Below, piece by piece: positions 1-64,000 of a stretch of DNA of 64,000 bases. Location of the stretch: contig MLAK01000904.1 in NCBI GenBank assembly GCA_001839685.1, positions 44,389 to 108,388 of the forward strand. The letters are read 5' to 3'. The translations under genes were made by a program, and so were the position numbers. Under the pieces are notes generated by a model. The model had not been told where the DNA came from, searched no databases, and saw only the letters and a list, made by a program, of their open reading frames with translations. The stretch is from Tritrichomonas foetus. Its lineage: Eukaryota; Parabasalia; Tritrichomonadida; Tritrichomonadidae. Each line of letters starts with the position of its first letter. Positions within the stretch are counted from its first letter, which is position 1.

Positions 1-3000
1 TCTTTCTTATCATCATCGTTGATGTTGTTATTATCATTATCTGTTAATGGAATATCTCTGGTTTCAAATTCTACTTCTTCTTCATTTTGAGAGGATGATT
101 TTTCTTCTTTCTTTGATCTGGTCATAAGATATGGCTCATCTTTAGAATCAGATGATGGCGGTGAGTAAGATTTGGCTGCTTCGTCACAAGGATCATTGGC
201 ATTTTCTATTATTTCTTTGGATACTTCCTTATTTTTATCTAATATATCAGCTTGTGGTGGCTCAAAAATGTTTGATTTGTTATTTGGTTCGAAATTAGAA
301 GATGACGAGGATGAAGAAGATGAAATTTTGGATTTTGATGTTTGTTTTGTTTGTGAAGGTGATGACTCAAATTCACACTGTGTCTGTTCAGTTGGAATAG
401 TGCTTCGAAGAGTTTCAATCAAAGAATGAAGTTGCTGGCGATCTTGATCAGACTCTGCTTGTTGTTTTTTCAGTAATTTCATTTCATGCTTAAGGTTATG
501 AAGAACTGATTGATAATCATCCTTCATAGTTTCAGGTAATTCATCATCGGTTTCATTCAGAGAAATATTTCGTGTTGAAATTTCGTCATTTGAATCCTGA
601 TTATCACTGCTTGATTGGTTCCTTATTTCGCTAGATTCAGTCAACTTATTTGACATAACAATTGTTTCATGGAGCTTGGGGATTAAATTCCCGTCATTCC
701 CTGGGTCAGAATTGATGTTGCTAATTTGTTTCTTCATAATTTTGATTTCATGCTTCAGACAATTAATCGCTGGAATGTAATCCTCGCTTAGATTGGAATG
801 TTCTTCTTGTTTAAGGCCTTTCAATATTTCGCGAACTTTGCTCAAAAACATCCTCTGAGCATTAGCATTTTCGATAATCTTGTTCTGAGATAGAGTTAAT
901 TCATTAATATGCTTTTTATTTTCATTGACCATTTCCATGAGATTCTCATAAAGTGTATCATTTAATTGTGAAACTTCAGGATTTGATTGAATTTCACTAA
1001 GTTGTGAAGGGAGTTCAGCTGATTGTTGGTTTGAAGAATTGTTTTCTTGGAGTGAAATGCTCTGCAATGCTTCAATGATCGTGTGAAGATTATCAAGTTC
1101 ATTTTTCATGTTTTGCATTCGATTTTCAAAATCTGGTGGTGTAATTAAGAATTTTTCTGATGTTGACTCTTTTTGTTCAATTTTACTTTCCATTTCTATT
1201 TGCTTCAATTTCATTAATTTAAGTTCATGTTTAAGGCAATCAATTGAGGACTTATCCACAGATTCACCTGATTCATTTGCAATAATATTGGTGTCATGTA
1301 TTTTATTGAGATGATTTTCAATAATTTCGGTAATTGAAGCCTGTCCAAATCGATCTTGCTTAAGCTCATTACGAACAGCATCAAGATAGCTTCTTTGAGT
1401 ATTAACACTATCAACAGCCTTGGTTTGTGAAGATGACAGTTCATTGATTAAATCATTGAATTTATTCACTTCGGATATTAATAAAATATGAGATTTTTGT
1501 AATTGTGTCAATTCTTTTTCTATTCTTGCGAAATGAGAATTATCATTGTGGTTATCATCTGATTTATTAGGTGTGACACCTTCAATAGAATTGTTTAAAT
1601 TCACAGATCTTTCAATGACTGGAATGGAATTTTCCTTCTCTTTAAAAACAAGATCTGGGATCTTATTTTGGATTTCTTCAATTTGGTGTAATTGTTCGTG
1701 TTGTTGATCCTTTAATTTATTGATTTCTTCTTCTAGTGTATTTATAGATGAATTGTCGATATCTTTTAGAACGAATTCATTAGCATCGGATTGCTCTTCT
1801 TTGGCAGGTGATTGTTTGAGTTCATTACGAAATGCGTCTAAATAGCTTCTTTGGGCATTGACAGTATCAACTGTTTTATTTTGAGCAGATGAAAGTTCTT
1901 CAATTCGATCTTTCCACTTATTCACTTCAGAAATCAATAATATATGAGATTTTTGTAATTGAGTCAATTCTTTTTCGACTTGTGCAATATGTGAATCTTC
2001 ATCAATAGGGATTGGCTTCTTTGATTCATTATTGATTCCTTCTTTATTTGGAATTAATTCATTTATGTAATCCTTTATCTTTTCAAATAAAGTATCATAA
2101 TTTTGATATTCAGATGTGATGGGAGCATGCATATTACTCGAATATTCTTGATTTTTAAGGTCATTCACTTGATCAGATAAGTTTAAGAGAAGATCCTTCA
2201 ATTCAGTCAAGTAAGATTTTTGTGCATTGAGATTATTGATAGAAATAACTTGTGAAGCTGCAACTTCTTCAAGTCGTTTCTCAAATGAGCAATCTTCATT
2301 TCCATCATTATTTGATGATTGGCTTCGTTTAGATGGTGATTTATGGCCAGTAGTATTATTGCCATGATTATTTCGATCATTGGTTCCCTTCGAAAGATTT
2401 TCATTGGTGTTATTATAATTCTTAGTTCCTTTGTTATGAACATTATTCTTATTCTTTTCATGACGATGATCGTTACCATTATCATTATCATCATCGTCAG
2501 ATGAGCTTGAAGAACTTATTTTAGAAGATGTAATAATATACTTGGTATTTCTCTTTAATAACTTAATTTCATGCTTCAAGCATCTTAACGAACTTTCGAC
2601 CTTGTGAGAAACGTCATGGTCTTTCTTCAATGATGCAAATTCTTTAGATAGCTTAGTCAAGCCATCTTTCAACTCCTTTGCAAATCCACTATCTTGTTTA
2701 AGTTGATTCTTGATCTGTGCAACTTTCTTGATCTCTTGCTGAGCATCAATAATATGTTGATCAAATCCAGCAGCAATTTTTTCAAGTCTATCGCAATATG
2801 CGACCAATTCTTCTTCGCTGGGTTGGGAGTTACTTTTTTGGTCAATGAGCAGAGGTTTCACCTTCTGTTTTGGTAAATATTTCACTTTATTTTGAAGATC
2901 AGCGATCGATGATTTGATATTTGATAATTCGTTCTCTATAACCATTGAGTCGAATTCAGGGATTTTAGTTGAAGATGCGATATTAGAATCACCCTTCATA

Positions 3001-6000
3001 ATACTGCTGACAGCCTTTAATTTCTCTTCAATTTCATCATCATGCTGCTTGGTATGTTTCTTATGACTGGTTAAATCTTGAATAGTTTTATCCTGAGATG
3101 CTTCTAACTCATTTATTCTTTCCTTTTGCTTGTTAATCTTTTTAAGTAATTGATTGTATTTATCATTTGGATCACTGAGTTTCTTTAATGATGGTTTAGT
3201 TGATGCAACTTCTTGGTCGTGATCCTTGTTCTTAGACATACTCTTATCATTAGTTCTACCTTTCACTTTAGTATTTTTAATGGCATTAGCTTGGTCAATA
3301 GTGCTATTCATCAACTCATGAATGTTGCTGATTTCTGATTCAATTTGCTGTTTCCAATCATCGTCAAGGCTCGAATTGTTAAGAGTTAATTGTGCATCTC
3401 TTTGTTCAGTGCTTTGATCATTATTTTGTCGTTGAAGAAGTGGGAGTTTGTGTTTTATGTCCAATACCAATTCAACCAATTTCTCTAAGGTCATAGAATC
3501 TTGTTCAACGGATGGATTCTCGATAATACATTTAAGAGTGTCTTGTAATTCTTTTAGATTACTCTTTGCTTTGTTCATTGATGGTTTAATTTGGGAACTT
3601 GTTGTTTCATCAGCATCAAGATCCGGATCTTTCATTTGATCAACAAATTCATCAATGTCAGATTTAAGTGTTTCGAATAATGGATTAATTGCTTTGGCTT
3701 TCTTCGAGATTGGAATTTGGAGTGACAATAAATCTGGTTGGTTATTAAAGTTATTTGTTAGTTTGTCAAGCTTATCTTCAATGATTTTAACTTTATCAGA
3801 TACGTTCGAAATATCAGAAGAGTTAATAGATGTTTTATGATTGACTTTATCGATATTATCGTGTATTTTCTTCAATTTGTCATCTGTAACTTCTTGAGCC
3901 TTTCCAAGATTGGATAAATCTTTGTGTAATTCATTCACTTGATTGCCAAGTTTTGAAGAATTGTTCTTCAATGTTTCAATCTCTTGGTCATGGTCATTTA
4001 ATTTGTTGAAATGGGATTCGGCCTTAGTTTTGAGATCTTCAATAATCGAATGGATTTCATCATTATCGTCTTTGAGATCGTTCAAAGATTTGTCAATTTT
4101 ATCAACATGATTAGTTAAATCATTAAGTTTGTGTGAAAGATTGTTATGATTTTCGTTGATTTGGTCAATATTTTGATTAATTTTCTCAATTTCGTTTGCA
4201 GCTTTCTTGATTGCTTCATTTTGATTCTTCAACTTCGATTTCAAAGTGTCGAATGTGCTATCACATTTGGATTCTAATTCATTGATTGAATTACTTGTCT
4301 TTGTCACTATATTATCAACTTCATTGATTTCGTCATTCAATTTTCCAACTTTGTCATTAAGTTCCTGATTAAGATCTGATTTGAATTTGGTGAGATCATC
4401 CTTCAATTTATTCTGATCTTTGTATAATTCCTTTATATCTGAATTATTGTCATCAATGGATGTACTCAATGAATCAATCTTATATCCAAGTTTACCGATA
4501 GAAGAATCAATATCTTCTTTGGCTTTTTGTTGTATTTTTTCGAGATCTTTGATTAAGTCGCTTTGTTTATTGAGATCCTTCCTTTCTTTTTCTTGAGAAT
4601 TCTTTAGGTCATCGATGTTGTCTTTGACTTCTTTAATAACATTATTAAGTTTCTCAATTTCTCCTGCTAATTCATCAATTCTCATTTGATTTTCATCAAG
4701 CATGATACTACGTTCTTGGATTGAATTTTGTTTGAGGCTGCAGAGCTCATGTTTAAGGCAACGGATGACTGAATTGGTTCTATCTAATGTTGCTTGATGA
4801 CTAGCTTCAATTTCATTTTGTTTTTGAATATATTCATTAAGTGTAAATGGTAATTCATTAGAAATTTCTACTTCTTCTTCTTGATCAAGTAATCTTTGAA
4901 GTGCTTCTTGTAATATCATTAATTCTCTTTCTGCCTTAGAAATTCCTGTCTTAAGTTGATCTTTACTCTTCTCTTGTCCTTCTTCAAGCATTGGATCGCG
5001 TAATTGTGTCATCATGTTATCAATTTGACGCTTCAATGATTCAATTGCTGGATTAATAGGCTTCTTCCTTGGTGACATTGAAGTATTTGGTGAGAGTGAT
5101 CTGTATTTATCTTGATCATTTGATAATTGATCAATATGATTTTCTAATTCGATAATCTTATTATTCAGTTTTCGACTATTTTGATCTATGTCTTGAACTT
5201 GTTTTTCAAGGTTGCTGCATAACTTATTCAATTCATTCAGGAATGTACGTTGTGCATTTGTAGATGTTAAAACTTTTTCTTGTGCTCCAGAAAGAGCTTC
5301 GGTTCGTTCAATAAGCATTTCAATCTTTTCGTCAATATTTTCATTTTCATCAAGAGTGATATTTCTTTCGGTGACATTATCGCTCTTTAATTTCTTAATT
5401 TCATGCTTCATGCATCTGAGAACTGGTTCAATTTGTTGTTGGATGACATTGTATTCAATAAGATTTTGTTTAAATTGAAGTTCTTTAACCATATCTAATA
5501 ATTGGTCATAGGTTATACCTTCTTCTTCAGCTAGTGCTTGCTCAGTTAAAGCTTTAAGAGTATCTTGGAGCATTCTAAGCTCTGTTTCTGCTTTTGCGAG
5601 ACTTGGCTTAAGTTTAGAATTGGTGGTATCATCATTATCGTTCAGATTTGGATCATTCATTTGTTGAACAAGTTCATCAATTTGTTCTCGAAGCAGTTCG
5701 ATTGCTGGATTAACCTGTTTCTTTCTTGGTGATCTTATTGTACTGACATACCCTGGTGAATCAAGTTTATTTTCAAGATCGTCCAATCTTGACAAAATGT
5801 CTGCAATACTTTCATTTTCAATTTTCGAAACCCTTCGATCAATATCATTGAAATTATTCATCATTTCTCTGATGCAATTCCTCATGCTATTGAATCCTTG
5901 AACAACCTTAATTTGAGACTCTGCAAGCTCGTCTGTCCTTTCGTAATTAGGTGAAGATCTTGATTGGATTTGCTTCATTTGATCAACTTCATGTTTGAGC

Positions 6001-9000
6001 TCTTCCAATGAATCCGAGAATCCTTTAATTTTCATTATTTCTGGTGAGTTTTGAGCGAATCCTTGAATCTTATTAAACATTTCGATAAGTTCGTTTGGTG
6101 GAATAATATTGTCATTATTGCCATCATTCATCATCTTAAGTACATCTTGTAATTGGCGCAATCCTGTTTCTGTTTGCTTGAATACAGGATTAAGATAGGT
6201 ATTTTCTTCGTTATTGACATCAGGATCATTCATCTTTTCAAGAAAGCTATCAATTTGTTGGTGTAACATATCAAAGTTTGGATTTTTAGTTGGTCCTACA
6301 ATTTTATTTGTTTTAGTTTCATTAATAAATTGTTTCAAAATGGTGATATCTGGAATTACTTCTTGTGTAATTAAATTCTTCATCTCCTTAAGGAAGTTCT
6401 TTTGTGCGTTTATTGAATTAACTATCATGTTATGAGCAGATACAATTTCATCAGTACGAGTAATGCATAAGTCAACTTTATTATCATTCGTTGCTTTTTC
6501 ATCTCTGGTGAAATCTTTATTTGATTTCATATCCTTCTTAAGCTGCTTGATATCACCTTTCAAGGATTCAATATCAGCAATGATATTTTCATTGGGTGGA
6601 TTAATGAATTTGCTAGGAAGAAGTCCATGAATTGCGAGAAGATTTGGACTTTCATCAGAATTGATAATTTGGTCAAGTGTATCTTGAAGAAGTTGAAGCT
6701 CTTTCTTGGCTTGTTCAATTCGAGGATTCAATGTGCCATTCTTATCCTCTTCTTGAACAGTTGGATTATTTAACATCTTAATTAAAGAGTCGATTTGTTT
6801 TTGAATTTCTTCAACTATAGGATTGTTAAGTTTTTCCTTTGGTTTTCCAAATAGGCTATTTAATGTATCTTCAAGTTCTTGGATCTTCTCGTCATGTTCA
6901 TCAATCTTACTTTGGAATGCTTCATTTGGATACTTCTGATTCTTATCTGACATTAAATATGAACGAAGTGAATTAACAACAGAAACCATCTTATTATTTA
7001 ATCCGGTTAATTCATCAGTTCTTACTTCAATGGAATCAACTTTTTCGATGACTTCTTTAAGCTTAGGTATTTCATTGCCAGACTCAGTCGGTAATTCATC
7101 AACTCTATTTTCGAGATTAGTTAATCTTTCATTGATAGTCTTAAATATATTTGGAATGTCCTCTGGTGAAAATGGTTCATCTTCATCATTGTTGGAATCA
7201 AGAATATGCTGAAGTGCTTCTTGAAGTGCAGAAAGATCAGATTGTGCTTTAGCTAAGCTTGGATTTAATTCACCGGTTGTGTCTTGGCTTAAAAGTGATG
7301 GATTATTCATTTCTTCAATTAGATTAGCTATTTGCTGGCGTAATGCAATTACAGCTGGATCTTTTTCTTTATTATTGTTCTTATTTGGGAAACTAAAGAA
7401 ATTGTTTGGAATTGGATTTTCCATCATTAAAATTTTGTCATCTTCTAATTCTTTAATCTTATTACGTAAAGCATTGATGATAGCTCTTTGGTTGTTGAAT
7501 GCGTTCACAAGTTGGATCTGTGAAGCGGTTATTTCATCAGTACGATCTTTGATTACTCTGAATTGATCATTGAGGCCATGCAAATCATCTTCATTAAAAT
7601 CATCTTCACTTAAAACGATATCGCGCGATTGAATTTCTGGAGAATGGTTCTTGAGGTTGCGAACTTCATATTTAATGCATCTCAATGCATTGAATATGTC
7701 TTTATTAGTGTCATCCTGTTGTTGGCTGTTCGCGATTTCTAATAAAGCAACTTTATCTTGTAAATTATGAATCATGTCATATAATTCATCGGATGAAGCA
7801 ATTTCGGGTTGATAATGATTATTTTCAAGAAGTGATTGAAGTGCCTCTTGAAGTGATTGGAGCCCATCTTGAGCTTTATTGATACTTGGGCTTAATTCAC
7901 CAGTATTATCTGCTTCCAGTATCGAAGGGTTATTCATTTGATCTTGAAGTGTACTAATTTGTTCACGTAATAAGAGTGCATTGATATTTGGTTCATTTGC
8001 CTTCTTGACTGGTGAATTCCAATTGGACGGAGCAGCAGATTGTTGAATCATTGTTGGGTATACATCTTCAATGTAATTGATTTTGTCGTTGACTTCTCGA
8101 AGATAATTGCGTTGAACATTATATCCAGAGATAAGTTTGGATGTAGCACAAGTCAATTCTTCAATTCTGTTGTTCATTTGATCAATCCTTTCATATATGG
8201 TTTTTGAATTAATTTCACCATCAGGATCATTCAAAGCAATGTTGCATGACCTTTCTTGAATGGTTGGTATTTCACTCTCAGAATTATCTGATGATTTATT
8301 GAATTTTATTTCTTCCAACTGAAGAGCTAAATCATCTATCTTTTCAGCAAGTCTCGGAATGAATTGTAAGCGTGGGATTTGAGTGTTCAGCATATGGATG
8401 ACCTGTGATTGAGATCCACTGATTTCATTAATTCTGTTTTGAATGGTGTTAGAGAATTCGTCATCCATTATTGAAGATTTCTTTCTATCACTTGGAAGTT
8501 GGCTAATAACTTCATTTTGTTTGTTGATTGTGCGTTCAAGAAGTCTCAGTTTTGTTTGTATTTCATTCAAGAGGTCGTAAATGGCATCTGGTGTCAAAGT
8601 ATAAGGATCAACGTCAGGTTGTTCCATCAAACTGTTTAATGTCTCTTGTAATCTCACTAAATCAGTTTGGGCTTGATTCATTGATGGCTTAAGTTGGTTA
8701 ATTGTATCAGGCTCTTCTCTAAGTCCTGGGTTTTCCATTTCATTAAGTAATTGCTCAACACGATCTTTAAGAGTTTGAACATGAGGACTTAGCCCCTTCT
8801 TCTTAACTGGAGAGCCAGAAAGGAATGACTCTGTCAAAGCTCTTGAGTTTTCTTTCTGAGCTTCAGAAAGTTTATAAACTTGTGCTTTAAGTTCATCAAT
8901 TTCCTTAATTAAATGCTCTTGCTTTTGAGCATCCTCAAGTGATTCCTTCAATTTAGAAAGCTCTCCTTCGATTTCATGAATTGCTTGAGAATCGTCAATA

Positions 9001-12000
9001 TTAAGCTCGGAAATAGCTTGTTCGAGGGCTGCTATCCGTTGAAGCTCGGAATCGATACGTAAGCTATTGTCATGGATCTTTGAAGTTTGAGCATTAATTG
9101 TATGTAGTGCCTGGATATGACTAGATCCAATATTATTTATTCTTGCAGTAAGTTTTTCAATATTTTGAGAAATTTCTTCGATGTATTTATCTTGTTGTTT
9201 AGATTCTTGTTCTCGTTCAACTTTTGTATTAAGATGATGAATCAAATCATTTTCAATAATGGATAATCTTTGGTGAAGATCTTTAATCATTTCGTAAAAA
9301 TCGAGTTCGGCTGCAGAGTTTTGTTGATCGAGGATGCTTTGAAGTTGGTTTCGTAGAATGACTAAATCTTTATTGGCTCTGTCGAGATTAGGTTGTAATT
9401 CGTTAGATTCGTCATCCTCAATCTTTGATTCATTAATTTCCTCAACTAAAAGATCGATTTGATTTCGGAGATTTTCGACATATGGATTGCTCTTCTTTGG
9501 TGATGAAACAACTGGTTTTTGGCGTTTAATAAAGTCGATTTCCTTCTCAATATCGTCGATTTTCTCTAGAATCTTGTTCATTGCTTTGATGTAATGATGA
9601 GAAGAAGTATCATCTTGTGTCGTCTTTTCAAGATTAGCAATACGAGCTAATCCTTCATTCAATTTGGAAGAATATTCACGAATGTTAGTTGATTGAGCTT
9701 TAACAATTTGGTTAATTTTGTTTTGTGAACTGCTGATTTCGTTAATTCGTTGTACAATTCCCAAAATATTGTCTGAAATTCCACTACCTAAAGCAGATTT
9801 ATCGGTCGAAACATGATCTGTGTCAACGATAGGTGGACAACCTTTCTCAGATTTTCTATTTTGTATGTTCTTAATCTTTTTGATTTCGCGCTTAATGTTC
9901 TCAATTGCTTTCTCTTGACCTTTAACTAAATCCTTAAGAGTTTCGTTACCTTTAGGTGATGAGGAAGGCTTTCGTTTCTTTTCATCATTTGTTGTTTCTT
10001 CTTCAGATTCAAGATTTAGTCCTATGCCTCTTGTTTGAATAGTTTCTGGTTCCTCTTCAAGTGCCTTTATGCGTGTTTGCATATCGCAAATATTCCTCCA
10101 AATAATTTCTGGTGTGAGGAACTCAACTTCAATTTCTTCTTGGGAAAGAATATTTTCTAATGTTTCTCTTAAAAGCTCAAGTTCGGATTTCATCTGAGTC
10201 ATTGATGGTTTAAGATGATCGATGTCATCATCTGGAGCTTCATTAGCATTATTCATTTCTTCTACAAGAGAATTGATTTTATTGCGAAGAACTTCAACAA
10301 TTGGATTAGTATACTTCTTCCTGGGAGATGTAGATATAACTGGCCAGCTCATATCACCAGATTGTGGTGTATGTGGTTGAGAACGGATAGATTTGGTGGA
10401 TTTTGGTGTTTGGAATTGGGATTCATGTTGATCGACTGCTTGAATTGGTTCTTCCTTTGAATGCATCATGGAAATTGTTTGTTCAAGGGCTTTAAAGGCA
10501 TCGTCTTGTTCAGTAATTCTTTGATTGAGGTCGGCTAAACTATCTTTCATTTCATTGCGGAATTCTCTTAAATAAGTCCTTTGAGCATTCACAACTTTAA
10601 TGGTTTGATTTTGCATTCCACAAAGTTCTTCAAGTCGATCATTGAATGGTAAGAAATTGTTTTGAAGTTCTTTAATATGTTCAACTTCTGTTTCAAGCTC
10701 GTCAATTCGTGTTTGCGATTCAAGATCAATTCCTCGTTCAACAACTTCAATTTCATCGTCAATTTCATTTGTATTGGATGATTTAGGATAACGTTTGGAA
10801 TTCTTCAATTTCTTCACTTCATATTTCAAGCAACGAATTGTCCTGCTCATAAATTCACTAGTCGTGTTTCGTTGTTGTTCTGTGTTTTGTTCAAGCAAAA
10901 TTAACCGTTGTTGAATAGCTCGAACTTTGGATGAAAGATCTTCAAGTGAAATGATATCTGATTCTGATTCTTCAGAAACAAGTTGATTTAATGTATCTTT
11001 CAAGACTTGTAACTGTTCTTCTGTTTGTTGAATTTGTGGCTTAATTCGACCTTCTTCATCAACTTCATCAATATTTTGATTTCCTAATTCCTTAGAAAAC
11101 TCTTCAATCTTGTTCTTTAATAATTCAATTGTTGGATTTTCTTCTTTGGGCTTCTTAAAGGAATATGATTGAATTTGGGAATTTTCTAATCTTTCTTCAA
11201 TTGTGTTAAGTCTTGGATCGACGTCGTTCGTTAATAAGTCTTTCATTTTTGAAATACACGATCTTTGAGCATTAAGATTCTTAACCATTAACATGTTGGC
11301 TGAAGACAACTCTTCAATTCTATATTTCATAGAATTAATTTCATTTGAATCATTGAAAGTATTGGTAACTTCATCTGCACTTGATCTATAAATGCATCCT
11401 GAATTTTCAAGAACTGAAAGTCTTTGATGGATTTCTGCCATTTTCTGGTAAATATTTTGTGGAGTAATTTCAATTTCACGTGTCTGTTTCTTCGGTAATA
11501 GAGTACTGGCGATATCTTTAAGTTTATGAATTTCACTTTGTGTCTGGTTAATTTGTGGTAATAATTTACCTGTTTCATCAGTTTCATGTATATTAGGATC
11601 TGAAAGTCTGTTATCAAGATCTTCGATTTTCTTATTCAAATCTTCAATGAGTGGATTGGGTTTGGATTCTGTTGTTTCTGTCATAATCCATCTCTTTTCA
11701 TTTTCTGAAAGAATTTCAACTTTTCTTTCCAAAAGTGCCATTCTTTCTTCAATATCAGATGGAACTAAAGTATAGGTGTAATTAGGTGAAGCTTGAGATT
11801 TCGATGGCTCAGAGTTGTTGGGGTTATCAGAACGATTGGAATCTTGCTTCAGGATTTTAACCTCGTGTTTAAGGCAGTTAACTGTCTTTTCAAGGCTATT
11901 TAATGTTGATTGAATGTTATTATCATTTGTGTTTTGAATTAATATCAGCTTAGTTTCAATTTCACGGAGTTTGTTGATGATATCTGTTGGAGATTGGATT

Positions 12001-15000
12001 TGATCAAGATTTTCATCTTCATTTTCGATTTCAGTCATTAATTTCTGTAATTGCTCGAGTTCTTTAGTGACTTGTTCGGACTGTTGCTTTATTTTACCAT
12101 TTTCGTCAGATTTTTCGAATTCTTCATCATTAAGTTTCTTCATCAATTCTTCGATGTTTTGCTTTATTGGTTCAAGAAGTGGATTATGTGTTTTATCTTT
12201 CTTTGGATCAGAGAAGTCAAACCAGTTTCCAGAATTAATGTTTTGAATTTGTTCATTTAGGATTTCAACTTTATGTTCAAGTTGAGAAATCTTATTTTCT
12301 ACGTCATTTGAAGTGTTATTCTTTAAAAGCTGAAGCATGCTTCTTTGAGCATTCACAACTTTAATGGTTTGATTTTGCATTCCACAAAGTTCTTCAAGTC
12401 GATCATTGAATGGTAAGAAATTGTTTTGAAGTTCTTTAATATGTTCAACTTCTGTTTCAAGCTCGTCAATTCGTGTTTGCGATTCAAGATCAATTCCTCG
12501 TTCAACAACTTCAATTTCATCGTCAATTTCATTTGTATTGGATGATTTAGGATAACGTTTGGAATTCTTCAATTTCTTCACTTCATATTTCAAGCAACGA
12601 ATTGTCCTGCTCATAAATTCACTAGTCGTGTTTCGTTGTTGTTCTGTGTTTTGTTCAAGCAAAATTAACCGTTGTTGAATAGCTCGAACTTTGGATGAAA
12701 GATCTTCAAGTGAAATGATATCTGATTCTGATTCTTCAGAAACAAGTTGATTTAATGTATCTTTCAAGACTTGTAACTGTTCTTCTGTTTGTTGAATTTG
12801 TGGCTTAATTCGACCTTCTTCATCAACTTCATCAATATTTTGATTTCCTAATTCCTTAGAAAACTCTTCAATCTTGTTCTTTAATAATTCAATTGTTGGA
12901 TTTTCTTCTTTGGGCTTCTTAATAGAAGTTATGTATCCATTTTCGGACAATTTATCGATTTTCTCTTCAAATTCCTTTCTTAAATTATTGAAACGATTTT
13001 CAAGATCATTCTCAATATTATCACTTATCTTCCTAATTAATGCTCTATGATTGTTTACATTATTAGTCAAAACCATATTACTTGACGCTATTTCATCAAC
13101 TCTTGTCATTAATACTGATAATTGCTCCGTGTTTGCTTCAAAATTGCGTTCTTCAGATGGTTCTGCGTATCTAACTGGTGCATAAGTATTTGGAACTGTA
13201 TTTTTCTTCAATTTATTAAGCTCATACTTAATGCAATGAAGAGTAGAATGAATTGTATTTACATCAACTGTATTATGTGCATTTTCTAATAATGTATTGA
13301 TAGATTCATTGAGTTTTTGAGATTCATATTCAAGTGTTACTACTTTAGTTTTCAGGAGCTTGACAATTCTAAATAGAGTTTCTGGAGTAATAGTCTCTGC
13401 AGTCTCTTCTTCTTCGTCTAGATTGTATTCAATTGAATTTAATGCATCCTTTAAGATTTGAAGATCTTCTTGAGCCTTGGCAATTTTCGGAGAAATCATT
13501 TCGATATCAGTTGAAGCAATTTCTGGCTTGTTTAATTGGTCAACGAGTTGATCAATCTTCTCCTTAATTTCATCGACTGTTTGATCAGATTCTGGTGGTT
13601 TGCTTATGGATTTGGATGATTTTCTGTCGTAGAAAGAATTTCCTTCAAGATTTGATTTTATGTTTTCAAGTTCTTTCTCAATTAAACCAACTCTTTCTTC
13701 TATTTCGTCATTGGCAAGTTCTTTGATCTTTCTAAGATATGATCTTTGCGTATTTACGTTCTTGATAATACTCATTTGTGATCCTGTTAATTCATCAACT
13801 CGTTTAGCTAGATCTTGAATATTTTCATTTGGTTCTAAATTCATCTTTGTTTGTTTATCTCTTAACAATTTGATTTCATGTTTAAGGCATCGTAATGTTT
13901 GAGGAAATGCGGTAAGGTCCTCAAATTTAACTGGAACTGTTTGATTCTTGAGTTCATTAATATTATCAATGATATTGTCGCGAATTTGATAAATTTCACT
14001 GTAAATTTCGCCAATTATTTGATCCATTAATGAGATAAGTGATGATGAGATTAATCCATTATCTTCAAATTCTTGTTCAGCCTTTATTGTTTCTTTAAGA
14101 TTCATTAAGCCTTGAGAAGCCTTTTCGATTGATGGTTGTAATGATTCAGATTTATGATTCTTGAGTTCATTAATCATTTGTTCGATTTTATCTTCAAGTG
14201 AGGTTTCTTTTTCCGCACTTTCCTCTTTGTCGGTGTAAGCTTCTTGGCTATTACCTTTATTGTCATCATTGTCTCTTTCGACAACTTTAGTTTTTCGTGA
14301 ATTTGCCTGTTGTGATTCAATTTGTGACTCTAATTTATTGATTTTGTCCCAAATGTCATCAAACTTGTTATTAATGTCATCATCAATATCCAAATTGATG
14401 TCTCTTTGAATGATATTATGATAATTTGGAACATTGTCTTCGACTGTTTCAGGCTTAGCTGTAATATGCTTATCAAGCATCGAGTGAATGAAAGATTTTT
14501 GAGCATTTACGTTTTTGATTGTTTGAACCTGTGAACTTGTTAAAGTTTCAACCCTTTCTTCAAGTAATTTAATTTTATCAAGCAATGATTGATGCTTTGG
14601 CTCTTGAGATGATACGCTTGGAGGATCACATTGATTTTTCATTTTGTTGGCTTCGTATTTAAGGCATTTCAGGTCTCTTTCGGCTTTGAAGCATGCTTGT
14701 GATGAGTCGATTTTAGAATCATCATCAGATTCCATTGTTGGAATTGAGTTCTTAATTAAATTGATTGATTGATCGAGCGAATCAACCAGCTCACGAACGT
14801 TTGATGGTTGATTGGCCGAATTCAACTCTTTAAGATTGTTTAATTCATCTTTTATATTTCGCATTGAATTCTTGAGGATATTAATAGAATCAATAATAGA
14901 TTCACCATTTGTATCAACAGCTTCTGAAGATTCTGCCTTTAATTTTCTTAATTCATGTTTAATGCATTTAATTGAATTTACAAGATTATTGATAGATTCA

Positions 15001-16154
15001 GTGACGATTGGATTTTCAGTTGGAACTTCAATTGATGCAGTTTTTCCAATTAATTCTGTTAATTGGTTCTTTATTCCATCAATATCCATTTCGGTTTCAC
15101 TAAGTCTGTCTGCAAGATCTTCAGTTGTTTTTGTAATTGAAGCAAGTTTGTCGAATGTCTTTTGAGAGATTGATCTTAAATTGGCAGTTTGTTTATTTGA
15201 ATTTAAGATTAATTTATTTTGAGAATTGCTAATCTCTTCAATTCTTGTCTTCAAATATGAAAATTGCTTCATGGTTTCTTCATTGTCAGATGACTTGTCT
15301 TTGGATAGACCTTCATCTTTAAGTTGTTTTAATTCATATTTAATACATTGAAGGTTTCGATCAAATTCACCAAATTTGTTATCTTGTTCGTTTAATTGTT
15401 CCTTTAATTTATCTATTTCCGAAAATGTCTGCGTTTGAGCTTCAACAAGTTTTGGAATATCTTTTAGATTATCTTTATATTTGTTCATTTTTTCTTGGTA
15501 GATTTCAAAATCATCAATTGTTGCTGTGCCTTTGTGAATGACATCAATAACTGTTCTAATGGCTTCTAACTCAACTTGCATTTCTCTGATTGTTGAATCA
15601 TCACTTTTTCCTGTTGCTTGGAACTTGCAAAATTCGACTTCATCCTGAAAAGCATTAATGTTAGCTTGAGCTTTTGCGATGGATTCAAGATTATTAGTAT
15701 GATAACTGGATACTTTATTTACGGTTTCCTGAAGCTGAGAAATTCGCTCATTTGACTCGTTTTGATATTGAATGAAAGCTGACTTCAATTTCTTAATTTT
15801 CTGGACAGTATATGGATCAGATTGAATTTGTGGGGCTTTGTATGGAGAATTAGTTGCCGACGATTTCAATGCACGTAATTGAACTTTGATCGATTCGATT
15901 TCATCTTGCTGCTGAGAGATCGACTTCTCAAAATTCACAACTGGCGCACGATTTTTCAATGTGTTCGTTGAAATAAATTGATTAAACTCGTTGGAAATTC
16001 GTATTATTTCTTGATTGAAGGTTTTATTTTCCGTTTTATATTGTTGGAGAGCTTGCAAAATTTGTTTCACGAAAGATTGCTGCTCCTCAACAATATTTGC
16101 GATTTCGCTGATGTGGGATCCAATGGAAATATCAAGAGGCCTTGGAGAATCCAT
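1..16154 (-). CDS. Giant modular coiled-coil repeat protein, at least 5,384 aa, C-terminus beyond window
   Basis: The frame opens at an ATG at 16154 and stays open to the left edge. I confirmed the phase by checking about 15 CLKHEIK-like motifs spread from 486 to 15336, all in the same frame. The product is rich in E, K, L, I, N, Q and S, with heptad patterning. About 15 modules recur. A module begins with SP-x-KK-x-NPxIExL, continues with a helix ending in MNDP-like residues and an acidic linker, then LxPSxxxAxxxLxxLQ and a RLxxLE helix. It ends with C(L/I)K(H/Y)E(I/V)K and a final RxDELSSxQ...VNAQRS helix. Roughly 3.8-5.0 kb is plain coiled coil without modules. Acidic, Ser/Asn-rich linkers lie near 2290-2520 and 1-400. 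No membrane segment or enzyme motif is visible. A structural cytoskeletal role, such as a striated fibre, is inference. I do not recognise the family. Confidence 0.88.
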   Translation of the reverse strand, partial: MDSPRPLDISIGSHISEIANIVEEQQSFVKQILQALQQYKTENKTFNQEIIRISNEFNQFISTNTLKNRAPVVNFEKSISQQQDEIESIKVQLRALKSSATNSPYKAPQIQSDPYTVQKIKKLKSAFIQYQNESNERISQLQETVNKVSSYHTNNLESIAKAQANINAFQDEVEFCKFQATGKSDDSTIREMQVELEAIRTVIDVIHKGTATIDDFEIYQEKMNKYKDNLKDIPKLVEAQTQTFSEIDKLKEQLNEQDNKFGEFDRNLQCIKYELKQLKDEGLSKDKSSDNEETMKQFSYLKTRIEEISNSQNKLILNSNKQTANLRSISQKTFDKLASITKTTEDLADRLSETEMDIDGIKNQLTELIGKTASIEVPTENPIVTESINNLVNSIKCIKHELRKLKAESSEAVDTNGESIIDSINILKNSMRNIKDELNNLKELNSANQPSNVRELVDSLDQSINLIKNSIPTMESDDDSKIDSSQACFKAERDLKCLKYEANKMKNQCDPPSVSSQEPKHQSLLDKIKLLEERVETLTSSQVQTIKNVNAQKSFIHSMLDKHITAKPETVEDNVPNYHNIIQRDINLDIDDDINNKFDDIWDKINKLESQIESQQANSRKTKVVERDNDDNKGNSQEAYTDKEESAEKETSLEDKIEQMINELKNHKSESLQPSIEKASQGLMNLKETIKAEQEFEDNGLISSSLISLMDQIIGEIYSEIYQIRDNIIDNINELKNQTVPVKFEDLTAFPQTLRCLKHEIKLLRDKQTKMNLEPNENIQDLAKRVDELTGSQMSIIKNVNTQRSYLRKIKELANDEIEERVGLIEKELENIKSNLEGNSFYDRKSSKSISKPPESDQTVDEIKEKIDQLVDQLNKPEIASTDIEMISPKIAKAQEDLQILKDALNSIEYNLDEEEETAETITPETLFRIVKLLKTKVVTLEYESQKLNESINTLLENAHNTVDVNTIHSTLHCIKYELNKLKKNTVPNTYAPVRYAEPSEERNFEANTEQLSVLMTRVDEIASSNMVLTNNVNNHRALIRKISDNIENDLENRFNNLRKEFEEKIDKLSENGYITSIKKPKEENPTIELLKNKIEEFSKELGNQNIDEVDEEGRIKPQIQQTEEQLQVLKDTLNQLVSEESESDIISLEDLSSKVRAIQQRLILLEQNTEQQRNTTSEFMSRTIRCLKYEVKKLKNSKRYPKSSNTNEIDDEIEVVERGIDLESQTRIDELETEVEHIKELQNNFLPFNDRLEELCGMQNQTIKVVNAQRSMLQLLKNNTSNDVENKISQLEHKVEILNEQIQNINSGNWFDFSDPKKDKTHNPLLEPIKQNIEELMKKLNDEEFEKSDENGKIKQQSEQVTKELEQLQKLMTEIENEDENLDQIQSPTDIINKLREIETKLILIQNTNDNNIQSTLNSLEKTVNCLKHEVKILKQDSNRSDNPNNSEPSKSQASPNYTYTLVPSDIEERMALLERKVEILSENEKRWIMTETTESKPNPLIEDLNKKIEDLDNRLSDPNIHETDETGKLLPQINQTQSEIHKLKDIASTLLPKKQTREIEITPQNIYQKMAEIHQRLSVLENSGCIYRSSADEVTNTFNDSNEINSMKYRIEELSSANMLMVKNLNAQRSCISKMKDLLTNDVDPRLNTIEERLENSQIQSYSFKKPKEENPTIELLKNKIEEFSKELGNQNIDEVDEEGRIKPQIQQTEEQLQVLKDTLNQLVSEESESDIISLEDLSSKVRAIQQRLILLEQNTEQQRNTTSEFMSRTIRCLKYEVKKLKNSKRYPKSSNTNEIDDEIEVVERGIDLESQTRIDELETEVEHIKELQNNFLPFNDRLEELCGMQNQTIKVVNAQRTYLREFRNEMKDSLADLNQRITEQDDAFKALEQTISMMHSKEEPIQAVDQHESQFQTPKSTKSIRSQPHTPQSGDMSWPVISTSPRKKYTNPIVEVLRNKINSLVEEMNNANEAPDDDIDHLKPSMTQMKSELELLRETLENILSQEEIEVEFLTPEIIWRNICDMQTRIKALEEEPETIQTRGIGLNLESEEETTNDEKKRKPSSSPKGNETLKDLVKGQEKAIENIKREIKKIKNIQNRKSEKGCPPIVDTDHVSTDKSALGSGISDNILGIVQRINEISSSQNKINQIVKAQSTNIREYSSKLNEGLARIANLEKTTQDDTSSHHYIKAMNKILEKIDDIEKEIDFIKRQKPVVSSPKKSNPYVENLRNQIDLLVEEINESKIEDDESNELQPNLDRANKDLVILRNQLQSILDQQNSAAELDFYEMIKDLHQRLSIIENDLIHHLNTKVEREQESKQQDKYIEEISQNIEKLTARINNIGSSHIQALHTINAQTSKIHDNSLRIDSELQRIAALEQAISELNIDDSQAIHEIEGELSKLKESLEDAQKQEHLIKEIDELKAQVYKLSEAQKENSRALTESFLSGSPVKKKGLSPHVQTLKDRVEQLLNEMENPGLREEPDTINQLKPSMNQAQTDLVRLQETLNSLMEQPDVDPYTLTPDAIYDLLNEIQTKLRLLERTINKQNEVISQLPSDRKKSSIMDDEFSNTIQNRINEISGSQSQVIHMLNTQIPRLQFIPRLAEKIDDLALQLEEIKFNKSSDNSESEIPTIQERSCNIALNDPDGEINSKTIYERIDQMNNRIEELTCATSKLISGYNVQRNYLREVNDKINYIEDVYPTMIQQSAAPSNWNSPVKKANEPNINALLLREQISTLQDQMNNPSILEADNTGELSPSINKAQDGLQSLQEALQSLLENNHYQPEIASSDELYDMIHNLQDKVALLEIANSQQQDDTNKDIFNALRCIKYEVRNLKNHSPEIQSRDIVLSEDDFNEDDLHGLNDQFRVIKDRTDEITASQIQLVNAFNNQRAIINALRNKIKELEDDKILMMENPIPNNFFSFPNKNNNKEKDPAVIALRQQIANLIEEMNNPSLLSQDTTGELNPSLAKAQSDLSALQEALQHILDSNNDEDEPFSPEDIPNIFKTINERLTNLENRVDELPTESGNEIPKLKEVIEKVDSIEVRTDELTGLNNKMVSVVNSLRSYLMSDKNQKYPNEAFQSKIDEHDEKIQELEDTLNSLFGKPKEKLNNPIVEEIQKQIDSLIKMLNNPTVQEEDKNGTLNPRIEQAKKELQLLQDTLDQIINSDESPNLLAIHGLLPSKFINPPNENIIADIESLKGDIKQLKKDMKSNKDFTRDEKATNDNKVDLCITRTDEIVSAHNMIVNSINAQKNFLKEMKNLITQEVIPDITILKQFINETKTNKIVGPTKNPNFDMLHQQIDSFLEKMNDPDVNNEENTYLNPVFKQTETGLRQLQDVLKMMNDGNNDNIIPPNELIEMFNKIQGFAQNSPEIMKIKGFSDSLEELKHEVDQMKQIQSRSSPNYERTDELAESQIKVVQGFNSMRNCIREMMNNFNDIDRRVSKIENESIADILSRLDDLENKLDSPGYVSTIRSPRKKQVNPAIELLREQIDELVQQMNDPNLNDNDDTTNSKLKPSLAKAETELRMLQDTLKALTEQALAEEEGITYDQLLDMVKELQFKQNLIEYNVIQQQIEPVLRCMKHEIKKLKSDNVTERNITLDENENIDEKIEMLIERTEALSGAQEKVLTSTNAQRTFLNELNKLCSNLEKQVQDIDQNSRKLNNKIIELENHIDQLSNDQDKYRSLSPNTSMSPRKKPINPAIESLKRQIDNMMTQLRDPMLEEGQEKSKDQLKTGISKAERELMILQEALQRLLDQEEEVEISNELPFTLNEYIQKQNEIEASHQATLDRTNSVIRCLKHELCSLKQNSIQERSIMLDENQMRIDELAGEIEKLNNVIKEVKDNIDDLKNSQEKERKDLNKQSDLIKDLEKIQQKAKEDIDSSIGKLGYKIDSLSTSIDDNNSDIKELYKDQNKLKDDLTKFKSDLNQELNDKVGKLNDEINEVDNIVTKTSNSINELESKCDSTFDTLKSKLKNQNEAIKKAANEIEKINQNIDQINENHNNLSHKLNDLTNHVDKIDKSLNDLKDDNDEIHSIIEDLKTKAESHFNKLNDHDQEIETLKNNSSKLGNQVNELHKDLSNLGKAQEVTDDKLKKIHDNIDKVNHKTSINSSDISNVSDKVKIIEDKLDKLTNNFNNQPDLLSLQIPISKKAKAINPLFETLKSDIDEFVDQMKDPDLDADETTSSQIKPSMNKAKSNLKELQDTLKCIIENPSVEQDSMTLEKLVELVLDIKHKLPLLQRQNNDQSTEQRDAQLTLNNSSLDDDWKQQIESEISNIHELMNSTIDQANAIKNTKVKGRTNDKSMSKNKDHDQEVASTKPSLKKLSDPNDKYNQLLKKINKQKERINELEASQDKTIQDLTSHKKHTKQHDDEIEEKLKAVSSIMKGDSNIASSTKIPEFDSMVIENELSNIKSSIADLQNKVKYLPKQKVKPLLIDQKSNSQPSEEELVAYCDRLEKIAAGFDQHIIDAQQEIKKVAQIKNQLKQDSGFAKELKDGLTKLSKEFASLKKDHDVSHKVESSLRCLKHEIKLLKRNTKYIITSSKISSSSSSDDDDNDNGNDHRHEKNKNNVHNKGTKNYNNTNENLSKGTNDRNNHGNNTTGHKSPSKRSQSSNNDGNEDCSFEKRLEEVAASQVISINNLNAQKSYLTELKDLLLNLSDQVNDLKNQEYSSNMHAPITSEYQNYDTLFEKIKDYINELIPNKEGINNESKKPIPIDEDSHIAQVEKELTQLQKSHILLISEVNKWKDRIEELSSAQNKTVDTVNAQRSYLDAFRNELKQSPAKEEQSDANEFVLKDIDNSSINTLEEEINKLKDQQHEQLHQIEEIQNKIPDLVFKEKENSIPVIERSVNLNNSIEGVTPNKSDDNHNDNSHFARIEKELTQLQKSHILLISEVNKFNDLINELSSSQTKAVDSVNTQRSYLDAVRNELKQDRFGQASITEIIENHLNKIHDTNIIANESGESVDKSSIDCLKHELKLMKLKQIEMESKIEQKESTSEKFLITPPDFENRMQNMKNELDNLHTIIEALQSISLQENNSSNQQSAELPSQLSEIQSNPEVSQLNDTLYENLMEMVNENKKHINELTLSQNKIIENANAQRMFLSKVREILKGLKQEEHSNLSEDYIPAINCLKHEIKIMKKQISNINSDPGNDGNLIPKLHETIVMSNKLTESSEIRNQSSSDNQDSNDEISTRNISLNETDDELPETMKDDYQSVLHNLKHEMKLLKKQQAESDQDRQQLHSLIETLRSTIPTEQTQCEFESSPSQTKQTSKSKISSSSSSSSSNFEPNNKSNIFEPPQADILDKNKEVSKEIIENANDPCDEAAKSYSPPSSDSKDEPYLMTRSKKEEKSSSQNEEEVEFETRDIPLTDNDNNNINDDDKK
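1375..1995. repeat. Diverged 456-bp-offset duplication near the C-terminal side of the giant gene
   Basis: Segments near 1375-1540 and 1830-1995 are close copies offset by 456 bp (152 codons). Each encodes a helix with the pattern LTQLQKSHILLISEVNK followed by a (D/N)xI(E/N)ELSS-type helix and a VNxQRSYLDAxRNELKQ end. They differ by scattered substitutions, unlike the perfect 580-bp repeat, so they are an older duplication. Confidence 0.75.
10579..11158. repeat. Perfect 580-bp direct repeat, copy A, within the giant gene
   Basis: This block matches 12343-12922 base for base when the two are compared line by line. The offset is 1,764 bp, exactly 588 codons, so the frame is kept. It encodes about residues 1666-1859 of the giant protein and spans a module head, the CLKYEVK motif and the VNAQR tail. 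Similarity stops abruptly at both edges. Confidence 0.95.
12343..12922. repeat. Perfect 580-bp direct repeat, copy B, within the giant gene
   Basis: Second copy of the block at 10579-11158, encoding about residues 1078-1271. The other modules share only motifs with each other, so perfect identity here implies a very recent duplication, gene conversion or an assembly error. Confidence 0.95.
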
Positions 16155-16874
16155 TGGATATTTTTTTTAATAATTAGCTTTTCAATTTTCTGTGAAAATT
16201 TCTGTTAGATTTTTATTTTAACGGAATCTTTTTTTGTTTGCAATTATTTCAGATGAGGCGATATGACTTTTTCAGACGCATTTTGAATCCCAAAATTGGT
16301 GGTAAACAAACAATCAGTTAACTGAATATGTCTTATCAACATTCTGTTACAAACACTTAGAGTGGAATACAAATGTATCATGTATTATGAAGATATTATT
16401 TTATTTTATTTTATTTTTAAGACAAATCACTTCTGCTTCATTTTTTTTCATGTGATAAATTTTATATATATCCCGAAATGATAGAAGAAATTATTCATTT
16501 TTTTTGATAATAATGGTTTTCTAGTTAAAGAATGCCAGGCTTATACATTTAACTCAACCAAACTAATTGAGGAAATTCATACTTATGATTTGAGAAAACA
16601 ACTCACCCAGATGCACCTTAGGGCAATACATAAAGAAAAGTGGATATTCTTGAAACATGAAATATTTAACTTATCAGAAATGAAGTGATCATGATGTCAG
16701 AGATATGACAACTATTTAAATGGAAATTTTTTTTGGTACTTTGAAAATTGTTTGATCAAAAATCCACACAAAAATAAATATGACGATAATATCTATCAGA
16801 AAAAAAAATAATTTTTCATTTTAACCTTACTCAATTAAAAAATTCGAAAAGTTTTCTCGAAAAGTGACATCATA
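16155..16874. other. Divergent intergenic region between giant gene and UBR4-like gene
   Basis: AT-rich spacer of 720 bp with no coding sequence that I can support. It must hold both promoters. A TCACA-type initiator candidate reads toward the giant gene about 40 bases before its ATG. A TCATTTT candidate (near 16817) reads toward the UBR4-like gene. Nothing else is recognised. Confidence 0.5.
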
Positions 16875-19800
16875 ATGGAAAAGTTTCTTGATCTTCAACT
16901 CGACAAAAATAGTAAAATACCGACAATTGAAGTTCTTCTTAAATCAGTTGGGGATTCTCCAAATGCCGCATTTTATCGAATCGCAAATTCTTTGCATTAC
17001 AACAATAATCTTAATCCGATTTATACACTGGTGTCATTACGTGATATCATAAGAATATCACCAATTAACACTAAAAGTGAAGTTGAAGACGAAATTTTAA
17101 AACCGACCAATTCGTATCGATGGCTATTCTTAATTCATTCATTAGCTTCAAAAGCAATAACAAATGACCAAGAACTCGAAAAAGCAAAAGCAACTTACGT
17201 CCTTCAGGCCTATTACAACTTTATCAATAATTGTTCCATCGATAAAAAATACACATTCTCGCTTCTCTCAGGAGTTTTTTGTGTTACTGCTCGTTTAATT
17301 GATTCGTGTCAGTTTGTTCCGGATTTCTTTACGACCGAAGAATTTTATCAAAAACTTTTATATTATTTGACCTTGACTGATTTTCCAGCTTGCCAAATCG
17401 ATATTCATGATTTTTCCGTTCAGGATCTTTTTTCATTTTGTTCTCCAATTTCGCTTGAGTATTTACCGCCATCAGATTTATTTTCATCACCTAAATTATT
17501 TTTATCGGCTTCAATTATTCGTTTATTAAATAGAATTTTACCAAAATCACTTCCAACTAAATTAGATGACTATAAACGAATAATTCAACCATTTTGTGTT
17601 CATGGAATCATTGTTGAACCTGCACGAAGAGTTTTAATTCATCTATTTAATGGTGATGAAAATGAAGCATATAAATTTTCAGATACTTTGCAGTATCAAG
17701 AATGCATTACAATTTTATCTGAAAAAGCCGCAAAAACCAAAAACTTTAAATATCCTTTGAACTATATAGAATCAATCAAACTTTCTGAAAATTTAAGTCA
17801 TATTCGTTCAGTTGCTACTGAACATCCAAATCATTGGATTTCATTTCTTAATTCTAATCAAGGCACTACAGATTACTTACTTGCACTTCTTCAATCTGAT
17901 TACGATTCTGACTTTGTCATTGCAGCTGCAACAATTTTAAGAATGGGAGAAGCCAAATTTACAAATACAAAAATTGCTTTGAATTTGTTAATTTTTTCCA
18001 GATCAACAATTTTACGTGAAGAAATCTCAAAATTACTTTTACTTCAACCTGAATCAATTTCTGATCAAATTTTAGAATGTTTTCCACTTGTTTGTAATTA
18101 TGGATCTAGATCTGATGTTTTCTTTTCATTTTTAACCGAATTAATTCCAAAGTTATCAAATCCAACAAAGATATTGAAAGCGCTAATTAATTCTATTTAT
18201 GAAGAATCTGAACAAATTAAAAAATTACCAAACTCACATATTTATAACCAATTATCACAATATATTGATGTTCCTGCATCATATTTAGATCCCCAGCCTT
18301 GCACTGTTTGTAATAATCCAGAAAGACAACCAACAAAGAAAGATTTAAATGAATTAAAAGATTACTATAAATATACACATGATCAAATTTATGTAAAATT
18401 GAAACAACCACAAATTATTCAAACATTTTCATTAACATTTAGTATAAAGAAACGCTCAAGGCTACCAAGAACTGTTCATATTTATGTTTCTGGTTCCGAA
18501 ATTAACACACAGAATGAACTAGTTGGTGATAAACTTAATTGGTATCATGCAGCTGATTTAAACTTTCCAAAGGATACCACAACTTGTTCAGTTGAATTGC
18601 CACTTAGGCTTTTTGCAACATGCTTAAAGTTCACTTTTGCCGAATTTTGGGAAGATCCTTCTTCTGTTATGACTTTAACATGTCCAATATGCCGTTCGGA
18701 AATCACTGATATTAGATCTGGGCTTTGCTCGAAATGCCGAGAAAATGCCTATCAATGTCGTGAATGTAGAAACATTAATTATAATCATCTTGATGCATTT
18801 ATTTGCTGCGAATGTGGTTTCTCAAACTTTGTTAATTTCACATGGACAGTTACTTCACTTCCTTCATTTTCACATACACATATTCAATCTGAATCTGATT
18901 GTGATGCATCACTTAAGAAATGTGATGAATTACTTGCTGAAGCACATACTTCTTATGAATCATTGACAAAATTACAAAATGAAATTGATAATGTTCTTTC
19001 ACCAGCATGCTCGTTGGGATTAAATAGCAGAACATCTAAATTAAATAATTTATATAATACTGAATGTAAATCTAAATTCCAATCTTTAACTACAATCGTT
19101 CAACATGTTTGTGTAATTCGAACTGCAATTGCAACATATAAAAAACGATCAACACATAGTTTCAGTAGTACTTCCATCAATATGTGTTATAATTGCCGCT
19201 CAACTTATATTAAAAACTGTCTTAAATTTTTCAATTCTGTCACAAAATATACTAAAGATGAATCCTTAGATATTCCAAAGATGTTATTTTCATTTGCAAA
19301 TGAAAATTCCATTTTCACATCAACCGCCATCGATTCTCTTGTATCATTTTGTTCGGAAGAATGGGAGCTTACCTTAAATGTTGTTGATAAATTCACTAAA
19401 TCCTTACCCAATGTTCAACCACAACTAGTGAGACTATTATGCGAATTAGAAAATGTTAATGATATTCAAAGAAGTAATCGTTTAACTGTATTTTTATCAG
19501 CAGTTATTGAATCTGTTAAATTCATGGATTATAATTCTTCATTTACTCCACTTGTTCTACAGCCGCTTTTCAATGCAGTTGCAAATTCGCCTTTAATTAT
19601 TCGCTCAAAAGATATTTATTTGAAGCATAAGGCATATAATTCATGGGCTACTAAGCAAATTAAATTATTTGACCCATTCGACGTTATTATTTCTCAAGAC
19701 TTTTGTTTAACATTATTTACAGAATGTTCATCGGCTTCTGTTAGAAATACAATTGCATCATTATATAAGGATGCCTCAACACTATCTTCAGAACATTTCA

Positions 19801-22800
19801 AAAAGATTAGTTCAATAATTGTTTCTAAAATTGAGCAAAACAATAAATTCAATCAATATGATATGCAACTTTATCAAGTACTTGCATTTTTACTTCAAAA
19901 TAATGAATTTCTCGTTCATACACTTCAAACCAACTTTTTCGATCATATAATTGACTTGCTTTGTCAAGAAGTTGATAATGTTTTAGCAAGTGAAGAAAAT
20001 GTTGCATTAAATCTTAGTGTTGGCTTACAATCTTCGATTTTAATGGATGTTGTTAAAATTTATCTTGCACCAGTTTCTCATTTACGATATGTAATCAATC
20101 GTAAGACAGAACTAATTGTTCGAGTATTTACTTCATATTTCAAATTGAGATCATTACTTATTCAAAGATCAAAATATCTTGATAACTCATTAATGATGAT
20201 GAAAGATATTATCATGAGAACAATGTTGAAAGAGTTTGATCTCTGCTCATCAAATCAAAATGAAAAGGATCAAATTCAAAATTTACAAGATTCACAAATA
20301 TCCGACCAAGAAGAAGATTATTTTAGTGATGATGATCATGAAGAATTTACACCAAATACAACGGCGACACTTACTCCAGCCACATCGAATGAACAAATGT
20401 CACAAGAAGACACTGTCAAAGTTCAAAATACCGCAGGACCACAAATTCTTCTTCGTTCAGCTATCAAAGCTATCGAATTCTGTCCTGATATCGTTATTCG
20501 AGAAATAGCATCAGTTATTTTCCCACCAAAACAAGTGATGGATGTTCCTGTAATTATTCAAAAGCAACCATCTCAAGAAGATTATATACCAGGACGTTTA
20601 TCAAAGCAAACTATTTATTCTAAGCAAATTGGAGAAACTTTCCGTGATATCAAAATGAAGATTTGCAATGATCTTAGTATGCAACATTTAATTGAAGATG
20701 ATCATGGAATGGAACTATTGGTTAATCGTAATATTATTGGTCTTTCATTATCAATTAGTGAAGTCTACCAAAGAATATGGGTTCCTGCTCATGGAAGAAA
20801 GCCAATGATGATTTATTGCAGACTTCAAGGCCTTGATGGCGAGGCAACAGAACCAATGATTGAATCATTCCCAAGTGAAGAAACTGATGATGAGCCACCT
20901 GAGATTAAGTTTGCCTATACTCAAGTTTTATGTGAAAATTCCGGATTTGAAAAGTTCCTAATGCCACTTGATGATTATGAAAGTATCTCAGATGTTGCTT
21001 TAAGAGACCTAGTTAAACTGTTGGATACTTTTGTTCTTGTGAAACGAAATCGAGTTGAACTTAATCGCTTAAATTCAATTGATAAATTATTTGATTTAAT
21101 GACATATATTATCTCCAATGAAGGACCCGCAGAATTACTTTCACAAGCAATCTCAATTACTTCTTCACTTATTGATGATGATAAATCTGTTCTTCATGGA
21201 CAAGATGAAAAAGTCAAATTTATTTTTGATTCATTAGAAAAATCACTTCTTCGAAATAACACAGATACTTTACTTTCGCCGTTCCTTTCTTTAATACCAC
21301 CTCTAGCAGAAGCCTCTCGTCAGCTTACAATGACTGTTTTATCCAAATTCTTGGCAAAACTTCGTCCAGAAACCCAGGAAGGAAAGAATACTGAAGAAAA
21401 AGCGACAGAAGAAAAAGGTTTAGATGAAAAGATTGCAGATGAATCATTTAATTTCTTTGAAAATTCTTCGTCATTATATATGCTTAATGGATTTGCTGAA
21501 TTTACTTTAGCCTTGCCATCAAATGATGGGGAAATTCGTGATCTAATTTTACGTGAAAAAGTTGTTCAGGATGCGGTTTCATATCTCGAACGTATATTTC
21601 CAATATCTGAAAGTCGAACAAGTCAAAAATGGAAATCTTCTCTTGAAATCCAATGTTTACCAATGCTTCTTAAACTTCTTGCGGGAATGGTTCTCAACCA
21701 TAAGCCTACGCAAGAATTCTTTATTGCTTCTGATGCCAAATTAATTAAACTTCTCCTTGAACTTGAAGCAGTGTCATCATCAGCAAATATTGGTGAATTT
21801 GCAAGCCAAGTTCTTCATAATGCTTGTACTGAACCATCAATTTGCTCAAGTGTTGTTGATGGAATTAAGAAAGAACATGCAAATGCTGCTAAACAGCGTG
21901 CAATTGAAGAAAAAGAAAAAGCCCTGAAATTAGCACAGCTACAACTATCACCTGAATATTTGAAGATGATGGGTGAATTGGATGACCAAAGCTGGGAATG
22001 TTGTATTTGTAAAGAAGGTTATGAATCTGAACCTAAAGAACAACTTGGTGTCTATGTTTATTGTAATCAAATTGGAGATATTGTGAATACTGCTACATAT
22101 TTTGTTTGTGTTCATCCATCATGTCATAGCAGAGATAAAAACACAGTTGAACAAAGAGGAAGACTTCGTGAATGGGATGCTGCAATGGTAAGAAATTGTG
22201 AAAGGCCTTGCAATTCAATTTTCCCACTTCCTTACTCTTCAATATCTACAAACCAATATAAGCAAGCACTAATTAGATATATAGAAGATAATAAGCCAAG
22301 AAACTCACAAGATAACTTTAAGATGTTCTTCAATGATGTTAAAAAACATTTGGATATTATTTCTAAATGTGAAAAAATTCCACTTACATCTGGTGGTGGT
22401 TCGCAAAGTTCAATTTTTGAGCTTTTACCATTTTTGATTTACGCTGGTCATCTTTTCCTTGACGGTGATCCACGAAAAGCACAAGAATCTAAAATGCAAC
22501 AATATATTGATAATCCAAATACTTCGCCGATTGATTCAATTGTTCTTTCTTTATGGATATTAAATCTTGAGGAATGGGATTTTGTTAAATTGTCAATCTT
22601 GAAATCTTTATTAAAATCTGCTATTCCCAAATTGGATGAAGTTAAAGATGATGAAATCTTTGATAAAATCAAGAATTCCTTAATTTTATATATAATTATT
22701 AATAAAATCCACTCAATGATTAAAGTTCCAAGCGGAAACGAGCCTGTTACAAATGAAAATGGAAAAATCTTAGTCAAAGATCACAAAGAAGAAAAATGGC

Positions 22801-22982
22801 TTCATGAATTTTACGATAAAATAAATAAAGAAGGTTTTCAACTCGCCAATCAATTCATTGAATTTTCTGAAGAAGTAGAAGATGAAATTTTAGAAATCGC
22901 TGACCTTAAATCTGCTTTTGTATACGCTGAAATTAATACTGATGAAGATTTGATTTCTTGGGTTAAAGGGGCTATTCAATAA
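16875..22982 (+). CDS. UBR4/BIG-like E3 ubiquitin ligase (2,035 aa)
   Basis: Large cytosolic E3-type protein. The C-terminal UBR4 domain is recognisable from about residue 1705: WECCICKEGY starts a hemi-RING, followed by HPSCH, a REWDAA helix and an N-C-x-PFP-like stretch, ordered as in animal UBR4 and plant BIG. Around residues 603-655 sit zinc-ribbon pairs (CPIC, CSKC, CREC, CCEC with a NINYNHLDAF core) typical of UBR4. They follow a beta-sandwich region near 510-600 and a CTVC pair at 476. The rest is helical-repeat scaffold with an acidic linker near 1130-1180. It is much shorter than the roughly 5,000-residue animal and plant members. I see no Cys/His-rich UBR box in the first 450 residues, so recognition of N-degrons by the classical route is doubtful. 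The ATG at 16875 is the first in frame. Confidence 0.85.
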   Translation: MEKFLDLQLDKNSKIPTIEVLLKSVGDSPNAAFYRIANSLHYNNNLNPIYTLVSLRDIIRISPINTKSEVEDEILKPTNSYRWLFLIHSLASKAITNDQELEKAKATYVLQAYYNFINNCSIDKKYTFSLLSGVFCVTARLIDSCQFVPDFFTTEEFYQKLLYYLTLTDFPACQIDIHDFSVQDLFSFCSPISLEYLPPSDLFSSPKLFLSASIIRLLNRILPKSLPTKLDDYKRIIQPFCVHGIIVEPARRVLIHLFNGDENEAYKFSDTLQYQECITILSEKAAKTKNFKYPLNYIESIKLSENLSHIRSVATEHPNHWISFLNSNQGTTDYLLALLQSDYDSDFVIAAATILRMGEAKFTNTKIALNLLIFSRSTILREEISKLLLLQPESISDQILECFPLVCNYGSRSDVFFSFLTELIPKLSNPTKILKALINSIYEESEQIKKLPNSHIYNQLSQYIDVPASYLDPQPCTVCNNPERQPTKKDLNELKDYYKYTHDQIYVKLKQPQIIQTFSLTFSIKKRSRLPRTVHIYVSGSEINTQNELVGDKLNWYHAADLNFPKDTTTCSVELPLRLFATCLKFTFAEFWEDPSSVMTLTCPICRSEITDIRSGLCSKCRENAYQCRECRNINYNHLDAFICCECGFSNFVNFTWTVTSLPSFSHTHIQSESDCDASLKKCDELLAEAHTSYESLTKLQNEIDNVLSPACSLGLNSRTSKLNNLYNTECKSKFQSLTTIVQHVCVIRTAIATYKKRSTHSFSSTSINMCYNCRSTYIKNCLKFFNSVTKYTKDESLDIPKMLFSFANENSIFTSTAIDSLVSFCSEEWELTLNVVDKFTKSLPNVQPQLVRLLCELENVNDIQRSNRLTVFLSAVIESVKFMDYNSSFTPLVLQPLFNAVANSPLIIRSKDIYLKHKAYNSWATKQIKLFDPFDVIISQDFCLTLFTECSSASVRNTIASLYKDASTLSSEHFKKISSIIVSKIEQNNKFNQYDMQLYQVLAFLLQNNEFLVHTLQTNFFDHIIDLLCQEVDNVLASEENVALNLSVGLQSSILMDVVKIYLAPVSHLRYVINRKTELIVRVFTSYFKLRSLLIQRSKYLDNSLMMMKDIIMRTMLKEFDLCSSNQNEKDQIQNLQDSQISDQEEDYFSDDDHEEFTPNTTATLTPATSNEQMSQEDTVKVQNTAGPQILLRSAIKAIEFCPDIVIREIASVIFPPKQVMDVPVIIQKQPSQEDYIPGRLSKQTIYSKQIGETFRDIKMKICNDLSMQHLIEDDHGMELLVNRNIIGLSLSISEVYQRIWVPAHGRKPMMIYCRLQGLDGEATEPMIESFPSEETDDEPPEIKFAYTQVLCENSGFEKFLMPLDDYESISDVALRDLVKLLDTFVLVKRNRVELNRLNSIDKLFDLMTYIISNEGPAELLSQAISITSSLIDDDKSVLHGQDEKVKFIFDSLEKSLLRNNTDTLLSPFLSLIPPLAEASRQLTMTVLSKFLAKLRPETQEGKNTEEKATEEKGLDEKIADESFNFFENSSSLYMLNGFAEFTLALPSNDGEIRDLILREKVVQDAVSYLERIFPISESRTSQKWKSSLEIQCLPMLLKLLAGMVLNHKPTQEFFIASDAKLIKLLLELEAVSSSANIGEFASQVLHNACTEPSICSSVVDGIKKEHANAAKQRAIEEKEKALKLAQLQLSPEYLKMMGELDDQSWECCICKEGYESEPKEQLGVYVYCNQIGDIVNTATYFVCVHPSCHSRDKNTVEQRGRLREWDAAMVRNCERPCNSIFPLPYSSISTNQYKQALIRYIEDNKPRNSQDNFKMFFNDVKKHLDIISKCEKIPLTSGGGSQSSIFELLPFLIYAGHLFLDGDPRKAQESKMQQYIDNPNTSPIDSIVLSLWILNLEEWDFVKLSILKSLLKSAIPKLDEVKDDEIFDKIKNSLILYIIINKIHSMIKVPSGNEPVTNENGKILVKDHKEEKWLHEFYDKINKEGFQLANQFIEFSEEVEDEILEIADLKSAFVYAEINTDEDLISWVKGAIQ

Positions 22983-23299
22983 AATATAATGAATGATAAA
23001 TATGTTTCAATAAAAAATTTGTTTCTATCAATTCAAAATCTTTGTTATTACTTTTTTATCAATTTCATCTTATCATAATTGTTGAACATGAAGTAAATCC
23101 AGCTCAAAGTCGAATTAAGAATTGGTTATGTTGAAGATAAAAGATCTAATGTTTGATCTTATCTTTAGTTTTCAAAGGGGGAGAAAAAATGATATGTGAA
23201 TGAAGAAAATAAAAATTAATTATTAGAAAGAAGATGAAAGAATATCTATTTAGTGAAACATACACTAATTTTATAGTTATCAGAATCAAAACATCAAAA
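22983..23299. other. Intergenic, convergent 3' ends
   Basis: AT-rich spacer of 317 bp between two converging genes. The UBR4-like stop codon is followed at once by A-rich sequence (TAAAATATAATG), in keeping with trichomonad 3' ends, where the stop and polyadenylation signal lie close together. No other feature is seen. Confidence 0.4.
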
Positions 23300-24463
23300 T
23301 CACAACAATCTAAAAGAATCTACTATTTTCATTTCAGGGATTTGAGATAAAAACTTTATAAAATCATTTCCATTTAAGTAAAAATTCGAAAAATTTGTAA
23401 TTTGGTAATATCTCCAAAATTTTTGACCAATCAGGAGGGAATTAGACCAAACAGCCATGTGAGAAAACGAGGGAACATCGCGGAAATTTCTCTGATCAGG
23501 ATAAAGTCCATTTTTTTTCACTGGCATGATCTCAACGATAACAGCTTCAGCTGGTGCAAAAAACTGATTATACATTCCGCCGCCATGGGATCCAATGATA
23601 ACTTTTGCTGATGCAAATAATTCGATTGTTTGTTCAAATGTGTAATTTGAATGATCATAAACTACAAAATAACGTTTTCCGTAAGATTTTTGTAGTTTGT
23701 GAATGATTTCATTTTCATTCAAAATGAATCTTTGTGCGTAATATGAATTTGTCATTTTTCTACTAATCCAAATTATCTTTTCTGGGACTTTCTTTGGCAG
23801 CTTTAAATACTGTCTGATAGTTTTGAAAAAGTCAGGATGGATTCGGGGACAGCTTTCAATCATAACTAATGTATTGGCTGAAAATTCATTACCTACTGAA
23901 GGATGATGAAACTCTGTTGTGAATCCCATCCTCGACCATAATTTTGGGACACTCGGAAAAAGATCAGAAATGTCGGCAACGACAGGAAGGTTGAATGGCT
24001 TGAAACCTAAAACTTCAAGAGCTAGGGCTATCTGTGGTCCAATGTTATCAAAGAAATGCTGAAAATAGTGTCCCCAGTGTCCAGTTAATATCAATAAAAA
24101 TGATTTTGATAAGGATGGCTGGCTGTACAAATCGATCCTTGGTGGATTTTCTGTGTTGATGAAATGCGTCATGTTGGAAATGACAGGGAATGGCAGCATT
24201 ACTTTTCCATTGTTGACTATGCGAACAATTCCACAATGGTCCGTTTTATTTGTATCGTAGAAATGTCGGTGGTTTTCTGGTTGGGCCCAAAATAAAGGAA
24301 GCGTTTCCTTTGTAAGCCCTAAAGGCGCAGACCAATTAAATCGCTTATGACAAACTTTGTATTGCTGCCATGCTTGGTGATTGATAACTGAAATTGATGC
24401 GTTTGGAGGTAGATTCGGTTTGACATACAGTGAGTATCCAAAACAAAGCAATAAAATCAGCAT
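23300..24463 (-). CDS. GT61-family (DUF563) glycosyltransferase, type II membrane protein
   Basis: 387 residues. A hydrophobic signal anchor at residues 2-14 suggests an ER/Golgi location with a lumenal C-terminal catalytic domain. GHYFQHFFDN (131-140) corresponds to the conserved H/F/D block of the family. The best signature is GSHGGGMYNQ followed by a FAPAEAVIVEI strand (291-312), matching the G-x-HG-x-x-x-N...viEi block of GT61 enzymes such as xylosyl- and GlcNAc-transferases. The protein probably adds a sugar to N-glycans, O-glycans or surface lipoglycan; donor and acceptor cannot be read from sequence. The ATG at 24463 is supported by the anchor that starts immediately. Confidence 0.8.
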   Translation of the reverse strand: MLILLLCFGYSLYVKPNLPPNASISVINHQAWQQYKVCHKRFNWSAPLGLTKETLPLFWAQPENHRHFYDTNKTDHCGIVRIVNNGKVMLPFPVISNMTHFINTENPPRIDLYSQPSLSKSFLLILTGHWGHYFQHFFDNIGPQIALALEVLGFKPFNLPVVADISDLFPSVPKLWSRMGFTTEFHHPSVGNEFSANTLVMIESCPRIHPDFFKTIRQYLKLPKKVPEKIIWISRKMTNSYYAQRFILNENEIIHKLQKSYGKRYFVVYDHSNYTFEQTIELFASAKVIIGSHGGGMYNQFFAPAEAVIVEIMPVKKNGLYPDQRNFRDVPSFSHMAVWSNSLLIGQKFWRYYQITNFSNFYLNGNDFIKFLSQIPEMKIVDSFRLL

Positions 24464-24923
24464 AATCTTCGTTCGATTTCATAAATAAAACTTTTTGAAA
24501 AAGATCATCAAAACTGTGATTTCTAAATCTGTAAAAAACGATTATTTTGATCTCAAAAAGTTGATCGAAATGAAATATTAGGATTATCTCCTCGAATTTT
24601 AAATTTCGAATATTGATTTTAGATCGAAAAATCTTTCTCATCAAGGCAAAAAGCGAATATTATATTAGAATCCATATTTCCACAATTGTTATTTTGATCA
24701 AAATCTCAGCAAAGATATTGTCTAAAGAATAATGCTTATTCCATAAAAAGTTACTATTTCTAAAGAATTGATTCACTTTCAATCTAAAAATAATGGAAAA
24801 AAAATCTTTCCAAAAAAAACATTTTTTGCCGGAAATTTGTGCTCTAAATGAAGTTTTCTTAGGAAAGAATAAATAATAGAATATTACAGAAAGGGCAAAA
24901 CTTTATTTATAAATAAAAAAAAC
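24464..24923. other. Intergenic, no gene seen
   Basis: AT-rich 460-bp spacer between the UPRT stop and the glycosyltransferase start, both on the minus strand. Short overlapping reading frames here are low complexity. It should hold the glycosyltransferase promoter, but I see no TCA-Y-W motif close to that ATG. Confidence 0.4.
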
Positions 24924-25550
24924 TTATACTGTGCCATGGTATCTGTCACCAAAGTCGCCGAGTCCTGGAACGATGTACTTCTTTTCGTTGAGGTTGCTGT
25001 CGAGTGCTGTTGTGTAGATGTCGACGTCTGGGAATTTTTCATTGAGGAGCTTGCATCCTTCTGGTGCTGCGAGAATGCAACAGAGGCAGAGCGTCTTTGG
25101 TTTGAACTTGAGGATCTGCTCGATTGAGTAGGCGGCAGAACCTCCTGTGGCGAGCATTGGATCGAGGAGTAATACATGAGCGCCTTCAATATTTGGAAGT
25201 TTCTGGTAGTAAGTTGAAGGCTTGGCGGTTTCTTCGTCGCGGGCCATTCCGAAATAGCCGACTTTGGCAAAAGGAAGGATTTGGAGGGTTGGTGCGAGCA
25301 TTGAAATTCCGGCACGAAGTATTGGAACAACAACAACCTCGTTTTTCATTTCTTTGCCAACCATTTCGCAAAGCGGTGTTTCAATCTTCTTGTCTTGGAG
25401 TTCGAGGTTCTTCGTGGCCTCGTATATACAGCATGGGACAACTGAAGCGCAGGCGTCGCGGAATTGTGACAGCGAAGCATCTTTATCGCGGAGTTGAGTA
25501 AGTGCTCTTGTTGAAACTGGGTGATTGATAACGTGGAGTCTGGATGACAT
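24924..25550 (-). CDS. upp: Uracil phosphoribosyltransferase (UPRT)
   Basis: 208 residues, the usual length of the bacterial-type enzyme. It joins uracil and PRPP to give UMP, a key pyrimidine salvage step; trichomonads are known to depend on pyrimidine salvage. The PRPP-binding loop is DPMLATGGS (residues 130-138). The uracil-binding C-terminus is YIVPGLGDFGDRYHGT (192-207). The upstream PILRAG block (76-81) and the FGMARDEETAKP flexible loop are intact. The gene is visibly richer in G and C than its neighbours, which fits high expression or lateral origin. Two TCA-Y-W initiator candidates sit 6-17 bases upstream of the ATG. Confidence 0.95.
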   Translation of the reverse strand: MSSRLHVINHPVSTRALTQLRDKDASLSQFRDACASVVPCCIYEATKNLELQDKKIETPLCEMVGKEMKNEVVVVPILRAGISMLAPTLQILPFAKVGYFGMARDEETAKPSTYYQKLPNIEGAHVLLLDPMLATGGSAAYSIEQILKFKPKTLCLCCILAAPEGCKLLNEKFPDVDIYTTALDSNLNEKKYIVPGLGDFGDRYHGTV

Positions 25551-25555
25551 TCGTA

Positions 25556-25567
25556 GAAGTGAAATGA
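25556..25567 (-). promoter_or_regulatory. Overlapping initiator-like motifs upstream of UPRT
   Basis: On the minus strand the sequence reads TCATTTCACTTC just upstream of the ATG. It contains two matches to the Trichomonas vaginalis initiator TCA-Y-W, where the A is the transcription start. The short distance to the ATG matches trichomonad genes. Function is inferred by analogy. Confidence 0.4.
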
Positions 25568-27860
25568 AATGCTTTCAATAGTTACCCAAAATGGTTGGTT
25601 GAGAGAAATTTGAGATAACAAGTGAAATTAATGGTGAATTTGTGTCATTGATTTCAATACTTTATAAATGATTGGTAGAAATGTAAAATCATGTTTTTGA
25701 AATTATTTGTGAAGAATTGAAGATGATAATGAATTTTTCGACCTTATTGATCCTCAAAAAATTTAACGGTTGTATTGAAATTACGTAGAGATCATTTCAA
25801 TTCATCGATATTAGTGTGTGAATATCCAGTCCCTGTAACTATACTAAAGATCTTTTAGGCGAAATATTATAAACTAAATGGATAACAATATCATATTTAA
25901 AATTTGGACAAAGTTTATCATAATATCTAAAAAAAAATTAATTGAATGGCTGGTGTATCCAAAAAGACTCCAAAATATGGTAGTAATGAAATAAATTATC
26001 ATTTTGTATAATTAAAGTTACTATTCTACAATGTGTGATCAAAAATTAGTCCAAATTTCTACAGACTGCGACCAGTCTGAGAAACTACCCATCATCTATA
26101 AAAATTTCTACAGACTGCGACCAGTCTGAGAAACTTTCAAAATTTGACAAATCTTAATTCTATCACATATTGAAAAAGTTGTATCGTCTTTTCCATATAT
26201 TGTAAAAAAAAATTTCCAAAATTTCTCCTAAAATAGTCAGATAAAGAAAAAATATGTATGAAAGAAATAATAATAATTGTTTTATTTTAAAAGATTCGGT
26301 TATCATTTCCCCAGCTTCATTTCTTTCGACTTGTGTATAAAATAAAAAATAATAATTGTTTTATTAAAAAGGCATGTCTTTTTATAATATTATCCTGAAC
26401 CTTATAAATAATTCAATAAACTATTCCCTCTGCGTAATTATTAACAATTAATGACTTTCGTGATACTAAACCGTCTCCCCTTTCTCCATGAATCAACGAT
26501 TCGCAGCATCGTGAATCGATTAAGTTCTCTTGAAAATGATACACAGCAATTTTTAAATTATTTTGTGGACAAATCGATGCGAAATCCAAATTAATGGATG
26601 ACTTATGGGAAGTTACAACCATCCTTGTAACCAATAACGCGATAGAATAGTTCAGCTCACAACTCTATCGATGAAGACGCACAACAAACTCTTTATGAAA
26701 AATCACAAGAAAGAATTGTAAAATATGATAATGGGAAAGTATAATGATTTGATCACGAACCTAATGTATATTTAATAACAAAATAATGTTCTTAAATCCC
26801 TATAATTTTTTTCTGATCCTAATGCATCTTAAGAGAATTGTTCTTTCAACTCAAAAATCAATATACCCTTCCCTTCTTTTCCACCAATCATTTAATAAGT
26901 GCTACTACAGTCCAATGACGAAGGAAAAATACTGGAACTGAGCCTAATACGAATTACTTTTCATTAATGGACCTTTTCGGAACATATTGATGATTAATAA
27001 TCAGCCCCACAACGTCATGATTAATCTTGCTGCTGTAATCCATGTCAATTGTATATTATATTCAATTCACTATGGGATTATCTAGAACGAGACCAAACCA
27101 AGTCTAAGGGGATCAAAAGCTTATGAAAAAGCTCGAGAAATCCTTAGTAGTAATTGAACTTATTAAAAGAAAGATCCTAGATGCTCAACAGTTGACTGGT
27201 AAATTCCAATATCGAAGAGCCCATATTCCAAATCAACATAAATTTTCATTATGTATCTCCAAGATTACAAGGCTTACTCATATATTGGCATGTGATATAA
27301 AAGCTTCAAAACTAGAGATATAAACATTTTTGTAAGAAATGGAATATCAAGATCTAGAAAAGAATCACATTTCCCCTTTACATGTAAACACCGAAAATAT
27401 ACATTTTGTCATCTCGGTTTTACCAGAAGGTTAATCATTTGCTGTGGTTGACAGGTTGTTTGCTAATAGTAGAATCAAAATTCCTGGTAAAAATACATTT
27501 TGATAACTTACAAAGTACGTGGCAAATGTGATAATTGAACAAACGCCGAATAATTGTGATGCGAGCAACGATCCTACTATTGAGAATGTCAATTCTAATA
27601 TTCGGTTATTTCATGATCTTAATCAAATAAAAAGACGATTTGTTTGAATTTTATCTACTTTCAATCAAGTTTCTAAATACTTTAACCCAATTAAATCTCA
27701 GTTAATATCTTTTTTTATGCTGCTGCTATACCACAGAACTTTATTGACACATCAAAAAAAGACACAATGGCTAAATGTAAAAAAGCATTTACTTGGGTAT
27801 CATGGTATATGCATGCACTCTTGAGAACGTTTCAATAGGTAATTATCCAATCGAAAGTTT

Positions 27861-27861
<1 letters not shown>
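25568..27861. other. Gene-poor AT-rich region
   Basis: About 2.3 kb with only short unsupported reading frames (for example 26413-26634 minus and 27123-27323 plus). The notable content is the hairpin direct repeat at 26053-26135. I see no domain, tRNA or rRNA signal. Confidence 0.45.
26053..26135. repeat. Two direct copies of a 34-bp hairpin element
   Basis: The 34-bp block at 26053-26086 recurs at 26102-26135, an offset of 49 bp. Each copy contains the perfect inverted repeat CAGACTG-CGAC-CAGTCTG (arms 26062-26068 and 26073-26079; 26111-26117 and 26122-26128). The arms are GC-rich against an AT-rich background. Function is unknown; it could be a repeat-element end, a protein-binding site or a transcript structure. 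Confidence 0.85.

Positions 27862-27893
<32 letters not shown>
27862..27893. repeat. 32-base poly-A run at assembly gap
   Basis: An uninterrupted run of A immediately precedes the run of Ns. The assembly most likely broke at this homopolymer. Confidence 0.95.
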
Positions 27894-27895
<2 letters not shown>

Positions 27896-27961
27896 NNNNN
27901 NNNNNNNNNNNNNNNNNNNNNNNNNNNNNNNNNNNNNNNNNNNNNNNNNNNNNNNNNNNNN
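27896..27961. other. Assembly gap (66 N)
   Basis: Unresolved bases, with poly-A and ACT on the left and CCCCC on the right. The true gap length and the correctness of the join cannot be judged from sequence. Confidence 0.98.
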
Positions 27962-28383
27962 CCCCCACTCCTCCTTCAGGGGCTAATCATCCCATTGGAA
28001 TAACAATCCAAAAGGACCATCATAATTGTTCAAATATTTTGGATGAATTTTTATCGTTAAGCTCACTTTCGGATTCAGTTTGTCCAGCATTTACTACGCA
28101 AAGTAGCAAAGCACTACATTCAATAAAAGCTATGTATGCTCCGAAAAACAAGAAGATACTAGGTTCCTTTGACTTAAGAATGTGTTTAAATGTATTCCAT
28201 AAAAATAAACTATTAATATATTTCTATGATATATTAAAATATTTTCACTGTGAGTCACTAGATGATAAATCATCAAAGGTCGCATCAAAAATATGCATAA
28301 ACTTCCGTCAAAATCAAGCTCAAAAATCAAAATTTAAAATATATCAATATGAGAAATGCGCAAAGATATCATGCACGCAATAA
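27962..28383 (+). other. Possible 3' coding fragment after the gap, unidentified
   Basis: A frame is open from the gap to a TAA at 28383, about 140 codons. It encodes a polar, lysine-rich product with several Cys and no recognised domain. Any reading across the Ns is meaningless. It may be the end of a gene lost in the gap, or chance. Confidence 0.25.
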
Positions 28384-28805
28384 AAAGTACACTGAATCAA
28401 ACCCAGACCATTCAATTCGAGCATATTGATGTTAATATTCTCATTGTAAATTGATCATAGAAATTTCTGAATTCTAAAAGAACGATCCATTCACATTGCT
28501 CATAAATTATTCACTAAATTACTTCTAAATTTTTGTATTTTTCAATAAATTACAACTAAAAATTTATGCATAATAGGATACATGATTTGGAAAAGCATAT
28601 TTTCACACATACAAATAATACTGTTTCTCGTTTTTTGAAATAAGTATTACTTAATGGCATTTTTCCCATAAGGATCACCTTTTTGACGATAAAAGTGTCC
28701 ATAATAGACACAATATGTTTTGTCATAGATTCAAAAAGAAAAAAAAATTGTCTATTCGTTGAACAATTGTCGTTTTATCTAATAGATTTTTTTAAAATTA
28801 ATCAT
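28384..28805. other. Intergenic, no gene seen
   Basis: AT-rich sequence with no coding signal on either strand. Confidence 0.4.
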
Positions 28806-28807
28806 TA

Positions 28808-29580
28808 TTCAATTTTCCATCACATAAGCCAATACACTTATATCTTTTGATATTATTTCAAAAACATTCCCAACAAATGTTACAGCATCACTATATCGTA
28901 AATATCCATCATTCTTTTGGACAATAGTTTTATAATGACCAGTTTCTCTACTCTCTGAGTGAGTAATAGCGGCGTGGAAACAGTTTTTATGCCCATTGGT
29001 GGTAAAGCATCGTCAACCAAGAGATCACCATTATTTTTTTATCATATCTAAAGATTCTACGGAGTATTGATATCGATTAACTGATAGTAACGATATTGGT
29101 GGAAATCGGATGATTATATTTTGCAATAAATAGTCTACATAAGATTTTTCAATTTCACATATAGCATTACATTGTTCTATTAAAAAATAATTGTTAATTA
29201 AAGAAGCTACACTTTCATTGTCTGCATCAAAAACTAAATTATGTATGGTTTCAGACCATTCTTTTTAAAAATCGTGCTCGTTTATACATTGGCACTTTCT
29301 AAGGTCTGTAATGATAAACATCTCGTTGATTTTGCAACAATTGGTAGTTGGCATCGATAAAAAATTAAGAAGACATTCTTTCGCATCTCCAGGGAAAAAA
29401 TGGCTTGGGAAACCATTTCTATTGAAGTGAAGTAAATTTTTCTGGTAAAATGAAAACGTGCTTGTCAGCATTTCCTTAAAAGTATACTTTTTCATCAATG
29501 AGAGCACGGATACGATTCACTAGTAAGGGGTTGAGGTAATTCAAGATGATTTGAGCAAACTCTTTTGCTTTCACTGCCAT
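28808..29580 (-). pseudogene. USP-type (peptidase C19) deubiquitinase pseudogene
   Basis: Reading the minus strand from an ATG at 29580 and allowing frame changes gives successive pieces of a ubiquitin-specific protease. These are a GDAKECLLNFL segment (like the family's QDAHEFL block), an ITDLRKCQC pair, and an EQCNAICE...EKSYVDYLLQ segment. Next come an RFPPISLLSVNRYQ strand (the family's P-x-x-L-x-x-x-x-x-R core) and finally AITHSESRETGHYKTIVQK, which carries the catalytic-His GHY box. The reading frame is broken by a shift near 29480, a stop near 29275, a stop near 29040 and another shift before the GHY box. The N-terminal catalytic Cys box is not visible. A decayed copy of a host or multi-copy family gene is likely. 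Confidence 0.65.
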
Positions 29581-29696
29581 TTATATAGAAATAAAAAAAT
29601 AAAATTTAATTTAAAGCGTTAATTTTCTATGAAGTGAAAATTTGGAAAAAGTGATTTATAGAAGTTTTAATGAATTATTTTGATTTTGTAATAAAT

Positions 29697-30071
29697 GGGT
29701 AAAAAAGCTTAACGTCAAAAATAAAAGGAAGCTTTAGCAAATGGAAGGAAGAAATTGGAGGATCAACGATCATGAGCTGCTTCTGGAGTCAATACTCAAT
29801 CAAAGGATTATTTAGCTGGTGTGATAAGAGGTATTCAAATGGATAATAGAATTACTCGCAGAGAAAATGAGCATTACTGTGATATAATTGATGATATTAA
29901 TAAATTTAACGATAATGAGAATCAGCCACCATATTGGATGACTAATGTTAAGCATTATAGTAAAAAGAAATTATCAAAAGAAAGAAAGCAACATTGAAAA
30001 AAGGAAGGGATAAATTAAAAGAAAAGAGGAAAAGGTATGCTCCATTGTTATCAAGGAGGAAGAGAGATTAA
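29697..30071 (+). pseudogene. Unidentified frameshifted coding remnant
   Basis: Plus-strand frames join as GRNWRINDHELLLESILNQR, then after a shift AGVIRGIQMDNRITRR...DIIDDINKFNDN...YWMTNVKHYSKKK. After another shift near 29990 a lysine/arginine-rich end TLKKGRDKLKEKRKRYAPLL runs to a TAA at 30071. Coherent composition across frames suggests a decayed gene, but I do not recognise the family. Confidence 0.4.
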
Positions 30072-30230
30072 ACATTCTTTTTTACATATCCTCTATTTTT
30101 AGATGATATTATGAAATGAAAAATAAGTTCTGACATTATCATTTTGATGAAATATCAATGAACTAGCAAATAAAATTAACGTTAATTTGGTAAATAAATT
30201 ATTTTTTTTATTTCATATAAATAGGATAAG

Positions 30231-30468
30231 ATGGGTAAAACAATTAATAAAGTTATTAGTATATGTCACAATTCATTTGCACGTAAATATTCACATTTAA
30301 AATTGAATCATATGCGAGTGGAAATAAAGATAATACAATGATAATGCATATTATAATTTACATAAATGTAAAAGTGAAAATGGATGTGATTATAAATTTT
30401 TGAATGAATATTTTGATATTCATGACATAAAAGGTGCCGAATTGATGATAACATTTATGATGAATTAA
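30231..30468 (+). pseudogene. Possible second unidentified coding remnant
   Basis: A short reading from an ATG near 30231 (MGKTINKVISICHNSFARK) stops. It then appears to continue in another frame with a KCKSENGCDYKFLNEYFDI stretch ending near 30468. This is weak evidence of a decayed gene and could be chance. Confidence 0.25.
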
Positions 30469-30508
30469 ACGAAATGTAATTTTGAGTGGGGGTGGCACAC
30501 TAGCTGTA

Positions 30509-31090
30509 CTATAGTTCATCATGCCACTCGGATGCATATCTACTACTTATTCTTGTGTTAGCTCTGTTCACTGGGATATGGATGACATCATCGGCCCAAC
30601 TTGGCACAATGTAATTCACTTTTTGTGTGTATATATATTCTGAATAGCCAATTTCGTCGATATTAGCAATTAATGGGGAGGGTATATCTTTTATATATTG
30701 AGAGATAGCCTGATAATAGATATCAATTTCTTCAGATGGACAAGATACAAGTTTACCTTCCATTGGAATACCCTGCAGTATTTTTATTTCTTTATCTTTC
30801 CTGACCATAGCTCCTAGTGTATCTGGTAAGATGTCTATTCCTAGTTCGTTGTGAAGCTACATTGATAAGCTTTGATATGTAGAAATCACCTGATTTTGAC
30901 AATTTTCAGCAACTTTTATCTTTAGATGATTTAAATACTCCTCATTAATGATTGTCTCCTTCCCCAAAGTGGGTATCACATGGTGTTGGATCTTTCATTC
31001 ATTGATGGCAATGATTGCTTACAGTGCCACCGGCTTTGCGACAAATTTTCCCAATAAAGGCAAAAGGAACCCAGTTCCAAAAATTTTATC
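30509..31090 (-). pseudogene. DDE-type transposase/endonuclease pseudogene
   Basis: One minus-strand frame reads from about 31090 down to a stop at 30509. It is interrupted by in-frame stops near 31019, 30995 and 30857. The readable part includes an HHVIPTLGKETIINEEYL helix-turn-helix-like segment, LPDTLGAMVRKDKEIK, and LIANIDEIGYSEYIYTQKV followed by VPSWADDVIHIPVNRANTR. The NIDEIG strand looks like the first-Asp strand of the CENP-B-like/DDE superfamily endonucleases that are abundant in trichomonad genomes. The second and third acidic residues are missing because the frame ends early. It is dead as it stands. Confidence 0.6.
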
Positions 31091-31410
31091 TGTCGAATCT
31101 CATATATAGATAATTTACTGTCGGAATATTTCCAATGAAGTTGACCCTTCTAGTACTGCTACCAATGCCTTTCTTTTTTCAAGGGAGACTTCCTCTAATA
31201 TTGATATGTCCATTTCATCTATATTAACGGGCTTTATGATCATGCAAAGTCATTTGGGTTTTTTAAACAAACATAGTAAATTCTTTTGTTGACAGCTTTT
31301 TCGGCCGCTGACAGTTTTATCTGCCAACTCAATTTTAATATTTATAGCGATAAGTAAAAAAATTTCAATCCACTTTACCTTACTATTTCGCCTCAAAATT
31401 GACCATAAAG
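31091..31410. other. Intergenic, upstream of kinase
   Basis: AT-rich spacer of 320 bp. It may contain a little more of the decayed transposase on its left side. No clear initiator motif is seen. Confidence 0.35.
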
Positions 31411-32583
31411 ATGGATCCAAATCCTCTGATATCAGATTTTGAGGATGTTGGACCTACAGTTATTGAAGATATATTCAATCCAGCTTTCCCTTTAATATCG
31501 CGCAGTTATACAAATGTTAATTTACTATATGGACCAAAACATTGGGACTTTAAAAATTGGAATCCTACTTTTGGCGAAATTTCGCGATATAGAGTTAAAA
31601 AAAGAATCGGTAAAGGAAGCTATTCAGAGGTTTACATTGGATTACAAGACAGCATTTCACCATGTGCAATCAAAATTTTGAGACCAGATAACAACGATAA
31701 AATTCGACGAGAACTTAAAATATTAGATATCATGAGTACTAGCGAAAATGTTGTGAATTTTTGGGATGTCACATTTGATCGTCATTTTGGCTTAATTTCG
31801 ATAATTACCGAATTTTGTGACAATTCTGATTGGATGAAAGCTTATCGTCGTATGTCTATTGCAGACATTAGAAATTATATGTATCGTCTTCTCGACGCTT
31901 TGAAGCATGCTCACTCACATGGAATTATGCATCGTGATGTCAAACCATCAAGTGTTTTATTCTCACCTAAAACTAAAGTAGTTAAATTGGCTGATTGGGG
32001 CTTTGCTGAATTTTATCATCCACTTCGTAAATATTCCACTCGCATTGGAACAAAGTATTATAAATCACCAGAATTACTGCTTGGTTTCGGCTATTATGAT
32101 TATTCTATTGATATTTGGGCAGCCGGTATAATGTTTGTGGAAATGTTAACTAAAAATTTTAATTTATTTACAATAAATGATGATAATGAGCACCTATTGG
32201 ATATTGCGAAGCTTTTTGGTGGAAAACAATTGATTGATATGATAGAAAAATATCAAATTAAAGTGAACGATGGTTTATTTCAAAAACTGAATACAATTCA
32301 TGGAAATGGACTAACTCAGCTTTTTTCGTCATTGAGAAATAAAAGTTTAGATTCTTATGCAATTGAACTTGCTGTAAAAATGTGTAAAATTGATCGAAAA
32401 GAAAGAATAACAGCTCAAGAGGCGCTTAATGATCCATTTTTTGCATCATTCCAATACGACTATTTGGAAGTGCCATCATCAGAGCAAAGACTCATGGATA
32501 ATCAACTATGTCCCCCTTACATTACATTCAAAAATGATGCTAATCACAATCATCCTTATGTTGCTGATGAAACATTGCTATAA
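31411..32583 (+). CDS. CK2-alpha-like protein kinase with altered catalytic loop
   Basis: 390 residues counted from the ATG at 31411 (a TTG four codons earlier is not needed). It is a CMGC-group Ser/Thr kinase closest to casein kinase 2 catalytic subunits. The glycine loop is GKGSYSEVY and the beta-3 lysine is in CAIKIL (K88). The magnesium-binding motif is DWG (D195), as in CK2 rather than DFG, followed by FAEFYHP and a KYYKSPELL activation segment. The catalytic loop reads HRDVKPSSVLF (174-184): the Asn that normally coordinates metal (HRDxKPxN) is Ser181. K88, D176 and D195 are present. It could be a weak kinase or a pseudokinase. It was probably duplicated from a CK2 gene elsewhere. Confidence 0.88.
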   Translation: MDPNPLISDFEDVGPTVIEDIFNPAFPLISRSYTNVNLLYGPKHWDFKNWNPTFGEISRYRVKKRIGKGSYSEVYIGLQDSISPCAIKILRPDNNDKIRRELKILDIMSTSENVVNFWDVTFDRHFGLISIITEFCDNSDWMKAYRRMSIADIRNYMYRLLDALKHAHSHGIMHRDVKPSSVLFSPKTKVVKLADWGFAEFYHPLRKYSTRIGTKYYKSPELLLGFGYYDYSIDIWAAGIMFVEMLTKNFNLFTINDDNEHLLDIAKLFGGKQLIDMIEKYQIKVNDGLFQKLNTIHGNGLTQLFSSLRNKSLDSYAIELAVKMCKIDRKERITAQEALNDPFFASFQYDYLEVPSSEQRLMDNQLCPPYITFKNDANHNHPYVADETLL

Positions 32584-32845
32584 TCAATTTAGTTTAGGTT
32601 TTATTTGTTTGAATATTAATGTTTTTAATTAAATTACCTGTTTAAAATTTTATCTAAGATATCGTTTTATTTATTCATTTTGTTTTAATCTAATAAGTTT
32701 TAATGTAACTTTCTTTGTCATGATTTTCATATTGAATGATGTTGGGAATTGTTTTGGCCTTTATTATCACATTTTAATAAATAATTAAAATGAAAAAAGA
32801 TTACTGATTTAAAAACAATTTACTTAATAAGCAAAACAATAAAAC

Positions 32846-34363
32846 TTATGAAAAAGCGGCAATTGCATCAACTACCGCTTGGTAAGTCGAAATTACTGCG
32901 ACAACAACTCCAAAAACTGCAAATAAAATGCACAAAATGTTCTTATAGTTATATATTTTTTCGCCTGAAACTTTGATCCACATGATTGATGGGAAAACAA
33001 AATCGACAACACATCCACCTATGGCTCCACCAATTGCAAGTGCTGGCTTAGCATTTGCCATAAACATTGCAACAAGAAGAGGAATTCCATTCGTTAGACA
33101 TAAAACAATCAAACGTTTCCACCAAACAATGTAATCAACGCGACAATCACTAAAACAGAGTTGAGACCAAGAAACCATGGTGGATTGACCAACAGCAGGA
33201 TAAGCAAAACTGACAACCAAAAAGAATGCAACTCTGACACAAGTGATAAGTTTGTCATTATCTGCATAATTTTGCATTATGTTGGCCAATGTATCTTCAC
33301 CGAATTGAAGATAGCCAAACAATCCAGGAATGAGAACTAAAAGGAAACAAAGTAAAATGGCACCAAAACTGACTCTCGTCCTCCTCTTCACATTTTTATC
33401 AAATTGTTGGAAAATAGGGAGACAAACAATTGGTAATGCAAAAGCAAGACCATAAATAGCAAGTGATGAAAACAAATTAAGATTAAGAATTGATAATTTC
33501 ACAGTTTGAGAAATGCCATCAACTTTGAATTTCATCACTGCTTTGACAACCATAGAAATCCCGAAGAAGATGATTGAAAATACAGTAACTGGTGCACAAT
33601 ATCTTAAATAAAATCTGTTTCTGGGGATAGTCATTGCAATAGGTAATACTAAAGCATAGATGCCGATCACTACTGCTCTTTTCATTAATGATTCAGTTAT
33701 ATTAATTCCGCCTAGAGCAAACCAAGATTCAAGCATATTTCCTCCTAAAATCAAATAAGCTAATTGTGCGGCAACTAAGAAAAATAAGGAAAGTATAGAT
33801 AAAGATAATGAACCAGCTTTCCCAAGAACATTTGAGGCCATATCTGGTAGGCCAATAGAATTTGTTTCATATTGAAGATACACTACCATATATGTAGCAA
33901 TGAATGAAAGTACTGCCATTAAAACCAAAAGCAAAATTGATGGAATTATTCCTGTATTGGTGAAAGAATTAGGAACTGATAGAATTCCTGCACCCATTAA
34001 AGAATTGAGAAGTGACATCACTTGTGAAAATGAACTAACCGTTGGTTTCGTCTTTTTATCATTGCATGTTTCATCTTTTTCATCATTACTATCTTCTTCT
34101 AACTCGTCATAATGCTCTTCACATACTCTTTCAAATTCATGCTTCATTGGGTCGATAGGATGTTCAACACCATCAACATGAATGGGAAGTCCATCATTTC
34201 CAATGAGGATTTGAGAATGATTGACGGCTGAAGATGGCAAATTTGTAGTTGATTGAATTGAACCATCTTCGAGATCTTTTTTGGGAGGTGAAAGTGAATC
34301 TGTATCACTTATATCATTGAGTGGAATTCCTAAATCATCGTTTTGTTTGAGAGCCTTTTCCAT
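32846..34363 (-). CDS. AAAP-family amino-acid transporter (SLC38/AVT-like)
   Basis: 505 residues. The first 110 or so are acidic, Ser/Asp-rich and cytosolic. The membrane domain starts with SLLNSLMGAGILSVPNSF, the conserved first helix of the amino-acid/auxin permease fold, including the unwound G-A-G segment. About ten further hydrophobic helices follow to the C-terminus, the number expected for the family. It likely moves neutral amino acids across plasma or lysosomal membrane; substrate and direction cannot be told. Trichomonads rely heavily on amino-acid uptake. The ATG at 34363 gives the full acidic tail. Confidence 0.88.
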   Translation of the reverse strand: MEKALKQNDDLGIPLNDISDTDSLSPPKKDLEDGSIQSTTNLPSSAVNHSQILIGNDGLPIHVDGVEHPIDPMKHEFERVCEEHYDELEEDSNDEKDETCNDKKTKPTVSSFSQVMSLLNSLMGAGILSVPNSFTNTGIIPSILLLVLMAVLSFIATYMVVYLQYETNSIGLPDMASNVLGKAGSLSLSILSLFFLVAAQLAYLILGGNMLESWFALGGINITESLMKRAVVIGIYALVLPIAMTIPRNRFYLRYCAPVTVFSIIFFGISMVVKAVMKFKVDGISQTVKLSILNLNLFSSLAIYGLAFALPIVCLPIFQQFDKNVKRRTRVSFGAILLCFLLVLIPGLFGYLQFGEDTLANIMQNYADNDKLITCVRVAFFLVVSFAYPAVGQSTMVSWSQLCFSDCRVDYIVWWKRLIVLCLTNGIPLLVAMFMANAKPALAIGGAIGGCVVDFVFPSIMWIKVSGEKIYNYKNILCILFAVFGVVVAVISTYQAVVDAIAAFS

Positions 34364-34890
34364 TCAGGTGAAGAAACCAATAAATAATTTGATAATGTTA
34401 GTCTGTGATTTTGAGAGCATTCACAATTTTATTATTTAAAATTCTGATAGATGCTTTCAATTCATCAAGAGGATACTTTAGAAAATTCAATTGTTATAAA
34501 ATAGACGATACGATAAAAGATAAGAATTTCACAGTGATTTTTCCGTTAAAAAATCAGATTCACCATACCATAATTGATAAAAGATATATAAGATTGTTTT
34601 CATATTAAATATAATTAATAATATATTATATATCAATGAATTCAAAACAGATATTCTAAATTCTAGTATATGTCAAGTTATCATTATTTTTCACAATCAT
34701 TGGAAATGATACATTTTATCTTCTTACTGACGATGTATTTTCGAAAGTTTTTAAAAAGAATATTTTCCAAATAGTGTTATGAATATTGAATGATAAGTAT
34801 ATACTTCAACGAGAAGCGAATTACAGATTAAAAATCTATGCAATTTCTTTTGAAAAAGCTTGATTTTCAGAAGATATTTGTTCATTTGAA
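34364..34890. other. Divergent intergenic region
   Basis: AT-rich spacer of 527 bp between the transporter and the Nudix-like gene. It has no supported gene and should carry both promoters. Confidence 0.4.
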
Positions 34891-35607
34891 ATGAAGTTTT
34901 CTTTTCGCGAAAATGTCATTGAGTTTTTTGGAAAATTCCCTGAGGAGCATTTGACAAGTATTTTCAATTCAATCCTCTTTCAAAAATGGCTAAATGAAAT
35001 TGATGAAACAATTCATTTGGAAAAAATTGAATTACAAACTTTTTCTCTGAATGAAAAAGGAGAACCCACTTATATCAAATTGGACACAGTTTCAACTCGT
35101 TTTGGTCAAGTGTTTCCACGAGTTGTTGTCATTGAAGGGAACTCTTTCTCAATTTTAATGATTTTCATCGAAAGTGAAACTAAAAAAGAATACATTTTGT
35201 TAGAACATAAATTTGTGATTTCGACAGGTGAATTTTTAAACGTGATTCCATATCAAATCACAAATGATAAAGTTCCAACACAACAATTGGTTTCTGAATA
35301 TGTTTTGAATACTTTTGGTCTCCAAATTTCACCAGACAAATATATGGATTTGATTCAATCCACAGTAGATGAAAAATATCATTCAATTCATCCTTTCTGT
35401 GGGCCTAGTTTCACAAATAATTTCATCTTTTTGGTGAAAACAGAACTAAAAAATGAAGAAATTTGGAAATTTGACAACAAAGAGGTGTCCCCAAATGTAA
35501 CTTTGAAAATTATCCCTTTTGATGAGTACTCAAATCATGTTCATGACATGTTATCAATGTCTCCGCTGGTTTATTATCGGCAATATAAAGATAAAAATGT
35601 TTTTTAA
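34891..35607 (+). CDS. Degenerate Nudix-like protein
   Basis: 238 residues. The strand order FPRVVVIEGNSFSILMIF / KEYILLEHKF / GEFLNVIPYQI resembles the ADP-sugar pyrophosphatase branch of Nudix hydrolases (P-x-V strand, LLxEQxR, LExPAG). Where the Nudix helix (G-x5-E-x7-REUxEExGU) should be, the sequence is TQQLVSEYVLNTFGLQI. The overall spacing and final G are kept, but the R is replaced and the EE pair is NT. If the fold call is right, the protein has lost metal binding and is probably not a pyrophosphohydrolase. There is no signal peptide or membrane segment. The fold call is tentative. Confidence 0.5.
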   Translation: MKFSFRENVIEFFGKFPEEHLTSIFNSILFQKWLNEIDETIHLEKIELQTFSLNEKGEPTYIKLDTVSTRFGQVFPRVVVIEGNSFSILMIFIESETKKEYILLEHKFVISTGEFLNVIPYQITNDKVPTQQLVSEYVLNTFGLQISPDKYMDLIQSTVDEKYHSIHPFCGPSFTNNFIFLVKTELKNEEIWKFDNKEVSPNVTLKIIPFDEYSNHVHDMLSMSPLVYYRQYKDKNVF

Positions 35608-36694
35608 AATTGTAAAAGAATAATAATTTTATTTATTTTAATAATCACTAATCATATTCGTCATAATCATGGTAATGATAACAACAACAATAATAATAAA
35701 ACACAATTCAATATTTGATTCTATTGAACACAAAATAGAATTATTGTACTATATTGATATATCTTAAAATCATTGGATTTGAAAAACAATGAATTTAAGA
35801 TGATTTATGATGATTGAATTTTTATTAATGTAAAATGTTATTTTACTTAAATGTTGTCATAGGAAAAAGTTAATCAGATTCCTTGATTATGGAGTTGATG
35901 TATATTCTAAATGCGTTGATGAAGTTTATTTATGATTTGGTGTTTCCCAATCAATGAATCTAAACAAAATCACCAAAAAATAATTTAATAGATCATCATA
36001 TCAGATTTCTTTATCATGAATGTTTTTTGATTTTCCAATTGATCAATATCAACGAATCGATTCTTATATTATTATGAAAAAAGGATATCAATTCCAGATG
36101 ATTTACTAGAAATTCATACTAATCTATGAAACCAGAGTTGAATACATTCTTATTTCGATTAATTGTGAAAAAGTTAGCAATATATTTAATGTAATTTCAT
36201 GAATAGTATTTAAATTATGAGTTTTTAGTTAGCAATTAATCGCTTAATGTCTTTTCTCTTTTTTATTTGGGAAAATTCATTTGATTAGCAAGAAATAACA
36301 ATGATACATTAATTATCTCAGAAAATAATCATTACAAATTTGAATGACTCATCCCAATTTCGCAAAAATATATGAATGAAGATTTATCTTCGCTTCATGT
36401 ATCTAAACTGACAATCCAATTGTATAAAACCTTTTTTATGATCAATTAATAAAATAATTTCATTATAATGAAAGACAAAACATTGACAATATGTCAATAA
36501 TGCACGCACTAACTTTGTTCGACTTGTAAACCGTTATAGTCTGATTGAGAGACAGAAATAGTGATTTGAATTATGATCATTGAATATCCATACTAAAGTC
36601 GGAATATGTTTTCTAAAATTGTTAGAATTTAGACTAAATTTGAATAGAAATTATCATATTCAAATTTTATTTTTTATTTCTTTCACAATTATTC
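35608..36694. other. Intergenic, no gene seen
   Basis: About 1.1 kb, strongly AT-rich, with simple AAT/ACA repeats near 35670-35700. There are only short chance reading frames. A TCACAAT initiator candidate is at its right end. Confidence 0.45.
36683..36689 (+). promoter_or_regulatory. Initiator-like TCACAAT upstream of subtilisin gene
   Basis: Matches TCA-Y-W six bases before the ATG, a spacing common in trichomonad genes. Inferred by analogy only. Confidence 0.35.
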
Positions 36695-39600
36695 ATGTTA
36701 AGTTTCTTGTTATTCACAGCATTAAGCACATTCACAACAAGAGATGGGAAATTTGTGGATTTCAATCAGAAAGAAAGAAAGTCAAAATCGGTGAGAGAAA
36801 AAGGATGGTATTTCATCCAATTCCAAGAACAAATCAATTATGACCAACTTCGGAATAAATATGGAATTCCTATTGGACTGGAAAACAAACTTTTAGGTAA
36901 AATTTATAAAGTCTTTTTAACATCAAGACAAGTTTCAGTTCTGAAACGAATATTTCACGCAAGAGTCATTGAATTTAGAAACAAAGATAAATTAACTCAA
37001 AATTCACAAATTCCTTTTAATGAAGCAACACGAATTTGCCTTTCAGTTGATTCATCATTTCGTTTTTCAGACCATTTTGAAAGCATTTCTAAGAATCCAC
37101 CAATTTTTAATCCCAAAGGGAATTTACTTTTTAATAAACATTTTCAACGAACTTATCAAGGTCAAACATTATCACACAAAGATATTCAAAATATAGAAAT
37201 GAATATGACCGGTATTGATTATGATGATTTAAATGTTTTTAGTTACAAAGGAATGAATATTTCACGACTTTCGTCGGATTTAATTGCAATTGATGTTGAC
37301 GATTTTTTGGGAAGTGTTAACTTCTTTAAGAACATTGATTCAGTTTCAGATATTTCCCCATGTTCAAGAGTGAAATTGGCTAATCGTTTTCATAACGGAA
37401 TTCTTCAAGGTTCACCAGATCCTGTTCGTTATAATGATCGATGGCGAAATCCACGAATTTATTATGACATTGGCATTAATGGTTCAGGTGAATACGCTTT
37501 AGTTTCAGATACTGGAATTGATGTAAGGCACACATTCTTTTATGATCCTGGAAAAACAGTTCCTTATTACTCTCGCGGAAACCAACATCGAAAAATTGTT
37601 TATTACTATAATTATAATGGTGATGAAAATGATGATAATGGGCATGGAACTCACACAACTTGTACATGCTTAGGAGCAGCTCTTGATCGAGATTCTGGGA
37701 TATCAAATTATGATGGACAAGCCCCAGGTGCCAAACTTGTTGTTTTCGATGGTTCAGCAATTAACAATTTACTTTTTTTTGTTCCTGATGACATTGCGAT
37801 CGAAAAAATTATGACAGAGGTTCCTGAAACTTCTATTCATTCAGGATCATGGCAAATTGCTGATGAAGTAGATCAGAGTTTCAGAGTCATGATGGAAAAA
37901 AGAGAATTTATTAGTCATCCAAAATTACTCGAAATTATTGCTGCGGGAAATGATGGGCCTAAAGAGCACTCATTAAATACTGCAACAACTTCGAAAAATC
38001 TTATTACTGTAGCAAATGCGTATAATTATGCAAATGAATATAATTTACTCACATTTGAAATCGACTCAACTCTGAAAGCATATGACTTATTGGTGAAATA
38101 TGATGGAAATGAAGAAATTGTTGCTGTCAAACATGCATTTTATTCACAAGATCCTTGGCTGGGTGTCAAGGATGCTATGTCTGAATTTACTGTTACATTT
38201 AATGAAGAACAGGCAACAAGAGAGCATTTCGTATTTATGGATACAATAGATTTGAAAAAAACTGACTTGTATAACTCTAAATTAGGTGGAATTATTGTAA
38301 ACTCGAGAACTAGTCCCAAAATCGATAAAAATCTCAAAATTCCAGTAATCAGGTTTCCAGTTGGAAAAACAGTTCCTGAAGGAGCGAAAATCCAGCGAAA
38401 ATTTAATATAGAAAAATATGAAGATGGAATACATGATAGATCTTCAAGAGGGCCATCAATATATGGAACAATGAAACCTGATGTAGCTGGATATGGTACA
38501 GAAATAATAAGTGCCCGATCCGATAATGGAGCGTATGAAAATTCCTTGTATTTGTGTGCATTTAGCGGAACCTCACAAGCAACACCAATGGTTTCAGGAA
38601 CAGCATTATTAATCAGACAATATGTTAGAGAAAAATTATTAGTTTCACAACCAACTTCAACTCTTGTTCGTTCATTATTAATTTCGGCATGTGATCAAAT
38701 TTCGAATATTTCGACAAAGAAACGCCCTAATAGTTTAAGTGGTCATGGAGTTCCAAGATTAATCAATGTTCTTCCAATTGATACATCATTTAAGTTGCTA
38801 GTTTCTAATAGAGTTGACATATCAAAGAACGAACATTTAGTAAGTGAAATTGATGTTACATCGAAAGATCATGATTTAAGAATTGCGATGTCATATCTTG
38901 ATGCACCGACAAATGCTGCAGGTTATCCAGTTTTACATTGTAATTTAGATTTATATATTGTTTCCCCTAGTCAAAAAGTTATATATGGAAATCATTATGA
39001 TAATTTACAATCTGAATATTATTCAACGAATGAACGAATTTTATTAACTAACGATGAAGTTGAAATTGGTAGATATTCCATCCATATTGTTTCATCTGGT
39101 GATTTTGGTCAATATTCAACATTTTCATTTTCATTATGCGTTTCTGGAGTTATTCATTCAAATAACATAGAAAGTGATAATTCAAATAGTTTAACATTTG
39201 CAAAATCTACGAAATGTGATCAATGTTTAAATGGAGGCACATGTGATAATTCTAAACAACTTTGTCAATGCCAAAATGGTTATGTTGGACTTCATTGTCA
39301 AATCAAAGAATCAACTATATCAAATTCTAAAGGTAAGTCACAAAAATATTCTATTGAAGCTAATGAACTTAAATATTTTATGGTTAAATTGCCAACGGAT
39401 TATAATGAATATAAATTAACTTTTAATCCGGTTGATGAGGCTAATTTTTCACATCATTGGTTATGGTATAGTTCTAAATCATTTTCTGTCCCCTTTGAAG
39501 CAGAAGAAGTTGTGCGTTTTCAAATAGGCAATGTTGCAATAACCACTAAAGAAATCACAATTACAAAAGATACATATGTTCCAGGCTCATCCATACATTT

Positions 39601-40144
39601 TGCTTTTCATAACAATTATCGTTTTCCATTTAAGATTTCCATTACAGTTGATCATGATGGAAACGATGCTGACCTTCCCGATCCAGAACCTGAATCGAAA
39701 CCAACACAATCACCAGCACCAGCACCAACACCAGAACAATCACCAGCACCATCACCAACACCGGAACCAGAACAAACACCAACACCAACACTGGAACAAA
39801 CACCATCTCAAACCAAAGTAGAAATTAAACAAACAAATGGTGACGCTGATGATTATATTTCTCAGATAACATTCGATCAATCCGAAAATGGTCCAGAAAA
39901 TTCAACAAATGATATTGAAATTACCAATACTAATAACAATGACAATAATAACAATAATAGTAACGATGATAATAATCAAGGATCAGTTCTTCAAGAAGGA
40001 GGAATTGCAGGTATTGTTATAGGAATCATTATTACCATTTCTATTGGAATCGTAATCACCATCATAATTCTCAAGAAAAAAAATGAAGAACATTCATCTG
40101 ATAAAGAAATGTCTCTTGATCTTTCGATGCCTAGTTTTATATAA
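36695..40144 (+). CDS. Membrane-anchored subtilisin-like serine protease (S8) with EGF module
   Basis: 1,149 residues. A signal peptide (MLSFLLFTALS...) is followed by a prodomain-like stretch. The S8 triad is intact: D272 in VSDTGIDV, H317 in GHGTH and S627 in SGTSQATPMVSG, with oxyanion Asn at 419 in AAGNDGP. A long insert at about 440-590 separates Asn from Ser and may be a PA-like domain. A beta-rich domain follows. Near residue 840 there is an EGF-like module (CDQCLNGGTC...CQCQNGYVGLHC). Then come a Pro/Glu/Thr-rich stalk (1005-1045), an Asn/Asp-rich segment, one membrane helix (about 1103-1126) and a short cytosolic tail. This architecture indicates a type I surface or secretory-pathway protease, resembling the large surface subtilisin families of trichomonads. 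Confidence 0.93.
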   Translation: MLSFLLFTALSTFTTRDGKFVDFNQKERKSKSVREKGWYFIQFQEQINYDQLRNKYGIPIGLENKLLGKIYKVFLTSRQVSVLKRIFHARVIEFRNKDKLTQNSQIPFNEATRICLSVDSSFRFSDHFESISKNPPIFNPKGNLLFNKHFQRTYQGQTLSHKDIQNIEMNMTGIDYDDLNVFSYKGMNISRLSSDLIAIDVDDFLGSVNFFKNIDSVSDISPCSRVKLANRFHNGILQGSPDPVRYNDRWRNPRIYYDIGINGSGEYALVSDTGIDVRHTFFYDPGKTVPYYSRGNQHRKIVYYYNYNGDENDDNGHGTHTTCTCLGAALDRDSGISNYDGQAPGAKLVVFDGSAINNLLFFVPDDIAIEKIMTEVPETSIHSGSWQIADEVDQSFRVMMEKREFISHPKLLEIIAAGNDGPKEHSLNTATTSKNLITVANAYNYANEYNLLTFEIDSTLKAYDLLVKYDGNEEIVAVKHAFYSQDPWLGVKDAMSEFTVTFNEEQATREHFVFMDTIDLKKTDLYNSKLGGIIVNSRTSPKIDKNLKIPVIRFPVGKTVPEGAKIQRKFNIEKYEDGIHDRSSRGPSIYGTMKPDVAGYGTEIISARSDNGAYENSLYLCAFSGTSQATPMVSGTALLIRQYVREKLLVSQPTSTLVRSLLISACDQISNISTKKRPNSLSGHGVPRLINVLPIDTSFKLLVSNRVDISKNEHLVSEIDVTSKDHDLRIAMSYLDAPTNAAGYPVLHCNLDLYIVSPSQKVIYGNHYDNLQSEYYSTNERILLTNDEVEIGRYSIHIVSSGDFGQYSTFSFSLCVSGVIHSNNIESDNSNSLTFAKSTKCDQCLNGGTCDNSKQLCQCQNGYVGLHCQIKESTISNSKGKSQKYSIEANELKYFMVKLPTDYNEYKLTFNPVDEANFSHHWLWYSSKSFSVPFEAEEVVRFQIGNVAITTKEITITKDTYVPGSSIHFAFHNNYRFPFKISITVDHDGNDADLPDPEPESKPTQSPAPAPTPEQSPAPSPTPEPEQTPTPTLEQTPSQTKVEIKQTNGDADDYISQITFDQSENGPENSTNDIEITNTNNNDNNNNNSNDDNNQGSVLQEGGIAGIVIGIIITISIGIVITIIILKKKNEEHSSDKEMSLDLSMPSFI

Positions 40145-40583
40145 ACACGTTGTCAATAATAAATTACATCATTTTTCATTTATATAAAGATATTGATATG
40201 TTTTTTCGAATAACTCAGATCTCAAAAGTTCTCAGGTGATTGTTAGTTGTTATTTCATTGAAAATAACATTTTTTTTCTTCTAATTATTTGTTGAACAAG
40301 AATATATTTATATAAGTTCGATTTAGTGTCCATTTGATTCAAAAATGTTGCACACTTTTGTTGATTAATATATATTGATAATCAAAATTATTTAGTGGAA
40401 TATTTATCGAAGAAATAAATTCCTAGTTAGAATGGTTGCTTAAAAAATCAATTTCTAATAAATTCCTCTGAGAACTCATTTTTTGATTAAAAGATTCCTT
40501 CATGAATTATACTACGGGAATCAGATTATTAATTTCAAAATCACAATTTATGATTTCCAAATAAGATATATTATAGTATTCCA
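40145..40583. other. Intergenic, no gene seen
   Basis: AT-rich spacer of 439 bp between two plus-strand genes. No clear signal. Confidence 0.4.
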
Positions 40584-41804
40584 ATGGAGACAAGTCTTAA
40601 ACAAGTAATTATGAATAATGGTCAATTGGTCACTAAAATTCACCTTTCGATTTCCCCAAAGATCATGAAAATCACGAAAAAAAGCCAGAACAACTTCAGT
40701 TTACAAATAGGTCTCTATTTACTTCTCGTCTTCTTATACCTATTGGTCTTTCTTATTTTTCCTTACGCTTTACAATTCGTTCGATATATTCTTCATTCAT
40801 CGAATAATTCACAGATCGGCCAGAAAACAGCATCCCGACGTCTAAAAACCCAAATATATAATAAAACGAGCAAAAATTTCGAACCTGACGCACGAAAGCT
40901 TTATTCAGATGATTCATCAGAAAATGCCGATTTTTCTCAAGTTTGTAAGCCAAAATTTAGAGGAAATCTTCCACCCGCAAGCAGCACGAATGATGTAATT
41001 TTATTATACGCTACGAAATTCACGCCAGGCCTTCATCTCGCACTTCGATCATATCAAGCGTCCCAATGTAAAGCCCGAATCATCATTTTTGTATCTGGCC
41101 AATTTAAAGGAAGTAGGAAAGATATGAATTTTCTCAATGAAATCAATGCGACAATTGTGGATCAATGCACAGAGGACCCTAGTATTTCAAGTGCACCAGT
41201 TCCCCATATGTTACGCTTCAAGTGTGAGCTTGAATGGCTGAACGAAAATATCGATTCTGGGATCGATCGTGTGCTACATACAGATTCATATGATATCTTT
41301 TTCCAATCAGACCCTTTCATTCCAGAAATGATACAAAACGATTCACTCACATTTGTAGTTGAGCCACATTTCATTCGTGGCTGTGGCTGGAATTTAAACT
41401 GGTTTACGTCATGTTATGGTGAAACAATTACTCCAAGCTTTATTGACAATTTTATTGTTTGTAGTGGAACAATTGCTGGAAGTGCTAAACATTATCAAAC
41501 TTTATTAAAGCTCATGCTTGAACAGCCACAATGGAAAACATGTTACACTCATAGTCGTGACCAACCAATTTTGAATTATTTAATTTGGAGTGGGAAAGTT
41601 GATGAAAGAGGCATCAAATATCGTTTTTCAGGTTGTGATGGAGGTTTTGCGACTCTACAATGGTGTATCCTGAATTACGAAGTTAAATATAACAAAATGG
41701 GTCAAGTTGTTTTACCATCTGGTATAGTGCCAGCCTACATTCACCAGTATCCACGTCATGAAAGCTTGAAGAATCATCTTTACCAGGCGTGTGGAATTCA
41801 TTAG
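40584..41804 (+). CDS. Type II membrane glycosyltransferase with DxD-like motif
   Basis: 406 residues. One hydrophobic anchor at about 40-66 follows a basic N-terminus, giving a type II Golgi/ER topology with a Ser/Asn-rich stem. The lumenal domain begins near 135 with a NDVILLYATKF strand. The sequence LHTDSYDIFFQSDPF (231-245) corresponds to the D-x-D...(V/I)FQxDPF block of GT-A nucleotide-sugar transferases, where the acidic residues hold metal and UDP-sugar. Later conserved features are a CSGTIAGSAKH stretch and a SRDQPILNYL helix. The exact GT family and sugar are not identified. The ATG at 40584 is first, but M10 is possible. Confidence 0.72.
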   Translation: METSLKQVIMNNGQLVTKIHLSISPKIMKITKKSQNNFSLQIGLYLLLVFLYLLVFLIFPYALQFVRYILHSSNNSQIGQKTASRRLKTQIYNKTSKNFEPDARKLYSDDSSENADFSQVCKPKFRGNLPPASSTNDVILLYATKFTPGLHLALRSYQASQCKARIIIFVSGQFKGSRKDMNFLNEINATIVDQCTEDPSISSAPVPHMLRFKCELEWLNENIDSGIDRVLHTDSYDIFFQSDPFIPEMIQNDSLTFVVEPHFIRGCGWNLNWFTSCYGETITPSFIDNFIVCSGTIAGSAKHYQTLLKLMLEQPQWKTCYTHSRDQPILNYLIWSGKVDERGIKYRFSGCDGGFATLQWCILNYEVKYNKMGQVVLPSGIVPAYIHQYPRHESLKNHLYQACGIH

Positions 41805-42046
41805 TTGGGTTAGATGAAAGATGAAAAAACAATTAGATTTTGTGTGTTGAATAAATTAAATTAAATGTGGATTTTCTACTTTTTATGGTTTTGTTTAACA
41901 TTTATCATCTAAAAGTGCGGATTAAAAAAAGAATACATTGAGAATTTCTTTATCAGAGATGAATATATTAATCAAAGAAGAAGAAAATTTTCCGCTAGAT
42001 ATTTATGTATTATATAGTATAAATATATAACAATTTATAAAATGAA

Positions 42047-43819
42047 TTACGGTTTCTGTGTGGGCCAGTACATCGGATAATCATCTTCTTCATCGTTAAT
42101 TTGGTTGTATACAGTATTGGCACCAAGATTCATCCCATTTGGTATGCCTCCGAACTGCTGTGACATGCCTTGAGGGTTATTTTGAAATATACTTCGACCA
42201 TGGTTTTGTGGAACAGTTCCGGTTGAGGTTGGAGCGGTGTTCATTATTTGGTTATTCATTATTGGATTTCCAACATGTGTCATTTGCCCATTCGTTATCT
42301 GTGCTATCATTGGCTGAGGTTGTATTGATTGTGGTATTTGGTGTGGAATTGTCATTGTTGTAAAATTCGGTTGAGAAATATTTGAGACTGAGTTAGACAT
42401 AGTATTGGGAAGTTGGCTTGTAATTTGATTTGATTGAATTTGTGGGAAATTTGTCATTGGTTGAGATGGTTGTAATCTATTCGCTGGTAGTGCTTGGTTT
42501 ATGTGATAATTATGTTGGACTGGTAGATATGCACTATTCATGATTATGCTGTTATTAAAAGGTGAATTATTCATTGGATTCACATTGTTCATTGTATTCA
42601 CGTTACTCATTGTATTCATACTATTCATTGTATTTATATTATTCATTGGGTTAATATTATTCATTTGATTAATATTATTCATTTGATTAATATTATTCAT
42701 TGAATTCATTGTATTCATATTATTCATTGGGTTAATATTATTCATTGGATTAATATTATTCATTGAATTCACGTTACTCATTGTATTTATATTATTCATT
42801 GAATTCATATTATCCATTGGATTTATATTATTCATTGGATTTATATTATTAATAGAATTCATATTATTAATTGAATTTATATTATTCATTGGATTCAGAT
42901 TGGTATTACCAATTTGGCTCATTCCTGCGTTCATTGCATTTATGTTGGAACTTTCCTGATTCGGTTTTCCATAATTAACATAATTAAAATTGATCATTGG
43001 ATTCAAACCATTATTATTTTGATTTGTAGAATTGAGCACTGAGTTTACATTCGAATTAACTTGATTAATATTATTATTATTAATACTATAGAAGCTTTGA
43101 TTGTTGGTGCCATTTATTTGGCTCACTTGATGTAAGCCATTGTTTGCCTGACCTATATTTCCGTTTATAATCATTGGATTTAGACTTCTGTTGATTTGCT
43201 GATTGAAATAATTATTCGCGAGTCCGGCCGTATTCGTTACAGCATCAAAATTATTGCTCGAATTGGCATTCATCAACATATTGACATTGCTATTATTAAT
43301 TGAAGTGAATCCACAATTATTAGAAGTGGTTGGACCAACCATTGGATTTGGCACATTATTCATTGGAGTCATTTGTAAGTCCATTTGATTCATGTTGTTG
43401 CTTATTTGGCTCACGTTTTTCATTTGATTTCCATTCACATTTATATTATTAGAAATAGTAGAATTTGGTGGTGCAATTTGTGATGGATTATTTCCAATGG
43501 CAGGATTATTCATAAATGACTGTTTAGCATTCCCAAGCTCGAGCAAACTTTGACTGGTAATTGCGCGGCATACTTCCTTTGTTTTTGCAAGGGCAATATT
43601 TTGATAATCGATGTCAGAAATGCCTAAGTTAGGAGACCAGCAACTTGCTTCTATTTCTTTTGCACGTTTTTTCGAATATTCTAACAAATCTTCATCTGAC
43701 ATTGGTTTTCCGTTTGATTCCGATAGCATTTTTATAGTAGTATGAATGAGCTTCATGCATTCGTTAAGGCAATGCTTTCGACGGATATAGCTCTTTTTCG
43801 GAGGCTCTTGATTTTGCAT
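42047..43819 (-). CDS. Asn/Met-rich low-complexity repeat protein with conserved N-terminal helical domain
   Basis: 590 residues. Residues 8-95 form an ordinary helical domain (RRKHCLNECMKLIHTTIKML, then KRAKEIEASCWSPNLGISD and an ALAKTKEVCRAI helix). I cannot assign it, but it looks like a nuclear or transcription-factor-type helical domain. Nearly everything after is Asn/Met/Gln/Pro-rich. A run of NNINPMNN-type units covers about residues 305-425 (42565-42905), then a Gln/Pro-rich region and an acidic end. Such prion-like composition suggests a condensate-forming or transactivation region; that is inference. There is no membrane segment. Confidence 0.7.
   Translation of the reverse strand: MQNQEPPKKSYIRRKHCLNECMKLIHTTIKMLSESNGKPMSDEDLLEYSKKRAKEIEASCWSPNLGISDIDYQNIALAKTKEVCRAITSQSLLELGNAKQSFMNNPAIGNNPSQIAPPNSTISNNINVNGNQMKNVSQISNNMNQMDLQMTPMNNVPNPMVGPTTSNNCGFTSINNSNVNMLMNANSSNNFDAVTNTAGLANNYFNQQINRSLNPMIINGNIGQANNGLHQVSQINGTNNQSFYSINNNNINQVNSNVNSVLNSTNQNNNGLNPMINFNYVNYGKPNQESSNINAMNAGMSQIGNTNLNPMNNINSINNMNSINNINPMNNINPMDNMNSMNNINTMSNVNSMNNINPMNNINPMNNMNTMNSMNNINQMNNINQMNNINPMNNINTMNSMNTMSNVNTMNNVNPMNNSPFNNSIIMNSAYLPVQHNYHINQALPANRLQPSQPMTNFPQIQSNQITSQLPNTMSNSVSNISQPNFTTMTIPHQIPQSIQPQPMIAQITNGQMTHVGNPIMNNQIMNTAPTSTGTVPQNHGRSIFQNNPQGMSQQFGGIPNGMNLGANTVYNQINDEEDDYPMYWPTQKP
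42565..42905. repeat. Tandem 12-18-bp coding repeats (NNINPM-type)
   Basis: On the minus strand, units such as ATGAATAATATTAAT with PM or TM insertions recur more than 15 times with small variants (N-P-M, N-T-M, N-Q-M, N-S-M). This coding minisatellite is prone to slippage. Confidence 0.85.
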
Positions 43820-44687
43820 TTTATGTTTTCGTCCACTTTTGGATTGAAACTTATTGTTTCAAATTGTTTTTCTTTTTTCAGATTGAATTTATTCAGAGAT
43901 AGACTAATTTCTGTCTCAATTCTCTCAAATATTTTACTCTACATTCAAAATCTGCGAATCACTGAATGTTTTTTGACAAAAAGATCAAAATTGTTGTTAC
44001 AGAAAAAATAATCATTATATTCAAATTGTCCTTTCTTTTCAATAAATCTTATAGATATATAATTTTATTTCTTAGAAATTCTCATTAGGCTTTTACATTG
44101 ATTTTTATTCGGTTATTTATTGTTCTCTGATCATAATTGTCTCTGATATTTCTTGATTACACTTATTTCAGACGTTTAATTAAATATTCAGAATTCAGTT
44201 GAAAAAATTGATAATGTTTTTTCTAGCCATAAAATAATATTGAATGCAATGAAAAAAAAAATTCGATTCGCACTCACAATCACATAAAAATCAATAGAAT
44301 TTTTCGTGTTATTCAAAAAAAGTTCCAGTTCCTTCTCATTAAATCTTAATGTTACATATATTAAATCACTGGCATTTTATCAGGAAATAGAATATTTAAG
44401 AGATTTGGTCAGAATCATCGACAATCTTCCAAGGAGCCATGAAAGATTAATAAAAAAAAAAAGAGAATCGTAAATTTCTTGTCGGTTTTATGGTCAATTA
44501 ACCGTTATTTTGATCATTTGCTTAATAGTCTAATAATCGAAAAAAAACATGAATCCCTACATATGAATCTAATACATCATGTATATTTTTAAAAATTGGA
44601 GATTAAAAAATATTAGTTCGAAAAAATCTTGGAAGGAAGAAAAAAAAAAAAAAAAAAAAAAAAAAGGGAAGAAACTAAACAAACATT
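43820..44687. other. Intergenic with 26-base poly-A run
   Basis: About 870 bp, AT-rich, containing the 26-A run at 44640-44665. I see no coding or RNA gene. It separates two minus-strand genes and includes the upstream region of the Asn/Met-rich gene. Confidence 0.4.
44640..44665. repeat. 26-base poly-A run
   Basis: Uninterrupted A homopolymer 22 bases beyond the stop codon of the minus-strand AXDND1-like gene. Length may be unreliable in the assembly. Confidence 0.9.
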
Positions 44688-47600
44688 TTAAGAAATCATC
44701 GCAAATGCAACAGCTTCAGTTCTATCAATGTACTCTACTAATTTGGAAATTATATCAGAACTACTATTTGGATTATATGGAATAAATCCGCGGTCTTTCA
44801 TAATAAGATGATCGATTTTAGTTAAAATAATTCGATACAAATAAATTGACTGACCAACATCAACTCTTAAAAGTGCCTGTCGAATGTTTTCATAATACTT
44901 TTTCAACTTTTGAACCATCGGCTGAGGAAGCTTGGTGAATATATGTGGAATTATATTGGCATATCTTGTTAAAATATCTAAATACAAATCAGAAATATAA
45001 CTTTGGAACTTTTTGATTCGACTTACTTGACCTGAAAGTGGTGGCATTTCAAACATTTCCATTAAAGGATCTTTTAATTCAGCACAGACAGTCAAGATAC
45101 CAGAAAGTTTCAACATCGATGAATTTTTATCTTCATATCGGGATAAAGCTTTACGCCAAGAATCCTTATAATTGTGATTTTGATTTCTTCCAAGCAAACT
45201 AAAGAATTTGGTGAAAACATCATAGCTAATCATATGATTATCATAACAACCACACATCATGAGGAGATCTTTGGATTGTGAATATAAATGTTTATGCTTT
45301 TCGCCAAAGAAGTCAGTAATCCGTTTAAGGAAGTCTAAATAAGAAACCATTGGATTTTCAGGGTTTGCTCCTAAAGTGTTCACAAATTTTAAAGCTAAAG
45401 CTTCAGTGAAGCATTTTGAAAGGATGCGTTCAAGACAATCTATATGTATTTTTATATTTTCATCAAAAGTTAAATCTTGAATAAGAATTGATAGCTTAGG
45501 AAAGGTGAAATCGTGAGTAAAAGTATAAATCGTAGATAAAAAGCATAATTGAGGAAAGCTGTATCTTCCCATCAAAACTTCAATGAAATAACTTAAATAA
45601 GGAGAAGTTGCACGATTTGAGATCAGAACATAAGAAAAATCAGACATGGCTTGGGCAATCAAATGTTGTAATTTATAACGGCGAGAGATCCAATCAACGA
45701 AAATTGATTCAGTAGAAATTCGAGTTTGATTTTCAATTGATCGAACAAAAGGATCAATCATAAAGTTATGAATAACTTGAATGGCCCAAACTATTGGCTT
45801 TTCACTAGTTACAATATTCGAAAACGCTTTTGCGTTAATAATTTTTAATTCTTGATCAACAGGGGAAACATAAGGTTGACTCAAAAATGGCATTATTATT
45901 TCAAATAAATCTGGAAGCTCATCAATAGCTTCATGATTAATATTATATCCTTTCGGATTCACATATCTGATATTTCGTGAGACAGTTTTAGGTCTTCCAT
46001 CTGTAATTTTAATTCCTATGTCAACATCTTCTTCATTTTTTGATTGATTTTTTTCCTTATTATCATTATGCTCTATTGTTTCTATTGTATCTATCGGCTC
46101 CTTCGTTGAATTAAATGAATCAGAAGATTGTTTCATTGATTTCAGTGAAGATTTACTTAGTACTTGATGAAGATTTGATTTATGTTCATTTATTTGCAAA
46201 CCAGATTCATCTGTCTGAATTTCAATATGAATATAATTAATTGGCTTTTCAATTATACTTTTTGAAACTGATGGAGAACAAGTCTCATTTATATTGACAT
46301 TAATTTGATTTTTTGAAGATTTGCTCATCTTATTAATATTTTCCTCTTTCAATAGCATAACATCAGATTTCCTCAACACTTTTACATCATCATGATCCTT
46401 GTCTTTCCGTCTCTTTTTAACCAATGGCATTGTTCTTGAGAAGTCAACTTGTTCTGTTTGAACTTCTTGGTCATTTTTTTCAATATTAGACATTTCTTCG
46501 ATTTTTTCTTCGAGTTCTTGAATTCTTTTGGTTAGTTTTTCTGTTTTTGCTATTTCATTATGATACATAACGATGTATCCAGTTTCACCTTGTTGGAATT
46601 CATTTATAGATTTTGTTAAAGTTTCGATTTGGCTTAGTTGGTTTTTGTTTTCCTCTTCAAGTTTTCTCACAGTCCTCTTCAAATTTTTCATTCTGTCACT
46701 TTTTGACTGAAGTTTGAATTGTAATTGTGTAACTTGTCCTTTGGCGAAATCTAGATCGAAAGTATTCGAAGATATTTGAATATCCTTTTGATTGGATGAA
46801 TCTGTTAAGACTTTAAGCTGTCTTTTCAATGTAGCAACTTCATCTTTCAGTGAAATATTTTCTTTAGAATTTTCTTCGACTGTATTTTCTAATTCTTTTG
46901 ATCGTTGAAGTAAATCATCATATTTCTCATCGTATTCTGATGTATATTTATGTATACGTTCCATTAAAACGGGGATGTCAACTGTTAGTTGATTATAGAA
47001 TTTATGAAATCGTCTTAGTAAAAGTGCTCGTTCTGTACAAGAAGTTTTTTCTTGAAGAATGAGTTTGTTAAATGAAAAGTTGTACAATTGAAGAAGCCTT
47101 GCTTTCAGTTCTGCTTGCTCCTCAGTTGATAAATCGTCTGTAGCAACTGGAATAGAAGCTGCAATGTTTGCATCAAGTTCATGAATAATTTGACTAACTT
47201 CCTCTCTCAAATTTTTACGGTTTGTATCAAGTGGAACAACTGGGGGAACAGACGAGAGAATTGTCGGCTCGGGAGGAAGCCTTGATGTTCTTTGTGAGTG
47301 AATCTGAAACTGCTCAATTGGTGGAGGTTTGTAAGATGGAGAAACGTAAGGGGGTGGGTCGATTGGATTTGTAACTTTCGGAATAACTTTTTGAGCAGCT
47401 TTGGTAGACATGGATGAAGAGGCACGAGTTATCCGTTGAGATTTTAAAGTAGTTTGAGCAACTTCATTTGTAACGATGCGCGATGTTTTAGCTGTGGCAA
47501 AATTAAATATTTCCGAATTCTGCTCGCTGTTTCGCCATGAAGTGCTTTGACGCGTAGGCGACCTTTGTGTCTGTGTTTTTGGAGATGTTTTGGCAATTGA

Positions 47601-47744
47601 TGTTAAACTCATTGTGGTAGGTCGATTTTTTTTCTGTGGCGGCGGAATGGAGTCTGTGGGCGTATAATCACCTCCAACAAGACCACTTGTGATAATACTT
47701 TCGGATAGCGGAGGAAGAGGAGGCTTCATCCATTCTTTCTCCAT
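44688..47744 (-). CDS. Axonemal dynein light-chain-domain coiled-coil protein (AXDND1-like)
   Basis: 1,018 residues. A Pro/Ser/Thr-rich disordered N-terminus (1-165) leads into a helical region. LYNFSFNKLILQ...SCTERALLLRR (about 218-250) matches the core of the axonemal dynein light intermediate chain domain: LY-x3-F-x2-LI-x-Q, then C-x-ER-x-x-LL-x-R. A long coiled coil follows (about 255-440), then a Lys/Asp-rich linker. The C-terminal 400 residues form an unrecognised helical domain. The size is close to animal AXDND1 (about 1,000 residues). A role in axoneme or inner-arm dynein assembly is likely but inferred. The N-terminal ATG has a second possible start at M6. Confidence 0.6.
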   Translation of the reverse strand: MEKEWMKPPLPPLSESIITSGLVGGDYTPTDSIPPPQKKNRPTTMSLTSIAKTSPKTQTQRSPTRQSTSWRNSEQNSEIFNFATAKTSRIVTNEVAQTTLKSQRITRASSSMSTKAAQKVIPKVTNPIDPPPYVSPSYKPPPIEQFQIHSQRTSRLPPEPTILSSVPPVVPLDTNRKNLREEVSQIIHELDANIAASIPVATDDLSTEEQAELKARLLQLYNFSFNKLILQEKTSCTERALLLRRFHKFYNQLTVDIPVLMERIHKYTSEYDEKYDDLLQRSKELENTVEENSKENISLKDEVATLKRQLKVLTDSSNQKDIQISSNTFDLDFAKGQVTQLQFKLQSKSDRMKNLKRTVRKLEEENKNQLSQIETLTKSINEFQQGETGYIVMYHNEIAKTEKLTKRIQELEEKIEEMSNIEKNDQEVQTEQVDFSRTMPLVKKRRKDKDHDDVKVLRKSDVMLLKEENINKMSKSSKNQINVNINETCSPSVSKSIIEKPINYIHIEIQTDESGLQINEHKSNLHQVLSKSSLKSMKQSSDSFNSTKEPIDTIETIEHNDNKEKNQSKNEEDVDIGIKITDGRPKTVSRNIRYVNPKGYNINHEAIDELPDLFEIIMPFLSQPYVSPVDQELKIINAKAFSNIVTSEKPIVWAIQVIHNFMIDPFVRSIENQTRISTESIFVDWISRRYKLQHLIAQAMSDFSYVLISNRATSPYLSYFIEVLMGRYSFPQLCFLSTIYTFTHDFTFPKLSILIQDLTFDENIKIHIDCLERILSKCFTEALALKFVNTLGANPENPMVSYLDFLKRITDFFGEKHKHLYSQSKDLLMMCGCYDNHMISYDVFTKFFSLLGRNQNHNYKDSWRKALSRYEDKNSSMLKLSGILTVCAELKDPLMEMFEMPPLSGQVSRIKKFQSYISDLYLDILTRYANIIPHIFTKLPQPMVQKLKKYYENIRQALLRVDVGQSIYLYRIILTKIDHLIMKDRGFIPYNPNSSSDIISKLVEYIDRTEAVAFAMIS

Positions 47745-48276
47745 TCGTTTCTGATGATGTAATGATTTAAATTTTATATTAGAGGAATCGACAAAAAATT
47801 GAAATAACTTTTTGAATAAGAAACTTACATAAACATTGAAAAAGTCTAATTCTTTTTCCAGGATGTTTCAATAGTCTTTGGAAATGTCAATCGATATGGT
47901 TAAAATTGACCTATAATTTTTTTTTGATGTGTAAATATATTGTGATATTTTTTTTGAGTATTATTCAATTTTAATCATGTTGAATGTTGTATTGAAAGTT
48001 TGAATAAATAGATTTTCATTTCCCTAAATTAACGTTTTTCATTATATCTCGATTTATTAGCTTTTACTCAAATTATTTGGACGTAAAATAGGGCTATATA
48101 TTCACATATATAATCCAAAAAGAAATCCTAAGTAAGAGATCGAATTCAATGGGAAATACTGAGTATACAGCTATGATAAAAGCTTTGATTTAATTTAGTG
48201 AAAAAGTACATCTGCCTACCAAGAATTTAGAATCAAAAAAAAAAAGACAGTAAACTTTTTCTATTACCATTTTTGA
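47745..48276. other. Divergent intergenic region
   Basis: AT-rich spacer of 532 bp between the AXDND1-like and HMG-box genes. No other signal is seen. Confidence 0.4.
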
Positions 48277-48897
48277 ATGAATTTAGCCATTTATAAAGCG
48301 AAAAAGTTTCTTCAAAAATTGATGTCGAAGAACTTAAAGCCAGTTTTAAAAGCTTTAAAACTCGAAAAACCAAAAGCATCATGTAGTGCTTTTGTGTTTT
48401 TTGCCAAAGATATGCGCAAAAAACTTCAAGATGAAAATCCCGAAAATACATTTAAAGATGTTTCCACAAAACTCGGCGAAATGTGGAAATCACTTCCAGA
48501 GGAAGATCGAGAATATTACGAAGAGTTGAGCAAAATTGATAAAAGTCGATTCAAAGAAGAAAAAAGAATATATCGTCAAGTTCTCTACCAAAAGCTCTCC
48601 AAGGCCCTTCAAGATGGAACGATACAGCCAAGCCAGATAGACAAATCAATCCTACCAGTGCCAAAACAGCCCCGTCCACCATTTATGTTTTATGCGCGCC
48701 ATGTCCGGCCAATGCTGAAAATGCACTGCGAGGGAGAAAAAGCGCAAGCTGCACTTGGAAAGCCTCTAAGCGTGATGTGGAACTCGCTCAACAACCAGCA
48801 AAGGATTCCATTCAATATCATGTCACAAGAAGACGTCCAGCGGGCGAGGGAAGACAGGCTCCAAGAGCAAGAGATAAAAGCTATGCTCGGACAATAA
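48277..48897 (+). CDS. Two-HMG-box DNA-binding protein (HMGB-like)
   Basis: 206 residues. Box A spans about 31-100: KPKASCSAFVFFAKDMRKKL with the usual aromatic and Pro/Lys positions, then LGEMWKSLPEEDREYYEEL. Box B spans about 131-196: QPRPPFMFYARHVRPML, then LGKPLSVMWNSLNNQQRIPF. The boxes bend DNA in chromatin and transcription. The second box is less canonical (no acidic DRExY helix). There is no acidic tail as in vertebrate HMGB1. The first 16 residues are basic and amphipathic. A second ATG at codon 16 would remove them, so the start is uncertain. Nuclear location is expected. Confidence 0.88.
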   Translation: MNLAIYKAKKFLQKLMSKNLKPVLKALKLEKPKASCSAFVFFAKDMRKKLQDENPENTFKDVSTKLGEMWKSLPEEDREYYEELSKIDKSRFKEEKRIYRQVLYQKLSKALQDGTIQPSQIDKSILPVPKQPRPPFMFYARHVRPMLKMHCEGEKAQAALGKPLSVMWNSLNNQQRIPFNIMSQEDVQRAREDRLQEQEIKAMLGQ

Positions 48898-49383
48898 TAA
48901 ATGTTTTTATATTTGCTCAACCTTATTTTTTTTCATTTCCATTTTTCTGCACGGGTAGAGATACATCGATAAAATACATTTTGATTGGATAATAAATGAA
49001 GGATTATTATAATCATAAGATATCAATGTTTCTTTCTTCTTTCATTGATATTGAGTAAAAAATATTGATTGGAAGTTATGGGAAACAAGAACAAAACAAA
49101 AAACAAAAGAAAACAAGGCTGAAATCCAATTTCCTATGAGATAAGCATAACGTGAAGTGAAATGTCGAATAAAGGTCAAATGTGGAACAACAAAATGGTA
49201 AATGTGATGTGAGCTTTGCTAGTTCTTTCCCCATTTTTCTGCCCAAAAGTTTATATTATTATTCGATGAGAAATAAGAATATGTTCTCATCGAAAAAAGT
49301 CCTGCTGAAAACAAACAAGAAAACGAAAACAAAAATAAAAGAGAAAAGAATCGAAAAGAAAAGTATTAGGAGTTATAATTTTT
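48898..49383. other. Intergenic, convergent 3' ends
   Basis: 486 bp, AT-rich, with A/G-rich and AAACAAAAC-type simple sequence near 49085-49120 and 49305-49370. No gene is seen. Confidence 0.4.
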
Positions 49384-50862
49384 TTATTTGGTTGGTTTGT
49401 TTTCTTGTTTTTCTTTCTTTTCTTGTTTTTGTTTGTTTTCTTGTTTTGGTTGGCCTTGTTTTGAGATGATGTCAGCAACATAGAGACCGTTTGCAGCGGC
49501 TTGTGAAAGTGATCTTGTGAAGCCAGCACCATCACCAACAGCGTACACATCTTTGCATCCTTCGATCAAGAAGTCTTTGTTGCATTTTGGACGTGCTGAG
49601 TAATACTTGCATTCAATTCCGTAAAGGAGGGTATCATCGTTAGCTGTACCTGGTGCGATCTTATCGAGTGCGCCGAGTGTTTCGATGATGTTGTCGAGTT
49701 GCCTCTTTGGAATGCAGAGTGAAAGGTCTCCTGGGACAGCCTCGAGTGTTGGTCTGATGGCTCCCTTTTTGATACGTGTTTCTGTTGTTCTTCTTCCTCT
49801 TCTGAGGTCACCAAGTCTCTGGACGAGGACCTGTCCACCACTGATGAGATTTGCGAGGTATGCAGTAGCGCGAGCATACTCAATTGGATCCTTGAATGGC
49901 TGTGTGAAGTTGATTGTTGAAAGGAGGGCAAAGTTGGAATTCTTTGTCTTTAATTTCTCATCACGGAAGGAGTGACCATTTACTGTCAAAACACCATTTG
50001 TGTTTTCTGTGACGACGTGGCCGCGGTCGTTGAAACAGAACATTCTTGTGATATCTTCATATTGCTTGGATCTATACAAGATCTTTGGCTCGTAAATTTT
50101 CTTTGAGAAGTCTTCCCAAATCAAGGAATCAAGCTCAACACGAACACCAATATCGACTTGGTTGTTTGTAAGTGGAATGCTGTGCTTGTTGCACCATTTG
50201 CTGAAGAATGAAGAGCCAACTCTGCCGACGGCGAAGATGATTTTATCGGCTGTGATATTATGCTTGTCATTGACGGTAATGACGTGGTTGTCTTTGTCAA
50301 CTTCGCTGACGTTCGCCCTTGTGCAGATTTCGACACGCTTGCCAAGGTATTCGATAAGCTTGGTCATAGAAACGTAATTGTGATCTGTTCCGAGGTGCTT
50401 CACTTGGGCCTGGTGCATGTAAAGGCCGTTTTGAAGGCAGAGCTTCTTGAGATCGTTGTTTGGCATGAATCTTTCTGTGGTAGCACCAAAGCTGACGAGA
50501 ATGGAATCAGCTTGCTCGATATAGTTAATGACAACTTCTGGGTCAAGGAGATCGGCCAGCCAGCCTCCGTATTCGTGCGTGATGATGTATTTACCGTCTG
50601 AGAAGGCGCCGGCGCCGGCCAATCCTTCCATAATGGCGCAGGTCCTGCAGTGGATGCATGTCTTCGTCTGTTTGGCGATGATTGGGCAGACGCGCTTGTC
50701 AAGGGGTGCACCCTTTTCAAGGAGGCAGATTGTCATGTTTGGGTTTTTTTCGATGCAGCGGTAAGCAGCCATCAAACCACCAATACCACCACCAACGATT
50801 GCAAGATCGTAGTGTTGTTTCTTTGGGGCAGCAAAATTCCTCTTGTAACAGTTTCCAAGCAT
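49384..50862 (-). CDS. Hydrogenosome-targeted FAD-dependent oxidoreductase (COG2509-like)
   Basis: 492 residues. The dinucleotide-binding motif is DLAIVGGGIGGL (19-30). It is followed by RVCPIIAKQTKTCIHCRTC (a CP...C-x2-C-x2-C cluster) and then GAGAFSDGK, the signature of the COG2509 FAD-dependent dehydrogenases. A second FAD contact, VYAVGDGAGFTRSLSQAAANG, lies near the end. The N-terminus MLGNCYKRNF followed by AAPKK has the form of a trichomonad hydrogenosomal presequence: ML start, short, Arg at -3 or -2 and Phe/Asn before the cut. The last 25 residues are an unusual K/Q/E/N-only tail. Base composition is clearly more GC-rich than the neighbourhood, with a bacterial-looking family: lateral origin and high expression are both plausible. 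Substrate is unknown. Confidence 0.88.
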   Translation of the reverse strand: MLGNCYKRNFAAPKKQHYDLAIVGGGIGGLMAAYRCIEKNPNMTICLLEKGAPLDKRVCPIIAKQTKTCIHCRTCAIMEGLAGAGAFSDGKYIITHEYGGWLADLLDPEVVINYIEQADSILVSFGATTERFMPNNDLKKLCLQNGLYMHQAQVKHLGTDHNYVSMTKLIEYLGKRVEICTRANVSEVDKDNHVITVNDKHNITADKIIFAVGRVGSSFFSKWCNKHSIPLTNNQVDIGVRVELDSLIWEDFSKKIYEPKILYRSKQYEDITRMFCFNDRGHVVTENTNGVLTVNGHSFRDEKLKTKNSNFALLSTINFTQPFKDPIEYARATAYLANLISGGQVLVQRLGDLRRGRRTTETRIKKGAIRPTLEAVPGDLSLCIPKRQLDNIIETLGALDKIAPGTANDDTLLYGIECKYYSARPKCNKDFLIEGCKDVYAVGDGAGFTRSLSQAAANGLYVADIISKQGQPKQENKQKQEKKEKQENKPTK

Positions 50863-50870
50863 TTAGAGAA

Positions 50871-50877
50871 AATGTGA
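50871..50877 (-). promoter_or_regulatory. Initiator-like TCACATT upstream of FAD oxidoreductase
   Basis: On the minus strand TCACATT lies eight bases before the ATG and fits TCA-Y-W. Inferred by analogy with Trichomonas promoters. Confidence 0.4.
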
Positions 50878-52346
50878 AATAGAGTCGACGATTATTTACG
50901 AGTCAATATTTTTCAATTGATATATTAATGAAATCTATTCAATTATATTGAATAGGGAAGAGAAGAGAATTGAGTTATTTCTGGAGAATGTGAAGTGATG
51001 AAATTGTGAAATGAAATGAATTTCAGAAAAAAAACAGGAGAACAAAATGAGAGTGACTATTCGAATAATAGTATCCACTATTATCGATATGTTCATTTAT
51101 TTCTTGCCATTCACGGAATTTATTACAAGAATAATCTGCAATCTGCAATCTTATTGATATTCTTTACATTTCAAAAAATAAATATTCGGGAATGAACTGA
51201 TTTATTACATTTGAATGCTTCCGTTGGTTGTACATTCAAATCGTTTTCAATATTTTCACTATGGCGGACCATGTTATTCAAATAAATAATTCAACATTTG
51301 TGAATAAACCTTGAAAATCAAATAGAAAATGATCTCTATTTAAATGGGTTATTTACTTGTTCAATCTCATTATTTCTGAACTCATTTGAAATATTGAGAT
51401 CCCATTTTTGATTATCTTTTGAAATTTTTTACTGAGGTTGGCTGAAAAAAATTTTCGGCTGTTAGGAGAATGTACTCAGTGTTGACACCCACCGAGGCTA
51501 TTGAAGCCAAAACTACCAAACGGAAGCTCAATGGGACATCATTAATACGATGGTAGAGTTTTTACAAGCAATATCCAATATTTTATGTATTGACCAAATC
51601 GTTTTACCAAATTCAATCCGACAAAAAATTCATTAATATGAAAAATAATGAAATATACGTCTTAATCACCATTTTTATTTATTGGGTTCAGAATTAATTA
51701 TTAACGAAAAACGTCTTCAATTTGTTTTGGAAACGAAAATCTACGAATGACCACAAAATATATTTCTGACCAGAAAAATTGAGATGCAAGCATACAAATT
51801 ATGATTTCATTTATCGCATGATTTAATTTTATTATTACGAAATCAAGTTTTTTCAAGTTAGTGAAGCATTAGAAATTTTAAATAAGACAAACGACTCCAT
51901 TCATTCAATACTATCCCTTATTTATATTCGAATTTATAAGCAAAAAAAAAAAGAAAAGAAAAAGTTGACTGTTGATAGTTTTTCTATCAGCTTTTTTGAA
52001 AAACTATAACGATATAAACAACTTTGAATGACCATAAATTCGGTTTTTTAAGTTATTGACTTTAAAATCAAAGTCAAAGTGGAATCTTTGTGTTTATTTG
52101 CTTCCTTTTTTATTTTTTCCCTTTTCCCTTTTTCTTTTTTCATTACAGATATAACAACCATATCTTACTGATCCCTTTTATCGCTTTTTTTTTTTTTTTT
52201 TGAAAAAAATAATTATAATCATTTTTGTGATTATATAAAGGAACTTCAATATAAAAATATCAATAGACGAAATATAATAACATTTATCCAAAATGATGAA
52301 TAACACACTCTTGATGAATGAAGAATATGAAATAACTATTACTGAT
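50878..52346. other. Intergenic region with a small GC-richer island
   Basis: About 1.5 kb, AT-rich. The only contrast is a more balanced-composition segment around 51455-51560 that holds a 28-codon ATG frame. A 17-T run lies at 52185-52201. No tRNA or domain signal. Confidence 0.4.
51470..51556 (+). CDS. Possible 28-residue small ORF in GC-richer island
   Basis: An ATG-to-TAG frame encodes a Thr/Lys-rich peptide containing LTPTEAIEAKTTKRKLNG. The segment stands out by composition and contains a short GGCT/AGCC stem. It could be a small gene, a piece of a decayed gene or part of an RNA. I do not recognise it. Confidence 0.2.
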   Translation: MYSVLTPTEAIEAKTTKRKLNGTSLIRW

Positions 52347-54122
52347 TTAATCATCATTAAGTTCTAAAAACTCAGCATATGTGTTCACTGTTGAAAATGC
52401 AGTCAATCCATCAATAATATCGTTGAAGGATTTAAAATTTTTGCTTTTCAGGTTGTGATATATTTTTTGCCTAATTTCATCCGTTCTTTGATCAATTATA
52501 TACAACTGATTATTGCTATCAAAATAATTAGCTAAAAAGTTTTTAATTTTAAGTATATTGCATGCAATTTCTGTACTAATAGTACTCAAATTTTTATCAA
52601 CAACAAATACAAAAGTAACGCTTTGACTGTTGAAATGATCCGGCAATTCACAACCAAACGTCAATTGCTTAAAATGTGTAAAAGCATATTCAAAACATTC
52701 AATTAAATAATTTGTTGGTATCAAAATAGGAATACAAATAATATTGCTGACTAGGATAGCATTTGCAATTACTGCTGCATTAGCACAAACTTTTTTTCTA
52801 TCTCTGGTATGAAACGTGAAATATATAACAGACTGTTTTTGTTGCTCATTTTCTCTGTTAATGGTTAAAAGGGAAACTGTGCTTGGATTATCATCGAAAT
52901 ATAAATTTCCGGTAATTTCATAAACAGCGTTCATTAATGAGCTTTTTTGACCCATGTCAAGAAAAGAAAAAACATGAAATTTATTATTATTTGGATAATT
53001 TAATATTTGTTTTCTTGGGCTTTGATTTCTGGAATTTCGATTTTTAGAATTTTGATTTCTGCAAATAATATTACTGGAATTTAGATTGCTGAAAAGTTGG
53101 TTTGCAATTTGGTTTTTAGTTAGCACTTTATGATCTAAAATTTCGAAAAAGTGCATCTGAAAATTCGGAATTTTGGGAGTATATTCTGAAAGAATAGTAC
53201 TTTGAAAATTCTGAATTTCCAAATTTTCTTTTTTAGGCAATTTTATTATTACGTCATTAATAAATAAATCAATTGATATCAAAGGCGAAACTTTATATGT
53301 GGAACTGGAAATATTTGAAGAAAATTTACTCTCAATGTAAGCTTTTTCTTTTTCACAAATTTCACCATTTTCAGGATCATTGTGAATATAAAACAGTTTA
53401 TACTTTGGACAAATGCTGGAGATTTGGGGATATCTAAATAAAGGAGACATTAAAACATGCAAAATAATGTCACTATCATTTATGTCTAGATTATTGAAAT
53501 GTGTTTTCTCCTTTTGAACAACTATGGGAACTTGATTCACCAAAAAAAATGCAAAAATTCGATCACGAGTAATAAGTAAATCATTTTTCGTATCAAAAGG
53601 CAAAACTGGAACAGAAATCTTCAAATAATTAATGCTTTTCATCGACATGATTTCATAATCAAGATGTGAACAAGGTGTGATTTCAAATAATACAAATGAA
53701 ATAGCATTATCTTTTAAAAGTTGGTCGAAACATTCACTTAATGACTTATTGGAAAATAAAGAATTTTTTTGATTATTTGTAATTTCGGTTTCTTCAGTAT
53801 CCTTGTTTCTTTTCATATTTAGTAAATCTGTTTGATCATCAAATTTGTAATATTTTCCCATTTTATAAAAATAAATTGTTGGATCTGAAAAAAATGGATT
53901 CTCACTGATTTTCACATCTCCTTTACTGTTATTTGAATGTAAATTTATAATAATATAATGTTTGCGGAGATTTTCGTAACAATAATGTTTGGATTTATCT
54001 TTCGCAATACTTGTTAAGAAATTATTTACATCCCATTTGAAATTATCATCAAAGCTTATTTCCCATGAATCATTCATAGGGATTATTGAGGAAATAATAT
54101 CGTGGGAATTATGGGTTTTCAT
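52347..54122 (-). CDS. GTPase-like protein with damaged P-loop (VLIG/GBP-like), uncertain
   Basis: 591 residues. The last 220 residues look like a large-GTPase domain of the guanylate-binding/VLIG type. HVFSFLDMGQKSSLMNAVYE (about residues 380-400) sits where a G1 P-loop (GxxxxGK(S/T)xLxN) should be. The loop is shortened, with GQKSS in place of the full glycine-spaced sequence. ANAILVSNIICIPILI resembles the strand-helix after G3 in those proteins, and FVFVVDKN may replace G4. The N-terminal 370 residues are Asn/Ser/Ile-rich with no recognised domain. A near-tandem N-S-R-N-Q linker (about 350-370) separates the halves. Nucleotide binding is doubtful. Confidence 0.5.
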   Translation of the reverse strand: MKTHNSHDIISSIIPMNDSWEISFDDNFKWDVNNFLTSIAKDKSKHYCYENLRKHYIIINLHSNNSKGDVKISENPFFSDPTIYFYKMGKYYKFDDQTDLLNMKRNKDTEETEITNNQKNSLFSNKSLSECFDQLLKDNAISFVLFEITPCSHLDYEIMSMKSINYLKISVPVLPFDTKNDLLITRDRIFAFFLVNQVPIVVQKEKTHFNNLDINDSDIILHVLMSPLFRYPQISSICPKYKLFYIHNDPENGEICEKEKAYIESKFSSNISSSTYKVSPLISIDLFINDVIIKLPKKENLEIQNFQSTILSEYTPKIPNFQMHFFEILDHKVLTKNQIANQLFSNLNSSNIICRNQNSKNRNSRNQSPRKQILNYPNNNKFHVFSFLDMGQKSSLMNAVYEITGNLYFDDNPSTVSLLTINRENEQQKQSVIYFTFHTRDRKKVCANAAVIANAILVSNIICIPILIPTNYLIECFEYAFTHFKQLTFGCELPDHFNSQSVTFVFVVDKNLSTISTEIACNILKIKNFLANYFDSNNQLYIIDQRTDEIRQKIYHNLKSKNFKSFNDIIDGLTAFSTVNTYAEFLELNDD

Positions 54123-54905
54123 TTTATACTTTTCTCTAATTTTTGAATGAATAAAGTATTCAAAATAATTTTATACAAAAGTCTTGATGTTGAAATGGCA
54201 TTTTTATGTCAAAAGATCGAACGCGGTTTTCATAAGTTTTGAATTGATCAATCATTTCCCTAAAATGAGTTAGACTGTCTAACTTAGACATAAGGGACGA
54301 ATATACCTGCTTGTAAGTGTACTAATGTAGATATATTTTTTTGATATTTAACAATTATTATTGATAATAAATTTTTATAAATGGATAAATTTTTTTGTTC
54401 ATGAGCAGCAAGGTAAATAGATGGGGATTTTATTTATTTATTTTCTTTTTTCTTTTTTGGAAAAAAAGACGAAATAGAATATTTAGAATTTTAAAAAGTT
54501 TAGTAACAACTTTATAATAAAAATTATCATAGTAAAAATAATCTCGTATTCATTAGGTACTTCTATCTAAATACCAAAACATTGATTATATTGAAAATGC
54601 AAGATTTATCATATTTTTAGATTAAAAAGAAAACAAATTACTCGGATTGAAGTATTAAAACCTCCAAACAATTAATTATGGCTGTTGAATAATTGCAAGG
54701 TAAAAGCAAGCCTGTCGAATATATAAAGTAGTATGACAGTTGTAATAATTCGATTATTTTTGAGTTCTCTTCAAATCAAAAATTTGACTAAGAAGATATT
54801 AAATGTTAAACATAGTGATTGTAATAATGATTGTTTTTTGTGAATTAATTCACCTTTTTTATCAAAATGCTAATTTTGATAAACTAGAATCACTTTTGCT
54901 ATTTT
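54123..54905. other. Intergenic, no gene seen
   Basis: 783 bp, AT-rich. Short frames such as 54803-54991 overlap the phosphatase 3' end on the opposite strand and have no support. Confidence 0.4.
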
Positions 54906-56126
54906 TCAATGATAAATCCTTTCCGCTAGCGGGCGCCTTCGAACATTGTCTATATTTGGGAGTGATTTGCAAGTCTGGGAATTCGACCTAGTGAGCTTCC
55001 TCGAAGGCGCTTCAGATTTAAGAGACTTTCGAAGATTTGTGGCTGATGAAGTGATTGAAGTTTTTTGGAGTGGCAATTTATTTGATCCTGCAACACGCAT
55101 TTGTCGTCTTTGGATTGTTGTTTTCTCACCATTTTTCGGGGATGATGGATGCGGTATTGCTGGTGTATCTAGTGGCAGAAGTGTGAAGGAATATTTCAAA
55201 TCTTCTTCAATTGTCATGTAACATGCGCGAATGATATTATCTGGTGAATGACATGACGATGTGAAAACTGTGACCACATTATGATCAGGTGTGAAGGGGA
55301 AATTGTAACCTTCAGCTGCAACTTGATGTCCACGAATGATCAGTTGTAATTTATTAATTGTGAGGAATTTTCGTGCAGCCGTTAATCCCCACATAACAGT
55401 ATTTCCTCTGTCGCTATCCTCAAAGTACGACACATTGATGTCAGGATCGCTCCATAAAAGGTCGCAAATCAGGCCCGTCTTTGGAATAGTTACCGGTCGT
55501 TTAATTCGGGAAATTTGAGCGACGTGGCCTAAGTCCGGACTGATTCCACCATGAACACAGAAGAAGGCTTTATTTATGACGGCAGCAAGCGGAAGAACAT
55601 TGAAAACATCACAAAATAAATTCCACATTGTTGTGTTGAGCTTTTTTGAGCATTCTTCTGAAAATCCAAAAATGCTGGACATATCATTAGATTCATGATT
55701 TCCCCTTAAAAGGAAAACTCGATCAGGATAGCGCATTTTCATTGCAAAGAGGAGACAAACCACTTCAATTGATTGTGGCCCTCGATCAACATAATCCCCT
55801 AAAAATAGCCATTTCGTATGCGATGGTAGGCCGCCGTGCTTGAATGCTTTGATCAAATCCGTATACATGCCGTGGAGGTCCCCACATATTTTGATTGGGG
55901 CTTCGAGCGATAAAAGTGATGATTCACTAGCGAGGACTTCTTGGGCACCCGTACAGACCCAAATAATATCCTTTATGGTAAATCCAGCGAGATCTTTGGT
56001 CGAAATGAGAGCTTCGTTAATGAGAGCATCAAGTCTCTCGTTCGGATCCATTAGAAATAATTGAATTTGTGATGCTTCAATTTGTGAGTGAATCTGAATA
56101 TTTTCTATTAGATCGACTTTTTTCAT
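54906..56126 (-). CDS. PP1-like Ser/Thr protein phosphatase with basic C-terminal tail
   Basis: 406 residues from the ATG at 56126. The PPP-family metal and catalytic motifs are intact: GDLHG (82-86), GDYVDRG (110-116), RGNHE (141-145) and the VHGG and RGHQ histidines downstream. The core is closest to PP1, though diverged: the usual C-terminal SAPNYC is FTSSCHSP. A 95-residue Ser/Arg/Lys-rich tail follows the core and is absent from standard PP1. It could be a targeting or regulatory segment. The first 25 residues are also extra; an internal ATG at 56051 would remove them. A cytosolic signalling role is expected. Confidence 0.9.
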   Translation of the reverse strand: MKKVDLIENIQIHSQIEASQIQLFLMDPNERLDALINEALISTKDLAGFTIKDIIWVCTGAQEVLASESSLLSLEAPIKICGDLHGMYTDLIKAFKHGGLPSHTKWLFLGDYVDRGPQSIEVVCLLFAMKMRYPDRVFLLRGNHESNDMSSIFGFSEECSKKLNTTMWNLFCDVFNVLPLAAVINKAFFCVHGGISPDLGHVAQISRIKRPVTIPKTGLICDLLWSDPDINVSYFEDSDRGNTVMWGLTAARKFLTINKLQLIIRGHQVAAEGYNFPFTPDHNVVTVFTSSCHSPDNIIRACYMTIEEDLKYSFTLLPLDTPAIPHPSSPKNGEKTTIQRRQMRVAGSNKLPLQKTSITSSATNLRKSLKSEAPSRKLTRSNSQTCKSLPNIDNVRRRPLAERIYH

Positions 56127-56269
56127 AAACAATTATATAAAAATTTCGAGGATTTAAATACTTTTTCAAACAATCGAACTTAAAAATTTGATAATCTCAA
56201 TTTGATTACATAAATATTTGAAAATAATTGAAAAAGTAGAACTAGAATTGAAAAAGAAGAAGAAGAAGG

Positions 56270-56293
56270 AAAAAAAAAAAAAAAAAAAAAAAA
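56270..56293. repeat. 24-base poly-A run
   Basis: Uninterrupted A run about 170 bp upstream of the phosphatase start, following an AAG microsatellite. Confidence 0.9.
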
Positions 56294-56720
56294 TGAGAGC
56301 AATATATTGAAATTGATTTCAATAATTTTCATTGCTTCACTGTAAAATTTCAGAAAAGTTAAAAGGTTTGAAATTTGATTATTTATCACTTATCCCTTCT
56401 CTTGAAATACCATAAGGAATCATGGTTCATTATTCAAGAAGTCATTCCAATATACCAAAAGTGTACAATGCATTGTTATTTATGAAAGAGATGTTTTGTT
56501 TTTTGCCTCAAAATGAGAGATAAAAAACTTTATTTTTCATTATTTTAGGCACAAATAACACCAAATACTTGGCAATGAATTTTAATAAGGTTATTTGCCA
56601 TTATTTCGTAGTTTACTCCAAAAGTATAGTGAATGACAATATTTGGAAAAAAAAATCATCCTGAGATGATTGACATTTTTTTAAGCAAGTTTTTTAATAT
56701 CACATATATATGAAGAGCGT

Positions 56721-56820
56721 GAATATTAATTTGAAAAATGTAAATATTAAAAAATGAGAATATTAATATAAAAAATGTGAATGTTAATATGAAGAATGTG
56801 AATATGAATATGAATAACGT
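56721..56820. repeat. Imperfect 21-bp tandem repeat, about five units
   Basis: Units at 56721-56741, 56758-56778, 56779-56799 and 56800-56820 follow the pattern GAATATTAATATGAAAAATGT with few changes. A shortened 16-bp unit lies at 56742-56757. It is a non-coding minisatellite just beyond the 3' end of the ARMC2-like gene. Confidence 0.8.
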
Positions 56821-56903
56821 AAAAAAAATTGCTTCAAAAAAGAAAGTACATAAATATTTAGTAACAAAATAGATTCTTTTTTTTTTCCATTTTTCATTTC
56901 TAT

Positions 56904-58460
56904 TCATTCTATTTCCCCTAAACACATTTTTACTTCTTCAATTTCAGACACTTCACGACACACTTCTTTTCCTTCTTCAGTTTTCATCAACACTCGCATT
57001 AAATCAATTACATAATCAATAATTCCATAATGCATCAAACTATCCATTCTTCCTTTCATTAGTCCACTTATTCTTTCATTATCAACAATTGCTCCATTCT
57101 TCAAAATGATTAAAACGTTTGCCACAACCATTTCTTCATTAGACCAAGTTTCCAAATCATCAATTGGAGTCTCAAGAAGCGGAATTAATGTGTTCAGATA
57201 TAGAAGGATTGGATTAATTCCGTTTTGCAATTGTGATGCTTTAGATAAACATCTCAAAACTGATACTTTTAATTGAATATTTATCGGTAATTTTAGCATT
57301 TCACATAATTGAGTTAATCCAAGTGGCATTGAAACTTCACAAACGCCATCGATAATCAAATCAGAGATATTCATGGCATTTGCTAATGCGAGAGCAGCAG
57401 ATTCTATTATCTTAGGCGTCTTTGACTGCATTAAAATGAAGAAAGGTGTCAAATCTTCACCTTCTAATACTTCAACACAATCTTTTTCAAGCATCATGAG
57501 CGAAAGTGCCTTTGAAATGGCGGCTTGAATACCAATATCATTCATGTAAATAGTCACAATATCCAAAAGGTAAAGTGGAAGCGAAAATCGGCATATTAAT
57601 GTAAAGTCTTTAATATGATCATATAATTGAGCAAAAAGACTAATTACTTGATAAGAATAAAGTGCATAATCGGGCTTGAATTTCTCCCTCTGAATACTGG
57701 TATTTAATGCTTTACAAATCAATTTCAAAGTATCATATTTTAATATTTCTTCTGCATTTTCTTTATTAGCTGAAATATAACGTAAAATTGCAGCAGAATA
57801 AAGAGAAATTTCCCCATATTGTGTGAAAGCAATATCAATCAGTTTTTTGATGAGCTGACATTGTAGAAACATGCTATCAAAGTCTGAAATTCTGCTCATT
57901 TTGTATAAAAGTTTAACAACAATTGTTAATAATTCACGATCACCTGGCGGCATTATTTTGAATGAGATTGCAAGTGCTTTGAAAAACAAAGGTGACATTT
58001 GGCCAGATTGATAAGAATCCCGAATTAATGTAAAAAGTGCCTGTGTCAGAATATGGTAAACTCTAAAATCAATAGAAACCATCGATTCATTGTCCCATGG
58101 GAATCGTTTTAATATGTCATCCAAAACTGACTCTGGATCGCCACTGTTGAGATTAGGGATAAGATCTAATAATGCTGAAGACCTTGAGGTTGCTGGTTCA
58201 TCAAGTAGTGCCTCTTCAAATTTCTTCATTGATGCGACTGAATGAAGAGGAAGTTGAACAACTTCTTCTTGTCCCTCTTCAGCTGTTACATTGATTGGAG
58301 TTGTTGGACGCATTCCAAGAGCCGAATCGACAAGCCGTCGATTATGAATTGGCGGGAGAACTGGGCGAATAATTGATGGCATTGGCGCATTCTTTTTTGG
58401 TACACGTTTGGGTGATTTTCCAGGGGTTCGAATTAAGGGTTGAACAATTGCTCGACTCAT
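56904..58460 (-). CDS. Armadillo-type protein, ARMC2-like
   Basis: 518 residues. A basic, Pro-rich N-terminus (1-60) is followed by an all-helical region to the end with armadillo-like repeats. The stretch LLTIVVKLLYKMSRISDFDS, then a helix ending IKKLIDIAF, then ILKYDTLKLICKALN follows the helix order and spacing I know from ARMC2. ARMC2 is needed for radial-spoke and central-pair assembly in flagella. Later repeats include EKDCVEVLEGEDLTPFFIL and ALALANAM. Identification rests on pattern, not a computed alignment, so a generic armadillo scaffold is possible. Neighbourhood with an AXDND1-like gene is suggestive only. Confidence 0.5.
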   Translation of the reverse strand: MSRAIVQPLIRTPGKSPKRVPKKNAPMPSIIRPVLPPIHNRRLVDSALGMRPTTPINVTAEEGQEEVVQLPLHSVASMKKFEEALLDEPATSRSSALLDLIPNLNSGDPESVLDDILKRFPWDNESMVSIDFRVYHILTQALFTLIRDSYQSGQMSPLFFKALAISFKIMPPGDRELLTIVVKLLYKMSRISDFDSMFLQCQLIKKLIDIAFTQYGEISLYSAAILRYISANKENAEEILKYDTLKLICKALNTSIQREKFKPDYALYSYQVISLFAQLYDHIKDFTLICRFSLPLYLLDIVTIYMNDIGIQAAISKALSLMMLEKDCVEVLEGEDLTPFFILMQSKTPKIIESAALALANAMNISDLIIDGVCEVSMPLGLTQLCEMLKLPINIQLKVSVLRCLSKASQLQNGINPILLYLNTLIPLLETPIDDLETWSNEEMVVANVLIILKNGAIVDNERISGLMKGRMDSLMHYGIIDYVIDLMRVLMKTEEGKEVCREVSEIEEVKMCLGEIE

Positions 58461-59242
58461 TTAAAAAAAACTTTGAAAAATCGGGTTTTTTAAACGTCTT
58501 CTAGTATTCAATATATGAGTCAATTCGGACAAATAAGCCTTGAATATCTATAATGATTGTCTCATGAATCATTGCAGACATAATGACTCATGCATTGCTA
58601 GTCATTGTTGAAGCTTACAATCTATTGTCATTTTTTAAAGGCATAAATCACATAAAATTTCTGAGATCATGCAAAAAAGTCATATCATTCTATGATTTCC
58701 TTTCTGGATAAATAGTATGGATGAAAAAGTCTCATTTTATAAAAAAAAACTTATTTTCACGATGAAATGATTGAGCACAGTTTCATAGAATCATAAATTT
58801 GTTGATCAAATTATCATAAATTCTTAAATGGAATTTTTTTTGTGAAATTAAATTCAATTAACACTCAGTTGATAAGAACTATCATGAATTATCAAGAAAT
58901 GAAAGAAAAATAACAATTCTTAAAATTTAAAAATACGAGAGTGATTATCATCAACATGAATTTAGCATTTCCTATTAAATGGATATTTGGGTTACAGTTT
59001 TAACTTTTATGGACTAACATTTACACTAAAATCTTTATAGTTCAGGATCGAAAATATTTCAACGAATTTTAAACCAAAATGAGATAAAATTTTGGCCATA
59101 AGAATAGTATAGGTTTATTTCCCTGTTGACTCCAGTGGTAACAAGGATGCCATAAAAAAGAGAAATATGAGAAAAAAAAATAAGATCAAAATTATTTTTT
59201 TTTTACATTTTTATTTATAAATAGAAACATTTTTATGAAATC
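58461..59242. other. Intergenic, no gene seen
   Basis: 782 bp, AT-rich, with short A/T runs at 58740 and 59180-59205. No supported gene. Confidence 0.4.
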
Positions 59243-59563
59243 TTATTGATAGAGACTTTCGTTAGGGGGCTGGTCATGATTTGAGCATGGACGTTGCTGG
59301 AATTTCTCATATATATGCCGTGACACCCAATATTTCCCGAGGGTTGTATTTCCTTTTCGAATTTTTATTTCAACTCTGTTTGAATGTTCCCTGTTTTGGC
59401 ATGGCATTTCTTCGGTTTTGTCATGATTTTTCGATTTTGATGAAAAAATGCGGAAAGCATTTGTTTTGGTCATCACAAACAAAATAAATAAAAAGACCAT
59501 AATAACAATGGCAATGTTCAAATAAATTGGAGATTTGTTCCACGCAAGAAAATCAGATGACAT
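59243..59563 (-). CDS. Small single-pass membrane protein, unidentified
   Basis: 106 residues from the ATG at 59563. One hydrophobic helix (IYLNIAIVIMVFLFILFVM, about 12-31) follows a short N-terminus. A polar, basic cytosolic-type tail rich in Lys, Asn and Arg comes after it, with four Glu and two Cys. No family is recognised. The anchor-plus-tail layout and intact length argue for a real gene, but the support is modest. Confidence 0.45.
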   Translation of the reverse strand: MSSDFLAWNKSPIYLNIAIVIMVFLFILFVMTKTNAFRIFSSKSKNHDKTEEMPCQNREHSNRVEIKIRKGNTTLGKYWVSRHIYEKFQQRPCSNHDQPPNESLYQ

Positions 59564-59817
59564 CTCCAAATTTTAAAGCAACAACTTTTTCACTAAATAC
59601 TTGGTCATATTTCCGGCAAACTTTTTTCATGTCGAAAAACCTTTTTTATTTATTTAATCATGGCAATATTCTTATTTCCTCAATAAATATCACCATCAAT
59701 TATTAAACATGTACATAACCAAATAAATTATTTGAAATAATTCTTATGATATGCAAACGATGAGTCGAGAATAATTTTTAAAAGATTCAAATTACGCAAG
59801 ATTAATTTATTTTTACA

Positions 59818-61986
59818 TTATAATCCGTATCCTAAGGAAATTCCATATTGGAGACTTAATAACAAAATGATGCATAAAATGGTACTAATGATTCCAAATC
59901 TGAATATATCTCTCCTTTTGATATAATTTACACCTTGTGAATCCACAATAGTCATTGCAATTGTATTTGAATAAGTTGTGATTGGCAAAATCATTGTTGC
60001 CGTGATTGCCAAACATCCCTGCATTGCAAAGAGTCTTAGATGATCTCGAAGCGTTGGTGACATGCCAGCAAACCATGAAACAATGGGAAGATAAATCATT
60101 GTAGAAATAGTTTGTGTTAAAAAGTATGTAATAAAAACAGCAACTAAATCAATAATTAAACAAACAACCCATTGATTCAACCTTCCAATACCTGCATCAA
60201 AAACATAAGCACAAATATCTAAAAGACCAGAATGCTGCATCACTCGAATAAGTGAGTTTCCTCCCATAACAAGTAACAAAACACCCCATGGGAGATTAAA
60301 AATACGATGCATTGGTAAAATTCCAGTTCCATAGAACACTAAGATTGGTAACAATCCAATAATTCCAGCATCACCAAACCATGTATAAAAATAGTCAACA
60401 CACCAAATGATTACATCTAAAATAGAAACAATTAAAACAACAATTTGACGCCACCCGAAATCAGTTTTCTTTTTCAACATACGTGGAACTTTATCAACAT
60501 CCGTAGGATTAACATAAATTAATATCATTATGAAGATAAATAAGCACACAACACCAAAAGGAAAACCAGTCGCTAAATATTGTACAATACCAAAAGTTCC
60601 TTTGAGCCCTGTTTCTTCTTGTACAATTGCAACAGCTTGCATTGCTAATGGATTATGTGTTGCAGCCAAAGAACACATGAAACCACCAAAATTACCACCA
60701 AAAGCAATTCCAATCAAAATGCTTTTAGCGAAACTTGAATCTGTTGGAACTTGACGAAGTACAGGTAAAATTAAATCACATATAATATTCGTAGATGCAC
60801 ATGATGAAACCCACATTGCTAAAAATGCATTCAATATGGTAACAGTTGCTATAAAAGCACGTGGACTGGATGATGCCTTTTTAAGTAACCATGAAGAAAG
60901 TGTCTTTTGAAGGTCAGTTTCAACTAATGCTTGACCGATAACCATACCACCGATAATTAAAAACATTGTAGATGACATCATTGCATTCTGAAGATAGCTA
61001 GACATTCCAGCAAGCGATCCAAAAGGTTCGATTGGAACACACCTAGTAATTACGCCAAATACTGGAATATGAAAAGCAGTTATATAAATGGGGGCAGCTT
61101 GAAAGATCCATTGGACAAGACACATAACCAAAATACCAAGACATTTTTGTGCAGTAAAGTTCATTTCTTTACTGAATTTCTTACAATTAAAAAAGTTGAC
61201 AAATTCAAAAGGAAGTAATAAAATATAAGAAATAACCATTGGAATCCATCTAATTGATGAACGACTTGTAGCAAATTCATTCGATTTATTTAAAGGTGAG
61301 TCGTAATTAACTCGATAATTGGGAACTTCATATTGAAGGTTTGGTTCAACTAAAGAATTTAAATCCGATATTAAATTATCTCGAGTTTTGTAACTCTTTT
61401 TTTTGGCGTATTTCCGCATTAAATAAACATATGAGTTATTGACATGATCAATCAATTCTTCAATCGATAATTCAATGTCATAAGCAGTAAAAATAATATT
61501 ACTGACTTCACCAAGTGCTTCTTGGTCTGCAAGTTTTCTGGAATAGTGTGATGCAAGTTTTTGAAGAGACATCATATTCAGCTTAACAAAGGAGCCTAGT
61601 TGATAAGCCAAAATTAATGCTGATAATATTCGTTTCTTAAAGGCTTCAACATTGTTTGCAGTGCCTTTATTTCGACCAGATGATTCAACTCCCATTTTAA
61701 TATCATCTTTTATCGCTACTGTTGTTTCATAAACTTCGGAATATTTTTCTAAAAAAAATGATCGAAATTTCGCAGTGTTTTCAGTAACTTGATTCATAAA
61801 CTTACTCAGACAATCTTCTCGAAGCTTATTCGTAGCAATGGTATCTTGTGATTCAGTGTAGGTAGAATTAACTTTATCTTGAAAGTTATCTATTAACTTT
61901 TTTAGATCAGGATACTGAATATAATATTCAGCCCAATCATCGACGAGACTGTAGTGATATTGCTTTTCGAAATTAACGGTAGTCAT
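59818..61986 (-). CDS. SPX-domain SLC13/DASS-type transporter (Pho87/Pho90-like)
   Basis: 722 residues. The N-terminal SPX domain (about 1-200) begins FEKQYHYSLVDDWAEYYIQY with the DLKKLI helix. It has the later VKLNMMSLQKLASHYSRKL helix that in SPX proteins supplies Lys for inositol pyrophosphate binding. About twelve hydrophobic segments from 240 to the end form an SLC13/DASS transporter, with SCASTN and FGGNFGG motifs and a LLVMGGNSL block. This fusion is the architecture of the yeast low-affinity phosphate transporters Pho87/Pho90, so phosphate uptake gated by inositol pyrophosphates is the likely role. Sulfate or dicarboxylate transport is possible. Plasma or acidocalcisome membrane location is inferred. 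Confidence 0.9.
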   Translation of the reverse strand: MTTVNFEKQYHYSLVDDWAEYYIQYPDLKKLIDNFQDKVNSTYTESQDTIATNKLREDCLSKFMNQVTENTAKFRSFFLEKYSEVYETTVAIKDDIKMGVESSGRNKGTANNVEAFKKRILSALILAYQLGSFVKLNMMSLQKLASHYSRKLADQEALGEVSNIIFTAYDIELSIEELIDHVNNSYVYLMRKYAKKKSYKTRDNLISDLNSLVEPNLQYEVPNYRVNYDSPLNKSNEFATSRSSIRWIPMVISYILLLPFEFVNFFNCKKFSKEMNFTAQKCLGILVMCLVQWIFQAAPIYITAFHIPVFGVITRCVPIEPFGSLAGMSSYLQNAMMSSTMFLIIGGMVIGQALVETDLQKTLSSWLLKKASSSPRAFIATVTILNAFLAMWVSSCASTNIICDLILPVLRQVPTDSSFAKSILIGIAFGGNFGGFMCSLAATHNPLAMQAVAIVQEETGLKGTFGIVQYLATGFPFGVVCLFIFIMILIYVNPTDVDKVPRMLKKKTDFGWRQIVVLIVSILDVIIWCVDYFYTWFGDAGIIGLLPILVFYGTGILPMHRIFNLPWGVLLLVMGGNSLIRVMQHSGLLDICAYVFDAGIGRLNQWVVCLIIDLVAVFITYFLTQTISTMIYLPIVSWFAGMSPTLRDHLRLFAMQGCLAITATMILPITTYSNTIAMTIVDSQGVNYIKRRDIFRFGIISTILCIILLLSLQYGISLGYGL

Positions 61987-64000
61987 CTCTGAGATCCGAT
62001 CGATCGGTTTTCAGGAACAGAAATTATTATTTCTGTTGATATTGAAATAATTAAATACATCATGAATATAAAATGAATAGTTTATGACATAATAATAGCA
62101 ATTACTTTGAAAAAATAATGCAATACATATAGAAATTTTGTCAGAAAATATTAAAATCGCAAGATAAAAAAGATTGAAATATAGAAAAACACTATTTTTC
62201 TCAGAAAAATTGAAACCTCACTGAAATCACATAATCATAAACACTATTCGATTGAAATCTCTTTCCATTCAATGAATTAACGTTCAAGATTTATGTAAAA
62301 GTACACAACCTGGAAATACGTTTATTTTCATTAAATAAACTGAACTTTTTCGAATCTTGGAAACAACTTCCCGACTCTCTGATGCTTAATTTACAGCAAC
62401 GAATTTTTGCTGAATAGATCTCAACCAATAAAAAATGCCAAAATTCGCTTGATTACAATTATCGAAATTACACGTTATTTCTAAAATCTCAAGGCAGATG
62501 AAAGATTTTGCCCTTTCCACTAGATCAAAGAGTTACTCAAATATTTCACTATATTATCCCTACTATGTGGACAATTTTATCGAATTTATCTTGCAATACA
62601 CCAATTTTATTGAATTTGAATTTTCCGAAAGATTGATGCTTAGATTTTTTTTCAAACTTTGCCAACATGCACAATTTCGTCAGAATGTATTAACATCGAT
62701 TTATAAAGCATTTTCGTCTTTTGGTTGTCGAGAATTACGTTCTCAAAAAAAATTCGATATTTGATCAAANTCTAATGAACCAATTGTATTCAACTCACAC
62801 AAAATCATGAACATTCTTATTAATAAAGAAGGAAATTGAATTTAATTCTGAAATTATTTGAGAATCTTATTTTTTGGGCATAATTTTTTTTTCTTTCTTA
62901 AAATCCTTTTGAAGGAGCTTATCCATGTAAATACTCTCAAAAATCAAGGATATGTCGCATATGTGTGGGAAAAAAGTAGATTTTCATTTTCAATGGAATA
63001 GACGATTATAATGTATTCAAAACAAAAAGTATTTCTAAAAAAATTGCTTTTTTTATTAAATCGAAGAATATCTCAAAAATAAAAAGACAAAATCTTTTAA
63101 TATTTTGGATATATTATTTTTTAATTATGCTAATTATATGGAGAAAATATAAATAAAATCATAAGCGTAGAAGCATAGGTTGTGTACTTTTATTTATGTA
63201 AAAAACATGTTTACGAGTTATCTCTCTGGCTTTTAGAAAATGGAAATTTCACATAAAGAGAAAAGAAGATTGATATGTCTAGAAATTTGACGAAAGATGA
63301 CACATTGAAGTCAACACAATCTTGAATTCTTGTTGCAAGTTACAACAAATAAAAATCATTTGTTTTGTCTGAAAATTGACCGATAAACAATCAAAAAGTT
63401 CAAACTTATCGTCCAGAATGAAATGATTGCCTTTCTGTATTACATATGCAACTTAGTCATCGTAAATAATCAGCTTTTTCCTCATTTCGTTGTGTAGAAT
63501 TATTCCAATCAATAACTCGAAAATGTAATAATTTCTCCAGAATGATAAGCCGCAATTAATTAACTGGAACACTGATGAAGATGACTTCATATTCATTGAA
63601 GAAATTGTTATTAAAACATATAAATAGAAATTTATGAATCATTTAAATGAAATTATCTTGAAATCAGAATGAGTCAAATTCAATTTGGAAATATCATAAA
63701 ATTAGGCAAATTGTCTTAATTACTATTACAATATGATGAAGAAATCTTATTTACAACCCGCGAAGGCGATAATTAGAGCCTTTCTTGAATCTGTTCATTG
63801 ACAAATTTGTGTCTGAAAAAGTTGACCGTATGCATTGTGCTTCTATTATATTTCAAAAAGACTTTTATTTGTGATTACAAAGAAAAAGAACATTTGGAAT
63901 GATTCGCATTACAGGAAGGTATCAAATATAAAATAGTTTTTTTATTTTCTTATCGTTCTGTTAAAATGACAGTGTATAGAAAAGTTATTTTCATTGAAGA
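61987..64000. other. Gene-free AT-rich right end
   Basis: About 2 kb with no convincing gene on either strand. A plus frame at 62498-62764 has no ordinary coding character. There is one ambiguous base at 62770. This may be the upstream region of a gene beyond the edge. Confidence 0.45.

What the first reader, a model, noticed from the sequence alone, without database searches (positions are those of the whole stretch)
1..16154. Uninterrupted reading frame of more than 5,384 codons for a modular coiled-coil giant
A single minus-strand frame fills the first quarter of the window and still has no stop. It encodes about 15 variants of one module plus a plain coiled-coil block. I know of no described family with this module order. 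A giant modular rod protein in a parabasalid would be a candidate component of the costa, pelta-axostyle or striated roots.
Basis: partly seen in the sequence, partly recalled or inferred. Interest (0 to 1): 0.9.

Follow-up and report, generated by a model that had tools for sequence, protein, structure and literature searches.

The report
Giant modular coiled-coil protein family, Tritrichomonas
A parasite of cattle and cats carries genes for very long rod-like proteins built from many copies of one unnamed helical module; they form a family with a relative in a mouse-gut species and may be parts of the cell's unusual internal skeleton, which no experiment has yet tested.

Summary
A minus-strand frame runs from ATG at 16154 to the window edge: 5,384 codons, at least 618 kDa, 16 near-full copies of one ~190-column module, partial copies and a plain coiled-coil stretch. 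The window starts beside 20,030 N, so its end cannot be read. The organism is, by inference, Tritrichomonas foetus. A complete, N-free paralogue of 6,240 codons on another contig (TRFO_37229, 'hypothetical') is collinear with it, so the giant frame is no accident. A third giant (7,099 codons) shares head, tail and motifs; two ~1,700-1,900-residue proteins share only the head. Relatives exist in T. musculus (M9Y10_004797) and one unnamed source. No Pfam or NCBIfam cut-off is reached; PDB sequence matches look like generic coiled coil. The module is predicted as a helical hairpin, a spacer helix and a ~80-residue helix. No transmembrane-like segment is seen. Best reading: a Tritrichomonas family of very large scaffold rods, probably in the flagellar-root cytoskeleton; inferred, not shown. 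The costa is disfavoured by protein size but not excluded. Long exact internal repeats in three giants may be gene conversion or assembly artefact.

The parts
3..16154 (-). Giant open reading frame, 5,384 codons from ATG to window edge, at least 618 kDa, 3' end lost in an N run
15345..16154 (-). N-terminal head (residues 1-270), similar in five T. foetus proteins, P0003 and P0004; helices at 11-38, 44-64, 70-101 in a low-confidence model
13644..14201 (-). Module g1 (residues 652-837)
12945..13577 (-). Module g2 (860-1070)
12237..12902 (-). Module g3 (1085-1306)
11679..12185 (-). Module g4 (1324-1492)
11163..11657 (-). Module g5 (1500-1664)
10479..11138 (-). Module g6 (1673-1892)
9588..10307 (-). 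Module g7 (1950-2189); an S-P-x-K-K site precedes it
8994..9488 (-). Module g8 (2223-2387); an S-P-K-K site precedes it
8307..8786 (-). Module g9 (2457-2616); an S-P-x-K-K site precedes it
7410..7973 (-). Module g10 (2728-2915); an S-P-x-K-K site precedes it
6861..7358 (-). Module g11 (2933-3098)
6306..6824 (-). Module g12 (3111-3283)
5775..6284 (-). Module g13 (3291-3460)
5145..5711 (-). Module g14 (3482-3670), best score to the profile (168.7 bits) but also the seed of the profile; modelled as residues 3482-3722; an S-P-x-K-K site precedes it
4479..5054 (-). Module g15 (3701-3892); an S-P-x-K-K site precedes it
3735..4442 (-). Plain coiled-coil block (about residues 3905-4140); the bin with the strongest 3.5-residue periodicity (7.1) lies here
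3213..3686 (-). Module g16 (4157-4314)
2655..2813 (-). Non-modular conserved block (residues 4448-4500), also in TRFO_37229, P0003 and P0004
792..2342 (-). Tail of partial modules, mainly the SQ..NAQR helix and C-[L/I]-K-H-E motif (about residues 4605-5121); a similar layout follows the block in P0004
12343..12922 (-). First copy of the exact 580-nt internal repeat
10579..11158 (-). Second copy of the exact 580-nt internal repeat

Best explanation
The gene encodes one member of a family, so far seen only in Tritrichomonas and one unnamed source, of very long cytoplasmic scaffold rods. An N-terminal helical head and (in the relatives whose end is known) a C-terminal tail motif flank an array of about 10-23 modules. 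Each module is a helical hairpin bead, a spacer helix and a long helix carrying the SQ..NAQR motif, joined to the next by a linker that is often basic and proline-containing. The long helices probably pair into coiled coils, so that several chains make a rod with hairpin nodes; head and tail anchor or join the ends. Array length differs between species. The likeliest place is the fibrous flagellar-root cytoskeleton (kinetosome-associated bodies, parabasal or sigmoid filaments, attachment of the recurrent flagellum, or costa), acting as a load-bearing tether or scaffold. In this gene and its closest T. foetus paralogue several linkers fit the S/T-P-x-K/R kinase consensus (recalled), so assembly may be switched by phosphorylation. 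Shown: frame, modules, family, linker motif, no transmembrane-like window. Predicted: helices. Inferred: oligomer, place, regulation.
For: Open frame and modules. Collinear full-length paralogue, 24% identity, giant 9-5358 with paralogue 4-5503, 1502 bits; the next best, module-shifted alignment scores 1180. Of 16 and 23 modules, 7 reciprocal-best pairs, 7 of 7 in the same order (1/5040 if order were random). P0003 with TRFO_37229: 9 reciprocal-best pairs, 8 in order, against 6 and 5 with the window's protein. Third giant with head and tail similarity. Head in five T. foetus proteins. Tail motif in paralogue, third giant, P0003 and P0004. Periodicity at 3.5 residues 3.17 against 1.03 shuffled. 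Model: helices 2-18, 34-63, 68-110, 126-206, mean pLDDT 79. S-P linker motif 7 against 0.73 expected, 0 of 300 shuffles as many, 6 of 7 within 15 residues before a module start; paralogue 6 against 0.60, 0 of 300, 5 of 6 so placed. No hydropathy window above 1.6 in seven proteins.
Against: No expression, peptide or localisation data were at hand. The module model has pTM 0.28, so the arrangement of its helices is unsure, and its alignment holds only this protein's own 15 module stretches. Module spacing is irregular (173-277 residues in the giant, 159-305 in the paralogue) and array length is not conserved (T. foetus 6,240 against T. musculus 3,923 residues), which speaks against a strict periodic ruler. 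The S-P-x-K-K sites are rare elsewhere in the family: third giant 1, P0003 2, P0004 1. Long coiled-coil rods also serve Golgi and nuclear tethers (recalled), so cytoskeletal placement is inference.
Confidence: 0.55

Rival explanations
1. It is a structural protein of the costa itself.
For: T. foetus has a large striated costa; known costains are described as helical and likely coiled-coil, and 44 hypothetical proteins without conserved domains were reported from costa fractions (PMC13071381, section 'Costa'; the list was not seen). A Tritrichomonas family would suit the A-type costa.
Against: Costa proteins are reported as mainly 100-150 kDa, with bands down to 26 kDa; this protein is at least 618 kDa and its paralogue 710 kDa. 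Module spacing is irregular. A search of the T. foetus assembly with one module matched only C514 and C773 (29 matches), so no 100-150 kDa protein was seen to share it; but that search also missed the diverged copies in the third giant, and its counts are lower bounds. Costain sequences were not compared.
Confidence: 0.12
2. It is the Tritrichomonas counterpart of P477, the large coiled-coil protein of the Trichomonas vaginalis atractophore.
For: Coiled-coil nature, large size and a kinetosome-linked organelle (review PMC13071381; 477 kDa recalled and implied by the name). Repeated S-P-x-K linkers would suit control in mitosis.
Against: No T. vaginalis protein appeared in three protein searches, whose length limits (about 2,960-9,420 and 1,830-5,830 residues) would admit a 477-kDa protein; but they need shared 5-residue words and scored 1,124, 34 and 7,978 candidates, so this is weak.
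Confidence: 0.13
3. It is a long membrane tether (golgin- or nesprin-like) rather than part of a fibre.
For: Long rods with end anchors are typical of golgins and nesprins (recalled).
Against: No transmembrane-like window in seven family members, relatives with complete C-termini included; no CH, KASH, GRIP or spectrin domain among the Pfam families listed for the window's protein, the paralogue, 6,275 of 7,099 residues of the third giant, C853, P0003 and P0004. Not all tethers have a transmembrane segment.
Confidence: 0.15
4. The frame is real but the array is partly an assembly artefact: the exact 580-nt internal repeat, and similar ones in the two other giants, were made by a short-read assembler, so the true protein differs somewhat in length.
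For: All three T. foetus giants carry one long exact internal tract (193, 114 and 115 residues) while the longest in P0003 is 18 and P0004 has none of 15 or more. The published T. foetus K assembly is Illumina/454 with AllPaths-LG and GapFiller (PMC5399258); that the window's genome is this assembly is inferred. An N codon lies at the start of the tract in the third giant.
Against: The tracts join flanking sequence in frame and in module register; in the giant and its paralogue they link modules that correspond by position (g3/g6 and p4/p7). This rival touches about 200 of 5,384 residues, not the giant frame itself.
Confidence: 0.4

Closest known systems
TRFO_37229, hypothetical protein, Tritrichomonas foetus (P0002, 6,051 aa annotated; 6,240-codon frame here on C773)
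   Same: Same head, module and conserved block, collinear
   Different: Paralogue: 24% identity, more modules, a plain coiled-coil tail where the window's protein has NAQR units; annotated start is 189 residues inside the frame found here
M9Y10_004797, Tritrichomonas musculus (P0003, 3,923 aa), UniRef name beginning 'Viral A-type inclusion'
   Same: Head, modules, block and tail; likely orthologue of TRFO_37229
   Different: Fewer modules (16 near-full against 23), no long exact internal tract
P0004, unnamed 3,937-aa protein from ENA
   Same: Head, modules, block, then NAQ-type units and tail, a layout like that of the window's protein; block scores 144 with the window's protein, 112 with the paralogue
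   Different: Very divergent head; orthology to the window's gene not resolved by module pairs (4 with it, 5 with the paralogue) or by the head tree
Costains 1-3 of the T. foetus costa (review PMC13071381)
   Same: Described as helical, likely coiled-coil cytoskeletal proteins of the same species
   Different: Costa proteins mainly 100-150 kDa; sequences not compared here
P477 of the T. vaginalis atractophore (review PMC13071381)
   Same: Large coiled-coil scaffold of a trichomonad
   Different: Different genus, sequence not compared
FAZ10 of Trypanosoma brucei (PMC5358337, title and start of abstract seen in a search listing)
   Same: Works-like analogue: a giant protein required to stabilise the flagellum attachment zone
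   Different: No sequence comparison made; a different lineage

Membership tests
The family proposed here (Tritrichomonas modular giants) | N-terminal head of about 270 residues with a G..[IV].....[IV]..Q..[FL]I..[IL]L core | tested here: met
   From the window's head: paralogue E 3e-52, third giant E 4e-16, C853 E 2e-4. C381 was not found from it, only from the heads of the third giant (E 1e-7) and C853 (E 9e-19)
The family proposed here (Tritrichomonas modular giants) | Array of the ~190-column module | tested here: met
   16 near-full modules here, 23 in the paralogue; 16 in P0003, 10 in P0004; the third giant has only diverged copies, best 40.7 bits; C853 and C381 not scanned with the module profile
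The family proposed here (Tritrichomonas modular giants) | C-terminal tail motif | not testable with these tools
   The window gene's end lies in or beyond the N run; motif seen in paralogue, third giant, P0003 and P0004, not in C853 or C381
Costa proteins (costains) | Mass near 100-150 kDa | tested here: not met
   At least 618 kDa against the sizes in PMC13071381; a size range of main bands, not a strict definition
Costa proteins (costains) | Localisation to the costa | not testable with these tools
   Needs microscopy or proteomics
P477 atractophore protein | Sequence similarity | tested here: inconclusive
   No T. vaginalis hit; word-based searches, P477 sequence not at hand
Spectrin/plakin/nesprin superfamily | Spectrin repeats and CH domains by Pfam | tested here: not met
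   None among families listed for the window's protein (E<=0.01), the paralogue, 6,275 of 7,099 residues of the third giant and C853 (E<=0.001), P0003 and P0004 (E<=0.01). One of four heads had a Spectrin_Anc-1 match at E 0.0064
Spectrin/plakin/nesprin superfamily | Spectrin fold | tested here: inconclusive
Golgin/KASH-type tethers | C-terminal transmembrane segment | tested here: inconclusive
   None in the six relatives with complete C-termini; the window gene's own C-terminus is unknown
SMC/Rad50 family | Curated NCBIfam cut-off | tested here: not met
   Best SMC score 61.7 against a cut-off of 567; archaeal SMC-related ASRP 69.8 against 300

The most novel reading that the evidence does not exclude
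Tritrichomonads build one of their genus-specific kinetosomal or root fibres from a lineage-restricted family of modular rods, by length roughly 0.45 to 0.8 MDa, assembled and taken apart through kinase sites in the linkers, with fibre dimensions tuned by module gain, loss and gene conversion rather than by subunit number. This would be a eukaryotic scaffold family unrelated to spectrins, titins or intermediate filaments. It would fit structures that T. foetus has and T. vaginalis lacks (supra- and infra-kinetosomal bodies, comb; PMC13071381, passage).
Probability: 0.2. Interest if true: 0.75.

Novelty: new variant of a known kind. Interest (0 to 1): 0.5.

Why it matters
The fibrous cytoskeleton of trichomonads is poorly known: the Costa section of the 2026 review read here names three costains and P477 (PMC13071381). 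A family of giants with a recognisable head, module, block and tail gives concrete candidates to tag, and profiles to find orthologues. 'Hypothetical' and 'viral A-type inclusion' labels have hidden it. It also shows that an unbroken frame of over 18 kb occurs in this genome.

Tried and rejected
Extending to the stop codon: blocked by the 20,030-N run; far-side frames end after 72, 48 and 3 codons in low-complexity sequence and were not assigned to the gene. A search with the paralogue's C-terminal tail matched only C773 itself and the third giant (61 of 229 candidates scored), so the missing end was not found elsewhere.

Known families: Pfam and NCBIfam matches are below their cut-offs. PDB sequence matches reach E 2e-5 for the module profile (viral fusion proteins; 60 of 87 shown), 7e-7 for the long head profile (a designed coiled coil) and 1.5e-4 for the head (a tail needle protein), which I read as generic coiled coil. 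Foldseek found no PDB match at E <= 0.001 and the structural second look only common helical arrangements. The head model was too weak (mean pLDDT 59.8) to search with.

CCGTTAAAA upstream of both genes as a shared promoter motif: 2 matches in the window against 0.52 expected, 13 of 100 shuffles as many, so dropped.

Orthology of P0004 to the window's gene from the head tree: unresolved, long branches.

Papers: nine searches on costa, giant protein, P477, TRFO identifiers, costain, viral A-type inclusion, parabasal filament, trichomonad costa and accessions. No listed paper is on this family by title or abstract start; several lists were cut (15 of 140, 25 of 1,057, 12 of 18, 12 of 260). TRFO_37229 and M9Y10_004797 occur in no paper of the library, which lacks most subscription journals. 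Seen: PMC5399258, first of two parts, which holds all its main text; PMC13071381, passages and the Costa section; PMC13332039, passages; PMC5358337, search listing only.

Full report
What is there. The first quarter of the window holds one minus-strand frame, 16154 down to 3, with an ATG start and no stop in 5,384 codons by the standard code. At this base composition such a frame by chance has a log10 probability near -188. It encodes at least 618 kDa, pI 4.9, rich in E, N, L, K, S and I, with 0.1% tryptophan. The frame is cut off because the window begins beside 20,030 N in its contig (C514:24359-44388).

The module. Iterative profiles seeded with residues 3482-3700 find 30 matches, full and partial, in the protein and none in 20 locally shuffled versions. 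With a profile from this protein and its paralogue, 16 copies are near full length. The consensus runs from an N-P start through a first helix, a loop with N-D-P and L-K-P-S, a second helix with L..LQ.TL, then R-C-L-K-H-E, an R-[DGSN]-I-x-L turn, and a long helix with SQ....NAQR..L. Sites of the C-[LIMV]-K-[HYRS]-E type number 10 against 0.00 expected, NAQR-type sites 20 against 1.96 and R-x-I-x-L sites 9 against 1.01, with 0 of 300 block shuffles as many for each. Spacing is 173-277 residues (mean 218). A model of one module plus the start of the next gives helices at 2-18, 34-63, 68-110, 126-206 and 221-238, mean pLDDT 79 but pTM 0.28. Its first 63 residues resemble common helical hairpins; Foldseek finds no PDB match at E <= 0.001. 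Hydrophobic periodicity peaks at 3.5 residues among nine periods tried (3.17 against 1.03 shuffled).

Linkers. S/T-P sites followed by basic pairs occur 7 times against 0.73 expected, and 6 in the paralogue against 0.60, with 0 of 300 shuffles reaching either; 6 of 7 and 5 of 6 lie within 15 residues before a module start. They fit a proline-directed kinase consensus (recalled). They are rare in the third giant (1), P0003 (2) and P0004 (1), so any such control is not a family-wide trait.

The family. That the organism is Tritrichomonas foetus is inferred: the only hit of the first protein search was TRFO_37229, whose contig length, 29,153, equals that of C773 in the window's own genome. There the frame is complete, 6,240 codons, with stop and no N inside, and starts 189 residues before the annotated protein. 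It aligns with the window's protein nearly end to end (9-5358 with 4-5503, 24% identity, 1502 bits); module-shifted alignments score lower (1180 and less). Of 16 modules here and 23 there, 7 pairs are reciprocal best matches and all 7 keep the same order, so the gene was probably duplicated with its array already differentiated. A third giant on C220 (7,099 codons, two of them with N) shares the head (E 4e-16), the tail (E 3e-6), NAQRSYLD units and C-I-K-H-E motifs; its module copies are diverged (best 40.7 bits). Proteins on C853 (1,880 codons) and C381 (a 1,732-codon frame) share the head; C381 was linked through the heads of C220 and C853, not through the window's. A search with a profile of four N-terminal parts then found T. 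musculus M9Y10_004797 and an unnamed 3,937-residue protein. The former pairs with TRFO_37229 (9 reciprocal-best modules, 8 in order, against 6 and 5 with the window's protein) although it is 2,317 residues shorter than the frame. The latter has a layout after the conserved block like that of the window's gene and a higher block score with it (144 against 112), but the head tree and module pairs do not settle its place. By its layout the window's gene might end some 100-300 residues beyond the window edge, a rough estimate from a weak alignment.

What it is not. No Pfam family reaches its cut-off for the window's protein, the paralogue, 6,275 of 7,099 residues of the third giant, C853, P0003 or P0004; NCBIfam matches of the window's protein are far below cut-off. 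PDB sequence matches (best E 2e-5, 7e-7 and 1.5e-4 for three profiles) are to viral fusion proteins, a designed coiled coil, a phage tail needle, tektins and the like, which I read as coiled-coil composition. No window of 19 residues reaches a mean hydropathy of 1.6 in seven proteins.

How it may work. I read it as a cytoplasmic rod with hairpin nodes, end-anchored by head and tail, in the flagellar-root cytoskeleton. The family is so far seen only in Tritrichomonas and one unnamed source, which would fit structures present in T. foetus and absent from T. vaginalis (supra- and infra-kinetosomal bodies, comb; PMC13071381); but the absence from T. vaginalis rests on three word-based searches and is weak. 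The costa is possible but disfavoured, as its reported proteins are mainly 100-150 kDa; against that, 44 hypothetical proteins from costa fractions are mentioned whose list I have not seen. P477 of the T. vaginalis atractophore is the nearest described analogue and could not be compared.

Odd point. All three T. foetus giants hold one long exact internal repeat: 193, 114 and 115 residues; at DNA level 580 nt here and 339 nt in the paralogue, not measured in the third. The paralogue also has shorter exact repeats (up to 34 residues) in its coiled-coil tail, and P0003 has two of 17-18. In the giant and its paralogue the long repeat links modules that correspond by position (g3/g6, p4/p7), their cross scores being near ties (137/132 and 127/126), as intragenic gene conversion would leave them. 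But the published T. foetus K assembly is from short reads with automated gap filling (PMC5399258; 1,573 scaffolds and 68.5 Mb there, 1,064 contigs and 63.7 Mb here, so identity with it is inferred), an N codon sits at the start of the repeat in the third giant, and P0003 and P0004 have no exact repeat of 20 residues or more. Both readings stay open.

Verdict.

Noticed in passing
window 12343-12922 and 10579-11158; C773 and C220 counterparts: Each of three T. foetus giants carries one long exact internal repeat; in two of them it links modules that correspond by position. Gene conversion or short-read assembly artefact.
   Followed up: partly
C514:24359-44388 and C773:1-9118: Long N runs lie beside both module giants; a contig beginning with N suggests withheld or masked stretches rather than gaps.
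   Followed up: no
C220:51175-72471 (L028-L030): Third giant frame of 7,099 codons with serine-rich acidic spacers, next to a frame at C220:72939-74096 whose start reads like actin (by eye, no search).
   Followed up: partly
window 16875-22982 (+): Divergently transcribed neighbour is a 2,035-aa UBR4-type E3 ubiquitin ligase (Pfam E3_UbLigase_R4, E 3e-113).
   Followed up: no
window 42047-43819 (-): 590-aa protein with a long array of short N-, M- and P-containing repeats such as NNINPM, no Pfam match.
   Followed up: no
TRFO_37229 (P0002): The annotated start lies 189 residues inside the open frame; the left-out stretch holds most of the conserved head.
   Followed up: yes
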